A DNA stretch of 49,021 nucleotides, taken from Moorena sp. SS36440bin_2 (GTDB lineage Bacteria; Cyanobacteriota; Cyanobacteriia; Cyanobacteriales; Coleofasciculaceae). Positions 1 through 49,021 of this stretch are shown piece after piece (position 1 is the first letter of the stretch; every line of letters begins with the position of its first letter). Where the stretch lies: contig WTKN01000337.1 of assembly GCA_011524395.1 (NCBI GenBank), positions 1 through 49,021 of the forward strand, read 5' to 3'. Position numbers and translations under genes: made by a program. The notes beneath the pieces are model-generated. The model ran no database searches and was not told where the DNA came from. It saw only the letters and a list, made by a program, of their open reading frames with translations.

Positions 1-455
1 TAACTTACATCAGTGCTGCCTACAACTACGATCGCATCACTTCCTACCTCGAAGTCGAGGATAATATCCAAGTCTCCTTCTAAGAACTGATCTGCGAAAA
101 ATTCGTAGATATCGCTGCCGCCGCCACTGATCAGAACATCGGATCCTTCATTGCCAACAACAACATCATCTCCCAAGCCGCCTCGAACAATATCATCTCC
201 CAGACCGCCGAAGACAAAGTCACTTCCTCCAGCACCTTGGATGTTATCGTCTCCTGCTCCACCCATGAGTATATCTACTTCATCGCCGCCAGCTGCTACA
301 TCATTACCGTCGCCAAAAATAAAAATGTTAGTTTGATCTTCTTGTCCTACGGCGAATACACCTCCACCCTCTTGAGGGCTATCAAAAAACATTGCACCCT
401 CAAAGTCGCTTATAAATAGCGGAGCTGTGCTACCTGGACTTAATGTTGCTGCCAT
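1..455 (-). CDS. RTX-type calcium-binding repeat protein (N-terminal part, runs off the window)
   Basis: The reverse strand from the ATG at 455 is open to the window edge, giving at least 151 residues. After about 65 residues the translation becomes glycine- and aspartate-rich, with nonapeptides of the form GGxGxDxxx (GGAGDDNIQ, GGLGDDIVR, GGLGDDVVV). These are the RTX motifs that bind calcium and fold as a parallel beta-roll in secreted or surface proteins. A degenerate capping stretch with LDIILDFEVGSD follows. There is no classical signal peptide, which fits type I secretion, but the C-terminal secretion signal is outside the window. Two FNR-like palindromes lie in its upstream region. The RTX repeats are clear; the biological role is unknown. 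Confidence 0.8.
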   Translation of the reverse strand, partial: MAATLSPGSTAPLFISDFEGAMFFDSPQEGGGVFAVGQEDQTNIFIFGDGNDVAAGGDEVDILMGGAGDDNIQGAGGSDFVFGGLGDDIVRGGLGDDVVVGNEGSDVLISGGGSDIYEFFADQFLEGDLDIILDFEVGSDAIVVVGSTDVS

Positions 456-734
456 TTAATTGTCTCCTTGTTTTAGCTTGAATTTGGTCTAACAGGTAAT
501 AGTCCGGTTAATCAGGTTGTATTCAGGTAAATCGTTAATTGTTAATCGTTAATTGTTAATGGTAGTTCATGGGAATTAATGGGAATTAATTGAAGTTACC
601 ATCAACAATTAACTATGAGTAAACAGTCTAAAGTACTACCTGGTTGGATGAGTGTTTAACCGGACTTGATATCAACTATATTTTTTTATACTTGAATAAA
701 AATTAGAAAACAATTAGAAACAAATTAGACTTGT

Positions 735-748
735 TTGATTCAAATCAA
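735..748. promoter_or_regulatory. FNR/CRP-type palindromic box 1
   Basis: TTGATTCAAATCAA fits the FNR consensus TTGAT-N4-ATCAA exactly. It lies about 280 bases upstream of the RTX start codon at 455, inside a roughly 35-base segment that is repeated at about 799-830. The neighbouring regulator gene (943-1587) carries an ETVSR recognition helix like that of FNR. Binding is inferred. Confidence 0.5.
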
Positions 749-812
749 TTATTAGAGGAAGCGATTATAAAGTATTAGTCAAGGATAAAAATTAAAAACA
801 AATTAGACTTAC

Positions 813-826
813 TTGATTCCAATCAA
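813..826. promoter_or_regulatory. FNR/CRP-type palindromic box 2
   Basis: TTGATTCCAATCAA is a second exact match to TTGAT-N4-ATCAA, 78 bases from box 1 and in the same repeat context (ACAAATTAGACTT precedes both). The rest of 456-942 is AT-rich with runs of TTAATTGTTAATCG-like repeats, and I see no gene in it. Confidence 0.5.
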
Positions 827-942
827 GTTTTGGACAGGTAATAGCTCGTCCCGTGAATCACTTCATATTCACGGCAAGGGTTAATGCTTAATGGTTAATT
901 GACTCTTGACAATTAACCATTTTAAATTTTCAAGTTTCAATT

Positions 943-1587
943 TTAAATTAAGGTAATCAAACGCCTTTTACGAGTAATTGCTCCTGTTTTCTCCAGTTGC
1001 ATCAAAGCTCGTGATACGGTTTCGGGAGTTAAACCTAGCTCAGCAGCAATTTCTTTGAAGGGTTGGTCTAAACTGAGAACGGTTTGATTACGGAACTGAG
1101 CTAAGTAGTGTAGATATTGAAGTACCCGGTCGTGAGCAGTCCGAATTTCTCGCCACTCTAAACGGACTCTGAGGGAGTGAATGTGTCTAACCAAAATGGT
1201 CATGAAATTTTCTGCCAACTCAGGATAAAGGCAAAGGCTTGACAAAAGAAGTTGCTTGGGATAAACAATTACTCGTGACGCTACCTTAGCAATTGCTGTG
1301 TAAGGATAGACCGTTGAGAAAAGAGCACTTTCAGCTAAGCTCTCACCGGCTCTAACCACCTGGAGTGTAACCATTTTCCCTGATTGAGAGTAGTGAACAA
1401 GTTTGAATCGCCCTGTTTCCACTACAAAAAAATACGATGCGGAATTTCCCTGGTAGAATAGCTTCTGTTCAGCAACCAGATTCTGGAAGATGACACCCTG
1501 ACTTAGAGCAGGGGGAAGGCTCTTAGGTTTAAATAGATTCATCAATAAGGCTTCTAGTACGGCAGGACATGTGAATAGTTTAAGCAA
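943..1587 (-). CDS. Crp/Fnr-family transcriptional regulator
   Basis: This 214-residue protein has the usual Crp/Fnr layout. An N-terminal cyclic-nucleotide-binding-like beta-barrel spans about residues 25-130 (YQGNSASYFFVVETGRFKL, GESLAESALFS). A long dimerisation helix follows, then a winged helix-turn-helix from about 175 to 212. The recognition helix reads LTPETVSRAL; E..SR is the FNR-type arrangement that reads TTGAT half sites. The N-terminal cysteine cluster that carries FNR's iron-sulfur centre is not present, so the signal is probably not sensed that way. The gene points toward the RTX gene, and two matching boxes lie between them, so the RTX gene is a plausible target. An internal Met at residue 16 is an alternative start. 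Confidence 0.85.
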   Translation of the reverse strand: MLKLFTCPAVLEALLMNLFKPKSLPPALSQGVIFQNLVAEQKLFYQGNSASYFFVVETGRFKLVHYSQSGKMVTLQVVRAGESLAESALFSTVYPYTAIAKVASRVIVYPKQLLLSSLCLYPELAENFMTILVRHIHSLRVRLEWREIRTAHDRVLQYLHYLAQFRNQTVLSLDQPFKEIAAELGLTPETVSRALMQLEKTGAITRKRRLITLI

Positions 1588-1805
1588 TCATTTTTGCCGA
1601 TGTCTGTTGGAAAAGATCGCAAAAAATCAGAACTTGAACACAAAAAATGTCCCAAGCAGCAACTAGGAGCATGAATATCGGAGGGTGCATCTCATAGTTG
1701 TAAAACAGAAAGGGTAAGTGTGGAAAGTGTGGAAAGTGTGGGAATTTTATTAGAATTTTTGCCTAATTGCATCGCTACCAAAAATACCGATATAGTTGAT
1801 TAATT

Positions 1806-1855
1806 CTTGCCTCTTGCCTCTTGCCTCTTGCCTCTTGCCTCTTGCCTCTTGCCTT
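1806..1855. repeat. TTGCCTC heptanucleotide tandem repeat
   Basis: About seven perfect copies of TTGCCTC lie between the cyclase and the regulator gene. Just upstream (about 1718-1743) GTGTGGAAA is repeated about three times. Such heptad arrays are common in filamentous cyanobacterial spacers. Nothing else is recognised in 1588-1904. Confidence 0.9.
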
Positions 1856-1904
1856 TCTATCACTGACTATGTTCACAACTCAAATAAAAATGCTATATTA
1901 CATA

Positions 1905-3338
1905 TCAGTTAATCAGCTCAAATACATCTACTGTTTGGCGTTTTCCTTTGATTGAAACCTGACCCAATTCCCGATAGGTATACTGGTGCTTGGTCGCTTC
2001 ATAAACACTACCACTGACGAGGATTTGACCTCCGTTGGCCATAGCTTGTAATCTGGCAGCGATATTGACTTCATCACCAATGGCTGTATAGTCCATATGC
2101 TGAGGAGAACCAATGTTTCCCACCACTACTTCTCCTGAACTAATCCCAATACCCGTTATAAAATTCTCCCTGATCCAGGGGGTAGGCATAGTTTTAAGTT
2201 GATGTTGCATAGCAATAGCAGCTGCGATCGCTTGTCCCTGATTATCCTCTAGCTTAGAGGGGGCACCAAACATAGCCACAATCATATCCCCCACAAATTT
2301 ATTGACTGTTCCCTCATGGCTGAAGATGACATCGACCATGGAGGTAAAATATTCGTTCAGGTATTCAACAATTTTATGGGCTTCTAATTCTTCACACCGA
2401 GTTGTGAAATTCCGAATATCAGAGAACAATATAGTAATAGGCTTCTTGGCTGGAGTCAGGGAAATATTGCCCTTGGCATCAATAATGGCTTGAACAAGTT
2501 GGGAAGGAATATAGCGTTCCAGTCGGCTTTTAATCCGCTCCTCCTGTAGTTTATTTCTATTGAGCAAGGCATTTTCAATAGCTCCTGCTGCTTGAGAGCC
2601 AAGAATCGTTAAAAATTTTAAGTCTTGAGCTGTATAATTAACTGGTTTATCACTACAAAAGTTAATCACCCCCAGCAGACCTTTTTGGGTTTTTAGAGGA
2701 GCAAAAACCAGAGATTTGATGGATTTCACACTAGCAATAAACCTGGGATCATCTTGGACATGATTCACAATCTCAGCCTTACCAATTTCTAGCCCATTCT
2801 GTTTCTTACTATTGGTCAGCTGAAAAAATTCTGTTGGATTATACTGTTTGCCAAAGGCTGAGATTATATCTAGTTGTTCAGTTTCGGAATTAATTAACAA
2901 GACTGAACCACAATCTCCTGGAATCAGTCTTTTCGCTTCATCCAGAAAAAGCTGAGCAATAGCAGACAGCTCTAAACAGGATGGAATCCGTTCCGAAACT
3001 CTATAAAGTAAATTAATTTCTCGGTATTGATCTAAGATAGCACTGCCTAGATCTTTTTTTTCTAATTCTTGATTAGCCAAATAATTCAGGAGTTCTTTAA
3101 TTGCGATCGCTTTGTGATCGCCCTTGACCCAGCCAATCACTTGACCTCTTGCTTCAACGGGATATTTATTGGCTAAGTTACAACCTCCCAATAGCGGAAT
3201 TTTACTAGGATTATCCAACAGCAACTTTCCATGGATATCTTCAATCTGCACAGCGGTGTCTATGGCGTCAATCAGTTGACTTATGACCCCTAGCGCTTTT
3301 GGCTTAGAAATAATTTTTTTGAGACTGACAGATGCCAT
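1905..3338 (-). CDS. Class III adenylate cyclase with GAF domain
   Basis: This 477-residue soluble protein is predicted to make cAMP. Residues 1-110 resemble a short input region. A GAF domain spans about 115-260 (GDCGSVLLINSETEQLDI, LVFAPLKTQKGLLGVINF). A linker helix leads to the catalytic domain at about 290-477. Both metal-binding aspartates are visible (ILFSDIRNF and KFVGDMIVAMFG). The purine-selecting residues, Lys in NKFVGD and Asp in AIGDEVNIAARL, point to ATP rather than GTP. It lies in the same orientation as a degraded GAF remnant just upstream and as the giant kinase gene. A Crp/Fnr protein lies 0.3 kb downstream, but whether it senses the cAMP is unknown. Confidence 0.88.
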   Translation of the reverse strand: MASVSLKKIISKPKALGVISQLIDAIDTAVQIEDIHGKLLLDNPSKIPLLGGCNLANKYPVEARGQVIGWVKGDHKAIAIKELLNYLANQELEKKDLGSAILDQYREINLLYRVSERIPSCLELSAIAQLFLDEAKRLIPGDCGSVLLINSETEQLDIISAFGKQYNPTEFFQLTNSKKQNGLEIGKAEIVNHVQDDPRFIASVKSIKSLVFAPLKTQKGLLGVINFCSDKPVNYTAQDLKFLTILGSQAAGAIENALLNRNKLQEERIKSRLERYIPSQLVQAIIDAKGNISLTPAKKPITILFSDIRNFTTRCEELEAHKIVEYLNEYFTSMVDVIFSHEGTVNKFVGDMIVAMFGAPSKLEDNQGQAIAAAIAMQHQLKTMPTPWIRENFITGIGISSGEVVVGNIGSPQHMDYTAIGDEVNIAARLQAMANGGQILVSGSVYEATKHQYTYRELGQVSIKGKRQTVDVFELIN

Positions 3339-3364
3339 ACTTTGTGCTATTATGGTAAATTACC

Positions 3365-3700
3365 TTAAAAGTATCGATTCAAAGTACTCCTCACCCGTTC
3401 TTCTCGAAGCATATTTTCATAGAGGATAGCATTAGATATGGCTGATGTGGCTTGAGATGCTAAAGCACTGATTAATTTCAAATCCCTGGCTGTATAGTCT
3501 ACAGGTTGTTCACTACTGAGCTCAATCACACCAATTGCCTGATCTTTGGTCTTGAGTGGGACACACATTAGGGAACTGATCGGATAATCAGATCACACAA
3601 ACCTGGGATCCGATGAGAAATCGTTAACGATTTCTCCTACACCAGTCATAATCACACTGCGAACAATACCTCCTATCGATAGTAGCCATGCATGTAATAC
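3365..3700 (-). pseudogene. Degraded GAF-domain fragment (cyclase or kinase remnant)
   Basis: Read on the reverse strand, this stretch encodes the second half of a GAF domain close to that of the cyclase downstream: GEIVNDFSSDPRFV, then an in-frame TGA, then SSLMCVPLKTKDQAIGVI and VDYTARDLKLISALASQATS. It ends with RSTLNRYF followed by a stop, where the cyclase continues RYIPSQLVQ. No catalytic domain follows and no upstream half is visible. It looks like a leftover from a tandem duplication of the cyclase's GAF region, broken by a premature stop and truncated at both ends. Confidence 0.65.
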
Positions 3701-3707
3701 TTTAGTA

Positions 3708-6700
3708 TTAATCATCTAATAATAAAAAAAAAGTCATGGCTAATCCCTGTTCAAAACGCACCTTTTTAACCAACGCTTGTTCTTTCGCAATCCCTGAGTC
3801 AACCAGAATTATATCAGGTTTTAAGGAAATTGCCTTAGAAATACAATCTTGCCCATTGCTGGCAGAAATTATCCCGATTCCTCTTTTCCGTAATGCCTGA
3901 GTAATCATTTCAGCTTGAGGTATATTTTCCTTCACTATCAAAACTTGCTTAGTAGGCTTTTCTTGAGAGGTCAGTTTAACAACGTCTTTGAGCAGTTCTT
4001 CGAGATTAATCGGTTTGCTCAAACATCGCTCAACTCCTAGAGCATGTTGCTCTTCAGTGATAGACAAAATTATAATCGGAATATCCATACTGTCCAAGTC
4101 ATTTTTAACCACCGCTGCTGTATCAAACCCATTCATTCTCGGCATCATTACATCCAAGATAATTAGGTCAGGAGGTTCTTGTTTGATCTGTTCAATTGCT
4201 TCCCAACCATCTTTTGCTTCCTGAATCCTGTAACCTTCTGCTCTAAGATGCTGCTTGAGTAGCTCTCGAATCGGAGCTTCATCATCCACAATCAGAATGG
4301 TTTTATTCATCGAATTTCTGATAATTGTCGAGGTGGTCATGGATGAGTGGAGTTGGGTGAGCAGGGTTTCAGCAGCTATGGTTTTTACTCCAGGTTCAGA
4401 CTCAACCGGGATGGGTAACCTAAAGGAGAAGTTACTCCCTTTTCCCAGTTCGCTTTCGACCCAAATTTTTCCTCCATGATGTTCCACAATTTCCTTACAA
4501 ATAGGGAGTCCTAACCCAGTACCTTGAGGTTTTTCAGTTAGAGTATTACCCGCCTGTTTGAATTTTTCAAAGATCAGCGCCTGCTCCGCTTCACTAATCC
4601 CTGTACCGCTATCAATGATACTAACGGTAATCTCTGAACCAGTTCGCCTTACTTTACAGTATACAAACCCTTTATTCGTAAACTTCGCTGCATTAGAGAT
4701 GAGATTAATCACTACCTGAATTAATCGGTTTCGGTCACCAATTATCTGAGGTAAGCCCTCGTCTATACTCTTAATTAATTCCACATCATTATGTTCAAAC
4801 AGAGCAGTGGTAGCAGTGATTGCTCGTTCTAGGACATCGACAACTGAGACGGGTTGCATTTTCCACTCTACTCGACCAGCTTCTAACTTAGCCAGATCCA
4901 GAACATCATTGATCAAAGCTTTGAGACGCTCCCCTTCGGAGATAATGATGTTAACATTTTCTGACACTTGGTTCAGGGTACGCTGAATCTTGTGGTCATT
5001 GGTATGAATTAAGGGAAATAGGGTTTTTTCCAGTTTTTTATGAATCAGTTTTGCAAAACCCATGACTGAGGTTAGAGGAGTCCTCAATTCATGGGAAACT
5101 GTGGAAATAAAGTCTGTTTTCATCCGATCTACTTCTTTTTCAAAGGTAATATCTCGGATCAGAATAACAGAACCTATAAAGCCATCCTTACTATCAAGGT
5201 TATCTGTAGCTTTAGTATCTTTTAAAATAGCAGTGGCTACGGCTTTGCCAATCCGTTGATTGGTCAGTTCTACTTCAGCGGTAAAGACTTGTTTAGGGTT
5301 AGTCTTGGTAAGAGTGACTAGGTTTGCGATCGCATTCCCCAACACTCCCTGACACCCTTGACCGAGTAACTCGGTTTCCCCCAAATCAAACAAGCTCACC
5401 AAAGCTGGATTGATGCGAGTAATTTTGCCCTTGGTATCTGTTACCAGTAATCCATCTGCTAAGCTTCTAATCATCGCATCCACGTAAGCTATAGTATGCT
5501 GTAATTGAGTCGTGGTGGTTTTGAGACACTGAGCTTGTTCACTGACAATTCTGTACTGTTCTTCAGTAGTGGTGTATAAATCTGCCTGGTTGATGGCGAT
5601 CGCTAACTGATTGCTCACGGCTTGTAATAGCTCCAATTCCAAATCACTACAGCTCCAAGGCTTGCGGCGCATACAAATTAAATAGCCAGGAGGATGCAAC
5701 CCCCGAATCATGACTGGTAACGCCAGATAGTTCCCTGTCTGGCAGTAGATGAGTTTATCACCACTATCATGGAAGTGAAGCATCTGTCCTTGGCTTAAGC
5801 GATCGCATAAATCATTACAAGATTTGATAGGTATTAATCCCACTTGGGACGGTAAATCAGCTTTTCGATGTTCACACAGAATTTCCAAGCATTGTTGGTC
5901 TTGGTGATACCAGCCAAAAGTCACTCGGTCGAGACGCAAGAGGCTAGCAATTTCATTGACAGTAGTTTGCACAGTTGTTTCCAAATCCAGAGATTCACGA
6001 ATACGAGTAGTAAGCCGATTCAGCAGCGCCTCCTGCTGAGCTCTGGCGTTGGCCTGCTCGAAAGTTTGAATCTGTAGTAAAGCAATAACCATGGCGATGA
6101 TCAGCATCACTCCCAACACCGATGCCAACAGATTGAGAGAATTGAGTTGTCGCTCTACATTAGCCCGGGGAATCACCAAAGCCACAGACCAATCCGCCTG
6201 TTGCAGAGCAGCATAAGCAACATATACCCACTGACCATCCAGCTCCAGTAGGGTTACCGACTCTTGGGGGTTGGCTATTGTCCTAGCCTCCATCATCTCT
6301 TGAGCAATTTGCTTGAGATTGGGGTAAGGGGAGTCTAAAAAACTCCTAGCAAATTGAATTACCTTTGGATCTTGATGGGCAATGGGTACTCCGTTTGAGT
6401 CCAAAGCAAAGGCATAACTCCCTTCTCCCAAAGTAGTATTGGTAATCACCTCTGAAAGTCGGTCTAGGGAAACCGGTCCAGCAAATTCTCCCATGGGGAA
6501 AGAAAATGGACCAGCCAACTCCCCTGGTTTTGCTTCGGTTACATCCCCCAGTTCCATATCCGACCGGTGACCGTTGCCCAAAGCCAGGTTTTCTGGAGTA
6601 ATTTCCGTGTCATTGTTGGGGGGAACTGACCAGATCGGAGCCGCAATATTGACTTGGCGAATACCAGTAGAACGAGAGACTACCGGATTATCCACAAAGG

Positions 6701-7781
6701 TTTCTCCTTGCATCGCTCGTTGAAAGTGAGTGCGATCGCTAAGATTCTTCCCCTCAATAAAACCTGCACGACTGGTGTAGTAAGAGCCATTCCCCTTAGC
6801 CATGACAAACATATGAAAATCGGGCAATCGCTCTTGCTCGAGTTGCAGATAGGGTTGGGCAACCTCCCACTCCAAAGACCGAACTTCCGGAGTATTCGCA
6901 ATCGTTTCCACCTTCGCCATCAGAGCCGCCAGCCATTCATCAATTTGATGTCCCGCCATCTTGACCTTCAATTCAGCATTATCCTTCAGACTCTCAAGAA
7001 TCAGACTCCGAACCACCCAATAACTCGTGAAAGCTGCTGTTCCCACTACCGCCATGGTGCCACTAATTAACAACCGGGGAACAGAACGCCTTGGCTGCCA
7101 TACCGATTGATAACTATTGTGCTTAAGCCACCACTGGCGTCTAAACCAAGTTCCGATCTCTGTTATGGAAAATCCTTCCTGTTGTTCCTGAGAAACTTCA
7201 GCCGCTTTGGCCTGGGGTTGGGTTAGGATAGTGGATTGGGATAGACTGGTCTCCACCTCTGATGCTAAAGGAATACCGCTCACCTGACAGTACCCCTGTG
7301 GGTCAACCTTGAGTGGGGAATTATCCGGAAGTGAGTTTCTCTGGGAATTACCATTAAAACGATTAAGTCTCACTGTTCCGAAGATAGTCCTTAGGCTCGG
7401 TTGCCTATTGGTGGGATAAGATGACAATTGTTTACCTGCCCTTTCTCCCCTGATGCCCTCTGTTCCCCCTCTTGCATCGGAGTACAAATCATCCCTATGT
7501 TGGACAATACCCCAATCACTTCCAGGCTGGGGATTGACCTGGGTAGAGTACCTACCCTGCATTCTTGGGTACAGTGCTTCTGCTTGATTGTCTCCCCGCC
7601 AATCTAGATAACCTTGTAGCAATTGCCGCAACAGTTCCATACCATTGATCCAGAGATTTTCTTCTATCTGGTAATAGGTGAGACCGTACGCTTCCTCAGA
7701 ACAGAGCCAATTAAGAATTTCTTCAAAGTACTCACGAGCTTGGACAAATGGATTGAGCTGAGTATATTGAGATGTTGCCAT
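3708..7781 (-). CDS. Hybrid histidine kinase (dCache-GAF-PAS-HisKA-HATPase-REC-REC) with transposase-like N-terminus
   Basis: A 1357-residue membrane sensor. Residues 1-180 are unlike any sensor domain and resemble the N-terminal part of ISKra4-family transposases ([15 protein letters not shown] at 49-63, [13 protein letters not shown] at 129-141, then [15 protein letters not shown]). A membrane segment follows at about 230-255, a dCache-type extracellular domain at about 260-560, and a second membrane segment ([19 protein letters not shown]). A GAF and a PAS domain precede HisKA ([12 protein letters not shown]) and the ATPase domain ([25 protein letters not shown]). The C-terminus has one canonical receiver ([15 protein letters not shown]) and one degenerate receiver ([13 protein letters not shown]). 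The stop is beside the GAF remnant. The ligand is unknown. Confidence 0.88.
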
Positions 7782-8076
7782 AATAAAATCGGATGTAGGT
7801 TTGATATGATCTCGCCTAATCTCTACCAGAAAAATTATAGTCAGTCCGGGATTTTTTGTTTTTAAGTAGTTAGTGGTTAATAGTTAGAGCAACTATGGTT
7901 CATCACTTACCAAATAGTCCCTGTTTTGGTCATGGGCAATCGGTAATGGTTACTCGTTAACTACCAAGTATCAATTCCCAAGTACCAATTACCCAAAAAG
8001 AGATATGATAATTAGTCAAACCGATTGAGTATAATCGGTAATTTACCCTGAATTCTTAATTAAGATTACGACTTGT

Positions 8077-8090
8077 CAGTAATATTACTG
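8077..8090. promoter_or_regulatory. Perfect 14-base palindrome in a divergent intergenic region
   Basis: CAGTAATATTACTG is perfectly self-complementary. It lies in the 513-base spacer (7782-8294) between the divergently transcribed giant kinase and cytochrome peroxidase genes. It could be an operator, but this rests only on symmetry and position. The rest of the spacer is AT-rich, with low-complexity repeats such as AAGTACCAATTACC, and I see no gene in it. Confidence 0.25.
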
Positions 8091-8294
8091 TTGACTTGTG
8101 GTTCTGTAATTTGATGAACTTCAAATAGGGCCATACTAACTAATACTAATTTCATTTATTTGAGATACAGATGGTAAACAGGTATAGGTTAGTCCCTTAG
8201 CCGGTGATCGGTTTATCTTCTGAATCTTAAAATGTGGCCCATGGACAATCAAAACCTTTATTATAACAAAAATCCGAATCCAATCAAATATTAA

Positions 8295-9341
8295 ATGGTT
8301 TATCCTAAGAAGAAAACTAGTGAAATAAAAAATTTTCTTTATCTTTATTTGCTGATCTTTATTATTATAATTATACTGATTATAGATAATCAGTATAAAT
8401 TACAATATAAATCAAGAAACTATAGGGTAAGCTCCTCCGAATATAATCTTTTATTTGATGAACCAATTCAGCCAATACCACTAAAAATAGAACTAAACAA
8501 AGATAAAATTAAACTGGGAAATAGGCTTTTTCATGACCCCCGACTGTCACAGAATAACACCATCTCTTGTGCTAGCTGCCACAATCTAAATACCGGTGGT
8601 ACAGACCAAATGGCGCGTTCAATTGGTATCAATAATAGGATTGGCTTGATCAATGCACCCACAGTCTTCAACAGTGGATTCAATTTTAAGCAACATTGGG
8701 ATGGAAGCGTTGACACCTTGGAGGAACAGATTGATAGACCAATCCATACAGAGTATGAAATGGGTTCTAATTGGCAAGAAATCCTCAGTAAGCTCAAGGA
8801 ATCCCCTCAGTATGTCTCACTATTTAGCCAACTGTATAAAGATGGTATCAACAGCGACAACATCAAGGATGCGATCGCTACTTTTGAAAGATCGCTGTAC
8901 ACTCCCAACTCACGCTTTGACCAATTTCTGCAGGGCAATAAAAATGCCCTCTCCTCCTCAGAAAAAGAAGGCTATCGTTTGTTTAAAGCCTATGGCTGTG
9001 TTAGCTGTCACCAAGGAGTCAATGTCGGCAGTAATATGTTCCAGGCTTTTGGTCTGTTTGGGGATTACTTCAAAGATCGCGGTCAGCTTACTAAAGCTGA
9101 TTTGGGACGCTTTAATGTCACTGGTAATGAACGTGATCGTTATGTATTTAAGGTTCCCAGTTTGCGGAACGTGGCTCTAACATCACCATATTTTCACGAC
9201 GGTTCAGCTGAAACTCTTGAAGAAGCTGTGAAGATAATGGGCAAATATGAATTGGGACGTCCACTGTCCCCAAATGATATTGGTCTGATTGTCAAGTTCC
9301 TCAAAACTCTCACAGGCGAGTACCAAGGAAAACCATTGTGA
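8295..9341 (+). CDS. Di-haem cytochrome c peroxidase (CcpA/MauG family)
   Basis: The 348-residue product begins with a single hydrophobic anchor (about residues 12-30) that places it outside the plasma membrane. It carries two c-type haem sites, CASCH at about residue 93 and CVSCH at about 236, the arrangement of bacterial di-haem cytochrome c peroxidases and MauG-like enzymes. Other family marks are GNRLFHDPRLSQNNTISC, PTVFNSGFN and FKVPSLRNVALTSPYFHDG. It should reduce hydrogen peroxide with c-type electrons or carry out a related haem-based oxidation. Its stop overlaps the GTG start of the following sensor kinase by four bases (GTGA), so the two are probably translated together, suggesting that the kinase monitors the peroxidase or its substrate. 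Confidence 0.88.
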   Translation: MVYPKKKTSEIKNFLYLYLLIFIIIIILIIDNQYKLQYKSRNYRVSSSEYNLLFDEPIQPIPLKIELNKDKIKLGNRLFHDPRLSQNNTISCASCHNLNTGGTDQMARSIGINNRIGLINAPTVFNSGFNFKQHWDGSVDTLEEQIDRPIHTEYEMGSNWQEILSKLKESPQYVSLFSQLYKDGINSDNIKDAIATFERSLYTPNSRFDQFLQGNKNALSSSEKEGYRLFKAYGCVSCHQGVNVGSNMFQAFGLFGDYFKDRGQLTKADLGRFNVTGNERDRYVFKVPSLRNVALTSPYFHDGSAETLEEAVKIMGKYELGRPLSPNDIGLIVKFLKTLTGEYQGKPL

Positions 9342-12202
9342 ACAAAACTCAATTGCTAAAGCTTCTAAATACCTTAGCTGCTGTTATTCTCTTGGCTTTT
9401 TTGGTGAATAAAAGTCTACCAATTAATATTGAAGAACACCAACAGTATCAAAATACTTTAAATGAACAAAAGGAGATAGATGTAATATTAAATCAGGATA
9501 TTCTCAAATCTCGGTACGATATCTTAAGCTATTACGATCCATTTATCAAGCATTTAGAACAACTCAAATATATTCAAAATAGGCTGAAAATAATTCCATT
9601 ATTCATTAATAATGACGGCATTAAAAAGCTTCAAAAAAGTCTTGAAAAAACTTCAGATATTATAACAAAAAAAGAAAAGTTAATCGAAAGATTAAAATTC
9701 CAGAATGCAATTCTAAAAAACTCCCTGAGTTACTTACCGTTTCTGATTAATGATATTGTAAAAAGTACCTCGGCTAAAAGCGGAAGCCATTATTTAGAAG
9801 TTATTCTCGATGAACTACTTAAAAATATCCTACTTTACAACCTCAACTCTGAGCAGGAATTAGAAGCGCTGATCAAGGACAATATGGATAGACTGTTGCT
9901 GATAAAAGACCAAAATCATTTTGGGAAAGATGAAGAATTGATCGATCTAGCCCTGAGCCATTCCCAAAGAATTATGAGCAATAAACCTCAGGTAGATGAA
10001 CTGACCCAGCAACTGCTACAGCTCCCTACTAAGCAGCTAAACGAAGAACTGGATTACGTCTATAACCTCTACTATTACCAAGCTATTGATACAGCTAATA
10101 CTTATCGTTTATATGCCTATAGTTGGTTGTTGATTTTGCTGGCTTGGATTGCCTACTTAATTATCAACAATTTGGTAAAAGCCAACCGTCGTACCATCAA
10201 CATTCTCGAAAGTATCACAGATGCCTTTATTTCCCTAAACGACCAGTGGCAGATTACCTATCTTAATCCCCAAGCTTTCCAAATGCTACAGAGTCAACCC
10301 GAACAGCTTCTGAATCATAATCTGGAGGAGGTGTTTTCCGGAGTCTTTGGCTCCAAGTTCTACCAGGAGTGTCATCGGGCCGTTGCTGCACAGGTTGTTG
10401 TCACCTTTGAAGAATACTATCCACCGACCAAACGTTGGTTTGACGTGAAAGCTTATCCAGGTATTAATGGTCTTTCAGTATTCTTTCATGACATTACTGA
10501 GCGTAAACAATCCTCCTGGGTCTTGCAGCAACTAAATGAGGACTTAGAAGCTAGGGTTGAAGAACGTACTGTCCAACTTGCTGAAAGTATGAAAGAAGCC
10601 GAAAAAGCCCGGACTAAGTCTGAAGAAGCTAACAAAGCTAAAAGCCAATTTCTTGCCAATATGAGTCATGAACTGCGCACTCCCCTCAATGCCATTCTAG
10701 GATTCACCCAATTGATGAACCGTGACTCATCATTAAATCAAGAACATCAGGAATATCTAGCCATCATTAGTCGCAGTGGTGAGCATTTACTGAACTTGAT
10801 CAACGACATATTAGAAATGTCCAAAATTGAAGCAGGTCAGATAACTGTCAATGAAACTAGCTTTGATCTATATCGTCTGCTGGATAGTCTCGAAGAGATG
10901 TTAGGACTGCGAGCCGCATCCAAAGGCTTACAGCTCATTGTTTACCGAGAGCCAGAGATTCCTCGATATGTGAAAACAGATGAGGGAAAATTGCGCCAAG
11001 TTTTGATTAATTTACTGGGAAACGCTATCAAATTTACTCAAGAAGGCAGTGTCACTTTGCGGGTGGTTCGTAACAAGGAAAATTTGAAGCTTGATAGGTC
11101 TGATCAGTTGAAGGTTAGCAGCTTGAATATTGACAGGTCTGATCAGTTGAAGGTTGACAGGTTGAATGTTTTTAGCGAACAACCTACTAACCTTAAACCT
11201 ACTAACCTTAAACCTACTAACCTACCCTACTCGAACGCCAAGGGCGAAAAACCTGCAACCCTTACCGGACAGACAATCACCTTTGAAATAGAAGATACCG
11301 GTCCTGGTGTTGACCCAGGTGAGATTGACAGCTTGTTTGAAGCATTTGTCCAAACTGAAACCGGTCGGAAATCTGAGCAAGGAACTGGTTTGGGTTTGTC
11401 CATTAGCCGACAATTCGTGAAGTTGATGGGAGGGGACATCACCCTTAGTAGTCCTCTAGGTGGAGGAACAATCGTTAGATTTGATATCCAGATTAGTCTG
11501 GCTGGAGCAAGTGCAGACATTCAGACACAACACCCAACCCGATCGGTGATTGGGTTAGCACCTGACCAACCTAAGTATCGCATCCTGGTAGTTGAAGATA
11601 AATGGGAAAGTCGAAAACTACTGGTCAAGCTGCTAGAGCCACTGGGATTCGAGGTTCGCGAAGCCGAGAATGGGAAAGAAGGGGTAGCGCTATGGTCGAG
11701 TTGGGAACCGCATCTGATCTGGATGGATATGCGGATGCCAGTAATGGATGGCTACGAGGCTACTAAACAGATCAAAGCCCATTTGAAGGGTCAAGCGACG
11801 GTGATTATTGCTCTGACTGCTAGTGCATTTATTGAAGAACGAGCAGTTATCTTGTCTGCTGGTTGTGACGATTTTGTGCGTAAACCTTTCCAGGAGGAGG
11901 AGATTTTTGAAACAATAGCTCACTATCTCGGAGTACGTTATGTCTATGAAGAGGAAACTTCAGCCACATTACCTCAAAAGTCAGCAACTGAGGCCCTGAC
12001 GCGAGAAGCTCTAGCTGTGATGCCTGCTGAGTGGGTTGCACAGCTCTACCAGGCAGCTAACCAAGTTAATAATCAGCAGATTTTCCAGCTAATCGAGCAA
12101 ATTCCTTCCGAACATGATCCGGTTGCGATCGCACTGACGGATTTGGTGCGAAATTTTCGTTGCGACAAAATCATTGATTTAACTGAACCAGCTACACCAT
12201 GA
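9338..12202 (+). CDS. Hybrid sensor histidine kinase with helical periplasmic domain, PAS and receiver
   Basis: A 954-residue membrane kinase starting at a GTG that overlaps the peroxidase stop. Two membrane segments (about 10-27 and 262-280) enclose a roughly 230-residue, mostly helical extracytoplasmic region, followed by PAS (about 285-390), a coiled coil and HisKA ([11 protein letters not shown], phospho-acceptor His444). The ATPase domain has NLLGNAIKFT, DTGPGVD and GTGLGLSI. It is interrupted at about residues 586-629 by repeats. A receiver (LIWMDMRMPVMDGYEA) and a short helical tail complete it. The peroxidase just upstream suggests a redox or peroxide signal; similar helical sensor kinases are, as far as I recall, found next to cytochrome peroxidases. 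The stop overlaps the next start by four bases. Confidence 0.88.
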   Translation: MNKTQLLKLLNTLAAVILLAFLVNKSLPINIEEHQQYQNTLNEQKEIDVILNQDILKSRYDILSYYDPFIKHLEQLKYIQNRLKIIPLFINNDGIKKLQKSLEKTSDIITKKEKLIERLKFQNAILKNSLSYLPFLINDIVKSTSAKSGSHYLEVILDELLKNILLYNLNSEQELEALIKDNMDRLLLIKDQNHFGKDEELIDLALSHSQRIMSNKPQVDELTQQLLQLPTKQLNEELDYVYNLYYYQAIDTANTYRLYAYSWLLILLAWIAYLIINNLVKANRRTINILESITDAFISLNDQWQITYLNPQAFQMLQSQPEQLLNHNLEEVFSGVFGSKFYQECHRAVAAQVVVTFEEYYPPTKRWFDVKAYPGINGLSVFFHDITERKQSSWVLQQLNEDLEARVEERTVQLAESMKEAEKARTKSEEANKAKSQFLANMSHELRTPLNAILGFTQLMNRDSSLNQEHQEYLAIISRSGEHLLNLINDILEMSKIEAGQITVNETSFDLYRLLDSLEEMLGLRAASKGLQLIVYREPEIPRYVKTDEGKLRQVLINLLGNAIKFTQEGSVTLRVVRNKENLKLDRSDQLKVSSLNIDRSDQLKVDRLNVFSEQPTNLKPTNLKPTNLPYSNAKGEKPATLTGQTITFEIEDTGPGVDPGEIDSLFEAFVQTETGRKSEQGTGLGLSISRQFVKLMGGDITLSSPLGGGTIVRFDIQISLAGASADIQTQHPTRSVIGLAPDQPKYRILVVEDKWESRKLLVKLLEPLGFEVREAENGKEGVALWSSWEPHLIWMDMRMPVMDGYEATKQIKAHLKGQATVIIALTASAFIEERAVILSAGCDDFVRKPFQEEEIFETIAHYLGVRYVYEEETSATLPQKSATEALTREALAVMPAEWVAQLYQAANQVNNQQIFQLIEQIPSEHDPVAIALTDLVRNFRCDKIIDLTEPATP
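11093..11225 (+). repeat. In-frame tandem repeats inside the kinase ATPase domain
   Basis: Two copies of a 39-base unit start at 11093 and 11132; the cores GATAGGTCTGATCAGTTGAA and GACAGGTCTGATCAGTTGAA differ at one position. They are followed by three copies of a 15-base unit (AACCTACTAACCTTA). The segment stays in frame and encodes DRSDQLKV twice and PTNLK repeats. It lies between the N box and the G1 box, where ATP-binding domains tolerate loops. Confidence 0.8.
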
Positions 12203-13512
12203 CTATTACTCAAACTAAGACACCATTAGATATCACTCAAATTAAGACCCCTAAAGGGAACATTTTAGTTGTTGATGATATAGCCGAGAATCTGCACCTT
12301 TTGTCTAACACCCTGACCGAGCAAGGGTATGACGTTCGAGGCGTGATTAACGGTTCCATGGCCCTCAGAGTAGCTCACTCAGCATTGCCAGATCTAATTT
12401 TGCTGGATATAAAAATGCCAGATATGAGTGGCTATGAAGTCTGTCAAAGGCTGAAAGCAACGGAATCAACCCGCCATATTCCAGTAATTTTCTTGAGCGC
12501 TCTCAATGAAGTGATCGACAAGGTCAAAGCCTTTGAAGTAGGTGGTGTAGACTACATCAGCAAACCCTTTCAGATTCAAGAGGTTTTAGCTCGTGTAGAA
12601 AATCAACTCACCATTCAGAGGTTGCAAAAGCAACTCTGGACAAAAAATTTAGCCCTCGAAAGCACTAATCAGGAGTTAGAACGCTCTAACCGCGAACTAG
12701 AACAATTTGCCCATGTTCTCTGCCATGACCTGAACCAACCTCTGCAAAGCATTATCTTGCATACTGATATGCTCAACATCAATTACCAGGACAGGCTCGA
12801 CATGAAGGGTGAGAGATACATTAGGAAGATTCGAGATTCCAGCCTTCGGATGAAAACGTTTATGCAGGACTTACTAGTTTATGCAAAGGTTGGAGCCGAC
12901 TCCCAAGAAATCACATCAACCGATTGCAATATTGTATTGGAGCAAGTTTTAGATAACTTAAAGGCTGCCATATCTGAGAAAAATGCGCTGATTACCTATG
13001 ATTCCCTACCTACTGTGAATGTTAGTCAAACACAGCTAATCCAGCTATTTCAAAATCTAATCAGCAATGCCATTAAATTCCAAGCACCAGGGACATCCCC
13101 CCAAGTGAAGGTTTCAGTAAAGCCTGTAGACAACAGTAATGTTGTTTGTGGTGGCCAAGATACGGGGATGCTCGCATCCAGGGATACCGACCATGGGATA
13201 TTGGCAGAAGTAGGAAGAGTTTATAGTATCAATGCAACTGGGTTTCAGGAGAATGGGCGGAATAATTTAGAGCATGGTGGTAACTACTGGCTGTTTGGGG
13301 TGCATGACAATGGCATTGGTATGAAACCCGATCAGCGATCGCATATTTTTGAAATATTTCAGCGTCTGCACAGCAATCAAGACTATCCTGGCACTGGTAT
13401 TGGTCTAGCCACCTGCAAGAAGATTGTGGAAAATCACGGGGGACAGATTGGGGTAGAGTCTGAGCCTGGAGTGGGAAGTACCTTTTACTTTACGCTTCCT
13501 GCACAAGACTGA
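12199..13512 (+). CDS. Response regulator-histidine kinase (REC-HisKA-HATPase)
   Basis: This 437-residue cytoplasmic protein starts at an ATG overlapping the upstream kinase stop by four bases (ATGA), so it is the third gene of the peroxidase operon. A receiver domain (about 20-140) has the phospho-acceptor Asp in LILLDIKMPDMSGYE. A coiled coil then leads to HisKA (CHDLNQPLQSII, with HD in place of HE) and an ATPase domain (NLISNAIKFQ, DNGIGMK, GTGIGLATCKKI). An unusual loop of about 45 residues (about 310-355, containing CGGQDTGMLASRD) separates the N and G1 boxes. It probably receives phosphate from the upstream hybrid kinase and relays it; the output is not encoded nearby. Confidence 0.87.
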   Translation: MTITQTKTPLDITQIKTPKGNILVVDDIAENLHLLSNTLTEQGYDVRGVINGSMALRVAHSALPDLILLDIKMPDMSGYEVCQRLKATESTRHIPVIFLSALNEVIDKVKAFEVGGVDYISKPFQIQEVLARVENQLTIQRLQKQLWTKNLALESTNQELERSNRELEQFAHVLCHDLNQPLQSIILHTDMLNINYQDRLDMKGERYIRKIRDSSLRMKTFMQDLLVYAKVGADSQEITSTDCNIVLEQVLDNLKAAISEKNALITYDSLPTVNVSQTQLIQLFQNLISNAIKFQAPGTSPQVKVSVKPVDNSNVVCGGQDTGMLASRDTDHGILAEVGRVYSINATGFQENGRNNLEHGGNYWLFGVHDNGIGMKPDQRSHIFEIFQRLHSNQDYPGTGIGLATCKKIVENHGGQIGVESEPGVGSTFYFTLPAQD

Positions 13513-13713
13513 ACACTAAGCATTGAACACTAAGCATTGGAATTATCTTATTCGTCCAAGGCGAGTAACAACGCGATTAACATGGCAATAACACAACTTG
13601 GTATAAGCAACCCCCGGAAATTATCGGTATTTAATTGAATATGATACTATAGGACAAACTTTTTCCTGATGCTGTAATAGCTTCTAGGAAACCGTATCGC
13701 CTTAAAAACTGAA

Positions 13714-13753
13714 AGCACTCTAATCCCCTTTCTCTAAAAGAGATTAGAGTGCT
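13714..13753. terminator. Hairpin downstream of the peroxidase/kinase operon
   Basis: AGCACTCTAATC and GATTAGAGTGCT form a perfect 12-base stem about 200 bases after the kinase stop. There is no clear T-run after the stem, so it may be a terminator, an mRNA-stabilising structure or simply a repeat. I see nothing else in 13513-13851. Confidence 0.45.
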
Positions 13754-13851
13754 GATTGTGGCGTCATGGGTAATCGTTAATTGGACGACCATTACCCATT
13801 ACCGCGAGTAAAAATTTTTAGTGGCAGACACCCTAGAGAATTGGGCTCAGT

Positions 13852-14220
13852 TTGCATCGGAGGATGTCCCGGAAATATGGCGTGAAATACGAGCAATTCA
13901 TGACCTTAGTGGTGGGAATACTCGCTGTAATTGCGACGATTTATATTTCCTCCACAGTGTTTTCGTTGGTTCTTTTTGCTAGTGGAGCTGTGGCGAGTTC
14001 CCTCGGTCCAGCAATGCTGATTATCTTATTGAAAAGGCGCACTCATTATTTAGCTTTGAACTCTATGATGTTGGCGGGATTGAGTACTGCTATCCTCTGG
14101 CGATTTTTAGGATTTAATAACATCCTATCCGAAGTTTATCTAGGCTTTATTGTAGCCGTGTTGGTGAATGAGGTGTTAATGAAAAGTGTTTTCAAATCCA
14201 AGGGTCATGCTATGGGTTAA
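13852..14220 (+). pseudogene. Sodium:solute (proline-type) symporter C-terminal remnant
   Basis: The reading frame encodes at most 122 residues with three or four hydrophobic segments. The order (SSTVFSLVLFASGAVASSLGP, then a positively charged loop KRRTHY, then ALNSMMLAGLSTAILWRFLG and YLGFIVAVLVNEVLM) matches the last membrane helices of PutP-like sodium/proline symporters, which are normally about 500 residues long. No upstream portion of such a transporter is present. The only starts are a TTG or an ATG with a badly spaced purine stretch. I read it as the surviving 3' end of a lost transporter gene; a small independent membrane protein is possible. Confidence 0.5.
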
Positions 14221-14365
14221 ACCTTAAGCAAATAAGTTTTAAATTAGGTGGGTAAATTGGTAATTTCCAATTAACTAACAACCAATTCGGACAAAAGATA
14301 GAGGAGATAATAATAGTTAAATCTAATCAATTGTATCTCACTTTTGCATAATTTAATTCATTGAG

Positions 14366-14470
14366 ATGCACCCAAATCTAATCGAGCTGGCTCCTGAAGT
14401 TATGCACATAGATAATATGTGGCGATTCCATGAGGTTAGCCTAGTCGATGGCAGCATTAAAATAGCATAA
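14366..14470 (+). CDS. Possible 34-residue small ORF upstream of nadA
   Basis: ATG at 14366 opens a 34-codon frame (MHPNLIELAPEVMHIDNMWR...). I do not recognise it. It has no convincing ribosome binding site and could be a decayed gene piece. The remainder of 14221-14600 is AT-rich leader sequence for nadA with no other visible gene. Confidence 0.2.
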   Translation: MHPNLIELAPEVMHIDNMWRFHEVSLVDGSIKIA

Positions 14471-14600
14471 ATATAGCATTTAAATCCCATAAGTTAAGGG
14501 TTTTTTTATAGTACAGCACCCAGTGCGGATATTTAATAATTCTTAAAGAAATAAAATATCCAAAAACTAGTAAACTAGTCAGAAATAGGGAAATAATACC

Positions 14601-15575
14601 ATGTTTACAAATGTCCTCCCAAAAACAACCCTAGAGTTGGAGTATCCGCCCAAAGACCTTTTTGAAGCGATTGAAGACCTTAAACAAGAATTAAACGCAG
14701 TTATTCTCGCTCACTATTACCAAGAACCAGATATTCAAGATATTGCTGACTACATCGGCGATTCTCTCGGTCTTTCTCAACAAGCGGCGGCTACAGAGGC
14801 AGATGTCATCGTCTTTGCTGGGGTTCACTTTATGGCAGAAACTGCCAAAATCCTGAACCCCAATAAATTGGTACTACTCCCCGATTTAAACGCAGGTTGC
14901 TCCCTAGCTGACAGTTGCCCTCCCGAAGAATTTGCGGCCTTCAAAGCAGCCCATCCCGACCATCTAGTGGTATCTTACATTAATTGCTCCGCTGCCATTA
15001 AAGCGATGAGCGATATCATTTGCACCAGTTCTAACTCAGTTAAAATCGTCAACCAAATTCCGAAAGACCAGCCGATTATTTTTGCCCCAGATAAGAACTT
15101 AGGTCGCTATGTCATGGAGCAAACCGGACGGGAGTTAGTCCTGTGGGAGGGGAGTTGTATTGTCCATGAAACCTTTTCTGAGAAAAAGATCGTGGAACTG
15201 AAAATACAGCATCCTGAAGCGGAGTTTATTGCCCATCCAGAATGCGAACCCCCTGTCTTGCGTCATGCCAGTTACATTGGTTCAACAACCGCCTTATTGA
15301 AGTATAGCGAGCAAAGTTCAACGGAAGAATTTATCGTGGCTACTGAGCCAGGAATTATTCACCAAATGCAAAAGAGGGCACCCCAGAAAAATTTCATCCC
15401 TGCTCCAGGTATGGATAGCAATTGTGCCTGTAACGAATGCCCTCACATGCGGCTCAATACTTTGGAGAAGCTGTATCTAGCCATGAAGCAGAAAACACCA
15501 GAAATTACTATGCCGGAAGAGATCAGAGTAGCGGCGTTGCGACCAATTCAACGGATGTTGGAGTTATCAGTGTAG
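14601..15575 (+). CDS. nadA: Quinolinate synthase NadA
   Basis: The 324-residue protein condenses iminoaspartate with dihydroxyacetone phosphate to give quinolinate, the pyridine precursor of NAD, using a [4Fe-4S] cluster. Visible marks are [19 protein letters not shown] near the N-terminus, [26 protein letters not shown] and [11 protein letters not shown], which together supply the cluster cysteines. Length is normal for cyanobacterial NadA. nadB follows after about 150 bases containing a strong hairpin. In this window nadA, nadB, nadC and a nicotinamidase all surround a megasynthase cluster, so it may feed pyridine carboxylate to a natural product, though it could equally be the housekeeping copy. 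Confidence 0.95.
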
Positions 15576-15620
15576 TGCTGTAGTGCCCCTGAGCAGCTTG
15601 ACACAATTCCTTAACAAAAG

Positions 15621-15652
15621 TATAACTTATAAGTTAGAGCTTATAAGTTATA
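15621..15652. repeat. Hairpin between nadA and nadB
   Basis: TATAACTTATAAG and CTTATAAGTTATA form a perfect 13-base stem with a 6-base loop. There is no T-tract. It could attenuate readthrough from nadA into nadB or protect mRNA ends. Confidence 0.5.
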
Positions 15653-15721
15653 AGCAATTTGTCTTGTCAAAACGAATAACTGCTTAGGGATTAATCAAAA
15701 ATTAGCGAAATATGATCTATC

Positions 15722-17446
15722 GTGCAAGATTTTAAATCATCCCCTGACGAGTCTTTTCCATCTGCCAAAACTCCCTCCCAATTTGACATCATAGTGGTGG
15801 GCAGTGGTGCGGCTGGGCTATATGCAGCCCTTTGTCTACCTGCTCATTTGCAGGTAGGTTTGATTACCAAAGACACCCTAAAAACAGGCTCAAGCAACTG
15901 GGCCCAGGGAGGAATCGCTGCTGCTATTGACCCATCTGATTCCCCAGAGCTTCACCTCGAGGATACCCAGCGAGCGGGTGTTGGTCTTTGCGATCGCGAG
16001 GCGATAAAGTTTCTGGTAGAAAATGCCTCTGCTGCCATTGACTCTATGGTCAAGATGGGGGTTGCCTTTGACCGCAAAGGCAAAAACCTAGCCATGACCC
16101 TAGAAGCAGCTCACTCTCGTCCCCGCGTCCTCCATTCGGCAGACACCACAGGTCGAGCAATTGTGGATACGCTCACGGCTAAAGTCTTGGAGCGTCCCAA
16201 TATTAAGGTGCTATCTCACGCAGTGGCTTTGAGTTTATGGCTCAATCCAGGAACTGGTCATTGTCAGGGGATTAGCCTCCTCCATCAAGGTCAGATATCT
16301 TGGCTAAGAGCCTCTGCGGTAATCCTAGCAACAGGTGGTGGCGGTCAAGTTTTTGCCCAAACAACCAATCCGACTGTAAGTACAGGAGATGGAGTAGCAC
16401 TGGCTTGGCGGGCTGGGGCAATTGTTAGAGATTTGGAGTTTTTCCAATTTCATCCCACCGCTTTAACCAAACCAGGGGCACCTCGCTTTTTGATTACAGA
16501 AGCTGTTAGGGGAGAAGGAGCACATTTAGTAGATGAGAAAGGCGATCGCTTTGCTTTTAATTACCACCCTTCAGGGGAGTTGGCTCCTAGAGATGTGGTA
16601 AGTCGGGCAATTTTTAGTCACTTAGAAAAAACCTCCGCCGATCCTAGCCACGGGAATGTTTATTTAGACTTGCAACCCATTGAGCCAGAGCAAATTCGCT
16701 ATCGTTTCCCCAATATTATTAACGTATGTCAACATTGGGGCATTGATATCTTCAAACAACCCATTCCCGTTGCACCTGCTGCCCATTACTGGATGGGAGG
16801 AGTGGCTTGCGATCTCACCAGTTGCACCTCGATTCCAGGGCTATATGCCATTGGTGAAACAGCTAGTACGGGAGTTCATGGTGCCAATCGCTTAGCGAGT
16901 AATTCCTTATTGGAATGTTTGGTTTTTGCCGCCCAATTAGCTGAGATTAAAACAGCTCCTAATCCACTTCTGGCGGAATCCCTACCCTTTATAAAAGAGA
17001 AAGGTGACTGGGAAAGGGACATCGAGAAGATAGCCTCAGTAAGACAAAGTTTGCCCTCCCTGATGTGGCAAAGTGCAGGAATTTGTCGCTCCCAGGAAGT
17101 TTTGGAGTCAGCCCTTGCCCAAGTTAATTCCTGGCGCTCTGAATTGGCTGGCTTAGAGGTGAGTCAATACCTGCTTGATTTACTGCCCAACCAAACAGTT
17201 AAATTTGAGTCACCATTAGCGGAGCAGCAATTGCGAACAGCTGTAGAAACATTCAATCTCCTGGATATTGCTCATTTAATTCTCAAAAGTGCAGCATTAC
17301 GCACAGAAAGTCGGGGCGGACATTACCGTAGCGATTATCCCCAAACCTCACCCAGTTGGCAAGTTCACACCTTGGTACAGGGGGATCGTTGGTGGAAATC
17401 TCCACAACTTTCTCTGAGTTTAGAAACCAATCAGATAGCGGTATGA
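15722..17446 (+). CDS. nadB: L-aspartate oxidase NadB
   Basis: This 574-residue flavoprotein oxidises L-aspartate to iminoaspartate, the substrate of NadA. The N-terminal Rossmann fold shows VVGSGAAGLYAALCL. The family signature GSSNWAQGGIAAAI, the substrate-loop stretch HSRPRVLHSADTTGRAI, the FAD/capping region FFQFHPTAL and the C-terminal HGANRLASNSLLECLVFAA are all present. Translation appears to begin at a GTG at 15722. The stop TGA overlaps the ATG of the downstream methyltransferase (ATGA), which implies translational coupling of aspartate oxidation with an N-methyltransferase. Confidence 0.95.
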   Translation: MQDFKSSPDESFPSAKTPSQFDIIVVGSGAAGLYAALCLPAHLQVGLITKDTLKTGSSNWAQGGIAAAIDPSDSPELHLEDTQRAGVGLCDREAIKFLVENASAAIDSMVKMGVAFDRKGKNLAMTLEAAHSRPRVLHSADTTGRAIVDTLTAKVLERPNIKVLSHAVALSLWLNPGTGHCQGISLLHQGQISWLRASAVILATGGGGQVFAQTTNPTVSTGDGVALAWRAGAIVRDLEFFQFHPTALTKPGAPRFLITEAVRGEGAHLVDEKGDRFAFNYHPSGELAPRDVVSRAIFSHLEKTSADPSHGNVYLDLQPIEPEQIRYRFPNIINVCQHWGIDIFKQPIPVAPAAHYWMGGVACDLTSCTSIPGLYAIGETASTGVHGANRLASNSLLECLVFAAQLAEIKTAPNPLLAESLPFIKEKGDWERDIEKIASVRQSLPSLMWQSAGICRSQEVLESALAQVNSWRSELAGLEVSQYLLDLLPNQTVKFESPLAEQQLRTAVETFNLLDIAHLILKSAALRTESRGGHYRSDYPQTSPSWQVHTLVQGDRWWKSPQLSLSLETNQIAV

Positions 17447-18279
17447 ATACCACTTATTCAGAAGCGGTGAAAACAGCCCAAACCTATTATGATGGTGCAG
17501 AAACAGACCGATTGTATGCTACTTTCTGGGGTGGGGAGCATATCACTTATGGGATATACAAGAGTTCCGATGAACCAATCCATGATGCGTCCAAGCGCAC
17601 GGTGGAAACAATTGCCCAAACACTGGAAAATCTAGCTCCCAATTCACGAGTCATCGATCTAGGTGCTGGTTATGGAGGGGCGGCGCGGTATCTGGCCAAA
17701 ACCTACGGTTGTTCTGTCTGCTGTCTCAATTTAAGCGAGCGGCAAAATCAACGGAACCGCCAACTGAACCAAGAGCAGAATTTAGCCCACTTAGTTGAGG
17801 TAACTCAGGGCAGTTTTGAGGATATTCCCTATCCAGACAACTACTTTAATATTGTCTGGTCCCAGGATGCCATTTTACACAGTAGCGATCGCACTCGGGT
17901 CTTTGAAGAAATTAAGAGGGTTTTGCAGCCAGGGGGAGAGTTGATTTTTACTGACCCCATGCAAAAGGAGACTTGTCCACCAGGGCTACTGCAACCAGCC
18001 TTTGACCGTCTGGGTATCAAGGATATGGGTTCCTATCGCTTTTATAGTCAGACAGCCCAGGAATTGGGTTTTGAGGAATTGCACTTTATTGACCTTTCGG
18101 AAAATGTCCCTATCCATTATCGACGATTTGGGAAAGAAGTACGCGATCGCTATCAGGAGGTAGTCAGAATTACTTCCACCGAATTGGCCGATAAAACCTT
18201 AAAAAGCATTGAACCCTGGATCGAGTATTACGAAAAAGGGTACATGCAGTGGGGCATTTTGCATTTTCGCCTGGGGTAA
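17443..18279 (+). CDS. SAM-dependent N-methyltransferase, sarcosine/dimethylglycine type (SDMT-like)
   Basis: From the coupled ATG at 17443 the product has 278 residues. It closely follows the sarcosine/dimethylglycine N-methyltransferases that make glycine betaine: YATFWGGEHITYGIY near the N-terminus, SAM-binding RVIDLGAGYGGAARYLAK, YPDNYFNIVWSQDAILHS, LQPGGELIFTDPMQ and the C-terminal GYMQWGILHFRLG. In salt-tolerant cyanobacteria such an enzyme is usually paired with a glycine/sarcosine methyltransferase, which is not seen here. Coupling to nadB and closeness to a pyridine pathway leave open another amine or pyridine nitrogen as substrate. A longer reading from 17356 is possible but would run deep into nadB. 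Confidence 0.85.
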   Translation: MNTTYSEAVKTAQTYYDGAETDRLYATFWGGEHITYGIYKSSDEPIHDASKRTVETIAQTLENLAPNSRVIDLGAGYGGAARYLAKTYGCSVCCLNLSERQNQRNRQLNQEQNLAHLVEVTQGSFEDIPYPDNYFNIVWSQDAILHSSDRTRVFEEIKRVLQPGGELIFTDPMQKETCPPGLLQPAFDRLGIKDMGSYRFYSQTAQELGFEELHFIDLSENVPIHYRRFGKEVRDRYQEVVRITSTELADKTLKSIEPWIEYYEKGYMQWGILHFRLG

Positions 18280-18298
18280 AATTTTTGGGAGTCAAGCT

Positions 18299-18739
18299 GT
18301 GACGATTTACTTTTACGACATTAGCGAAAAGCCCTATGGTTGTTTCTCTAACTTTTCCCCCCATGGGTTTGAACTCGACGGACTCTGGTGGCCCACCTCA
18401 GAGCATTATTTCCAAGCTCAGAAATTTGCTGGTACCTCCCATGTAGAAGAAATTCGCTCTTGCAAGACTCCCGCAGAAGCTGCGAGCAAAGGACGAGAGC
18501 GTACTCGTCCTCTGCGCAGGGATTGGGAAGAAATCAAAGAAGATGTTATGGGGCGAGGCTTACTATGTAAGTTTCAAACCCATGCTGATATCCGCGAAAT
18601 TCTGCTGGGGACAGGGGACGAACTCATTGTGGAAGATGCTCCCCAGGATTATTATTGGGGTTGTGGTAAAGATAGGAGCGGTAAGAATCGCCTGGGAGAA
18701 ATTTTAATGGAAATCCGAGCTATCTTACGGGAATCTTGA
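18299..18739 (+). CDS. NADAR (YbiA-like) family protein
   Basis: Starting from a GTG at 18299, 20 bases after the methyltransferase stop, the product is about 146 residues. It has the NADAR/YbiA signatures: YDISEKPYGCFSNFSPHGF, WPTSEHYFQAQKFAGT, the central SKGRERTRPLRRDW, and the C-terminal YYWGCGKDRSGKNRLGEILM. NADAR proteins are N-glycosidases acting on ADP-ribose-type or riboflavin-pathway ribosylamine substrates. Its place directly after nadB and an N-methyltransferase suggests a role with nicotinate or ribosyl metabolites, which is inference. It probably belongs to the same operon. Confidence 0.85.
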   Translation: MTIYFYDISEKPYGCFSNFSPHGFELDGLWWPTSEHYFQAQKFAGTSHVEEIRSCKTPAEAASKGRERTRPLRRDWEEIKEDVMGRGLLCKFQTHADIREILLGTGDELIVEDAPQDYYWGCGKDRSGKNRLGEILMEIRAILRES

Positions 18740-18748
18740 GCAGGAGTA

Positions 18749-18889
18749 ATGCTGAAGAACCATAAAAACTGGTATATACCCAAAGTACCTAAAGCAGTCC
18801 GGAAAAACCTAGAACTGTTAAGTCAAGTTGGAGCTTGTCAGGATTTTATGGCTCTACCGAATTGGCGATGTAACACTGTCAGTAAATAA
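18749..18889 (+). CDS. Small 46-residue ORF after the NADAR gene
   Basis: An ATG at 18749, preceded by CAGGAG, opens a 46-codon frame (MLKNHKNWYIPKVPKAVRKN..., ending NTVSK). It starts ten bases after the NADAR stop, so it could be the last gene of that operon. It is basic, has two cysteines and no membrane segment. I do not recognise it, and it may be a remnant. Confidence 0.35.
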   Translation: MLKNHKNWYIPKVPKAVRKNLELLSQVGACQDFMALPNWRCNTVSK

Positions 18890-18901
18890 TTAATCTCATC
18901 T

Positions 18902-18962
18902 TGATTGGGCGGGAGTTGTAGTTTTTGAGAGAAAGATTTTTTATAAATCTCCTGCCCAATCA
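18902..18962. terminator. Inverted repeat after the nadB operon
   Basis: TGATTGGGCGGGAG and CTCCTGCCCAATCA pair at 13 of 14 positions around a T-rich loop. It is followed by two direct copies of CATACTTAGTGGGC. It is placed to end the nadB-methyltransferase-NADAR transcript, though it has no trailing T-run. Confidence 0.5.
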
Positions 18963-19124
18963 TACTTAGTGGGCTCATACTTAGTGGGCAATAAGCACGG
19001 TTTTCTGCATACTAGGTTAGGTAGAGCCGTTTTTATCTACTTCATCCGAAATGCTTGAGCCGAAATCCTTCCGAAATAACCATAATTTTTGACTTTTTCA
19101 ACACGAAATTCCCTTGGAATAACC

Positions 19125-20813
19125 ATGACACTATCACAACCAGAAAAAGAATATCCTCTCTCAAAAGACGAAGCTTTGATTTACGATTGGCGCATCCATA
19201 GTATTCGCCAAGCACTGAAAGAAAAAGGAAAAGCCACAGGTCCTTTGCAAATTGAAGATTTGCTAGAATTGAATCACCTAGACCAATACCACTACTTTGG
19301 CACCAAAGCTTGCGATCGCGCTATCGAGCGTTTGGCACTATCCCCCAACTCGCGAGTTTTGGACATTGGCAGCGGTATTGGTGGGCCAGCTCGATACATT
19401 AGTTATAAAACGGAATGTCACATCCAATGTGTGGAATTAAGAAAGAGTTTTAACGAAATTGCCCAAGAACTCACCCAACGAGTGGGACTTGACAAACGCA
19501 TCCAATACCTCACAGGCAGTATTCTAAGTCCCCAAGTGATTGACGCCCTGTTACCAGGCTCATTTGACAGCATCATTTCGTTTCTCTCATTTTTACACAT
19601 TGAAAACCGCGATAAAATCCTGGAAATTTGTTTTAGCTCTTTGAAGGAAAACGGCCTGATATATATCGAAGATTACGTGGCCAATGGCCCTCTGACACCA
19701 GATGTGCAAACCACTCTAGAAGAAGTGGTTCAATCTTCTTATTTACCAACCCGCGAAGCCTACCGAAATCACTTCGAACGTTTAGGATTTGCTGACATTT
19801 GTTTCATCGATTTGACAACAGGATGGAAACGTTGGGTAAAAGAACGCTATCAAAAATTTATCCAATCAAAAGAAGAATCAATCAAACTAGTCGGTGAAAA
19901 CGTTTATGAACACCGTCGTAACTTTTATCAAACCATTAGCGAATTGTTTGAAAGCGGCAAAATTGGTGGCTCATCCATCCTTGCAAAAAAACCTTGTGTT
20001 CCAAAAATTTACCAAGTACCTGATACATATTTCTCCTCTACAACCTCTGTCTATAGTGAACAATACCATTTCTTTCTCGAAGACGGTTCTCTACTTGCTC
20101 TAAGATATTTCAAAACCGGAACAATCGAGCATTACTCAGCCTGGTGGAGTGACACCAAGGGCTACTCCCTAGAACTTATCAATACCTCCGAACACCAACG
20201 CTCAAATCAACACATCTCTATTAAAAACAATGATGGAACCGGAACCATTTGTTTGCCAGAAGCTAATATAGAAATTCAATTCCAAGTTGCCGCCGAATTC
20301 ACTTGGGCGGTTCCCGCTGAAAAAAATCATCGCGCCGTCATTCACCAACCAAAACTCGTCTGCACAGTTTCCACAGGCGATCGCACTCAAAAAGCTATAG
20401 GTTATTGCAAAATTTATCAGGGAGATTACCCCAAGTTTTGGGGCTACCACTTTGTTCACGCCTTTTTCCCTAAATACGGAATCATTTGGAGTGCTGAAGC
20501 CACATTCGGCGAAGAAAAATACAATTATTTTAAGCTCCTCAACACCTCCGAAACAGAAAAAGAAATATTCTTAAGTGGAGAAGATTCTTACCATCGCCAA
20601 ACCAGTGCCCATGGCCGCATTCAAGATAAAATATATCACTTGAAATTCGACAAAAAAACTTTCGCAACTTGGTCGAGCATCAAGCGAAATCAACCATTGA
20701 CTATGGAAAGTAAGCTATGCTTGGAATATAGAGCCGCTATTCTACAAATAGACGACCAAGAAGTTGCCGAAGGAATTTGTTTAAAAGAATTTTGTTTCGG
20801 CACAATTACATAA
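19125..20813 (+). CDS. SAM-dependent methyltransferase fused to a beta-rich C-terminal domain
   Basis: From the ATG at 19125 the product has 562 residues. Residues about 55-290 form a class I methyltransferase of the phosphoethanolamine/sterol-type clan: YHYFGTKACDRAIERL, SAM-binding SRVLDIGSGIGGPARYISY, and IISFLSFLHIENRD. Residues about 300-562 are rich in aromatic beta-strands (SAWWSDTKGYSLELIN, FWGYHFVHAFFPKYGIIWSA) and resemble lipocalin-like or hydroxyneurosporene-synthase-like barrels, with no recognised catalytic motif. The substrate is unknown; a small amine or a carrier-bound intermediate is possible. A 43-base copy of the gene's 3' end, including the stop, recurs at 37449-37491. 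Confidence 0.75.
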   Translation: MTLSQPEKEYPLSKDEALIYDWRIHSIRQALKEKGKATGPLQIEDLLELNHLDQYHYFGTKACDRAIERLALSPNSRVLDIGSGIGGPARYISYKTECHIQCVELRKSFNEIAQELTQRVGLDKRIQYLTGSILSPQVIDALLPGSFDSIISFLSFLHIENRDKILEICFSSLKENGLIYIEDYVANGPLTPDVQTTLEEVVQSSYLPTREAYRNHFERLGFADICFIDLTTGWKRWVKERYQKFIQSKEESIKLVGENVYEHRRNFYQTISELFESGKIGGSSILAKKPCVPKIYQVPDTYFSSTTSVYSEQYHFFLEDGSLLALRYFKTGTIEHYSAWWSDTKGYSLELINTSEHQRSNQHISIKNNDGTGTICLPEANIEIQFQVAAEFTWAVPAEKNHRAVIHQPKLVCTVSTGDRTQKAIGYCKIYQGDYPKFWGYHFVHAFFPKYGIIWSAEATFGEEKYNYFKLLNTSETEKEIFLSGEDSYHRQTSAHGRIQDKIYHLKFDKKTFATWSSIKRNQPLTMESKLCLEYRAAILQIDDQEVAEGICLKEFCFGTIT

Positions 20814-20821
20814 ATTAATTA

Positions 20822-20950
20822 TAAGTAGGTGGGTTTAATTATCCGTAAAATAGCGATTGAAATTTAAACTTATGAAAACCCCTTTAATAAAGGCTTTCAT
20901 ATTCATTTTAGTATTTTGATTTTTAACGTTTATTTATGCCCACCTACTTA
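20822..20950. mobile_element. MITE-like element with 12-base terminal inverted repeats
   Basis: TAAGTAGGTGGG and CCCACCTACTTA are perfect inverted ends bounding 129 bases with no coding capacity. The outermost TA at each end would be the target duplication expected for IS630/Tc1-type elements. A similar-sized element with related ends lies at 24516-24646. The rest of the 20814-21161 gap shows no gene. Confidence 0.55.
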
Positions 20951-21161
20951 AATTATGTCAATGCTATCATATAGATAAACAAACAGTTAATGACTATAAA
21001 ATTACAGAGAAGCGATGGTGAAAGCCTCTGTCTAAACAGGGAATTAAACCGAACGAGCCGTTTAAACTAGACACATTTATGTGTCCTGTCTCTGGTAAAA
21101 TGATTATTACAGGGGGAGGTTAACAGCAGAGTAACAATAGCAGTGAAGTGATAGTAAAGTG

Positions 21162-22556
21162 ATGGATAAGTCTACTTTCTCTAATTGGGAGACAGAGGCA
21201 GATGTGGTAGTTGTTGGTAGTGGAGTTGCTGGACTAGCGGCTGCAGTTGAAGCAAAAAATGCTGGTGCATCGGTCGTTGTTCTAGAAAAGCGTAGCGCCT
21301 GTGGCGGAAATTCCATCATGAGTGATGGAGGGATTGCCCTTGCGGGGACTGATTTTCAGAAACAATACGGTATTGTAGACTCTTGGGAACTCATGTATGA
21401 GGATATGTTGAGAGCTGGCTTGAATATGAATGATGCATCTCTAGCTAAGATAGTTGCTCAACAGTCTAATTCTGTACTAGAGTGGCTTACTAAATATTTA
21501 GCTGTCAAATTTATACATAAGCCCATAATCTTTGGGGGTCATTCTGTTCCTCGTATCCATCTGCTACACAATTTTTCTGGAACAGCAATTGTTAAACCTC
21601 TTCTTTCAAAGGTAAAGGAGTTGGGCATTGAGATCAAAACCAATATTTCCCTCACGAAGTTCGGAAAGGATGTTCGAGAGATTGAAGTTTATGACAAAAA
21701 GCAAAACCAAGCCAGAGCAGTCTATGCAAATACCGGTGTCGTTTTAGCTACTGGTGGTTTTGGCGGAGATGTTGCTTTCCGAAGCCTTCATGATGCTCGT
21801 TTAACCAGCACTGTAGGTAATACTAATCGCTTGGATACTACAGCAGAAGCAATGCTAGAGGCGATCAAGATTGGTGCTAGTTCTGTCCATTTAGAATATA
21901 TTCAGTTATCACCTTGGAGTTCTCCTGACGAGAAAGGTGATAAAATTGCTAGCGAATTTTTTTATACAGTTTTTCCCTATGGGATAGTGGTTAATCCCTT
22001 AACAGGAAAGCGCTTTTTTAATGAATTAGCGGACAGAAAAATTAGAGCAGATTCAATTTTAGACGTTGGTCAACCCAGCATTGGTATTGCTGATTTGGAA
22101 GGTATAAACATTTCTGGTCACAGTATGGATCGGTACTTAAGCAAGAATATTGTGAAAAGGTTTGAAGACTTGGAGGAACTTGCTGCAGCATATTCTCTGC
22201 CTTATCAAGCTTTAAAAGAAACTATCGATATCTACAACAAGTATGTCGAGAATAAGAAAGATGAGAGTTGGCAAAAGCCTATTCCATTAGATGCAAAACC
22301 TCTCCATGCTCCATATTATGCTATGCAATTGTGGCCTAAGGTACATTACACTATGGGAGGCGTTATCATCAACCCTAAAGCTCAAGTTATTGATAATAAT
22401 GGCCAGCCAATAAAAGGTTTGTATGCTGCAGGAGAAGTGACAGGCGGTATTCATGGTGCCTCTCGCCTAGGGGGTTCTTCTTTAACTGAATGCCTGGTCT
22501 TTGGTAGAATCGCTGGTAAAAATGCTGCTTTACAAAAATTTACATCAATTTACTAG
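21162..22556 (+). CDS. FAD-dependent oxidoreductase, fumarate reductase/flavocytochrome c type
   Basis: The 464-residue flavoprotein has the N-terminal FAD-binding motif ADVVVVGSGVAGLAAAVEAK, then CGGNSIMSDGGIALAG, which matches the flavin-contact loop of fumarate-reductase-like proteins. It ends with YTMGGVIINPKAQVID, GLYAAGEVTGGIHGASRLGG and a closing helix. Family members reduce double bonds (fumarate, urocanate, enoates) or dehydrogenate 3-ketosteroids. There is no haem motif or FMN-attachment domain. It is the first gene after a MITE and the gene before a MetH-like protein. The substrate could be an intermediate of the neighbouring pathway. A GTG three bases upstream is an alternative start. 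Confidence 0.82.
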   Translation: MDKSTFSNWETEADVVVVGSGVAGLAAAVEAKNAGASVVVLEKRSACGGNSIMSDGGIALAGTDFQKQYGIVDSWELMYEDMLRAGLNMNDASLAKIVAQQSNSVLEWLTKYLAVKFIHKPIIFGGHSVPRIHLLHNFSGTAIVKPLLSKVKELGIEIKTNISLTKFGKDVREIEVYDKKQNQARAVYANTGVVLATGGFGGDVAFRSLHDARLTSTVGNTNRLDTTAEAMLEAIKIGASSVHLEYIQLSPWSSPDEKGDKIASEFFYTVFPYGIVVNPLTGKRFFNELADRKIRADSILDVGQPSIGIADLEGINISGHSMDRYLSKNIVKRFEDLEELAAAYSLPYQALKETIDIYNKYVENKKDESWQKPIPLDAKPLHAPYYAMQLWPKVHYTMGGVIINPKAQVIDNNGQPIKGLYAAGEVTGGIHGASRLGGSSLTECLVFGRIAGKNAALQKFTSIY

Positions 22557-22757
22557 ACTTAGTATAGTAAGTTATGGAAAACTTTATATATATTGTGGTT
22601 GCTAAATAATAATTTGTAATTTGTGTTGTTGACTCACATGCTGGAATATACCGAGGTACATACAATAGGCAAATGGCAACATGGCTAGCTTTGTATACTG
22701 AAGGGTATCAACCAAATCACTATTGATTTAGCAATAAAAACTGTAGCTATTTTATCA

Positions 22758-24488
22758 ATGGGTGTCGAGCTCCCACAACTAACAATGAACACAATCGTTT
22801 TAGAACCTCTCAAAAAACTCAAACAACATATTATTGATGCTGACTCTATTGGTTTAGAGGAAGCTTTAGATGAAGCCTTAAAAGACTATTCCCCCCGACA
22901 GATTATTAACACTTGCCTCTTAGAGGCTATGAGGACTGTCGGCGACTTATATGGTTCAAGAGAAATTCCGTTACCGTCCGTTATAAAATCGGCGGAGACT
23001 AAAAAAGCGGCGGTAGCGTATTTAGAGACCCATATGGATAAGGAAGAAGCTGAGAATATTACTCAGGGTAAATGTCTGATTGCGACGGTAGAAGGCGACC
23101 TCCACGATCTTGGTAAAAATCTAGTTGATATTATCCTTTCTAGCAATGGTTACAAGGTAATTAATTTAGGCATTAACCAACCAATCGATAACATTCTCAA
23201 AGCCTACGAAGAACATCAACCAGACTGCATTGCCATGAGTGGCTTGTTGATCAAGACTATGGCAGTTATGAAGCATAATTTAGAAATTTTTAATGAAAAA
23301 GGCATTACTGTTCCTGTTATCTTAGGTGGCGCTGCATTAACGCCTAAGTTTGTGGAAAAGGATTGCAAAAATACCTATAAAGGTCAAGTTGTCTATGGAA
23401 AAAATGCTTTTGTTGATTGGTATTTTATGGATAAACTAATGTCAGCAAAAGCTGAGGATAATTGGGACGACCAGAAAGGATTTTTAGATGAAGAAAATTC
23501 ACCTCCTCCCCCACTAACCTTAGAAGAGATGGGGCAAATGCCATTTGCCGAAGCAAATCAATATAAACTTTATATGAATGACTCATTTGTTTATACTGAA
23601 GAATCTTTGGCAAAAGAATCATCAGCAAAAAAATCTGTGGTAATTGATACTAAGCGTTCCCATGTAGTAACTTTAGATGTAGAACGGCCTACTCCTCCTT
23701 TTTGGGGAACTAAAGTATTAAAAGATGGAGATATATCAATTGAAGACATTTACCCTTATGTAGATGTACAGCTTTTATACGTGGGACGGTGGCGATTCCG
23801 TAAGCTAAAAGATCAATCACAACAAGATTATAATGAGTTTTTAGCCACAAAAGCTTATCAAGTTTTAGAAGAATGGAAAGAAAAAGTTATTGCCGATGAC
23901 CTAATACATCCGGCAGCAATTTATGGCTATTTCCCCTGTAACGCTGAAGGGAATACAGTGTATGTCTACGATCCAGAAGATCACGACAAACTGCTAACAA
24001 CCTTTGAATTCCCCCGTCAACGAGGAGGAAAACGTCTTTGTATTGCGGATTTCTATGCCACTAAAGAATCAGGTCAAATCGATGTCTTCCCCATGCAAAT
24101 TGTAACAGCAGGTGAAATAGGAACCACCCATGCACAGAAGCTATTTGAAGCGGATAATTATCTTGACTACCACTATTATCATGGTGTGGCGATGCAGATG
24201 GCAGACGCCATAGCGGACTGGTTGCACGCTAGAATCCGTAAGGAGTTAGGATTTGGGTCAGAAGAGCCTGATACTATAACCGATATAATGCGCCAACGCT
24301 ATCGAGGATCTCGTTATAGTTTCGGTTATCCTGCTTGTCCTAATATGGCAGATCAATTCAAACAAATGGATTTACTTGATACCTCTCGCATTGATGTGTA
24401 CATGAACGAAAGTGAGCATCTACTTCCTGAACAGTCTACCACAGCATTCGTTGCTCATCATCCTGTAGCAAAATACTTTAATACTTAG
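22758..24488 (+). CDS. Free-standing cobalamin-binding plus MetH reactivation domain protein
   Basis: This 576-residue protein equals the C-terminal half of B12-dependent methionine synthase. A helical cap (about 15-100) leads to a cobalamin-binding Rossmann domain with the DxHxxG lower-ligand motif ([14 protein letters not shown]), MSGLL and VILGGAALT. From about residue 300 the S-adenosylmethionine reactivation domain follows, ending with the hallmark [15 protein letters not shown]. The homocysteine- and folate-binding halves (about 650 residues) are absent. It may work with separate methyltransferase subunits or supply a corrinoid for another methyl transfer. An internal ATG at residue 10 is an alternative start. 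It lies between two MITE-like elements. Confidence 0.87.
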
Positions 24489-24515
24489 AATACCTTGGCG
24501 AAAGTAGCAGAGTAG

Positions 24516-24646
24516 TAAGTAGTCGGACAAAAGTTTTTGGATCTGTATAAAGTTTTGTAAAGATTGCCAAAACGCTTGTGGTATAAAAATTCCCATTGAT
24601 TTTACATTTATTAACACAGCGAAGTTTAATTATGTCCGACTACTTA
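24516..24646. mobile_element. MITE-like element with 13-base terminal inverted repeats
   Basis: TAAGTAGTCGGAC and GTCCGACTACTTA are perfect inverted ends around 131 bases without coding capacity. The flanking TA dinucleotides fit an IS630/Tc1-type non-autonomous element. Size and end sequence (TAAGTAG...CTACTTA) resemble the element at 20822-20950. Confidence 0.6.
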
Positions 24647-24772
24647 TCAGAGTAAAAAACAGGGTGTATAGAGCCTAAGTTAGAGAAATTGGGAACAATA
24701 GATGCCAACAAAATAAGGTCAATAATAATGATTTTAATTTATCCAAAAAATAAGGAATAGGGAAGGAGAATC

Positions 24773-25766
24773 ATGGAAAAGGAAAGATACCGTAAAATAC
24801 GTGAGCGCACTTTGCAGTTGTATAATAAAAAGTCACTGTTCTGGAAACATTTTAATGACCTTTCAGGTGGAATAAAACAGGTTACCTCCGCCATCCCTAC
24901 GGGTAATGTGAACTATCTTTCGAATCATGATTATTTATTGGATTATCATGATTTATTTCAGAGAAATATGGGTACATTTTATCAACATTTTCTAGCAAGT
25001 ATTCCATTCTTGGTTGAAGAAAATTGCCGCATAGGAGTAGGCATATATCGGTTAGCTCAACACTTAGTAAACGAGAAGGATAATTACATTACATTTTTGG
25101 AAACTGGTGTCGGAGATGGTGCAAATGGGCGAACGAACAATGGCAGAATTTTCAAAAGGCTTGATTAGAACACTGTCAACTAGCACTAGTGTGTATAACA
25201 AAAACAATTTTTATCGATTGTGTAACCACGAGTACTCGAAATTCCATCATGGTTCCTTCATAAACATAACGCCAGAATATATAAATTCTCAAGAAGATTT
25301 GAGTTTTTTCTATAACGGGTTCAACATCATATATGAAAATGTTACGTTTCCATTATATGGATCAGAACGAGAAGATTTAATAGATTATGTAGCAAGGCTG
25401 CTTAAGAAAGATAGTCTGATGATTTTTATAGAGAAGCTCAGACATCCAGATGAATCAGAATATAGAAAGCGAGAGAAAATTAAGGATGACCAGTACAAAG
25501 CGAACTATTTTTCAGATAGTGAAATTGAGGAAAAACGTTTGGATATGCTAGAAGTAATCGAGCGAGGGCAAGTAGATTTTGAATCCCTTACAGATGCCAT
25601 CAAAAAGCATTTCAAATACGTTTATTTAATTTGGAACAGCGCAAATTTTTATGAATTTGTGGCTTCAAATAATAAATTGATTGTGTCCAAGTTTATTGAG
25701 CTTCTTCCTCCTATTTATGTCCCCTCTCCATTCTGTGCGGAGAGCAATTTGCCGAGAAATCTTTAG
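24773..25766 (+). pseudogene. SAM-dependent methyltransferase gene broken by a 4-base tandem duplication
   Basis: The first frame (24773-25168, with GGAGAA as ribosome binding site) runs to FLETGVGDGANGR, a SAM-binding glycine loop, and then loses sense. The second frame resumes with TMAEFSKGLIRTLSTST and continues to 25766. The join holds GAACGAAC at 25131-25138; removing one GAAC restores a continuous GANGRTMAEFSKG and a protein of about 330 residues. Class I methyltransferases of this type have an ETG-G-DG motif followed by a conserved helix, as here. I do not recognise the substrate. It lies just upstream of the megasynthase, so it was probably a tailoring enzyme. Reversible slippage or a sequencing error are alternatives. 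Confidence 0.7.
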
Positions 25767-25974
25767 TACACGACCGTCGGTGACACAGAATATAGCAACT
25801 CTAAATGACTCATATGCCTGAAAGCCATTCATTTTAAAATTGCAACTTTTTTTGATTTTTTTGTTAATAGACCTGTTGCATAATTGACACGGATTCAATG
25901 TATTGGGTTAGTTATCAATAAATATGAGTCTGGATTGAAGCTCTAAACAACACTCTGATTATATCAGCCAAACT

Positions 25975-28900
25975 ATGGAAGATTTTCTCAGCTTACCTAA
26001 ACTCTTCAAATTACAAGCACAAAGAACGCCAGAGGAAATTGCGATCGTAGATGGGGCAAATTCAATTACCTATCAAAAATTAGATCGGTTGACAGATAAC
26101 TTAGCGGGTTACCTTCAAAAACAAGGAGTAACTTCAAATCAACCCGTTGGAGTTTTGCTAGAAAAATCTCAAGACTATATTATTGCTTCTCTAGCTATCA
26201 TGAAAGCTGGGGGAGCATTTATGCCCCTAGAATTAAAGTATCCCGATGCTTTGCTTGCCAAAATGGTAGCAGATGCTAAACCTAGTTTAATTATTACCAA
26301 GAGCCAATATTCCTCAAGAATAAATAGTGAACTTTCTCTACAAAGTTTACCTATAGATCGAGAAAATAACTGGAAATTACCACTAAAACAAGACCAAAAC
26401 TTACCATCAATAAACCCTCAAGATATCGCTAATATAATCTACACATCAGGAAGTACAGGAGAACCAAAAGGCATAATATTAACTCATCAGGCAATTATTG
26501 CTGGGGAATTGAGGCGAGAGCAAGTAAGTCTCAGTAAATCAGGATATCCTATAGCCTATGTATTATTTCAGTGGGAAATATACAGACCTTGGATTAAAGG
26601 TTCAACCACATACATTATCCCTGACGAAATAATTTATGATCACCAGCTATTTTTAGATTTCATATATCAAAATGAAATCAAGGAAATTACCATATCACCT
26701 TCCTTAATACAAAGTATATTTAATACAGTTAAAGTTGATTTTATTATCTCAAAATTATCAGGTTTGGAAGTTATTTGGGTAACCGGAGAAGCACTAACAA
26801 AACAACTAAAATCTAAATTGATAGATAGACTACCATCTACTCGTTTACTAAATTATTATGGAATAAATGAATGCTTTACTATTGCTATTGATAACCTGCG
26901 AGAAATCGAAAATTTACCATCAGGATTCTGTGCTGTTGGGATTCCTTTTGAGGACGATGAAATAATTTTATTAGATGAGAATGGGCAGCAAGTTTATCCA
27001 GGAAACGAAGGGGAAATGTATATCCGTAGTCCCTGTATGTTTCGAGAATATTTGAATAAACCCAAGCTGACTGCTGATAGTTTTGTTGACATTAACGGTT
27101 ATCGCTTTTTTAGAACAGGAGATTTAGCAGCTATTTTACCCAACGGCAAACTAGAAATTAGGGGTCGTTGTAATTATATGGTCAATCTGCGGGGATATAA
27201 CGTATCCTTAGCTGGAATTGAAAACACCTTATTAGAACATCCGGAAATAAAAAGCTGTGTAGTTATTATTCAAGGAAAAGAAGAAGCAGAAAAGAAACTG
27301 ATAGCCTATTTCGTCCCTCAGAAACAAAGCACTGAACCCCAGCAGATTAGGGAGCTAAAATTAAGGTTACGTCATCATTTACAAGACCATTTACCTGCTC
27401 ACATGATTCCATCGGTATTTGTGGTAATCGATAAAATTCCCATGACACCGATGGGTAAGTTGGATCGTCGCCAACTACCAAGTATAGACCATTCTCGCCC
27501 AGAGTTGGCAGTACCTTTAGTCAAATCCCAATCGGATACAGAGAAACGTATTGCTCAGATTTGGCAAGACGTACTTCAGTTAGAGGAAGTAGGAATTAAT
27601 GATAACTTCTTCGATTTAGGTGGTAATTCTTTACTGCTGATCCGGGTTCACAAAAACCTGAGCAAAATCTTGGCAATACATCTACCTGTAACCACACTGT
27701 TTGAACACCCAACTATTGCTACCCTGGCTCAATATTTGGACCAAGAACAGGTAGGAACAACAGCCGTTAAGCGCTACGAAAAAAGAAAGAAATTCATCCA
27801 GCATGGCTCGGATATAGCCATAGTTGGTATGTCTTGTCGGTTTCCTGGGGCAAACAATACCGATGCTTTCTGGAAAAATTTACGAGATGGGGTGGAATCA
27901 ATTTCCTTCTTTAGCGATCGCGAAATTGAGCTAGAAGATACCAACTGGATTGAACACCCCAATTATGTGAAAGCTAGTCCTATCTTGCCAGATATTGACC
28001 TATTTGATGCTGAGTTCTTCGGCTATAGCGATAAAGAAGCTGAACTAATGGACCCCCAACATCGGCTTTTCCTGGAATGTGCTTGGGAAGCACTGGAAAT
28101 TTCTGGTTATAATCCTGGAAATTATCCAGGTTCGGTGGGAGTTTATGGGGGTTCGAGTCCCAGCACCTACCTAATTAACAATATATCTCATAGCTTAGGC
28201 TCTTCTCGGACAAGTCCTTTGCTTACCCATTGTCTATTTAGAGGGACTAAAGATGTGCATACCGACCTAGGCAATGGTGGAGATTACTTACCCATGCGGG
28301 TCTCCTACAAATTGAACCTAAAAGGGCCGAGTGTTAATGTTCAAACTGCCTGTTCCACTTCACTAGTTGCCGTTCACTTAGCTTGTCAGAGTTTACGCAG
28401 TGGTGAATCTGACTTAGCACTAGCTGGAGGGGTTTCGATCTTCGTTCCTCAAAAGACTGGTTATTTATACCAAGAAGCCATGATGTTGTCTCCCGATGGT
28501 CACTGTCGTGCTTTTGATGCTGAAGGTCAAGGAACGTTATTTGGTAGTGGAGTTGGCATAGTTGTCTTGAAGCGATTAGAGGAAGCGATCGCTGATGGAG
28601 ACCATGTATATGCCACCATCAAAGGGTCAGCAATTAATAATGATGGGGCAGTTAAAGTTAGCTACACAGCTCCTAGCATAGAAGGACAGATAGCAGCCAT
28701 TTCCGACGCACTGGCTATGGCTAACATAGATCCTAGGACGGTTAGTTATGTGGAAACCCATGGAACTGGGACACCCCTGGGAGATCCAATTGAGATTGCA
28801 GCACTGACAAAAGCGTTTCGACAAAGTACGAACAGCCAGGACAATAATTTTTGCGCGATTGGATCGGTAAAAACCAATATTGGGCATCTCGATGTCACCG

Positions 28901-31900
28901 CAGGGATAGCAGGTCTAATTAAAACAGTGCTGGCACTGCATAACAAAGCCATTCCGCCAAGCTTGCACTTTAAAGAACCCAATCCCAACATAGATTTCCC
29001 CAATAGTCCCTTTTACGTTAATACAGCCCTCACCCCATGGGAACCAAAGGTCACCCCTCTCCGTGCTGGAGTAAGTTCCTTTGGTATGGGTGGAACCAAT
29101 GCCCATGTTGTTCTAGAGGAAGCCCCGAAACAAGTTGAAAGTGGATCCCCCCTCCTTAATAAGGGGGGCAACAGCGAAGCCTCCCATGGCTTCCCCCTTG
29201 CGAAGGGGGACGGGAGGGGGATCGAAAAAAGTAAGTCAAAAGTCAAACGTGAACGTTCTGTGCATATTTTGACTCTATCAGGGCAAACAGAACAAGCTGT
29301 GGCAGAGTCGGTACAGAATTATATAACTTATCTGGAGTCCGATCCAAAGGCGGAGATTGCCGATATCTGTTTTACTGCCAATGGTGGACGTCAGCATTTT
29401 AACCATCGTTTGGCTGTTATTGCTGGCTCCACTCAAGACCTTCTGGAGCAGTTGCAAAGGTTTGGAAAGCCTGTTGATATCAACGATAGTTCCGAACCCC
29501 CAACAATTCACTCCCTCAAAGCAGACTCTACCAAGCAGATTGCCTTTGTCTTTACCGGACAAGGTTCTCAGTATATTGGTATGGGTCGTCAACTCTACGA
29601 AACTCAACCCACTTTCCGAAAAAATTTAGACGAATGCGATCGCATCCTCCGTTCCTACTTAGATATTCCCTTGTTGGAAGTTCTCTACCCCGATTTAGAT
29701 AACAATAAATCGGAAACAGAACCTGACTCATCCATTAACCAAACAAGCTATACCCAACCTGCCATCTTTGCTATTGAATATGCCCTGGCCGAGTTGTGGA
29801 AATCCTGGGGTATCGAACCGGATGTAGTAATGGGTCATAGCATTGGGGAGTATGTGGCGGCTTGTGTTGCTGGGGTTTTTAGCCTAGAAGACGGACTGAA
29901 ACTAATTGCCCAACGGGGTAGGTTGATGCAATCCTTACCCCAAGATGGAGAAATGCTAGCGTTGTTAGCTTCAGTTGCAGAAGCAGCAGAAGCCATTAAA
30001 CCCTATGGCGGGGATGTCTCTCTGGCTGCGATTAATGGACCCCAGAGTGTGGTAATTTCGGGAAAAAGAGCCGCGATTAACACAATTGAGCGCAATCTTG
30101 CCGCAAAGGGAGTCAAAACCAAGAAATTAACTGTTTCCCATGCTTTCCACTCTCCTTTGATGGAACCGATATTGGCAGAATTTGACCAGGTGGTGGCACA
30201 GGTGCGGTTTAATCTACCACAGTTAAAACTAATCAGCAATGTCACGGGAGAACTAGCCACAGAAGAAATAACCACTAGCAAATATTGGTGCGATCATCTC
30301 CGGCAGCCTGTGCAATTTATGGCTAGTATGTCAACCATTGCACAGCTTGGGATAGATGTATTGGTAGAGATTGGAGCCAAACCAATTTTATTAGGAATGG
30401 GTCGTCAGTGTCTCCCCGAACATCAAGGATTATGGTTACCTAGTCTGCGTCCTGGACAAGAAGATTGGCAACAACTATTAACCAGTGTGGCAGAACTATA
30501 TTTCCATGGTGTTTCCATAAATTGGCTCGGTTTTGACCAAGACTTTGCTCGTCATCGCATTCCCTTACCCACTTATCCTTTTCAACGGCAACGTTATTGG
30601 GTGAGTCCAGAGGATAGTTTAATGGGAATAACTACCCCTTCAACATCCTCTAGAGCAATCCCACCAAAAAATATAGGTAAAAAGCCGGATATTGCTGACT
30701 GGTTTTATATTCCATCTTGGAAACGGTCTATTCCCCCCGCTTATCAACCAGGTGAAAAGCTGCTTGAGTCTGACACTCTAGTATTTATCGATGAGTGCGG
30801 ACTCGGAGAAGAACTAGCAGAAAAACTGGAAATACAGGGCAGTGACGTTGTAAGGGTGAGTCCCGGTTCGGAGTTTGCTAAGCAAAGCGATCGCTTCTAC
30901 ACCATTAATCCCACCCAAGCTGATGACTACCATACCCTACTCCAAGAACTGAAACAACGGAATAAAAACCCCAGTAGCATTATTCATCTGTGGAGTGTCA
31001 CCCCAAATAACCACACAGAATTAGGAATAGAATCCTTTGAAGGGTCTCAGGATTTGGGTTTATACAGCCTGATATTTCTTGTCCAAGCCCTTGAAAAACT
31101 GAATTTTATCAATTCACTCCAACTTACCGTTGTATCAAACAACCTGCAGGAAGTGAGCGGAGAGGAAGTCTTATCTCCAGAGAAAGCAACCCTGTTGGCA
31201 GCCTGTAACGTTATTGGACAAGAATATCCCAATATAAACTGTCGCAGTATCGATCTTGTTCTTCCCCCATCCCAAAAGCAAAAGCAGGAAAAACTTGTAA
31301 CCCAACTACTGGGGGAAATAACAGCACACTCAGAAGATTTAACTATCGCTTACCGGGGTAAACATCGCTGGGTGCAAAAGTTTGAACCTGTGGGATTAGA
31401 AACACCTGGAACAGGGACATTACCTCTGACAAAAGAAGGGGTTTATCTGATTATTGGTGGACTAGGGGCGATTGGTCTGTCCCTGGGGTTACACTTGGCA
31501 AAAACTGTACGGGCCAAACTCATCTTAACGGGACGTTCCCTATTTCCTGCCAGGGATGATTGGTCTCAATGGCTAGCCACCCACGATGCAGAGGATCGGA
31601 TTAGTCGCAAAATTCAGAAATTGCAGGCTATGGAGGCTATGGGAGCGGAGGTGATGGTACTCAATGCTGATGTAGCCGATGGACAACAAATGGAAGAAGC
31701 GATCGCACAAGCAGAGGGTCGCTTTGGTAACATCAATGGAGTCATCCACAGTGTTATGTTTACTGGAGACAAAGCATTGTGTTCCATCAAGGAAATAACT
31801 AAAACTGATATTTGGCAGCACTTTCAAGGAAAAGTACAGGGAACGATCGTCTTATCAAAGGTTTTGCAGAACAAAAACCTTGACTTTTGTATCTTAATGT

Positions 31901-33453
31901 CCTCCATCGCATCAGTGCTGGGGGGTTTGGGGGACGTTGCTTACTCAGCGGCCAATCTGTTTATGGATGTTTTCGTTCACCAGCAGAACCGGGTTAATTC
32001 GGTTCCTTGGTTGAGTGTAAACTGGGAGACTTGGGAATTCCCAAAACAAGATCGAAATTATGAGATTGCAGCAGGGCTGGCTGAATTTGCCATAACTCCA
32101 GAAGAGGGTATCCAAGCCTTTGAAAAGGTTTTATCCACTCCAGAACTCGATCAAATTATTGTATCTAGTGGAGATTTACAAGCTCGTATCGATCGATGGG
32201 TCAAACTTAAATCTGTAAAAGAACGAAATAATTCCCACAATCAAGTATCATATACACCAGTTACCTTCCGCAAGCAATTGGAGACAGTTCCTGTGGGAGA
32301 GCGTCAGGGATTATTGGTTACTCACATCCGCGCGCAGGTAGCCAAGGTACTCGGAATTTCTCCTGAGCGAATAACATTAGAGCAAAAACTCATAGACTTA
32401 GGATTAGATTCTTTGATGTCTATTGAGTTGAGAAATGCTCTCCAATTGAGTCTGGGTTTGTCTGTGCCTTCTACTGTAGTCTTTGACTATCCCACACCGG
32501 AAGCGTTGACTAGTTATTTGGCTCAGGAAGTTCTTGCCTTTGAGGAATCAAAAAGTTTAACCGATACCTCCATCAAACAAGGTATAGTTGAGGATGACTC
32601 TTACCGTTCTACTTTAGTATCAATTCAGCCAAATGGTTCAAAACCTCCTCTGTTCTTTGTCCCCGGAGTCTTGGGCAATGTTTTCGATATCTATCCCTTG
32701 GCACAACACCTAGATTCAGAGCAACCTTTATATGGCTTGCGAGCCTTTGGTTTAGATGACGGGGAAAAGCCATTAACCCGGATGGAAGACATAGCAGCCC
32801 ACCACATCCAAGCCTTACAAGCTGTTCAGCCTAAAGGGCCATATTTTTTGGGCGGTCATTCAGCAGGAGGAAAGGTGGTTTTTGAGATAGCTCAACAGTT
32901 ACAAAATCAGGGACAGGAGGTGGCTTTACTTGCCATTATGGATGGTTTAGGGACAAATCTTCAAAAATATCAAGATTTTGCTGATTGGGACAATACTAAA
33001 CTCATCAACGATATAAGTAGTTTTTATCAAGGTTCTTTGGGAGAAGCGGTCAACGTTAATCCTGAAACACTTCAATCTATTGGAGAGGAGCAACAGTTAA
33101 ATTATCTTCTGGAAAGATTGAGCATAGCTGGTTTTAAATTAAGCCAAGATGAACTAAAACGTATTTTTCAAGTTTACAAAGCTAATGTTCAAGCTGATGT
33201 TGACTATATACCACAAGAGAGTTACCCAACTTCAATTACTTTCTTCCGAGCTATGGAAACAGAAGTCTTTGAGGCTACCCTCGGTGAAACAACAATACTG
33301 GAAGACCCAACTTGGGGGTGGGGTAAGGTTTCTGCTGAACCTGTGACAATTTATGAGATTCCTGGCAACCATTTCACGATGATGGGAGAACCACATGTTC
33401 GAGTTCTAGCCCAAACCCTTAGGACTTGTCTGGAAAGCAACTGTAATCTCTAA
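25975..33453 (+). CDS. Single-module hybrid NRPS-PKS (A-PCP-KS-AT-KR-ACP-TE)
   Basis: A 2492-residue assembly-line enzyme. Adenylation spans about 1-505 (core IYTSGSTGEPKG, NYYGINE, RTGDLA, PMGKLDRRQ). The carrier site is DLGGNS (Ser552). KS spans about 613-1040 with ACSTS (Cys793), His929 and His971. AT spans about 1190-1500 with GHSIGEY (Ser1289) and HAFHSP, which indicates malonyl-CoA. KR spans about 1820-2010 with GGLGAIG and Ser1977/Tyr1990/Asn1994. The ACP site is LGLDSL (Ser2146). The thioesterase has GGHSAGG (Ser2296) and a C-terminal GNHFT. There is no condensation, DH or ER domain. The A4 region reads YVLFQWEIYRPW, so the Asp that normally binds the alpha-amino group appears to be missing. 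Expected product: a two-carbon-extended beta-hydroxy acid built on a non-amino acid starter. Confidence 0.92.
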   Translation: MEDFLSLPKLFKLQAQRTPEEIAIVDGANSITYQKLDRLTDNLAGYLQKQGVTSNQPVGVLLEKSQDYIIASLAIMKAGGAFMPLELKYPDALLAKMVADAKPSLIITKSQYSSRINSELSLQSLPIDRENNWKLPLKQDQNLPSINPQDIANIIYTSGSTGEPKGIILTHQAIIAGELRREQVSLSKSGYPIAYVLFQWEIYRPWIKGSTTYIIPDEIIYDHQLFLDFIYQNEIKEITISPSLIQSIFNTVKVDFIISKLSGLEVIWVTGEALTKQLKSKLIDRLPSTRLLNYYGINECFTIAIDNLREIENLPSGFCAVGIPFEDDEIILLDENGQQVYPGNEGEMYIRSPCMFREYLNKPKLTADSFVDINGYRFFRTGDLAAILPNGKLEIRGRCNYMVNLRGYNVSLAGIENTLLEHPEIKSCVVIIQGKEEAEKKLIAYFVPQKQSTEPQQIRELKLRLRHHLQDHLPAHMIPSVFVVIDKIPMTPMGKLDRRQLPSIDHSRPELAVPLVKSQSDTEKRIAQIWQDVLQLEEVGINDNFFDLGGNSLLLIRVHKNLSKILAIHLPVTTLFEHPTIATLAQYLDQEQVGTTAVKRYEKRKKFIQHGSDIAIVGMSCRFPGANNTDAFWKNLRDGVESISFFSDREIELEDTNWIEHPNYVKASPILPDIDLFDAEFFGYSDKEAELMDPQHRLFLECAWEALEISGYNPGNYPGSVGVYGGSSPSTYLINNISHSLGSSRTSPLLTHCLFRGTKDVHTDLGNGGDYLPMRVSYKLNLKGPSVNVQTACSTSLVAVHLACQSLRSGESDLALAGGVSIFVPQKTGYLYQEAMMLSPDGHCRAFDAEGQGTLFGSGVGIVVLKRLEEAIADGDHVYATIKGSAINNDGAVKVSYTAPSIEGQIAAISDALAMANIDPRTVSYVETHGTGTPLGDPIEIAALTKAFRQSTNSQDNNFCAIGSVKTNIGHLDVTAGIAGLIKTVLALHNKAIPPSLHFKEPNPNIDFPNSPFYVNTALTPWEPKVTPLRAGVSSFGMGGTNAHVVLEEAPKQVESGSPLLNKGGNSEASHGFPLAKGDGRGIEKSKSKVKRERSVHILTLSGQTEQAVAESVQNYITYLESDPKAEIADICFTANGGRQHFNHRLAVIAGSTQDLLEQLQRFGKPVDINDSSEPPTIHSLKADSTKQIAFVFTGQGSQYIGMGRQLYETQPTFRKNLDECDRILRSYLDIPLLEVLYPDLDNNKSETEPDSSINQTSYTQPAIFAIEYALAELWKSWGIEPDVVMGHSIGEYVAACVAGVFSLEDGLKLIAQRGRLMQSLPQDGEMLALLASVAEAAEAIKPYGGDVSLAAINGPQSVVISGKRAAINTIERNLAAKGVKTKKLTVSHAFHSPLMEPILAEFDQVVAQVRFNLPQLKLISNVTGELATEEITTSKYWCDHLRQPVQFMASMSTIAQLGIDVLVEIGAKPILLGMGRQCLPEHQGLWLPSLRPGQEDWQQLLTSVAELYFHGVSINWLGFDQDFARHRIPLPTYPFQRQRYWVSPEDSLMGITTPSTSSRAIPPKNIGKKPDIADWFYIPSWKRSIPPAYQPGEKLLESDTLVFIDECGLGEELAEKLEIQGSDVVRVSPGSEFAKQSDRFYTINPTQADDYHTLLQELKQRNKNPSSIIHLWSVTPNNHTELGIESFEGSQDLGLYSLIFLVQALEKLNFINSLQLTVVSNNLQEVSGEEVLSPEKATLLAACNVIGQEYPNINCRSIDLVLPPSQKQKQEKLVTQLLGEITAHSEDLTIAYRGKHRWVQKFEPVGLETPGTGTLPLTKEGVYLIIGGLGAIGLSLGLHLAKTVRAKLILTGRSLFPARDDWSQWLATHDAEDRISRKIQKLQAMEAMGAEVMVLNADVADGQQMEEAIAQAEGRFGNINGVIHSVMFTGDKALCSIKEITKTDIWQHFQGKVQGTIVLSKVLQNKNLDFCILMSSIASVLGGLGDVAYSAANLFMDVFVHQQNRVNSVPWLSVNWETWEFPKQDRNYEIAAGLAEFAITPEEGIQAFEKVLSTPELDQIIVSSGDLQARIDRWVKLKSVKERNNSHNQVSYTPVTFRKQLETVPVGERQGLLVTHIRAQVAKVLGISPERITLEQKLIDLGLDSLMSIELRNALQLSLGLSVPSTVVFDYPTPEALTSYLAQEVLAFEESKSLTDTSIKQGIVEDDSYRSTLVSIQPNGSKPPLFFVPGVLGNVFDIYPLAQHLDSEQPLYGLRAFGLDDGEKPLTRMEDIAAHHIQALQAVQPKGPYFLGGHSAGGKVVFEIAQQLQNQGQEVALLAIMDGLGTNLQKYQDFADWDNTKLINDISSFYQGSLGEAVNVNPETLQSIGEEQQLNYLLERLSIAGFKLSQDELKRIFQVYKANVQADVDYIPQESYPTSITFFRAMETEVFEATLGETTILEDPTWGWGKVSAEPVTIYEIPGNHFTMMGEPHVRVLAQTLRTCLESNCNL
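29143..29224. repeat. Palindromic interspersed repeat inserted in frame in the PKS
   Basis: GGATCCCCCCTCCTTAATAA followed by GGGGGG, and CCCCCTTGCGAAGGGGG, form two hairpins. The outer ends (GATCCCCCC and GGGGGATC) are also inverted. The module stays open and encodes about 28 residues (SPLLNKGGN, PLAKGDGRG) in the KS-AT linker. Such G/C-run modules are typical spacer repeats of filamentous cyanobacteria. Confidence 0.75.
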
Positions 33454-33513
33454 ACTAATTGCACTATCAACAATATCTGATTAAGTATAAAATTACCGAC
33501 AAATAGAACAACC

Positions 33514-34260
33514 ATGAGAAAAATATTAGCTTTATGGGCAACAGTTCGCTCAACTTCCACCGCCTTTGAAAATATGATGCGCCAAAGAGGTGATTTTCTG
33601 GCTTTTCATGAACCTTTTGGCTTATCTTACTACAACTCCCCAGAGCGTCGCGATACTAATCGTTATCCAGATATAGAACTCAATCCTGAATATAATTACC
33701 AAACAACCTTGCGAAAACTACAACAGGAAGCAGATTCCCAGGCGGTTTTTATCAAGGATATGGCCTATTTTATGTTCCACTTAGCTGATCGAGAATTTTT
33801 GTCTATATTTGAAAGTACTTTTATCGTACGTCATCCCGCTAAAATGCTGCCATCCCTTTACGACAAATGGCCTGATTTTACTTTAGAAGAAACCGGTTAT
33901 GCCCAACTCTACAAACTCTTTGAAATGGCTAAGGAATTCAGTGGAAAAACACCAGTAGTAATTCACTCAGACGATTTGGTAAAAAAGCCCGAAGCAACAG
34001 TTAAAGCTTACTGCGATGCTGTTGGTATACCGTTTCTTAAAGAAGCCCTAGAATGGGAACCAAAATTTCGCCCTGAACTTACCAATTGGGATGGTGGAAC
34101 TTGGGTAACTAACGTCATGTCTAGTAGTGGCTTTAAGGAACAAAAAAGAGATAATTATGTGGCAGTAGAAGATAATGAACACTTACAAAATGCTTATGAA
34201 TTTTGTTTGCCATATTACGAAAAGCTTTACGAACATAAGCTTCCTATTGCTGAAAGTTAA
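33514..34260 (+). CDS. Sulfotransferase-family protein
   Basis: The 248-residue protein begins with a P-loop-like phosphosulfate-binding stretch (LWATVRSTSTAFENMM) followed by a helix. It later has STFIVRHPAKMLPSLYDKW, which corresponds to the 3'-phosphate-binding Arg/Ser region of PAPS-dependent sulfotransferases. The C-terminal region carries the DDLVKKPEATVKAYCDAVGIPF element common in this family. It follows the megasynthase by 60 bases in the same direction, so it probably acts on the PKS product or a precursor. Members of this family also occur as poorly characterised sulfotransferase-like proteins, so the reaction is not certain. Confidence 0.72.
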   Translation: MRKILALWATVRSTSTAFENMMRQRGDFLAFHEPFGLSYYNSPERRDTNRYPDIELNPEYNYQTTLRKLQQEADSQAVFIKDMAYFMFHLADREFLSIFESTFIVRHPAKMLPSLYDKWPDFTLEETGYAQLYKLFEMAKEFSGKTPVVIHSDDLVKKPEATVKAYCDAVGIPFLKEALEWEPKFRPELTNWDGGTWVTNVMSSSGFKEQKRDNYVAVEDNEHLQNAYEFCLPYYEKLYEHKLPIAES

Positions 34261-34268
34261 TCGGATAT

Positions 34269-34300
34269 AAAATGAATATTATTGTTATAATATTCATTTT
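34269..34300. terminator. AT-rich hairpin after the sulfotransferase gene
   Basis: AAAATGAATATT and AATATTCATTTT form a perfect 12-base stem with an 8-base loop, just eight bases after the stop and followed by ATTG. It is a possible terminator or processing hairpin, with a weak stem because it is almost all A/T. Confidence 0.5.
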
Positions 34301-34384
34301 ATTGTAAGCGTTCGATGGAAATCGATCTTATTAACCGGGTAATGGTAGGATGATCAAGGGATCAGATCAAAAATTAGAAAGTAT

Positions 34385-35476
34385 ATGAAAAGCGAACGTT
34401 TTATAACAGTTAATGGCCACCCTTTTCACTATATTTGGTTGCGGGATAACTGCCTATGTCCAGAATGTCGCGATCCTAATTCATATCAGAAAATCTATGA
34501 CATTAGTGAAGCAAAATCTCTACCAGAACCTTTATCTATAGTGGAGGAAAACGATAAAATAATTATTACTTGGAAAGAACAACCTATTCACCAAAGTGTA
34601 TTTCCAATTTCTTGGTTAATGGCTCATGCTAATGAGCTTAAAAATCCAGTAGAATCTTCAAAAAATATTATTTTATGGAACAAAGCTCAGTTACAAAAAG
34701 AGCGAACGGTAAGACACGAGATTCACAGCGATTCTGATGTGTGGATGAATCAGCTTTTTAGTTTGGGTTTTACAATACTAGAAAACATCAAATCGATGGC
34801 AGAATTAGAGTCTTTTCTTTGCTCTATCGGTCCGATTCATGAAACTTACTATGGAAGATTCATCGCAGTAAAGCCCATCAAGGGTGCTGAAGCTGTAGAT
34901 TTAGCTTTTTCATCTGTTGGTCATCCTTTGTCACCTCATGTCGATTTAACTTACCTCAATGTAGGGCGAGTAGTAATGTTTCTTTATTGTGAAGAAAACA
35001 ATGCTTCTGGTGGCGATTCAATAGTTGTAGATGGCTATCGTGTAGCTAGAGATTTTCGCCAAAATCATCCTGAATATTTTAATATCTTAGCTGAAACTCC
35101 AGTAAACTTTAAACAGTTTGATTTAGATCGTCAATATTATTTATCTAATAAAACGCCCATCTTAAAACTAAATCAAAAAGGTGAAGTAATTGAAGTTTAC
35201 TTCAGTCACAAAAACTTTAAACCCAATTTAACATTTGACAAATTGGAATCTTTATATGAAGCTTATAAAACTTTTTTTAAGTATTTAAAAAGCCCTGATT
35301 ATCAATATTGCTTTCGTCTCAAAGCAGGAGATTGTTTGATGGTACAGAATTTCAGAATATTACATGGAAGGAAGGCCTATGATACTAAATATGGAGTTAG
35401 ACATCTTGAGGGAGGGTTCTTAGATTGGGAGTACTTTAAAGGAAGAAAAAATTTTAGACAATTAAAACATTTATAG
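34385..35476 (+). CDS. Gamma-butyrobetaine hydroxylase/TmpA-like 2OG-Fe(II) dioxygenase 1
   Basis: This 363-residue enzyme has the two-domain plan of gamma-butyrobetaine hydroxylase. The N-terminal domain has the zinc-type cysteine cluster WLRDNCLCPECR and a LFPxxWL-like stretch (SVFPISWLM). The catalytic TauD-like domain has the iron ligands H-x-D in SPHVDLTYLN and the distal His in FRILHGRKAYD, plus GGDSIVVDGYRVA. Family members hydroxylate trimethylammonium substrates; TmpA hydroxylates 2-(trimethylammonio)ethylphosphonate. A TmpB-like HD protein follows 345 bases downstream, the pairing seen in that pathway. A paralogue lies at 45428-46549. The exact substrate is unknown. Confidence 0.85.
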   Translation: MKSERFITVNGHPFHYIWLRDNCLCPECRDPNSYQKIYDISEAKSLPEPLSIVEENDKIIITWKEQPIHQSVFPISWLMAHANELKNPVESSKNIILWNKAQLQKERTVRHEIHSDSDVWMNQLFSLGFTILENIKSMAELESFLCSIGPIHETYYGRFIAVKPIKGAEAVDLAFSSVGHPLSPHVDLTYLNVGRVVMFLYCEENNASGGDSIVVDGYRVARDFRQNHPEYFNILAETPVNFKQFDLDRQYYLSNKTPILKLNQKGEVIEVYFSHKNFKPNLTFDKLESLYEAYKTFFKYLKSPDYQYCFRLKAGDCLMVQNFRILHGRKAYDTKYGVRHLEGGFLDWEYFKGRKNFRQLKHL

Positions 35477-35514
35477 CAATTATACGACTTGTGAGGTACA
35501 AATATCTGGGTTTT

Positions 35515-35685
35515 AGGGAGCAGCGATGCAGCGCGGTCTTGGGAAGGCAGCGCGGTCTTGGGGGTCTCCCCCATGAGCGACTGCCGTGGTTTCCCCCATG
35601 AGCGACTGCATCAAGACGGGACTTCGGAGCAGGTAAGAGAAACCCACCCCTAACCCCTCCCAGGAGGGGAAGGCAAGAGCCAATA
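35515..35685. repeat. Interspersed GC-rich repeat module between oxygenase genes
   Basis: The 344-base gap (35477-35820) contains two copies of GCAGCGCGGTCTTGGG and two copies of CCCCCATGAGCGACTGC, then CCTAACCCCTCCCAGGAGGGG, which can fold. The base composition differs sharply from the AT-rich surroundings. Such modules recur, as far as I recall, in Moorena-type genomes. I see no gene in it. Confidence 0.7.
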
Positions 35686-35820
35686 GTCAAACAATACTGT
35701 GTACCTCATGAGTCCTAGAAACGCTATATCTATAAAAAATAAATTTGTTTTGCTTCCAGAAGTAAATTGTCGTAACTTAACAAGTTTATATCAATACATC
35801 CCAAATATAAGAGAACCATA

Positions 35821-36372
35821 ATGGATATCACAGGTTACACGAGAATGGATCTTCTGACTAAAGAGCAGTGGGATTTTAGCAGTCAATGTCTTGAAGAACT
35901 TGTCAATAGTGTGACAGACCAGATTGTTAAAGCCTTGCTAGAGCTGCGCGGTAGTACAATGGGAGCTCAAGTAGATCGCCTGGAACATTCCTTACAAACA
36001 GCCACTCGGGCATTGCGGAGTGGTGCTGATGAAGAAATGGTTGTTTGTGCCCTGCTACACGATATTGGCGATAACCTTGCGCCCTATAATCATGGTCAAG
36101 TGGCTGCAGCGATTTTACGACCTTATGTGTCCCCAGAAAATGCCTGGATGATAGAAAATCATGAGGTCTTTCAAGGTTATTACTTTAACAACTTTATCGG
36201 TCAAGATCGCAATGAGCGCGATAAGTTCAAAGAGCATCCCGCTTTTGAACAAACAATTATTTTCTGCGATCGCTGGGATCAACTGTCTTTCGATCCAAAT
36301 TATGACACACTTTCTCTTTCCTGTTTCCGACCGATGCTCGAATCGATTTTTAGTCGCGAACCCAGACTTTAG
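35821..36372 (+). CDS. TmpB/PhnZ-like HD-domain oxygenase
   Basis: The 183-residue protein has an HD-domain metal site: His56 (RLEHSLQTA), His80-Asp81 (ALLHDIGDN), His91 (YNHGQVAA), His114 (IENHEVFQGYYF) and Asp150 (FCDRWDQLSFDP). This follows the family of mixed-valence di-iron oxygenases (PhnZ, TmpB, MIOX relatives) more than that of phosphohydrolases, especially in the NH...NHE/FQGYYF segment. TmpB cleaves the hydroxylated carbon-phosphorus bond made by TmpA, giving glycine betaine and phosphate. Here the neighbour is a TmpA-like enzyme, but no phosphonate synthesis gene (PEP mutase) is visible. Another oxidative cleavage of an alpha-hydroxylated substrate is plausible. Confidence 0.78.
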   Translation: MDITGYTRMDLLTKEQWDFSSQCLEELVNSVTDQIVKALLELRGSTMGAQVDRLEHSLQTATRALRSGADEEMVVCALLHDIGDNLAPYNHGQVAAAILRPYVSPENAWMIENHEVFQGYYFNNFIGQDRNERDKFKEHPAFEQTIIFCDRWDQLSFDPNYDTLSLSCFRPMLESIFSREPRL

Positions 36373-36392
36373 ACTGATATCAGTGCCCCGTG

Positions 36393-36453
36393 GCGATCGC
36401 CTTTGGCGCGCTCTGAAGAGCGATTGGCCGTAGGCCACGCCAAAGGCGATCGC
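36393..36453. repeat. HIP1-containing hairpin
   Basis: GCGATCGCCTTTGGCG and CGCCAAAGGCGATCGC form a perfect 16-base stem. The inner CGCTCT/AGAGCG adds a second stem. It sits just after the HD oxygenase gene and could act as a terminator or be a mobile palindromic repeat. The two ends each carry a HIP1 octamer. Confidence 0.7.
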
Positions 36454-36519
36454 TGAACTTAAATTTGGGTAGTCCTAAAAACCATTACCCAATCTCCTTC
36501 AAACTCCCTGCGAAGATAG

Positions 36520-37446
36520 ATGAAATTCCCAATTAAAGCTGTACGATTCCCAGTAAATCCAATTATTAAACCGGGAATGCCAGGATTAAAAGGTGATCGT
36601 GGTGCTAACATTAATGGTCCATCCCTGATTCGTGTTCCTAACTGGATTGAAAATCCCCTAGGACGCTATTATCTTTATTTTGCTCATCACTTGGGTAAAT
36701 ATATTCGTCTTGCCTATGCCGACTCTCTAGAAGGAGAGTGGAAGATCTATGAGCAGGGAACCCTACACTTGGATGAAACAACTTGCTTGGATCATATTGC
36801 TTCTCCAGATGTCCATGTTGACAATGAAGCCAAAGAAATACGGATGTACTTTCATGGCGACTATGAGGGGAGGGATAAGTACGATCAGGTGACAATGCTG
36901 GCAAAATCTGAAGATGGTCTCCATTTTACTGCTTTGCCAGAGATACTTGGACCATACTATTTTCGAGTTTTCCAGCACAACGGATTCCACTATAGCATTG
37001 CTCAAAACTGGTATGCTACAGTGATGAACAACCGTCCCATAGCTGGAATTGTACTCCGGTCAAAAGATGGTTTTACAGGGTTTGAGGCAGGACAAGATTT
37101 TATACTTAATCTACGACACGGTGCTGTCTTGGTAAAAGACGATTGGTTATTCCTATTCTACTCCAGATATGGCGATGCCCCGGAACGTATATTAATGAGC
37201 TACGTGGATTTAACCAAGGATTGGCAGGAGTGGATTGCTTCAGAACCGGTTACAGTTCTCGAACCAGAAATGGATTATGAGGGAGTTGCTTTACCTATTG
37301 TCTCTTCGGAAGTTGGTGTTGCAGAAGAACCGGTGCGAGAACTGCGCGATCCAGCTATTTACACCGAAGGAGAAAAAACATACTTACTGTATTCAGTAGC
37401 AGGGGAAGAAGGTATCGCGATCGCTGAACTGAAATTTTGCGATTAA
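36520..37446 (+). CDS. Beta-propeller protein of the GH43/GH32-like fold
   Basis: This 308-residue protein is made of repeated beta-blades with the character of five-bladed propeller glycosidases: NGPSLIRVPNW, GRYYLYFAHH, YIRLAYADSLEGEWKIYEQG, IASPDVHVD and RELRDPAIYTEGEKTYLLYS. The last motif, RDPAIY, is typical of GH43-related proteins. There is no signal peptide. It lies within the oxygenase/megasynthase run, so it may process a glycosylated intermediate or act as a non-hydrolytic propeller enzyme. Which acidic residues are catalytic cannot be assigned by eye. Its stop codon is followed within two bases by a copy of another gene's 3' end. Confidence 0.72.
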   Translation: MKFPIKAVRFPVNPIIKPGMPGLKGDRGANINGPSLIRVPNWIENPLGRYYLYFAHHLGKYIRLAYADSLEGEWKIYEQGTLHLDETTCLDHIASPDVHVDNEAKEIRMYFHGDYEGRDKYDQVTMLAKSEDGLHFTALPEILGPYYFRVFQHNGFHYSIAQNWYATVMNNRPIAGIVLRSKDGFTGFEAGQDFILNLRHGAVLVKDDWLFLFYSRYGDAPERILMSYVDLTKDWQEWIASEPVTVLEPEMDYEGVALPIVSSEVGVAEEPVRELRDPAIYTEGEKTYLLYSVAGEEGIAIAELKFCD

Positions 37447-37448
37447 AA

Positions 37449-37491
37449 GGAATTTGTTTAAAAGAATCTTATTTCGGCACAATTACATAAA
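37449..37491 (+). repeat. Scar: copy of the 3' end of the 19125-20813 methyltransferase gene
   Basis: These 43 bases match 20772-20814 at 41 positions, including the stop codon and the stretch TTCGGCACAATTACATAAA. There is no upstream coding copy here. It indicates that a related methyltransferase gene, or its end, once lay or recombined at this position. Confidence 0.8.
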
Positions 37492-37502
37492 CATATACCA
37501 AA

Positions 37503-37537
37503 GGGAACAGGGAACAGGGAACAGGGAACAGGGAACA
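37503..37537. repeat. GGGAACA tandem repeat
   Basis: Five perfect copies of GGGAACA. Low-complexity heptad array of the kind also seen at 1806-1855. Confidence 0.9.
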
Positions 37538-37676
37538 AAATTATCACAATTCATTTAGGATTGCTATAGTACAGAAGATTTACTACTATACCCGCATTTA
37601 TCACAAGGAGTGCAAACGCTAAATCATAATATTCTGTACTACAGAATGAAGTGCGAAAAGTAGTATAATAAATACT

Positions 37677-37717
37677 AACTTAGTTGGTGAAATTGTGGAT
37701 ACCAAGAATAACCAGGA
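37677..37717 (+). repeat. Duplicated leader, copy 1 (before Uma2)
   Basis: This 41-base stretch matches 40086-40126 at about 34 positions, sharing AAATTGT, ATACCAA and AATAACCAGGA. In copy 2 the match runs into AGGAGG, a strong ribosome binding site for the nicotinamidase gene; here the homology ends at the Uma2 ATG. Confidence 0.7.
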
Positions 37718-38286
37718 TGAATACTATTAACATTCCCCCGACCTTCAAAGTTACAGAAGAACAATTCCAAATACTCGCTACTGCTAACCGAGAAAAGCGC
37801 CTGGAACGTACTGCTAATGGAGAATTAATTGTTATGCCCCCTACAGGAGGCAATACGGGAAAACGCAACGCACAGTTATCTGCACAATTTGTTATTTGGA
37901 ACAATCAAACCAAACTCGGAGTTGTTTTTGACTCTTCTTGTGCTTTTCGTCTTCCTAATGGTGCCGAACGCTCTCCTGATGTCAGTTGGGTCAAAATAGA
38001 ACGCTGGAATCAACTCACACCAGAACAACAAGACACTTTCCCACCCCTTTGTCCTGATTTTGTCCTTGAGTTACGCTCCCGTACGGATACTATGGAAAGC
38101 TTAAGACAAAAAATGCAAGAATATTTAGACAATGGCATAAGCTTAGGCTGGTTAATCGATCCCAAAAATAAAATCGTAGAAATTTATAAACCTCAACAAG
38201 AGCTTAAGGTGTTGAACTCTCCTAAGACTCTATCTGCAGAAGAAGTATTACCTGGATTTAGTTTAAATTTTGAAACAGTTTGGTAG
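37717..38286 (+). CDS. Uma2-family PD-(D/E)XK nuclease-like protein
   Basis: From the ATG at 37717 the product has 189 residues. It shows the Uma2 (DUF820) pattern found in many copies in cyanobacteria: ELIVMPPTGGNTGKRNAQL near the N-terminus, ERSPDVSWVKIERW, CPDFVLELRSRTD (the Asp and Glu of the nuclease core) and DNGISLGWLIDPKN. These proteins have a restriction-endonuclease fold and are often linked to mobile regions, but no member-specific role is known. The start is uncertain: AGG abuts the ATG, and a TTG at 37684 would add 11 residues encoded by the duplicated leader. Confidence 0.85.
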   Translation: MNTINIPPTFKVTEEQFQILATANREKRLERTANGELIVMPPTGGNTGKRNAQLSAQFVIWNNQTKLGVVFDSSCAFRLPNGAERSPDVSWVKIERWNQLTPEQQDTFPPLCPDFVLELRSRTDTMESLRQKMQEYLDNGISLGWLIDPKNKIVEIYKPQQELKVLNSPKTLSAEEVLPGFSLNFETVW

Positions 38287-38497
38287 TTAGGATGTAAGCA
38301 TATGCGCTACGCGCAGGCTACGCCAACAGCTGTCAGCTGTCAGCCGTCAGCTTAAAATAAGCTTCATTTGGGAGAATTTAAGAGTTCGAGATTTTACAGA
38401 ATTGAAAGTCTGGGGATTTGCCCTTGGCCACAGGGCTTTGGCAGCTCAAGTAGCGATACCACTGTAAGATGAAGGTGGATGAGGTCTTGAAGGAGAT

Positions 38498-38914
38498 ATG
38501 CCAGCTAAAGACATTTACCACGAGTGTGTCAAAAATGCTCTCATTAAAGATGATTGGACAATTACCGACGATCCCCTCAGTTTAAAATGGGGTAAGAAGG
38601 ATATGTATGTTGACTTGGGAGCAGAGCAACTCTTAGCAGCCGAGAGAGCCGAACGCAAAATCGCTGTTGAAATTAAAAGTTTTATGGGTCTATCGGAAAT
38701 GAACGATCTTGAGAAAGCAATTGGTCAGTATATTGTATATCATGACGTTCTCGCCGAAGTTGAACCGGACCGAGAGCTTTATTTAGCCGTATCCCAAGAG
38801 GTTGCCAGTGGATTGTTTGAAGAACCTATTGGTGAGCTGTTGTTAAAAAATAATCGAGTTCGTCTTTTGGTTTTTGATTCTGAAGCGGAGAATATTATTA
38901 AATGGACACTTTAG
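38498..38914 (+). CDS. xisH: XisH-family protein 1
   Basis: This 138-residue protein matches XisH, one of the factors that control excision of the fdxN element in heterocyst-forming cyanobacteria. It has the family opening MPAKDIYHECVKNALIKDDW, then LGAEQLLAAERAERKIAVEIK, where the Asp, Glu and Lys positions resemble a PD-(D/E)XK nuclease core, and NNRVRLLVFD near the end. It overlaps the following xisI by 13 bases. Such pairs are widespread in cyanobacteria without fdxN elements and may act as a two-gene toxin-antitoxin-like or defence unit. That role is not established. Confidence 0.92.
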   Translation: MPAKDIYHECVKNALIKDDWTITDDPLSLKWGKKDMYVDLGAEQLLAAERAERKIAVEIKSFMGLSEMNDLEKAIGQYIVYHDVLAEVEPDRELYLAVSQEVASGLFEEPIGELLLKNNRVRLLVFDSEAENIIKWTL

Positions 38915-39237
38915 AGCGATACCGGCAGATTATTCAAAAAATAATCTCTGACTACGCACAAATTCCTTATTCTTACGGAGAAATTGAACGAAATAGCGTT
39001 TTTGATTGTGAGCGCGATCGCTACCTATTAATGATAGTTGGTTGGGAGGGAGTGCGTCAAGTTCACGGCTGTATCATTCATGTGGAAATTATCGATGGCA
39101 AAATCTGGATTCATCGCGATGGGACAGAGGATGGCATCGCTGGGGAACTCCTAGAAGCAGGTATTCCCAAAGAGCGTATTGTTCTAGGCTTTAAATCACC
39201 CGGAGTTAGGAAGCACACAGGGTTTGCAGTTGCCTAA
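38902..39237 (+). CDS. xisI: XisI-family protein 1
   Basis: This 111-residue partner of XisH begins inside the xisH stop region (13-base overlap), which implies coupled translation. It shows the XisI pattern: LERYRQIIQKIISDYA, the FDCERDRYLLMIVGW segment, IHRDGTEDGIAGELLEAGIP, and KSPGVRKHTGFAVA at the C-terminus. It is thought to act together with XisH. A second, related pair follows directly, which points to tandem duplication. Confidence 0.92.
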   Translation: MDTLERYRQIIQKIISDYAQIPYSYGEIERNSVFDCERDRYLLMIVGWEGVRQVHGCIIHVEIIDGKIWIHRDGTEDGIAGELLEAGIPKERIVLGFKSPGVRKHTGFAVA

Positions 39238-39337
39238 AGTCACCCTGTAATAAGTAATAAGTCAAGAAGAGGCTCTATCTAATTGATATAATTTAGAGTG
39301 ATCGCTAATTCCCACAACTTTAAAGTAGAGGTCAACA

Positions 39338-39754
39338 ATGGCAGCCAGAGATACCTTCCATGAAGCCGTAAAATCAGCTTTACAGAAGGACGGCTGGTGT
39401 ATTACTCACGATCCTCTCTACATCAATTTTGCTGAAGTGGAAATTTACATCGATTTGGGTGCAGAACGACTCATTGCCGCCGAAAAAGATGAAGAAAAAA
39501 TAGCTGTTGAAATTAAAACCTTTCTAAGGCCTTCGGCAATTTCTGAATTCCATACGGTTTTGGGACAATTCCTTAACTATCGCTTTGCCCTCAAAGCAGA
39601 AGATCCAAAGAGACTATTGTATTTAGCTATTCCTATTGAAATTTACGAGACCTTCTTTGCCCGTCGCTTCGTTCAACTTATTACCCAAGAGTATCAACTA
39701 AAATTAATTGTATTCGAGCCAACTAAGGAGGAAATTGTTCAATGGCAAAACTAG
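39338..39754 (+). CDS. xisH: XisH-family protein 2
   Basis: This second 138-residue XisH homologue (MAARDTFHEAVKSALQKDGW, LGAERLIAAEKDEEKIAVEIK) is the same length as the first pair's XisH but clearly diverged, so the duplication is old or the two pairs arrived separately. It overlaps its xisI by the same 13 bases. It is separated from the first pair by about 100 bases. Confidence 0.92.
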   Translation: MAARDTFHEAVKSALQKDGWCITHDPLYINFAEVEIYIDLGAERLIAAEKDEEKIAVEIKTFLRPSAISEFHTVLGQFLNYRFALKAEDPKRLLYLAIPIEIYETFFARRFVQLITQEYQLKLIVFEPTKEEIVQWQN

Positions 39755-40077
39755 AGCAATATCGGCAACTCGTCAAAGAGATCCTAACCGAATACAGCAG
39801 CCACAAACCCGCTTATGGTGAGGTAGAAGTGGAATTAATCTTTGATACCGAAAGAGACCGCTACCAGCTTGTCCATGCCGGATGGAGTAATCGTCGCCGT
39901 ATTTATGGTTCCACCATCCACATTGACCTTAAAGAGAATAAGATTTGGATTCAAAATGATGGTACAGAAGTTGGGATTGCTAACGTCTTAGTTGAACGGG
40001 GTGTCCCTCACCAAGATATTGTTCTGGCCTATCATGCCCCTTACCTCAGGAAATTTACTGAATTCGGAGTGGGATAA
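39742..40077 (+). CDS. xisI: XisI-family protein 2
   Basis: This second 111-residue XisI (LEQYRQLVKEILTEY, FDTERDRYQLVHAGW, QNDGTEVGIANVLVERGVP, YLRKFTEFGVG) completes the tandem XisH/XisI pair. Its stop lies just nine bases before the second copy of the leader repeat (40086-40126), so the whole Uma2-XisHI-XisHI block is bounded by that repeat. Confidence 0.92.
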   Translation: MAKLEQYRQLVKEILTEYSSHKPAYGEVEVELIFDTERDRYQLVHAGWSNRRRIYGSTIHIDLKENKIWIQNDGTEVGIANVLVERGVPHQDIVLAYHAPYLRKFTEFGVG

Positions 40078-40085
40078 TAAATAAT

Positions 40086-40126
40086 AACTTAGCTTTTTAA
40101 ATTGTCCATACCAAAAATAACCAGGA
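40086..40126 (+). repeat. Duplicated leader, copy 2 (before the nicotinamidase gene)
   Basis: Partner of 37677-37717. It continues as CCAGGAGGTTTTGATG, supplying the ribosome binding site and start of the nicotinamidase. A shorter related leader, AATAATCAGGAGGTCTTGATG in sense, precedes the second oxygenase at about 45410-45430. Confidence 0.7.
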
Positions 40127-40133
40127 GGTTTTG

Positions 40134-40877
40134 ATGGTAACTTCTTTAACCACTCCCGATGCCACCTTAGCAGCAATTGAAGCCGCCTTACCCATTGACC
40201 CTCAGCCCTATACTATTGGCGATCGTCCCACCGGTTTGATCGTTGTGGATGTGCTCAATGGCTTTTGCACTGTTGGTTTTGGTCCTTTGGCTCCAACAGA
40301 ACCAAATCAGCAAATAGCCACCATGGTATCAGAAAGCGATCGCCTAGCCAAAGCTTTCACAGCCAAAGGTTGGCCAGTCTTAGCTTTCCTAGATACCCAC
40401 GAACCAGGCAAACCAGAACCTCCCTATCCTCCTCATTGTGAAAAAGGGTCTGGGGAAGAAAAGCTCGTTCCTGAACTGGAATGGCTAGAAACTCATCCCC
40501 ACGCCACCTTAATTAAAAAAGACTGCATCAATGGTTTTATCGGTTCCATTGATGTAGATACTGGCAACAATAGTTTAATTAGCTGGATAAACCAGCACAA
40601 CCTAGAAGCCTTAGTAGTTGTTGGCATCTGCACAGATATTTGTGTAATGGACTTCGTGGTTACTATGCTATCAGCACGCAATCATGATATGGTACCAACC
40701 TTAAAAGATATTGCCGTCTATACTGAAGGTTGTTCAACCTTCGACCTCTCGGCAGAGATGGCAGCCCAGCAGGGTTTGCCAAAGACGGCAATTCATCCCC
40801 AGGAAATCGCTCATCATGTTGGTTTATACACCATGGCAGAGCGTGGAGCGTTCATTGCTTCTACAATTTTGATGTGA
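40134..40877 (+). CDS. Nicotinamidase (plant NIC-type isochorismatase-fold hydrolase)
   Basis: From the ATG at 40134, behind a strong AGGAGG, the product has 247 residues. It deamidates nicotinamide to nicotinic acid. It follows the plant NIC-type nicotinamidase pattern closely: IVVDVLNGFCTVGFG with the catalytic Asp, AFLDTHEPGKPEPPYPPHC with metal-site residues, TLIKKDCINGFIGSI with the Lys, and VVVGICTDICVMDFV with the nucleophile Cys. The C-terminal HHVGLYTMAERGA is also shared. Its presence next to nadC and the megasynthase makes free nicotinate a candidate building block. A TTG three bases upstream is not needed as start. Confidence 0.9.
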   Translation: MVTSLTTPDATLAAIEAALPIDPQPYTIGDRPTGLIVVDVLNGFCTVGFGPLAPTEPNQQIATMVSESDRLAKAFTAKGWPVLAFLDTHEPGKPEPPYPPHCEKGSGEEKLVPELEWLETHPHATLIKKDCINGFIGSIDVDTGNNSLISWINQHNLEALVVVGICTDICVMDFVVTMLSARNHDMVPTLKDIAVYTEGCSTFDLSAEMAAQQGLPKTAIHPQEIAHHVGLYTMAERGAFIASTILM

Positions 40878-40927
40878 CCAATCCCAAGTTTAAAACCAAG
40901 TAAAATTTACATTTTTAATAAAAAAAA

Positions 40928-41731
40928 ATGGAATCTCGACTAACAATTGTCACAGGTGCAAGCGGCGCTCTGGGTAACAGTTTTGTTGAACACTTTATAC
41001 AGCAAGAAAATACCACTTGCGTAGCCATTTCTAGATCCCCTATGGAAACGGATGCCCTGCATTGCAAATTCGATCTTCTCGATAGCAAAGCCGCCGAACA
41101 AGCCATCATTAATCTCGACCTTTCGGAAGTTTCTGATGTGATCCTTATCCATGGCGTAGGCAAATTCAAATATGAAATCGAGACAGAAACCACCGAGGAA
41201 GACTGGGATGAAAAGGGAATTGATGATGAAATATTCTCATCAAACTACCATACCTTTGTCAACGTAGCCCAGCCACTTGTCGAAAAACTTAACCAAGAGC
41301 ATCAATGCAATCGCCAGACTACCCTTGCTCTTTGTGGTTTCGGTTCTGTTACCGATAAATATAAGATCCCTTTCTGGCGCTCTTATACTTACGCCAAAGA
41401 TACCTTACGGAGCTATATCCAAGACCTAGCTCAGTCAGAAGACTGGCAAGGACTAATCAGGGGACGGTTTATCAATGTGAGTACTACAGACACAGGTAAT
41501 GAAAACAAATTGCGACCCAATGCAACAGCTGAAGAGAAAAAATATTGGCTCAAGCCAGAAAAAATCGTCCAGCAATCTCTAGAATCTCTGGAGTCCTTGC
41601 AGCCTCTGTGGCAGGAAATAGATGTCTATGAACCCATGCCAGGATTCGAGCCAGACGACTATTACAGCAATTACGATAAAATTCAAGAAAAATGGCAACG
41701 ACAGATGGGAGTGCCATCTTCATTAACTTAA
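40928..41731 (+). CDS. Short-chain dehydrogenase/reductase
   Basis: The 267-residue protein starts with the Rossmann motif TIVTGASGALGNSF. It has the SDR active-site tyrosine and lysine in YTYAK (about residues 156-160) with a serine in CGFGSVTD upstream. The cofactor-binding Asp after strand 3 is in KFDLLDSKAAEQA. It is probably an NAD(P)-dependent alcohol/ketone oxidoreductase. It lies between the nicotinamidase and nadC, all in one direction with spacings of 50 and 135 bases, so it probably takes part in the same pathway. The substrate cannot be read from sequence. Confidence 0.82.
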   Translation: MESRLTIVTGASGALGNSFVEHFIQQENTTCVAISRSPMETDALHCKFDLLDSKAAEQAIINLDLSEVSDVILIHGVGKFKYEIETETTEEDWDEKGIDDEIFSSNYHTFVNVAQPLVEKLNQEHQCNRQTTLALCGFGSVTDKYKIPFWRSYTYAKDTLRSYIQDLAQSEDWQGLIRGRFINVSTTDTGNENKLRPNATAEEKKYWLKPEKIVQQSLESLESLQPLWQEIDVYEPMPGFEPDDYYSNYDKIQEKWQRQMGVPSSLT

Positions 41732-41758
41732 CTGCATTTTTGCTAAACTTTTAACTGA

Positions 41759-41802
41759 GGAGTATTTCCTATCTCCTGTTTTTGCAAGTTAGGAAATACT
41801 CC
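41759..41802. terminator. Hairpin between SDR and nadC
   Basis: GGAGTATTTCCTA and TAGGAAATACTCC form a perfect 13-base stem around a T-rich loop, 28 bases after the SDR stop. It lacks a T-run on the 3' side. It may separate the SDR transcript from nadC. Confidence 0.55.
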
Positions 41803-41866
41803 CATTTGGAGCTAGGAATTAGAAATAGTAGTCTAATTGCATAGGAAATTAAATTGGTTAAGAGTT

Positions 41867-42724
41867 ATGGCAATATTACCTCCCTCAATAGTGTTAGACT
41901 CTCTACTGCATCAATGGCTCAAAGAAGATATTGGTAGAGGCGATCGCACCACCCAAGCTTTGTTCGCTCAAGAAGTTAGTTCTGGAAACGGACAATGGAT
42001 CGCTAAGCAAGCAGGTACAATTGCGGGACTGCCAATTGCAGCGCGGGTGTTCTATTTATTAAATGAAAAGGTCAGCTTCATCCCCCTAGTAGCAGAGGGA
42101 GAAAGTTGTCAGCCAAGCCAAGCCATTGCTCGTTTTCACGGACCATTTGATGCTTTGTTGATGGGAGAGAGGGTAGCTTTAAATCTAACTATGAGTCTGA
42201 GTGGCATTGCTACCCTAACCCGTCAGTATGCCGAAAAAATTGCTGATTTGCCTGCCCAGTTGGTGGATACTCGCAAAACTACTCCAGGCTTAAGACTATT
42301 GGAAAAATATGCAACTCAAGTGGGAGGAGCTATTAACCATCGCATGGGCTTGGATGATGCGGTGATGATTAAGGATAATCATATTAAAGCGGCTGGGGGA
42401 ATTGGGGAAGCGATCGCTCGAATTCGTAAGACTATTCCCTATCCTATGACCATAGAAGTAGAGACAACAACTCTCGCGGAAGTAGAAGAGGCGATCGCCC
42501 ACAATGCCGATATTATCATGTTGGATAATATGCCAGTTGAGCAGATGGAGGTAGCAGTTAAGCTAATTCGTGTAAGCAACAACAAGATTAAAATTGAGGC
42601 ATCGGGTAATGTGACCTTAAAGACCATTCGTGCAGTGGCAGAAACAGGAGTAGATTACATCTCCAGCAGCGCTCCTATTACTCGCTCTAGTTGGTTGGAT
42701 TTGAGTATGAGATTGGGGAGTTAA
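41867..42724 (+). CDS. nadC: Nicotinate-nucleotide pyrophosphorylase (quinolinate phosphoribosyltransferase) NadC
   Basis: From the ATG at 41867 the product has 285 residues, normal for NadC. It converts quinolinate and PRPP to nicotinate mononucleotide. Characteristic stretches are LKEDIGRGDRTTQALF, ERVALNLTMSLSGIAT, LVDTRKTTPGLRLLEKYA, GGAINHRMGLDDAVMIKDNHI and the C-terminal TGVDYISSSAPITRS. Its last 303 bases recur at 47578-47880 with about eight differences. Together with nadA, nadB and the nicotinamidase it completes a nicotinate supply route in this window. Whether it is the only nadC in the genome is unknown. Confidence 0.94.
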   Translation: MAILPPSIVLDSLLHQWLKEDIGRGDRTTQALFAQEVSSGNGQWIAKQAGTIAGLPIAARVFYLLNEKVSFIPLVAEGESCQPSQAIARFHGPFDALLMGERVALNLTMSLSGIATLTRQYAEKIADLPAQLVDTRKTTPGLRLLEKYATQVGGAINHRMGLDDAVMIKDNHIKAAGGIGEAIARIRKTIPYPMTIEVETTTLAEVEEAIAHNADIIMLDNMPVEQMEVAVKLIRVSNNKIKIEASGNVTLKTIRAVAETGVDYISSSAPITRSSWLDLSMRLGS

Positions 42725-42738
42725 GATAAACAGTAGTA
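42422..42738 (+). repeat. nadC 3'-end duplication, copy 1 (inside intact nadC)
   Basis: The stretch from ATTCGTAAG to a few bases past the stop matches 47578-47893 at about 97 percent by eye. Homology extends just beyond the stop (GAGATAAACAGTAGT-like), so the duplicated unit is DNA and not only the coding part. Confidence 0.9.
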
Positions 42739-42844
42739 TCGCCGTTTATTTCAAAGAATATAGGAAGTATACCCTGGGATAGATTGTGAATAAAGTTCGA
42801 GCTTATTACTGTACTATTGACGAGGATGACTTGAGCGAGCAGCC

Positions 42845-43906
42845 ATGACAGAGTTAATGAATGCTGTGATTCTTACCGGATTTGGAGGACCAGAAAAACT
42901 GGTCTATACCCAAGTCCCTAAACCAGTACCGAAAAAGGGAGAAGTGTTAATTAAAGTTGGAGCTTGTTCTGTTAATAATACAGATATAAATACTCGAACA
43001 GGTTGGTATGCTGCAGAGAATAATTTTCAAGCTATCCTGCAAGATACCAAGGAAAATGACCTCAATAGTTCCGCTTGCTGGACACAACATGGGACTGAGT
43101 TCCCTCGAATTCAAGGCGCTGACATTGTTGGTCAAGTTGTCGAAATGGGTTCCGATGTAGAACCGCAACTCATTCATCAACGAGTTATGGTTGACAGTTG
43201 GATTCGTGATGAAACTTTAGATGACTATCAATATGTTGGAAGTGAATTAGATGGGGGATTTGCCGAATATGCCCTCATTCCAGCGACCAATGTTTATCCG
43301 ATTAAGTCTCCACTTTCCGATCTTGAACTCGCTACCTTTCCCTGTTCCTATTCCACAGCAGAAAATATGGTAACCAAGGGAAGAATTTCAGCAGCAGACA
43401 CGGTATTGATTATGGGGGCTTCCGGTGGCGTAGGGAGTGCCTTGATTCAATTAAGCAAAATTAGAGGAGCCAAAGTTATTGCCATTGTTGGCGCGAATAA
43501 AGAGCATTTTGCAGAGGAGTTAGGTGCTGATTATGTCTATCGACGAGATCAGCAATTAGCCTCTAATCTAGAGCCACATCTAATTACTGTTGCTCTAGAT
43601 GTGGTGGGAGGAGGTTATTTTAATTTGATGATTAAAGCGCTTCAACCCAGAGGAAGATATGTTTCTTGTGGTGCAATTGGAAATCCAATGGTTCCTTTAG
43701 ATTTGCGGGATTTGATTTACAAGGATTTAGAGATGATTGGAGCAACGCGGCTTGAACCTGAGGTGTTCCAGCAATTGGTTGGATATCTTGAAAAAGATCT
43801 TTTAAAACCTTTGATTGCTAAAGTTTTTAAACTTTCTGCAATTAAGGAGGCTCAGCAATTTTTTCAGACTAAAACATTTTTCGGTAAAGTGGTTATAACC
43901 CCTTAG
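42845..43906 (+). CDS. Zinc-independent MDR alcohol dehydrogenase/quinone oxidoreductase-like protein
   Basis: This 353-residue protein follows the medium-chain reductase plan. The N-terminal GroES-like domain contains KPVPKKGEVLIKVGACSVNN and QGADIVGQVVEMGSDV. The nucleotide-binding motif is LIMGASGGVGSALIQL, then KVIAIVGANKEHFAEELGADYVY. The catalytic zinc ligands of classical alcohol dehydrogenases are not in place, so it resembles quinone oxidoreductase or trans-acting enoyl reductases. It is the first gene of the block bounded by the nadC repeat. It could reduce an enone or enoyl intermediate of the pathway. Confidence 0.85.
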   Translation: MTELMNAVILTGFGGPEKLVYTQVPKPVPKKGEVLIKVGACSVNNTDINTRTGWYAAENNFQAILQDTKENDLNSSACWTQHGTEFPRIQGADIVGQVVEMGSDVEPQLIHQRVMVDSWIRDETLDDYQYVGSELDGGFAEYALIPATNVYPIKSPLSDLELATFPCSYSTAENMVTKGRISAADTVLIMGASGGVGSALIQLSKIRGAKVIAIVGANKEHFAEELGADYVYRRDQQLASNLEPHLITVALDVVGGGYFNLMIKALQPRGRYVSCGAIGNPMVPLDLRDLIYKDLEMIGATRLEPEVFQQLVGYLEKDLLKPLIAKVFKLSAIKEAQQFFQTKTFFGKVVITP

Positions 43907-43959
43907 TAAATAACTGATTGTATAGTTAAGATATAAAAGAGGTAAATTTATATCATTAA

Positions 43960-45366
43960 ATGAATATCACTTTAAAACTTTTAGATTGCACTCGCTCCAA
44001 ACACAACCTTACATTACTTTATCAATATGACGAAATAATTTTTACAACTACTCTCTGGTATTCAACAGTTGACTTTCATCAGCTTGAGTCTGAGTATAGT
44101 CAAGAATACATGGAAAAAATTTATTTCCATATTTTGTTATTTCATGGCTTAAAAATATTAAGTTTAAAACCGACTCATCTTGATTTAGGAAAATATGGCA
44201 ACTATTGGACAAATAATCTAGAAAAACTCTGGGAAGTAAGTGTTGAACAATGTTTAGGGCAGTGGCGGTATGAAACTGGTAATTTAGATTATCAAGGAGC
44301 CGAAATCATTCATCAAGATGTTACCACCATGAAAACAGAAGCGGTAACTCTAGTTCCAGGAGGGACTCCCTTGCTTCTTTGTAATGGTGGAGGTAAAGAT
44401 AGTCTACTGATGGCTCGTTTGTTGGACGATAATAGTGTTCCTTTTGATAGTTTCAGTATTAACCTACACACCCATGCTAATCCTGAAGAGTTGTTTGAAA
44501 TGCACGAACAACATCTCTATAAACTCCAAAATCCGCCACCCAAGATTCATCGTCAGTATATTATCGAGTCATTCCTCAATTCTCCAGCAGCTAAACTTCA
44601 TGGGGTAGAAGGTGTAGAGGTTTCTGAGATTAGAAACTATGAAGACTTACCCCTCGCTTATGGAATGTTTGGCATTCTTCCCATAATCCTTCAGGAGAAA
44701 TATACCCAACTTTGTTTTGGAAATGAAAAAAGTGCTGACAGCGAACAGGTTAAGGTGGGAAATCAGGTTATTAATCACGCCTGGTGTAAAAGTACGGAAT
44801 GCGAAATTATTTATGAAGAATATATTCAACAAGAATTTATCAGTAATCTGGCTATTTTTAGTTTGCTAAAACCCATGTCAGACCCCTTAGTTTATCGGCT
44901 GTTATCTCAAAAAGTTAGAGAAGAAGATCTCAAATTAGTTTACTCATGTAACACCAATCCTCCTTGGTGTAAATCCTGTCCTAAATGTGCCTATGTTTAT
45001 TTATCTTATATGGCTTCTCTTACTCCAGAGCAGGCAAATGAGGTTCAACACCTCTTAGGCAATGAAAATCTTTTTGATCGCCCAGATTTACAGCTTTATT
45101 ATCGACAGTTGATGGGGCTAGAATCTCATAATGCTTTTGAATGTGTGGGGGAAATCGAAGAAACAAAACTTGCTTTAGAAAAATGTGTTGAACGGGGATT
45201 TACTGGAGAGGCGATTAACGGCTATTCTAAAAACGCCCGTCTAGATAGGAGCGAATATCAAAAGTTGTGGGTAAAATACCACCAACTGGATTTATCCTAT
45301 CAGCGTCTGCCGCCAAAACTGATGGAAATTTTGATTCAAGAATGTCAAAAATTGGAGAATAAATAA
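43960..45366 (+). CDS. MurL-like PP-loop enzyme (adenylating epimerase family)
   Basis: This 468-residue protein resembles MurL, the enzyme that epimerises the terminal L-Glu of UDP-MurNAc-L-Ala-L-Glu using ATP. The PP-loop is LLLCNGGGKDSLLMARLL (about 140-157). It is followed by CFGNEKSADSEQ and by a C-terminal metal-type cysteine cluster WCKSCPKCAYVYLSY. The MurL role in cell-wall D-Glu supply is rare, and cyanobacteria normally use glutamate racemase. In a biosynthetic setting, a carboxylate-adenylating, stereo-inverting or tailoring function is more likely. I am fairly sure of the family but not of the substrate. Confidence 0.7.
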   Translation: MNITLKLLDCTRSKHNLTLLYQYDEIIFTTTLWYSTVDFHQLESEYSQEYMEKIYFHILLFHGLKILSLKPTHLDLGKYGNYWTNNLEKLWEVSVEQCLGQWRYETGNLDYQGAEIIHQDVTTMKTEAVTLVPGGTPLLLCNGGGKDSLLMARLLDDNSVPFDSFSINLHTHANPEELFEMHEQHLYKLQNPPPKIHRQYIIESFLNSPAAKLHGVEGVEVSEIRNYEDLPLAYGMFGILPIILQEKYTQLCFGNEKSADSEQVKVGNQVINHAWCKSTECEIIYEEYIQQEFISNLAIFSLLKPMSDPLVYRLLSQKVREEDLKLVYSCNTNPPWCKSCPKCAYVYLSYMASLTPEQANEVQHLLGNENLFDRPDLQLYYRQLMGLESHNAFECVGEIEETKLALEKCVERGFTGEAINGYSKNARLDRSEYQKLWVKYHQLDLSYQRLPPKLMEILIQECQKLENK

Positions 45367-45427
45367 AATTTTCTACTGGTTGTAAATCTTACACTCTATT
45401 GCCACAAAAAATAATCAGGAGGTCTTG

Positions 45428-46549
45428 ATGACAAGCAATGTAATCACAAAAGAGAGCTTTTTAACAGTTGCAGGTAAACGCTTCCACTATATCTGGTTGC
45501 GCCAAAATTGCTTATGTCCCGATTGTCGGCATCCAACTTCTTTCCAGGGGTTATTCGATCTCAGCGATCACCCCTCACCCCCAGAACCTTTATCTGTAGA
45601 GGAGAAGGATGGAGCGATCGAGATTACTTGGAAAGAAGAACCTCCTCATCGGAGTATATTCCCTGTCTCCTGGCTGCTGAATCGTGCTTACGATCCCTCG
45701 CCTCAGCAGCCCGAAGAGCAGAAAATTCTATGGGATCGGGCTTGCTTAGATACTCACCCACCCAAAAAGTACGATATTCATTCCTGTAGTCAAGATATCT
45801 GGATGAGTCAGCTTTTCCGATTGGGTTTTACCGTACTTAAGAATATAGCTGCTGACGATTTAGATACTTTCATCTCATCCATTGGACCGATTCACCAAAC
45901 AGAATACGGACGATTCACGGAATTAAAGGCAATTCCAAACAGCACAGATCTAAGTCAATCACCTACAGGTCATCGGTTGCGACTTCACACTGATCGATGC
46001 CACGTCCACGAGCCGCGTCTAGTACAGGTTCTATATTGTGTGGATAACAATGCTTCTGGCGGCGAATCGTTACTTGTTGATGGCTTTCGTATTGCTAAAG
46101 ATTTTCACCAAAATCATCCAGACTACTTTCAGATTTTGGCAAAAACCCCCTTGCAGTTTCAGGATTTTGACCCAATTCGAGGATATTTTTTCTCCCGCAA
46201 AACCCCGATTCTAGAACTAGACTGGGAGGGTAAAGTTGCTGGAATCTACTTTAGTGGCAAGACCTCTACTTGGAATCTACCTTTCGATGAGCTAGAAGCT
46301 TTTTATGAAGCCTATTCAGCTTTTTGTAGTTACTTAAAAAATCCAATTTACGAATACCGCTTCCGCCTTGAACCTGGAGACTGTTTGCTAGCGCAGAACT
46401 TTAGGATAATTCACGGACGAACAGCTTACGATACCCTCTCGGGACAGAGACATCTTAGATGGGCTACTATTGCTTGGGATTACATCAGCGCCAGGCATAA
46501 CTTTGAGATGGTTAAACACCTGTACCTCATGGAAAATTCATCAATTTAA
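45428..46549 (+). CDS. Gamma-butyrobetaine hydroxylase/TmpA-like 2OG-Fe(II) dioxygenase 2
   Basis: This 373-residue paralogue of the 34385-35476 enzyme starts at an ATG behind AGGAGG. The N-terminal cysteine cluster is WLRQNCLCPDCR. The catalytic domain keeps the iron ligands (LRLHTDRCHVH and FRIIHGRTAYD) and GGESLLVDGFRIA. The two differ in the segment following the H-x-D motif (LTYLNVGR against RCHVHEPR), which lines the substrate pocket, so they probably act on different positions or substrates. It follows the MurL-like gene and precedes the PhyH-family gene within the repeat-bounded block. Confidence 0.85.
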   Translation: MTSNVITKESFLTVAGKRFHYIWLRQNCLCPDCRHPTSFQGLFDLSDHPSPPEPLSVEEKDGAIEITWKEEPPHRSIFPVSWLLNRAYDPSPQQPEEQKILWDRACLDTHPPKKYDIHSCSQDIWMSQLFRLGFTVLKNIAADDLDTFISSIGPIHQTEYGRFTELKAIPNSTDLSQSPTGHRLRLHTDRCHVHEPRLVQVLYCVDNNASGGESLLVDGFRIAKDFHQNHPDYFQILAKTPLQFQDFDPIRGYFFSRKTPILELDWEGKVAGIYFSGKTSTWNLPFDELEAFYEAYSAFCSYLKNPIYEYRFRLEPGDCLLAQNFRIIHGRTAYDTLSGQRHLRWATIAWDYISARHNFEMVKHLYLMENSSI

Positions 46550-46654
46550 TGACCGGTGGTTGACTATAAAGTTGGAGTAACTTACAATATTTTTTTGTCG
46601 TACTTACAGTTACAGCAACAGACACTTTCATAAGTCTATAGAGGAAAGGAAAAC

Positions 46655-47578
46655 ATGATCAATAACAGCAACGTGGAAACAAACAAGGAAAAGATTTGCA
46701 CAACCCGTCCCCTGTCAAAGGAGCAAATTGCACAATACCATGATGAAGGATTTCTGATTGTCCCTAGTTTCTTTGACCCTGAAGAAGTTGCACCGATAAA
46801 GCAGGCTTTGCAACCCGATTCTGAGTTGAGTGGAATCTGGACACAATATGTAGATAATCATGGTACAACATGGATGGATAGCCATGGTCACTTGAATCAA
46901 CAACTAGCTTGGATAGAGTTAGGAGACTCTCTACTCAGTGTTATTCCTCGTACAGTTCGGATGGTCAATGCAGTCGAGGTACTTTTAGGAGGATTAGAGT
47001 CTTATCATTGGCACTCAAAAATAACAGTAAAAAATCCACATACCCAAGCCTGGATTGAATGGCATCAGGGCTATGGAGGCTGGTATAACGATGGTTGTTT
47101 ATACCCAGATTTTGTAACTTCCACGGTGGCTATTGACAAGAATACTAAAGAAAATGGATGTCTTCAGGTCATCAAAAAATCCCACTTAATGGGTCGCCTG
47201 GATCATAAAGTTTTTGATGGTGGAGGTGGGGCTCTACGTATAGATTCAGAATGGATGGACACAATTATAGACAGACTAGGTATTGTCTACTGTGAGCTGG
47301 AACCTGGTGATGCACTATTTATACATGCAAATACGATACATTGCTCAGGAGATAACCAAACCGATTTACCCCGAACAACTCTAACTTGTCACTACAATGC
47401 ACGATCAAACGAGCCATTCTGTTTGGAGCGAGTTCCACACCGTCGTTATCGTTTCCTGGAGCGCCTACCAGATACAAGCATTATTGAAAAGAACTACAGT
47501 TCGGTCCTGAATAGTCAGGTTTTCATGAAAAAAACATTTGATAAAATTATCACTTATGGGATGGAACCTGAAAAATGA
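46655..47578 (+). CDS. PhyH-family 2OG-Fe enzyme with HXG site (candidate halogenase)
   Basis: The 307-residue protein has the phytanoyl-CoA dioxygenase fold: RPLSKEQIAQYHDEGFLIV at the N-terminus, then WIEWHQGYGGWYNDGC, STVAIDKNTKENGCLQVIK, the distal iron ligand in HANTIHCSGDN (His229) and the 2OG-binding Arg in LPRTTLTCHYN. In close PhyH relatives the first motif reads WHQDYGYW; here Asp is replaced by Gly139 (codon GGC). Loss of that carboxylate, leaving a His-x-Gly...His site, is the mark of Fe/2OG halogenases such as SyrB2-, WelO5- and BesD-type enzymes, where halide takes the open position. A damaged hydroxylase is the alternative. The stop overlaps the ATG of a nadC fragment by four bases. 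Confidence 0.82.
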   Translation: MINNSNVETNKEKICTTRPLSKEQIAQYHDEGFLIVPSFFDPEEVAPIKQALQPDSELSGIWTQYVDNHGTTWMDSHGHLNQQLAWIELGDSLLSVIPRTVRMVNAVEVLLGGLESYHWHSKITVKNPHTQAWIEWHQGYGGWYNDGCLYPDFVTSTVAIDKNTKENGCLQVIKKSHLMGRLDHKVFDGGGGALRIDSEWMDTIIDRLGIVYCELEPGDALFIHANTIHCSGDNQTDLPRTTLTCHYNARSNEPFCLERVPHRRYRFLERLPDTSIIEKNYSSVLNSQVFMKKTFDKIITYGMEPEK

Positions 47579-47880
47579 TTCGTAAGACTATTCCCTATCC
47601 TATGACCATAGAAGTAGAGACAACAACTCTCGCGGAAGTAGAAGAGGCGATCGCCCACAATGCCGATATTATCATGTTGGATAATATGCCAGTTGAGCAG
47701 ATGGAGGTAGCAGTTAAGCTAATTCGTGTAAGCAACAACAACATTAAAATTGAGGCATCAGGTAATGTTACCTTAAAGACAATTCGTGCAGTGGCAGAAA
47801 CAGGAGTAGATTACATCTCCAGTAGTGCTCCCATTACTCGCTCTAGTTGGTTGGATTTGAGTATGAGATTGGGGAGTTGA
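47575..47880 (+). pseudogene. nadC C-terminal fragment
   Basis: This frame encodes only the last 101 residues of NadC (from IRKTIPYPMTIE), with one residue change from the intact copy (NNN for NNK). It lacks the N-terminal domain and the PRPP/quinolinate-binding residues of the first two thirds, so it cannot be an active enzyme. Its ATG overlaps the PhyH-family stop (ATGA) by chance of the junction, so it could be translated. It marks the right boundary of the duplicated nadC end (47578-47893). Confidence 0.9.
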
Positions 47881-47921
47881 GATCAGTTGAGATCAACAGT
47901 AGTTCAACGGCACATACCAAT

Positions 47922-48973
47922 TTACCGAATCCTTACAAATCCGATCTGACCAATCAACTCCTGACCTTGAGCCGAGAGTAACAAATTCTTATAAGCCATC
48001 CCCACTTGCTCCTCCAATTGCCCATTCTTCTTCACCACCACAAACAGATTGCGAGTAATCGGATACTCACCACTCCGAAACGCTTCGATATTCAAAAGAT
48101 TCCGTTGAGCAGGACATTGAGAACTCCTTACCAAAGGCTTTTGGTAAGGAGTCACCAACTGGTTAGGGTTACGACCCACTAGCAAGGGTACTTCCACCAT
48201 AGTTAATTGACACTCCCCGCTCGCTTTGTGACGGGGATTCCTAGATCTACGACCGGCCTTAAACCTCCGTGTCCAAATGGCAATATCTAAACCGAAATCC
48301 CGTCAAGACTAAGATTTTAGTTCAGTTCACGTGCATACCCAGCGGGCTAGTCTCGCGATAGCGTTTAGTTACTTTTTAAGAAGTGTCTTATAGAGTTCGT
48401 TGCTTCCCTGTTTCACCTGGTTTCGGCGTGCCCCGCCGTACCGTTGTTTTCTCAAAGTGTTTTTGCTGGGTTCACACACCAATTGTTAGTTGATGGTTGG
48501 GTTTTTAAGGAGGATTTTCCCTGCCCTCCGGGCATTACTTCTTTTAGGTCAAGCAGTGGCGGGTTTCTCTCCCGGTTGCGCCTCGGTTTCTCAGCCTGTA
48601 CCCATATCTATATAATACTCTACGCGAGGTATTGTCAATCCTTTTTGGCAAAATTGTGTCTAGGCGACTAAAGTCGCAGCGAGCCTACATCCGGTGGTTT
48701 AAAAACGCGGGGTTTTGGCTTGTGGGAGTTCCCATAAACCCGTAGGCACATTTGGCACTTGGGCAAAGGTTTGATTAGTCTCCGATGCTGCTGGAATAGC
48801 CCAATGGGCTGGTGACTGGCTCTGAGCTGGCTGTTGGGTGTTGTTTGGAAATTTGTTAAATACCTGGTTAATCTCTAAGTCAGATTTTACGGTAAACCAC
48901 CAAAAACTACCGCCTATTACACCAGTCGTTATTAAGATGGTTAAGACTAGAGTTGCGGTTTCGTTCTAGACAT
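47922..48973 (-). pseudogene. PstS-like phosphate-binding protein gene, deleted and interrupted
   Basis: Reading leftward from about 48973, a signal/anchor segment (LVLTILITTGVIGGSFWWF) and a linker lead to FAQVPNVPTGLW, the usual start of the mature domain in cyanobacterial PstS-like proteins. An element then intervenes (about 48206-48718). At 48200 YGGST resumes, but most of the binding domain is missing. The last part (PLLVGRNPNQLVTPYQKPLV, SQCPAQRN, EAFRSGEYPITRNLFVVVKK) follows in another frame. A frameshift also lies just after the start codon. The gene is therefore a multiply broken remnant, convergent with the nadC fragment. Confidence 0.75.
48206..48718. mobile_element. Insertion element remnant without transposase (IS200/IS605-like ends)
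   Basis: This segment separates the two halves of the PstS-like gene. One end has TCCCCG-CTCGCTTTGTGA-CGGGGA, a hairpin of the kind seen near IS200/IS605 termini in cyanobacteria; the other has the perfect palindrome GCGACTAAAGTCGC (about 48665-48678). It is more GC-rich than its surroundings. No tnpA or tnpB frame of useful length is present, so it would be a non-autonomous derivative or a decayed copy. The family assignment rests on end structures only. Confidence 0.45.
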
Positions 48974-49021
48974 CTCCAATAATCTGTAATCAAGTCGCAG
49001 CAATCAACCTAAGGGGATCAA

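Follow-up and report, generated by a model that had tools for sequence, protein, structure and literature searches.

The locus described here raises the question of whether a PhyH-family Fe/2OG enzyme in which the iron-binding His-x-Asp (HXD) has become His-x-Gly (HXG) acts as a halogenase, or whether it still oxidizes its substrate or has ceased to be a catalyst. HXG or HXA is said to mark Fe/2OG halogenases (PMC12871659) and has been used as a filter for them (PMC11186838). A third paper describes how the missing carboxylate leaves room for a halide on the iron of SyrB2, and reports that prolyl 4-hydroxylase with this Asp changed to Gly or Ala is dead and non-halogenating (PMC2767507). The gene in question lies in a 49,021-nucleotide stretch of a Moorena genome (contig WTKN01000337.1), referred to below as the window, and a preliminary description had proposed that it encodes a halogenase. 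Judging from sequence comparisons, we put the probability at roughly 0.6 that its product represents an add-on, free-standing aliphatic halogenase lineage, apart from the SyrB2/HctB-like and HalD groups.

An intact PhyH protein with an altered iron motif

The gene and the codons of its predicted iron and 2OG ligands are as follows.
46655..47578, + strand: PhyH-family Fe/2OG enzyme with HXG, candidate halogenase, 307 aa (ORF and Pfam profile)
47063..47071, + strand: codons of His137-Gln138-Gly139, HXG replacing HXD, with Gly139 encoded by GGC at 47069-47071 (sequence)
47339..47341, + strand: codon of the distal iron ligand His229, in HANTIHCSG (sequence; same residue in 36 of 36 clade rows)
47372..47374, + strand: codon of Arg240, the 2OG-binding position, in LPRTT (sequence; same residue in 36 of 36 clade rows)

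The open reading frame runs intact from an ATG start, and its product scores 94.7 bits against PhyH PF05721 (Pfam cut-off 22). The iron motif, EWHQGYGGWYNDG, reads WHQGYGGW where HXD relatives read WHQDYGYW, as the preliminary description had stated; the distal His and the 2OG-binding Arg, which it had called intact, are indeed present as His229 and Arg240, so that the three residue features of an Fe/2OG halogenase (HXG, distal His and Arg) occur together in this protein. The Gly codon GGC is, again as described, a single base away from GAC. In another Moorena genome (G418), the encoded protein is identical at 305 of 307 residues; the single TGA flagged there is the natural stop of the gene, and the presence of Gly139 in this genome too argues against a sequencing error in the window. 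Since HXG genes of the clade defined below also use GGT, GGA and GGG besides GGC, error or chance can be ruled out as the source of the motif.

An AF2 model of the protein (mean pLDDT 87.6, pTM 0.89) has proline hydroxylase H11, EctD and leucine hydroxylase GriE as its best PDB matches, with SyrB2 at rank 50 (E 5.3e-14). The model, with Fe/2OG enzymes as its top matches, thus predicts a double-stranded beta-helix fold. An alignment-profile search of the PDB gave a similar order, with GriE at 4e-41 followed by H11 and EctD, and with CytC3 (4e-15) and SyrB2 (3e-12) lower down. EctD, GriE and H11, the nearest solved relatives by both profile and fold, are hydroxylases that, unlike the window protein, retain the Asp in the alignments. 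ORFs longer than 345 aa, and several close rows of the 90 listed, were excluded from the structure alignments (A3, 74 rows; A4, 71 rows).

Repeated exchange of the aspartate within one clade

Relatives were gathered by a GTDB scan (the best 80 of at least 528 loci encoding a relative), by searches of cyanobacterial genomes (10 of 386 genomes at 1e-10; 26 of 388 at 1e-60) and from Planktothrix plasmid records. All rows were collected with window-centred queries and identical cores were counted once, so the residue counts given here differ from natural frequencies. The 30 matches at 1e-60 in 388 genomes, the window included, carry Gly (12), Ala (1), Leu (2) or Asp (15) at position 139, and at least one Gly/Ala copy occurs in 11 of the 388. 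A 52-row tree places 36 distinct rows in one clade (support 99/91), with Gly in 15, Ala in 2, Leu in 2 and Asp in 17; Asp is thus replaced in 19 of 36 rows, and in 17 of these 19 by Gly or Ala. All but one of the 36 are cyanobacterial, the exception being L022, from a Thiotrichaceae bin. Outside the clade, an 85-row tree shows Asp in all 63 rows. Since the nearest outside rows do so, Asp is likely to be the ancestral state on these trees, and together with the PhyH profile score they support the proposed origin from HXD enzymes of the PhyH family.

Two subclades lack Asp entirely: that of the window, with eight rows (six Gly, two Leu; support 99/97, and 97/97 in a second tree), and a Planktothrix-type subclade of seven rows, plasmid genes included (five Gly, two Ala). 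Elsewhere the residue differs between close neighbours, as in the sister pair L007 (HXG) and L023 (HXD; support 100/100) and in L124 (HXG), which is sister to the HXD pair L024/L034 (100/99). The window subclade also contains a conserved HXL branch (L116, L127 and L021, the last on the same contig as G590:C180), which reads WHQL[YF]GGVYTAG. Given the mixed clade, the L007/L023 pair and the HXL branch, Asp has, on the reconstructed trees, been exchanged more than once. With the motif columns removed from the alignment, a minimum of four switches between Asp and non-Asp is needed, a count that does not separate loss of Asp from its regain; under the same treatment, the grouping of all non-Asp rows in one clade is rejected (p-AU 0.000109). 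This value serves as a guide only, because the tested group was defined with a tree already in view and the rows include several long ones. Variation at the Asp position is also found in the more distant SyrB2/HctB-like PhyH group (Ala, Val, Tyr, Asn, Glu). In the HXL branch, L116 and L021 have also lost Trp143, and the halogenase reading is therefore not meant to cover that branch.

Eight core residues, Tyr117, Lys122, His137, Gly218, Asp219, His229, Asn234 and Arg240, are shared without exception by the 17 Gly/Ala rows and the 17 Asp rows of the clade. NG86 estimates of dN/dS stay below 0.35 in every PhyH pair that yields a value: 0.22 for window and G590 (dS 0.87), 0.33 for a Planktothrix HXG pair, 0.07 for an HXA pair (dS 1.1), 0.28 for an HXL pair, 0.15 and 0.06 for HXD pairs, and 0.18 for window and G418, a weak value since just five bases differ. 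The pairs that gave no value were the HXG genes of Planktothrix and G445 (saturated) and the two copies in G652 (identical). Numerous columns, 141, 172, 228, 236 and 246 among them, have a different composition in Asp and Gly rows; with three independent pairs only, none of the second-shell residues could be tied to the Asp/Gly switch.

Comparison with known Fe/2OG enzymes

To the preliminary description the protein appeared distinct from the described halogenase groups, which holds for the SyrB2/HctB-like and HalD groups by both scores and tree; membership in the SyrB2-type or HalD families is ruled out on the same grounds. Against the SyrB2-type profile TIGR01762 the window protein reaches 24.4 bits (cut-off 226.3), a cut-off that is passed in one of 291 genomes, by L146. 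In a 39-row tree in which L146 stands in for SyrB2, ten TIGR01762-related rows group together (99/98, or 100/98 when the long row L010 is included), separately from the window clade. SyrB2 and CytC3 also have a PhyH fold and have lost the ligand at the same position (WHQA, compared with WHQG in the window); enzymes of this type differ, however, in that the window cassette has no adenylation/carrier pair. None of SyrB2, CytC3 and CurA appeared in a single-sequence PDB search with the window protein at E 1, and WelO5 and AmbO5 are absent among the 60 listed of 64 PDB matches at E 0.01 in the alignment-profile search.

HalD and BesD presumably share with the window protein a free-standing organization and Gly at the ligand position. 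Their profile, PF23169, does not match the window protein at 0.001; a search of the window genome with it gave no match, and the same search likewise matched no control genome. A relative encoded at locus L095 does match PF23169 (1.3e-4, 21.9 bits, below the cut-off of 26). The HalD-like neighbour in L095 was considered as support for halogenation and rejected, because it reads WHYD and is thus an HXD enzyme. The ectoine hydroxylase profile TIGR02408 gives the window protein 57.3 bits, against a cut-off of 336.5. The nucleotide halogenases AdaV, VaNTH and CtNTH and the plant enzyme DAH also have HXG for HXD and act on other substrates in other hosts, a comparison made from the descriptions available; DAH is described as derived from an HXD enzyme through an Asp-to-Gly change (PMC12346261). 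The biotin halogenase BtnX (PDB 9pv1, labelled as a phytanoyl-CoA dioxygenase) gives only a short N-terminal match (E 0.0019), and our literature search returned no paper on it. Publications on the window clade were not found either, as judged by titles and abstract openings, with most subscription journals outside the scope of the search.

Among the TIGR01762-related cyanobacterial proteins L146, L147-L151, L155 and L158, the Asp site is variable, with Val, Ala, Asn and Glu occurring there, and L146 itself, although above the profile cut-off, reads WHQV. The window genome also encodes, at G000:C327 (L154; also L152 and L153), a 470-aa protein with PhyH, ACBP and phosphopantetheine domains and the motif WHQV, a layout that we take to resemble that of HctB; in its tree group, L157 (G468) reads HQY and L156 (G172) HQA.

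A small cassette next to NAD genes

Four co-directional genes at 42845-47578 form a cassette, of which the PhyH gene is the last. The neighbouring genes, labelled by BLAST or profile assignment, are listed below.
17356..18279, + strand: sarcosine/dimethylglycine-type N-methyltransferase (SDMT; 344.5 bits, cut-off 550)
25975..34260, + strand: PKS (A-ACP-KS-AT-KR-ACP-TE) and a separate sulfotransferase (domains; link to the PhyH pathway unproven)
40131..41731, + strand: isochorismatase-fold gene and SDR (in other genera, homologues border the cassette)
41837..42724, + strand: nadC, left border (sole full-length nadC match in the genome)
42845..43906, + strand: MDR-family reductase/alcohol dehydrogenase-like protein (profile)
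43960..45366, + strand: MurL-like enzyme (NCBIfam MurL 93.9 bits, below the cut-off of 700)
45425..46549, + strand: GBBH/TmpA-like TauD-family Fe/2OG hydroxylase (GBBH2), canonical HTD (profile and motif)
47578..47883, + strand: copy of the nadC 3' end (source 42422-42727), right border (298 of 306 bases identical)

The called start of the SDMT gene overlaps nadB, and its true start is probably further in. The copy of the nadC end begins at the final base of the PhyH stop codon. The earlier suggestion that the gene sits inside a natural-product locus thus needs qualifying: a small gene cassette is there, but it is bracketed by the duplicated nadC end and has no carrier gene, the PKS with its carrier domains lying about 13 kb upstream (PKS genes also stand beside some of the relatives). 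Positions 1-47578 of the window are mostly colinear with G418, with gaps, and the right border in G418 consists of copies of isochorismatase/SDR sequence together with a copy of the nadC 3' end. A separate PhyH cluster, L026, also stands beside isochorismatase and nadB homologues; this position and the duplicated ends suggest an insertion hotspot near NAD genes. Between window and G418, the DNA of the PhyH gene differs by 0.5% and that of GBBH2 by 0.8%, as against about 5% for MurL, reductase and nadC, which we read as a sign that the PhyH end of the cassette was exchanged recently. A dedicated supply of quinolinate by the nad genes is unsupported for nadC, this being the sole full-length nadC in the genome. 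Chlorine-dependent ring closure by the reductase is disfavoured, since the reductase also occurs in cassettes that lack PhyH.

At 1e-90, the MurL-like protein is found in 11 of 388 genomes including that of the window, the ten others at 39-94% identity; six further MurL contexts were compared, and a partial match in G460 (86%) was left out. G610, G487, G320 and G441 have the reductase and MurL with isochorismatase and SDR nearby, and no clade PhyH in the stretch seen. The first three include a GBBH at 51-53% identity, in place of which G441 has a 264-aa ORF. An SDMT homologue lies upstream of reductase and MurL in G610, G556, G320 and G441, with one small ORF between, and G487 has an N-methyltransferase a few genes further away. 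The G556 contig ends within GBBH, so that absence of PhyH cannot be read from it, while G487 and G610 carry a clade PhyH on other contigs (HXG and HXL, respectively). G509 has only a distant MurL (39%) and two PhyH-like genes of another kind, one of which reads WHQS. The absence of PhyH from several related cassettes indicates that the PhyH step is dispensable.

Where a clade PhyH does share a cassette with reductase and/or MurL, it reads HXG in five of five genomes (window, G418, G652, G116 and G598) and HXD in none. The G652 cassette combines reductase, MurL and GBBH at 82%, 83% and 81-86% identity with an HXG PhyH at 46%, located before GBBH; in G598 methyltransferase, reductase and sulfotransferase are at 81% and the PhyH, at 48%, reads HSG; in G116 (a Spirulina sp. 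CS-785/01 contig that ends near the cluster) a MurL at 60% adjoins an HXG PhyH. Conservation of HXG in orthologues sharing this neighbourhood, a check named in the preliminary description, is borne out by G418 and by the 46%-identical G652 protein; the clade overall is mixed, with HXD in 17 of 36 rows. HXD in the same context was looked for and is missing from the five pathway-gene cassettes, yet the HXD gene of L026 is found amid much of the gene set of L094, whose PhyH is HXG. An HXD PhyH also lies about 8 kb from a distant MurL (32%) in L034.

Other members occupy different surroundings. L094, and in part L022, has an HXG gene beside flavocytochrome-like, HMGL-like and HpcH-like genes; L132 and L133 have HXG in DUF3326/decarboxylase/CmcI-type methyltransferase clusters, while L023, in the same cluster type, is HXD; and in L025 an HXG member adjoins a Rieske enzyme. 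On a Planktothrix plasmid (NZ_LR882966.1; L012, 12001-14891), an HXG and an HXA PhyH surround an Amdase-like gene behind a PKS and an Fe-ADH, and the same paired arrangement recurs in G445 (L137, 9632-12677), the pair being thus common to two genera.

Halogenation and the competing explanations

As a halogenase, the protein would be a free-standing, non-heme iron enzyme dependent on 2-oxoglutarate and O2, acting on aliphatic carbon and derived from a cyanobacterial PhyH hydroxylase. His137 and His229 would hold the iron and Arg240 the 2OG, with chloride (or bromide) in the site vacated by Asp. By analogy with SyrB2, O2 and 2OG would give rise to a halo-ferryl species; this would take a hydrogen atom from an unactivated carbon and deliver halogen to that carbon in place of OH. 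Such tailoring may be optional within a small pathway that includes the N-methyltransferase, the MDR reductase, the MurL-like enzyme and the GBBH-like hydroxylase, and the substrate, at a guess, is probably a small N-methylated or betaine-like acid. The recurrence of the exchange and its bias towards Gly and Ala make halogenation the likeliest reading; counting against it are the hydroxylases that form the nearest solved folds and profile matches, and the two clade rows with Leu.

A rival reading, which we consider unlikely, though to be taken seriously, is a hydroxylase or other oxidase that works with two His ligands, has a water molecule (or a substrate carboxylate) in the Asp site and binds no halide; the nearest solved folds, being those of hydroxylases, speak for it. 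Human AspH, compared here by description, is also a natural HXG...H Fe/2OG enzyme, and it is a hydroxylase with a tightly held water and without halogenation; in the same sources, FIH with Asp changed to Gly retains some hydroxylation activity, and the water in AspH is reportedly steadied by a second-sphere Asp, a feature that may count against the comparison (PMC10947486, PMC13168262). The HXD protein of L026, in a gene set much like that of the HXG-bearing L094, suggests that the PhyH step may stay oxidative. The predominance of Gly and Ala (17 of 19 non-Asp rows), arisen more than once, is on the other hand what is found in known halogenases.

An iron ligand has nevertheless been lost, and it is conceivable, but rather improbable, that catalysis went with it and that the protein has been retained for a binding or structural role, or is subject to drift. 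The lack of Trp143 in the Leu-branch rows L116 and L021, a Leu-branch cluster in which an AlaDH-like ORF has 182 aa as against 331 in L095 (L139, Okeania sp. SIO3B5) and the missing PhyH in related cassettes would fit such decay. The invariance of the eight core residues in the Gly/Ala rows, dN/dS values well below 1 and the retention of HXG across genera at 46-68% identity all oppose it. It is very improbable, finally, that the enzyme resembles a halogenase but naturally takes some anion other than halide, such as nitrite, azide or a carboxylate of the substrate: going by its title, one cited work reports that an iron halogenase can carry out nitration and azidation, but no assigned neighbour gene points to such an anion.

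Significance of the clade

To our knowledge, closely related natural pairs of hydroxylase and halogenase are few, and such pairs are needed to learn what, beyond loss of the carboxylate, makes an Fe/2OG enzyme halogenate. The clade supplies several apparent switches, namely L007 and L023, L124 versus L024/L034, the HXG/HXA tandem in two genera and the HXL branch. A census of cyanobacterial halogenases used CurA, BarB1, HctB, WelO5 and AmbO5 as queries at 1e-20 (PMC8406957), and the low TIGR01762 score together with the absence of SyrB2, CytC3 and CurA from the PDB search at E 1 suggests that the window clade probably escaped it. Halogenated products may thus be made by clusters for which we found no known compound. 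A broader proposal, which we offer tentatively and hold to be doubtful, is that the clade is a repeated source of halogenases, in which Asp disappeared on three or more occasions (with regain) or on about five, usually in favour of Gly or Ala, that its genes are exchangeable modules transferred among unrelated small-molecule clusters, and that the module in the window decorates an N-methylated, betaine-like metabolite; if true, this would imply a halogenated betaine-like scaffold, absent from the papers found.

Other features of the window

The adenylation domain of the PKS (25975-33453) has linear gramicidin synthetase as its closest PDB relative. At the position that we take to be the usual amino-group-binding Asp235, the alignment appears to place Gln, and the seeming lack of this Asp suggests a starter other than an ordinary alpha-amino acid. 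A separate gene (22758-24488) encodes the C-terminal half of MetH, with its corrinoid-binding and activation domains, and two methyltransferase genes occur in the same stretch. At 38498-40077, a pair of genes (138 aa and 111 aa) is present in two tandem copies, between which the proteins are 41% and 45% identical.
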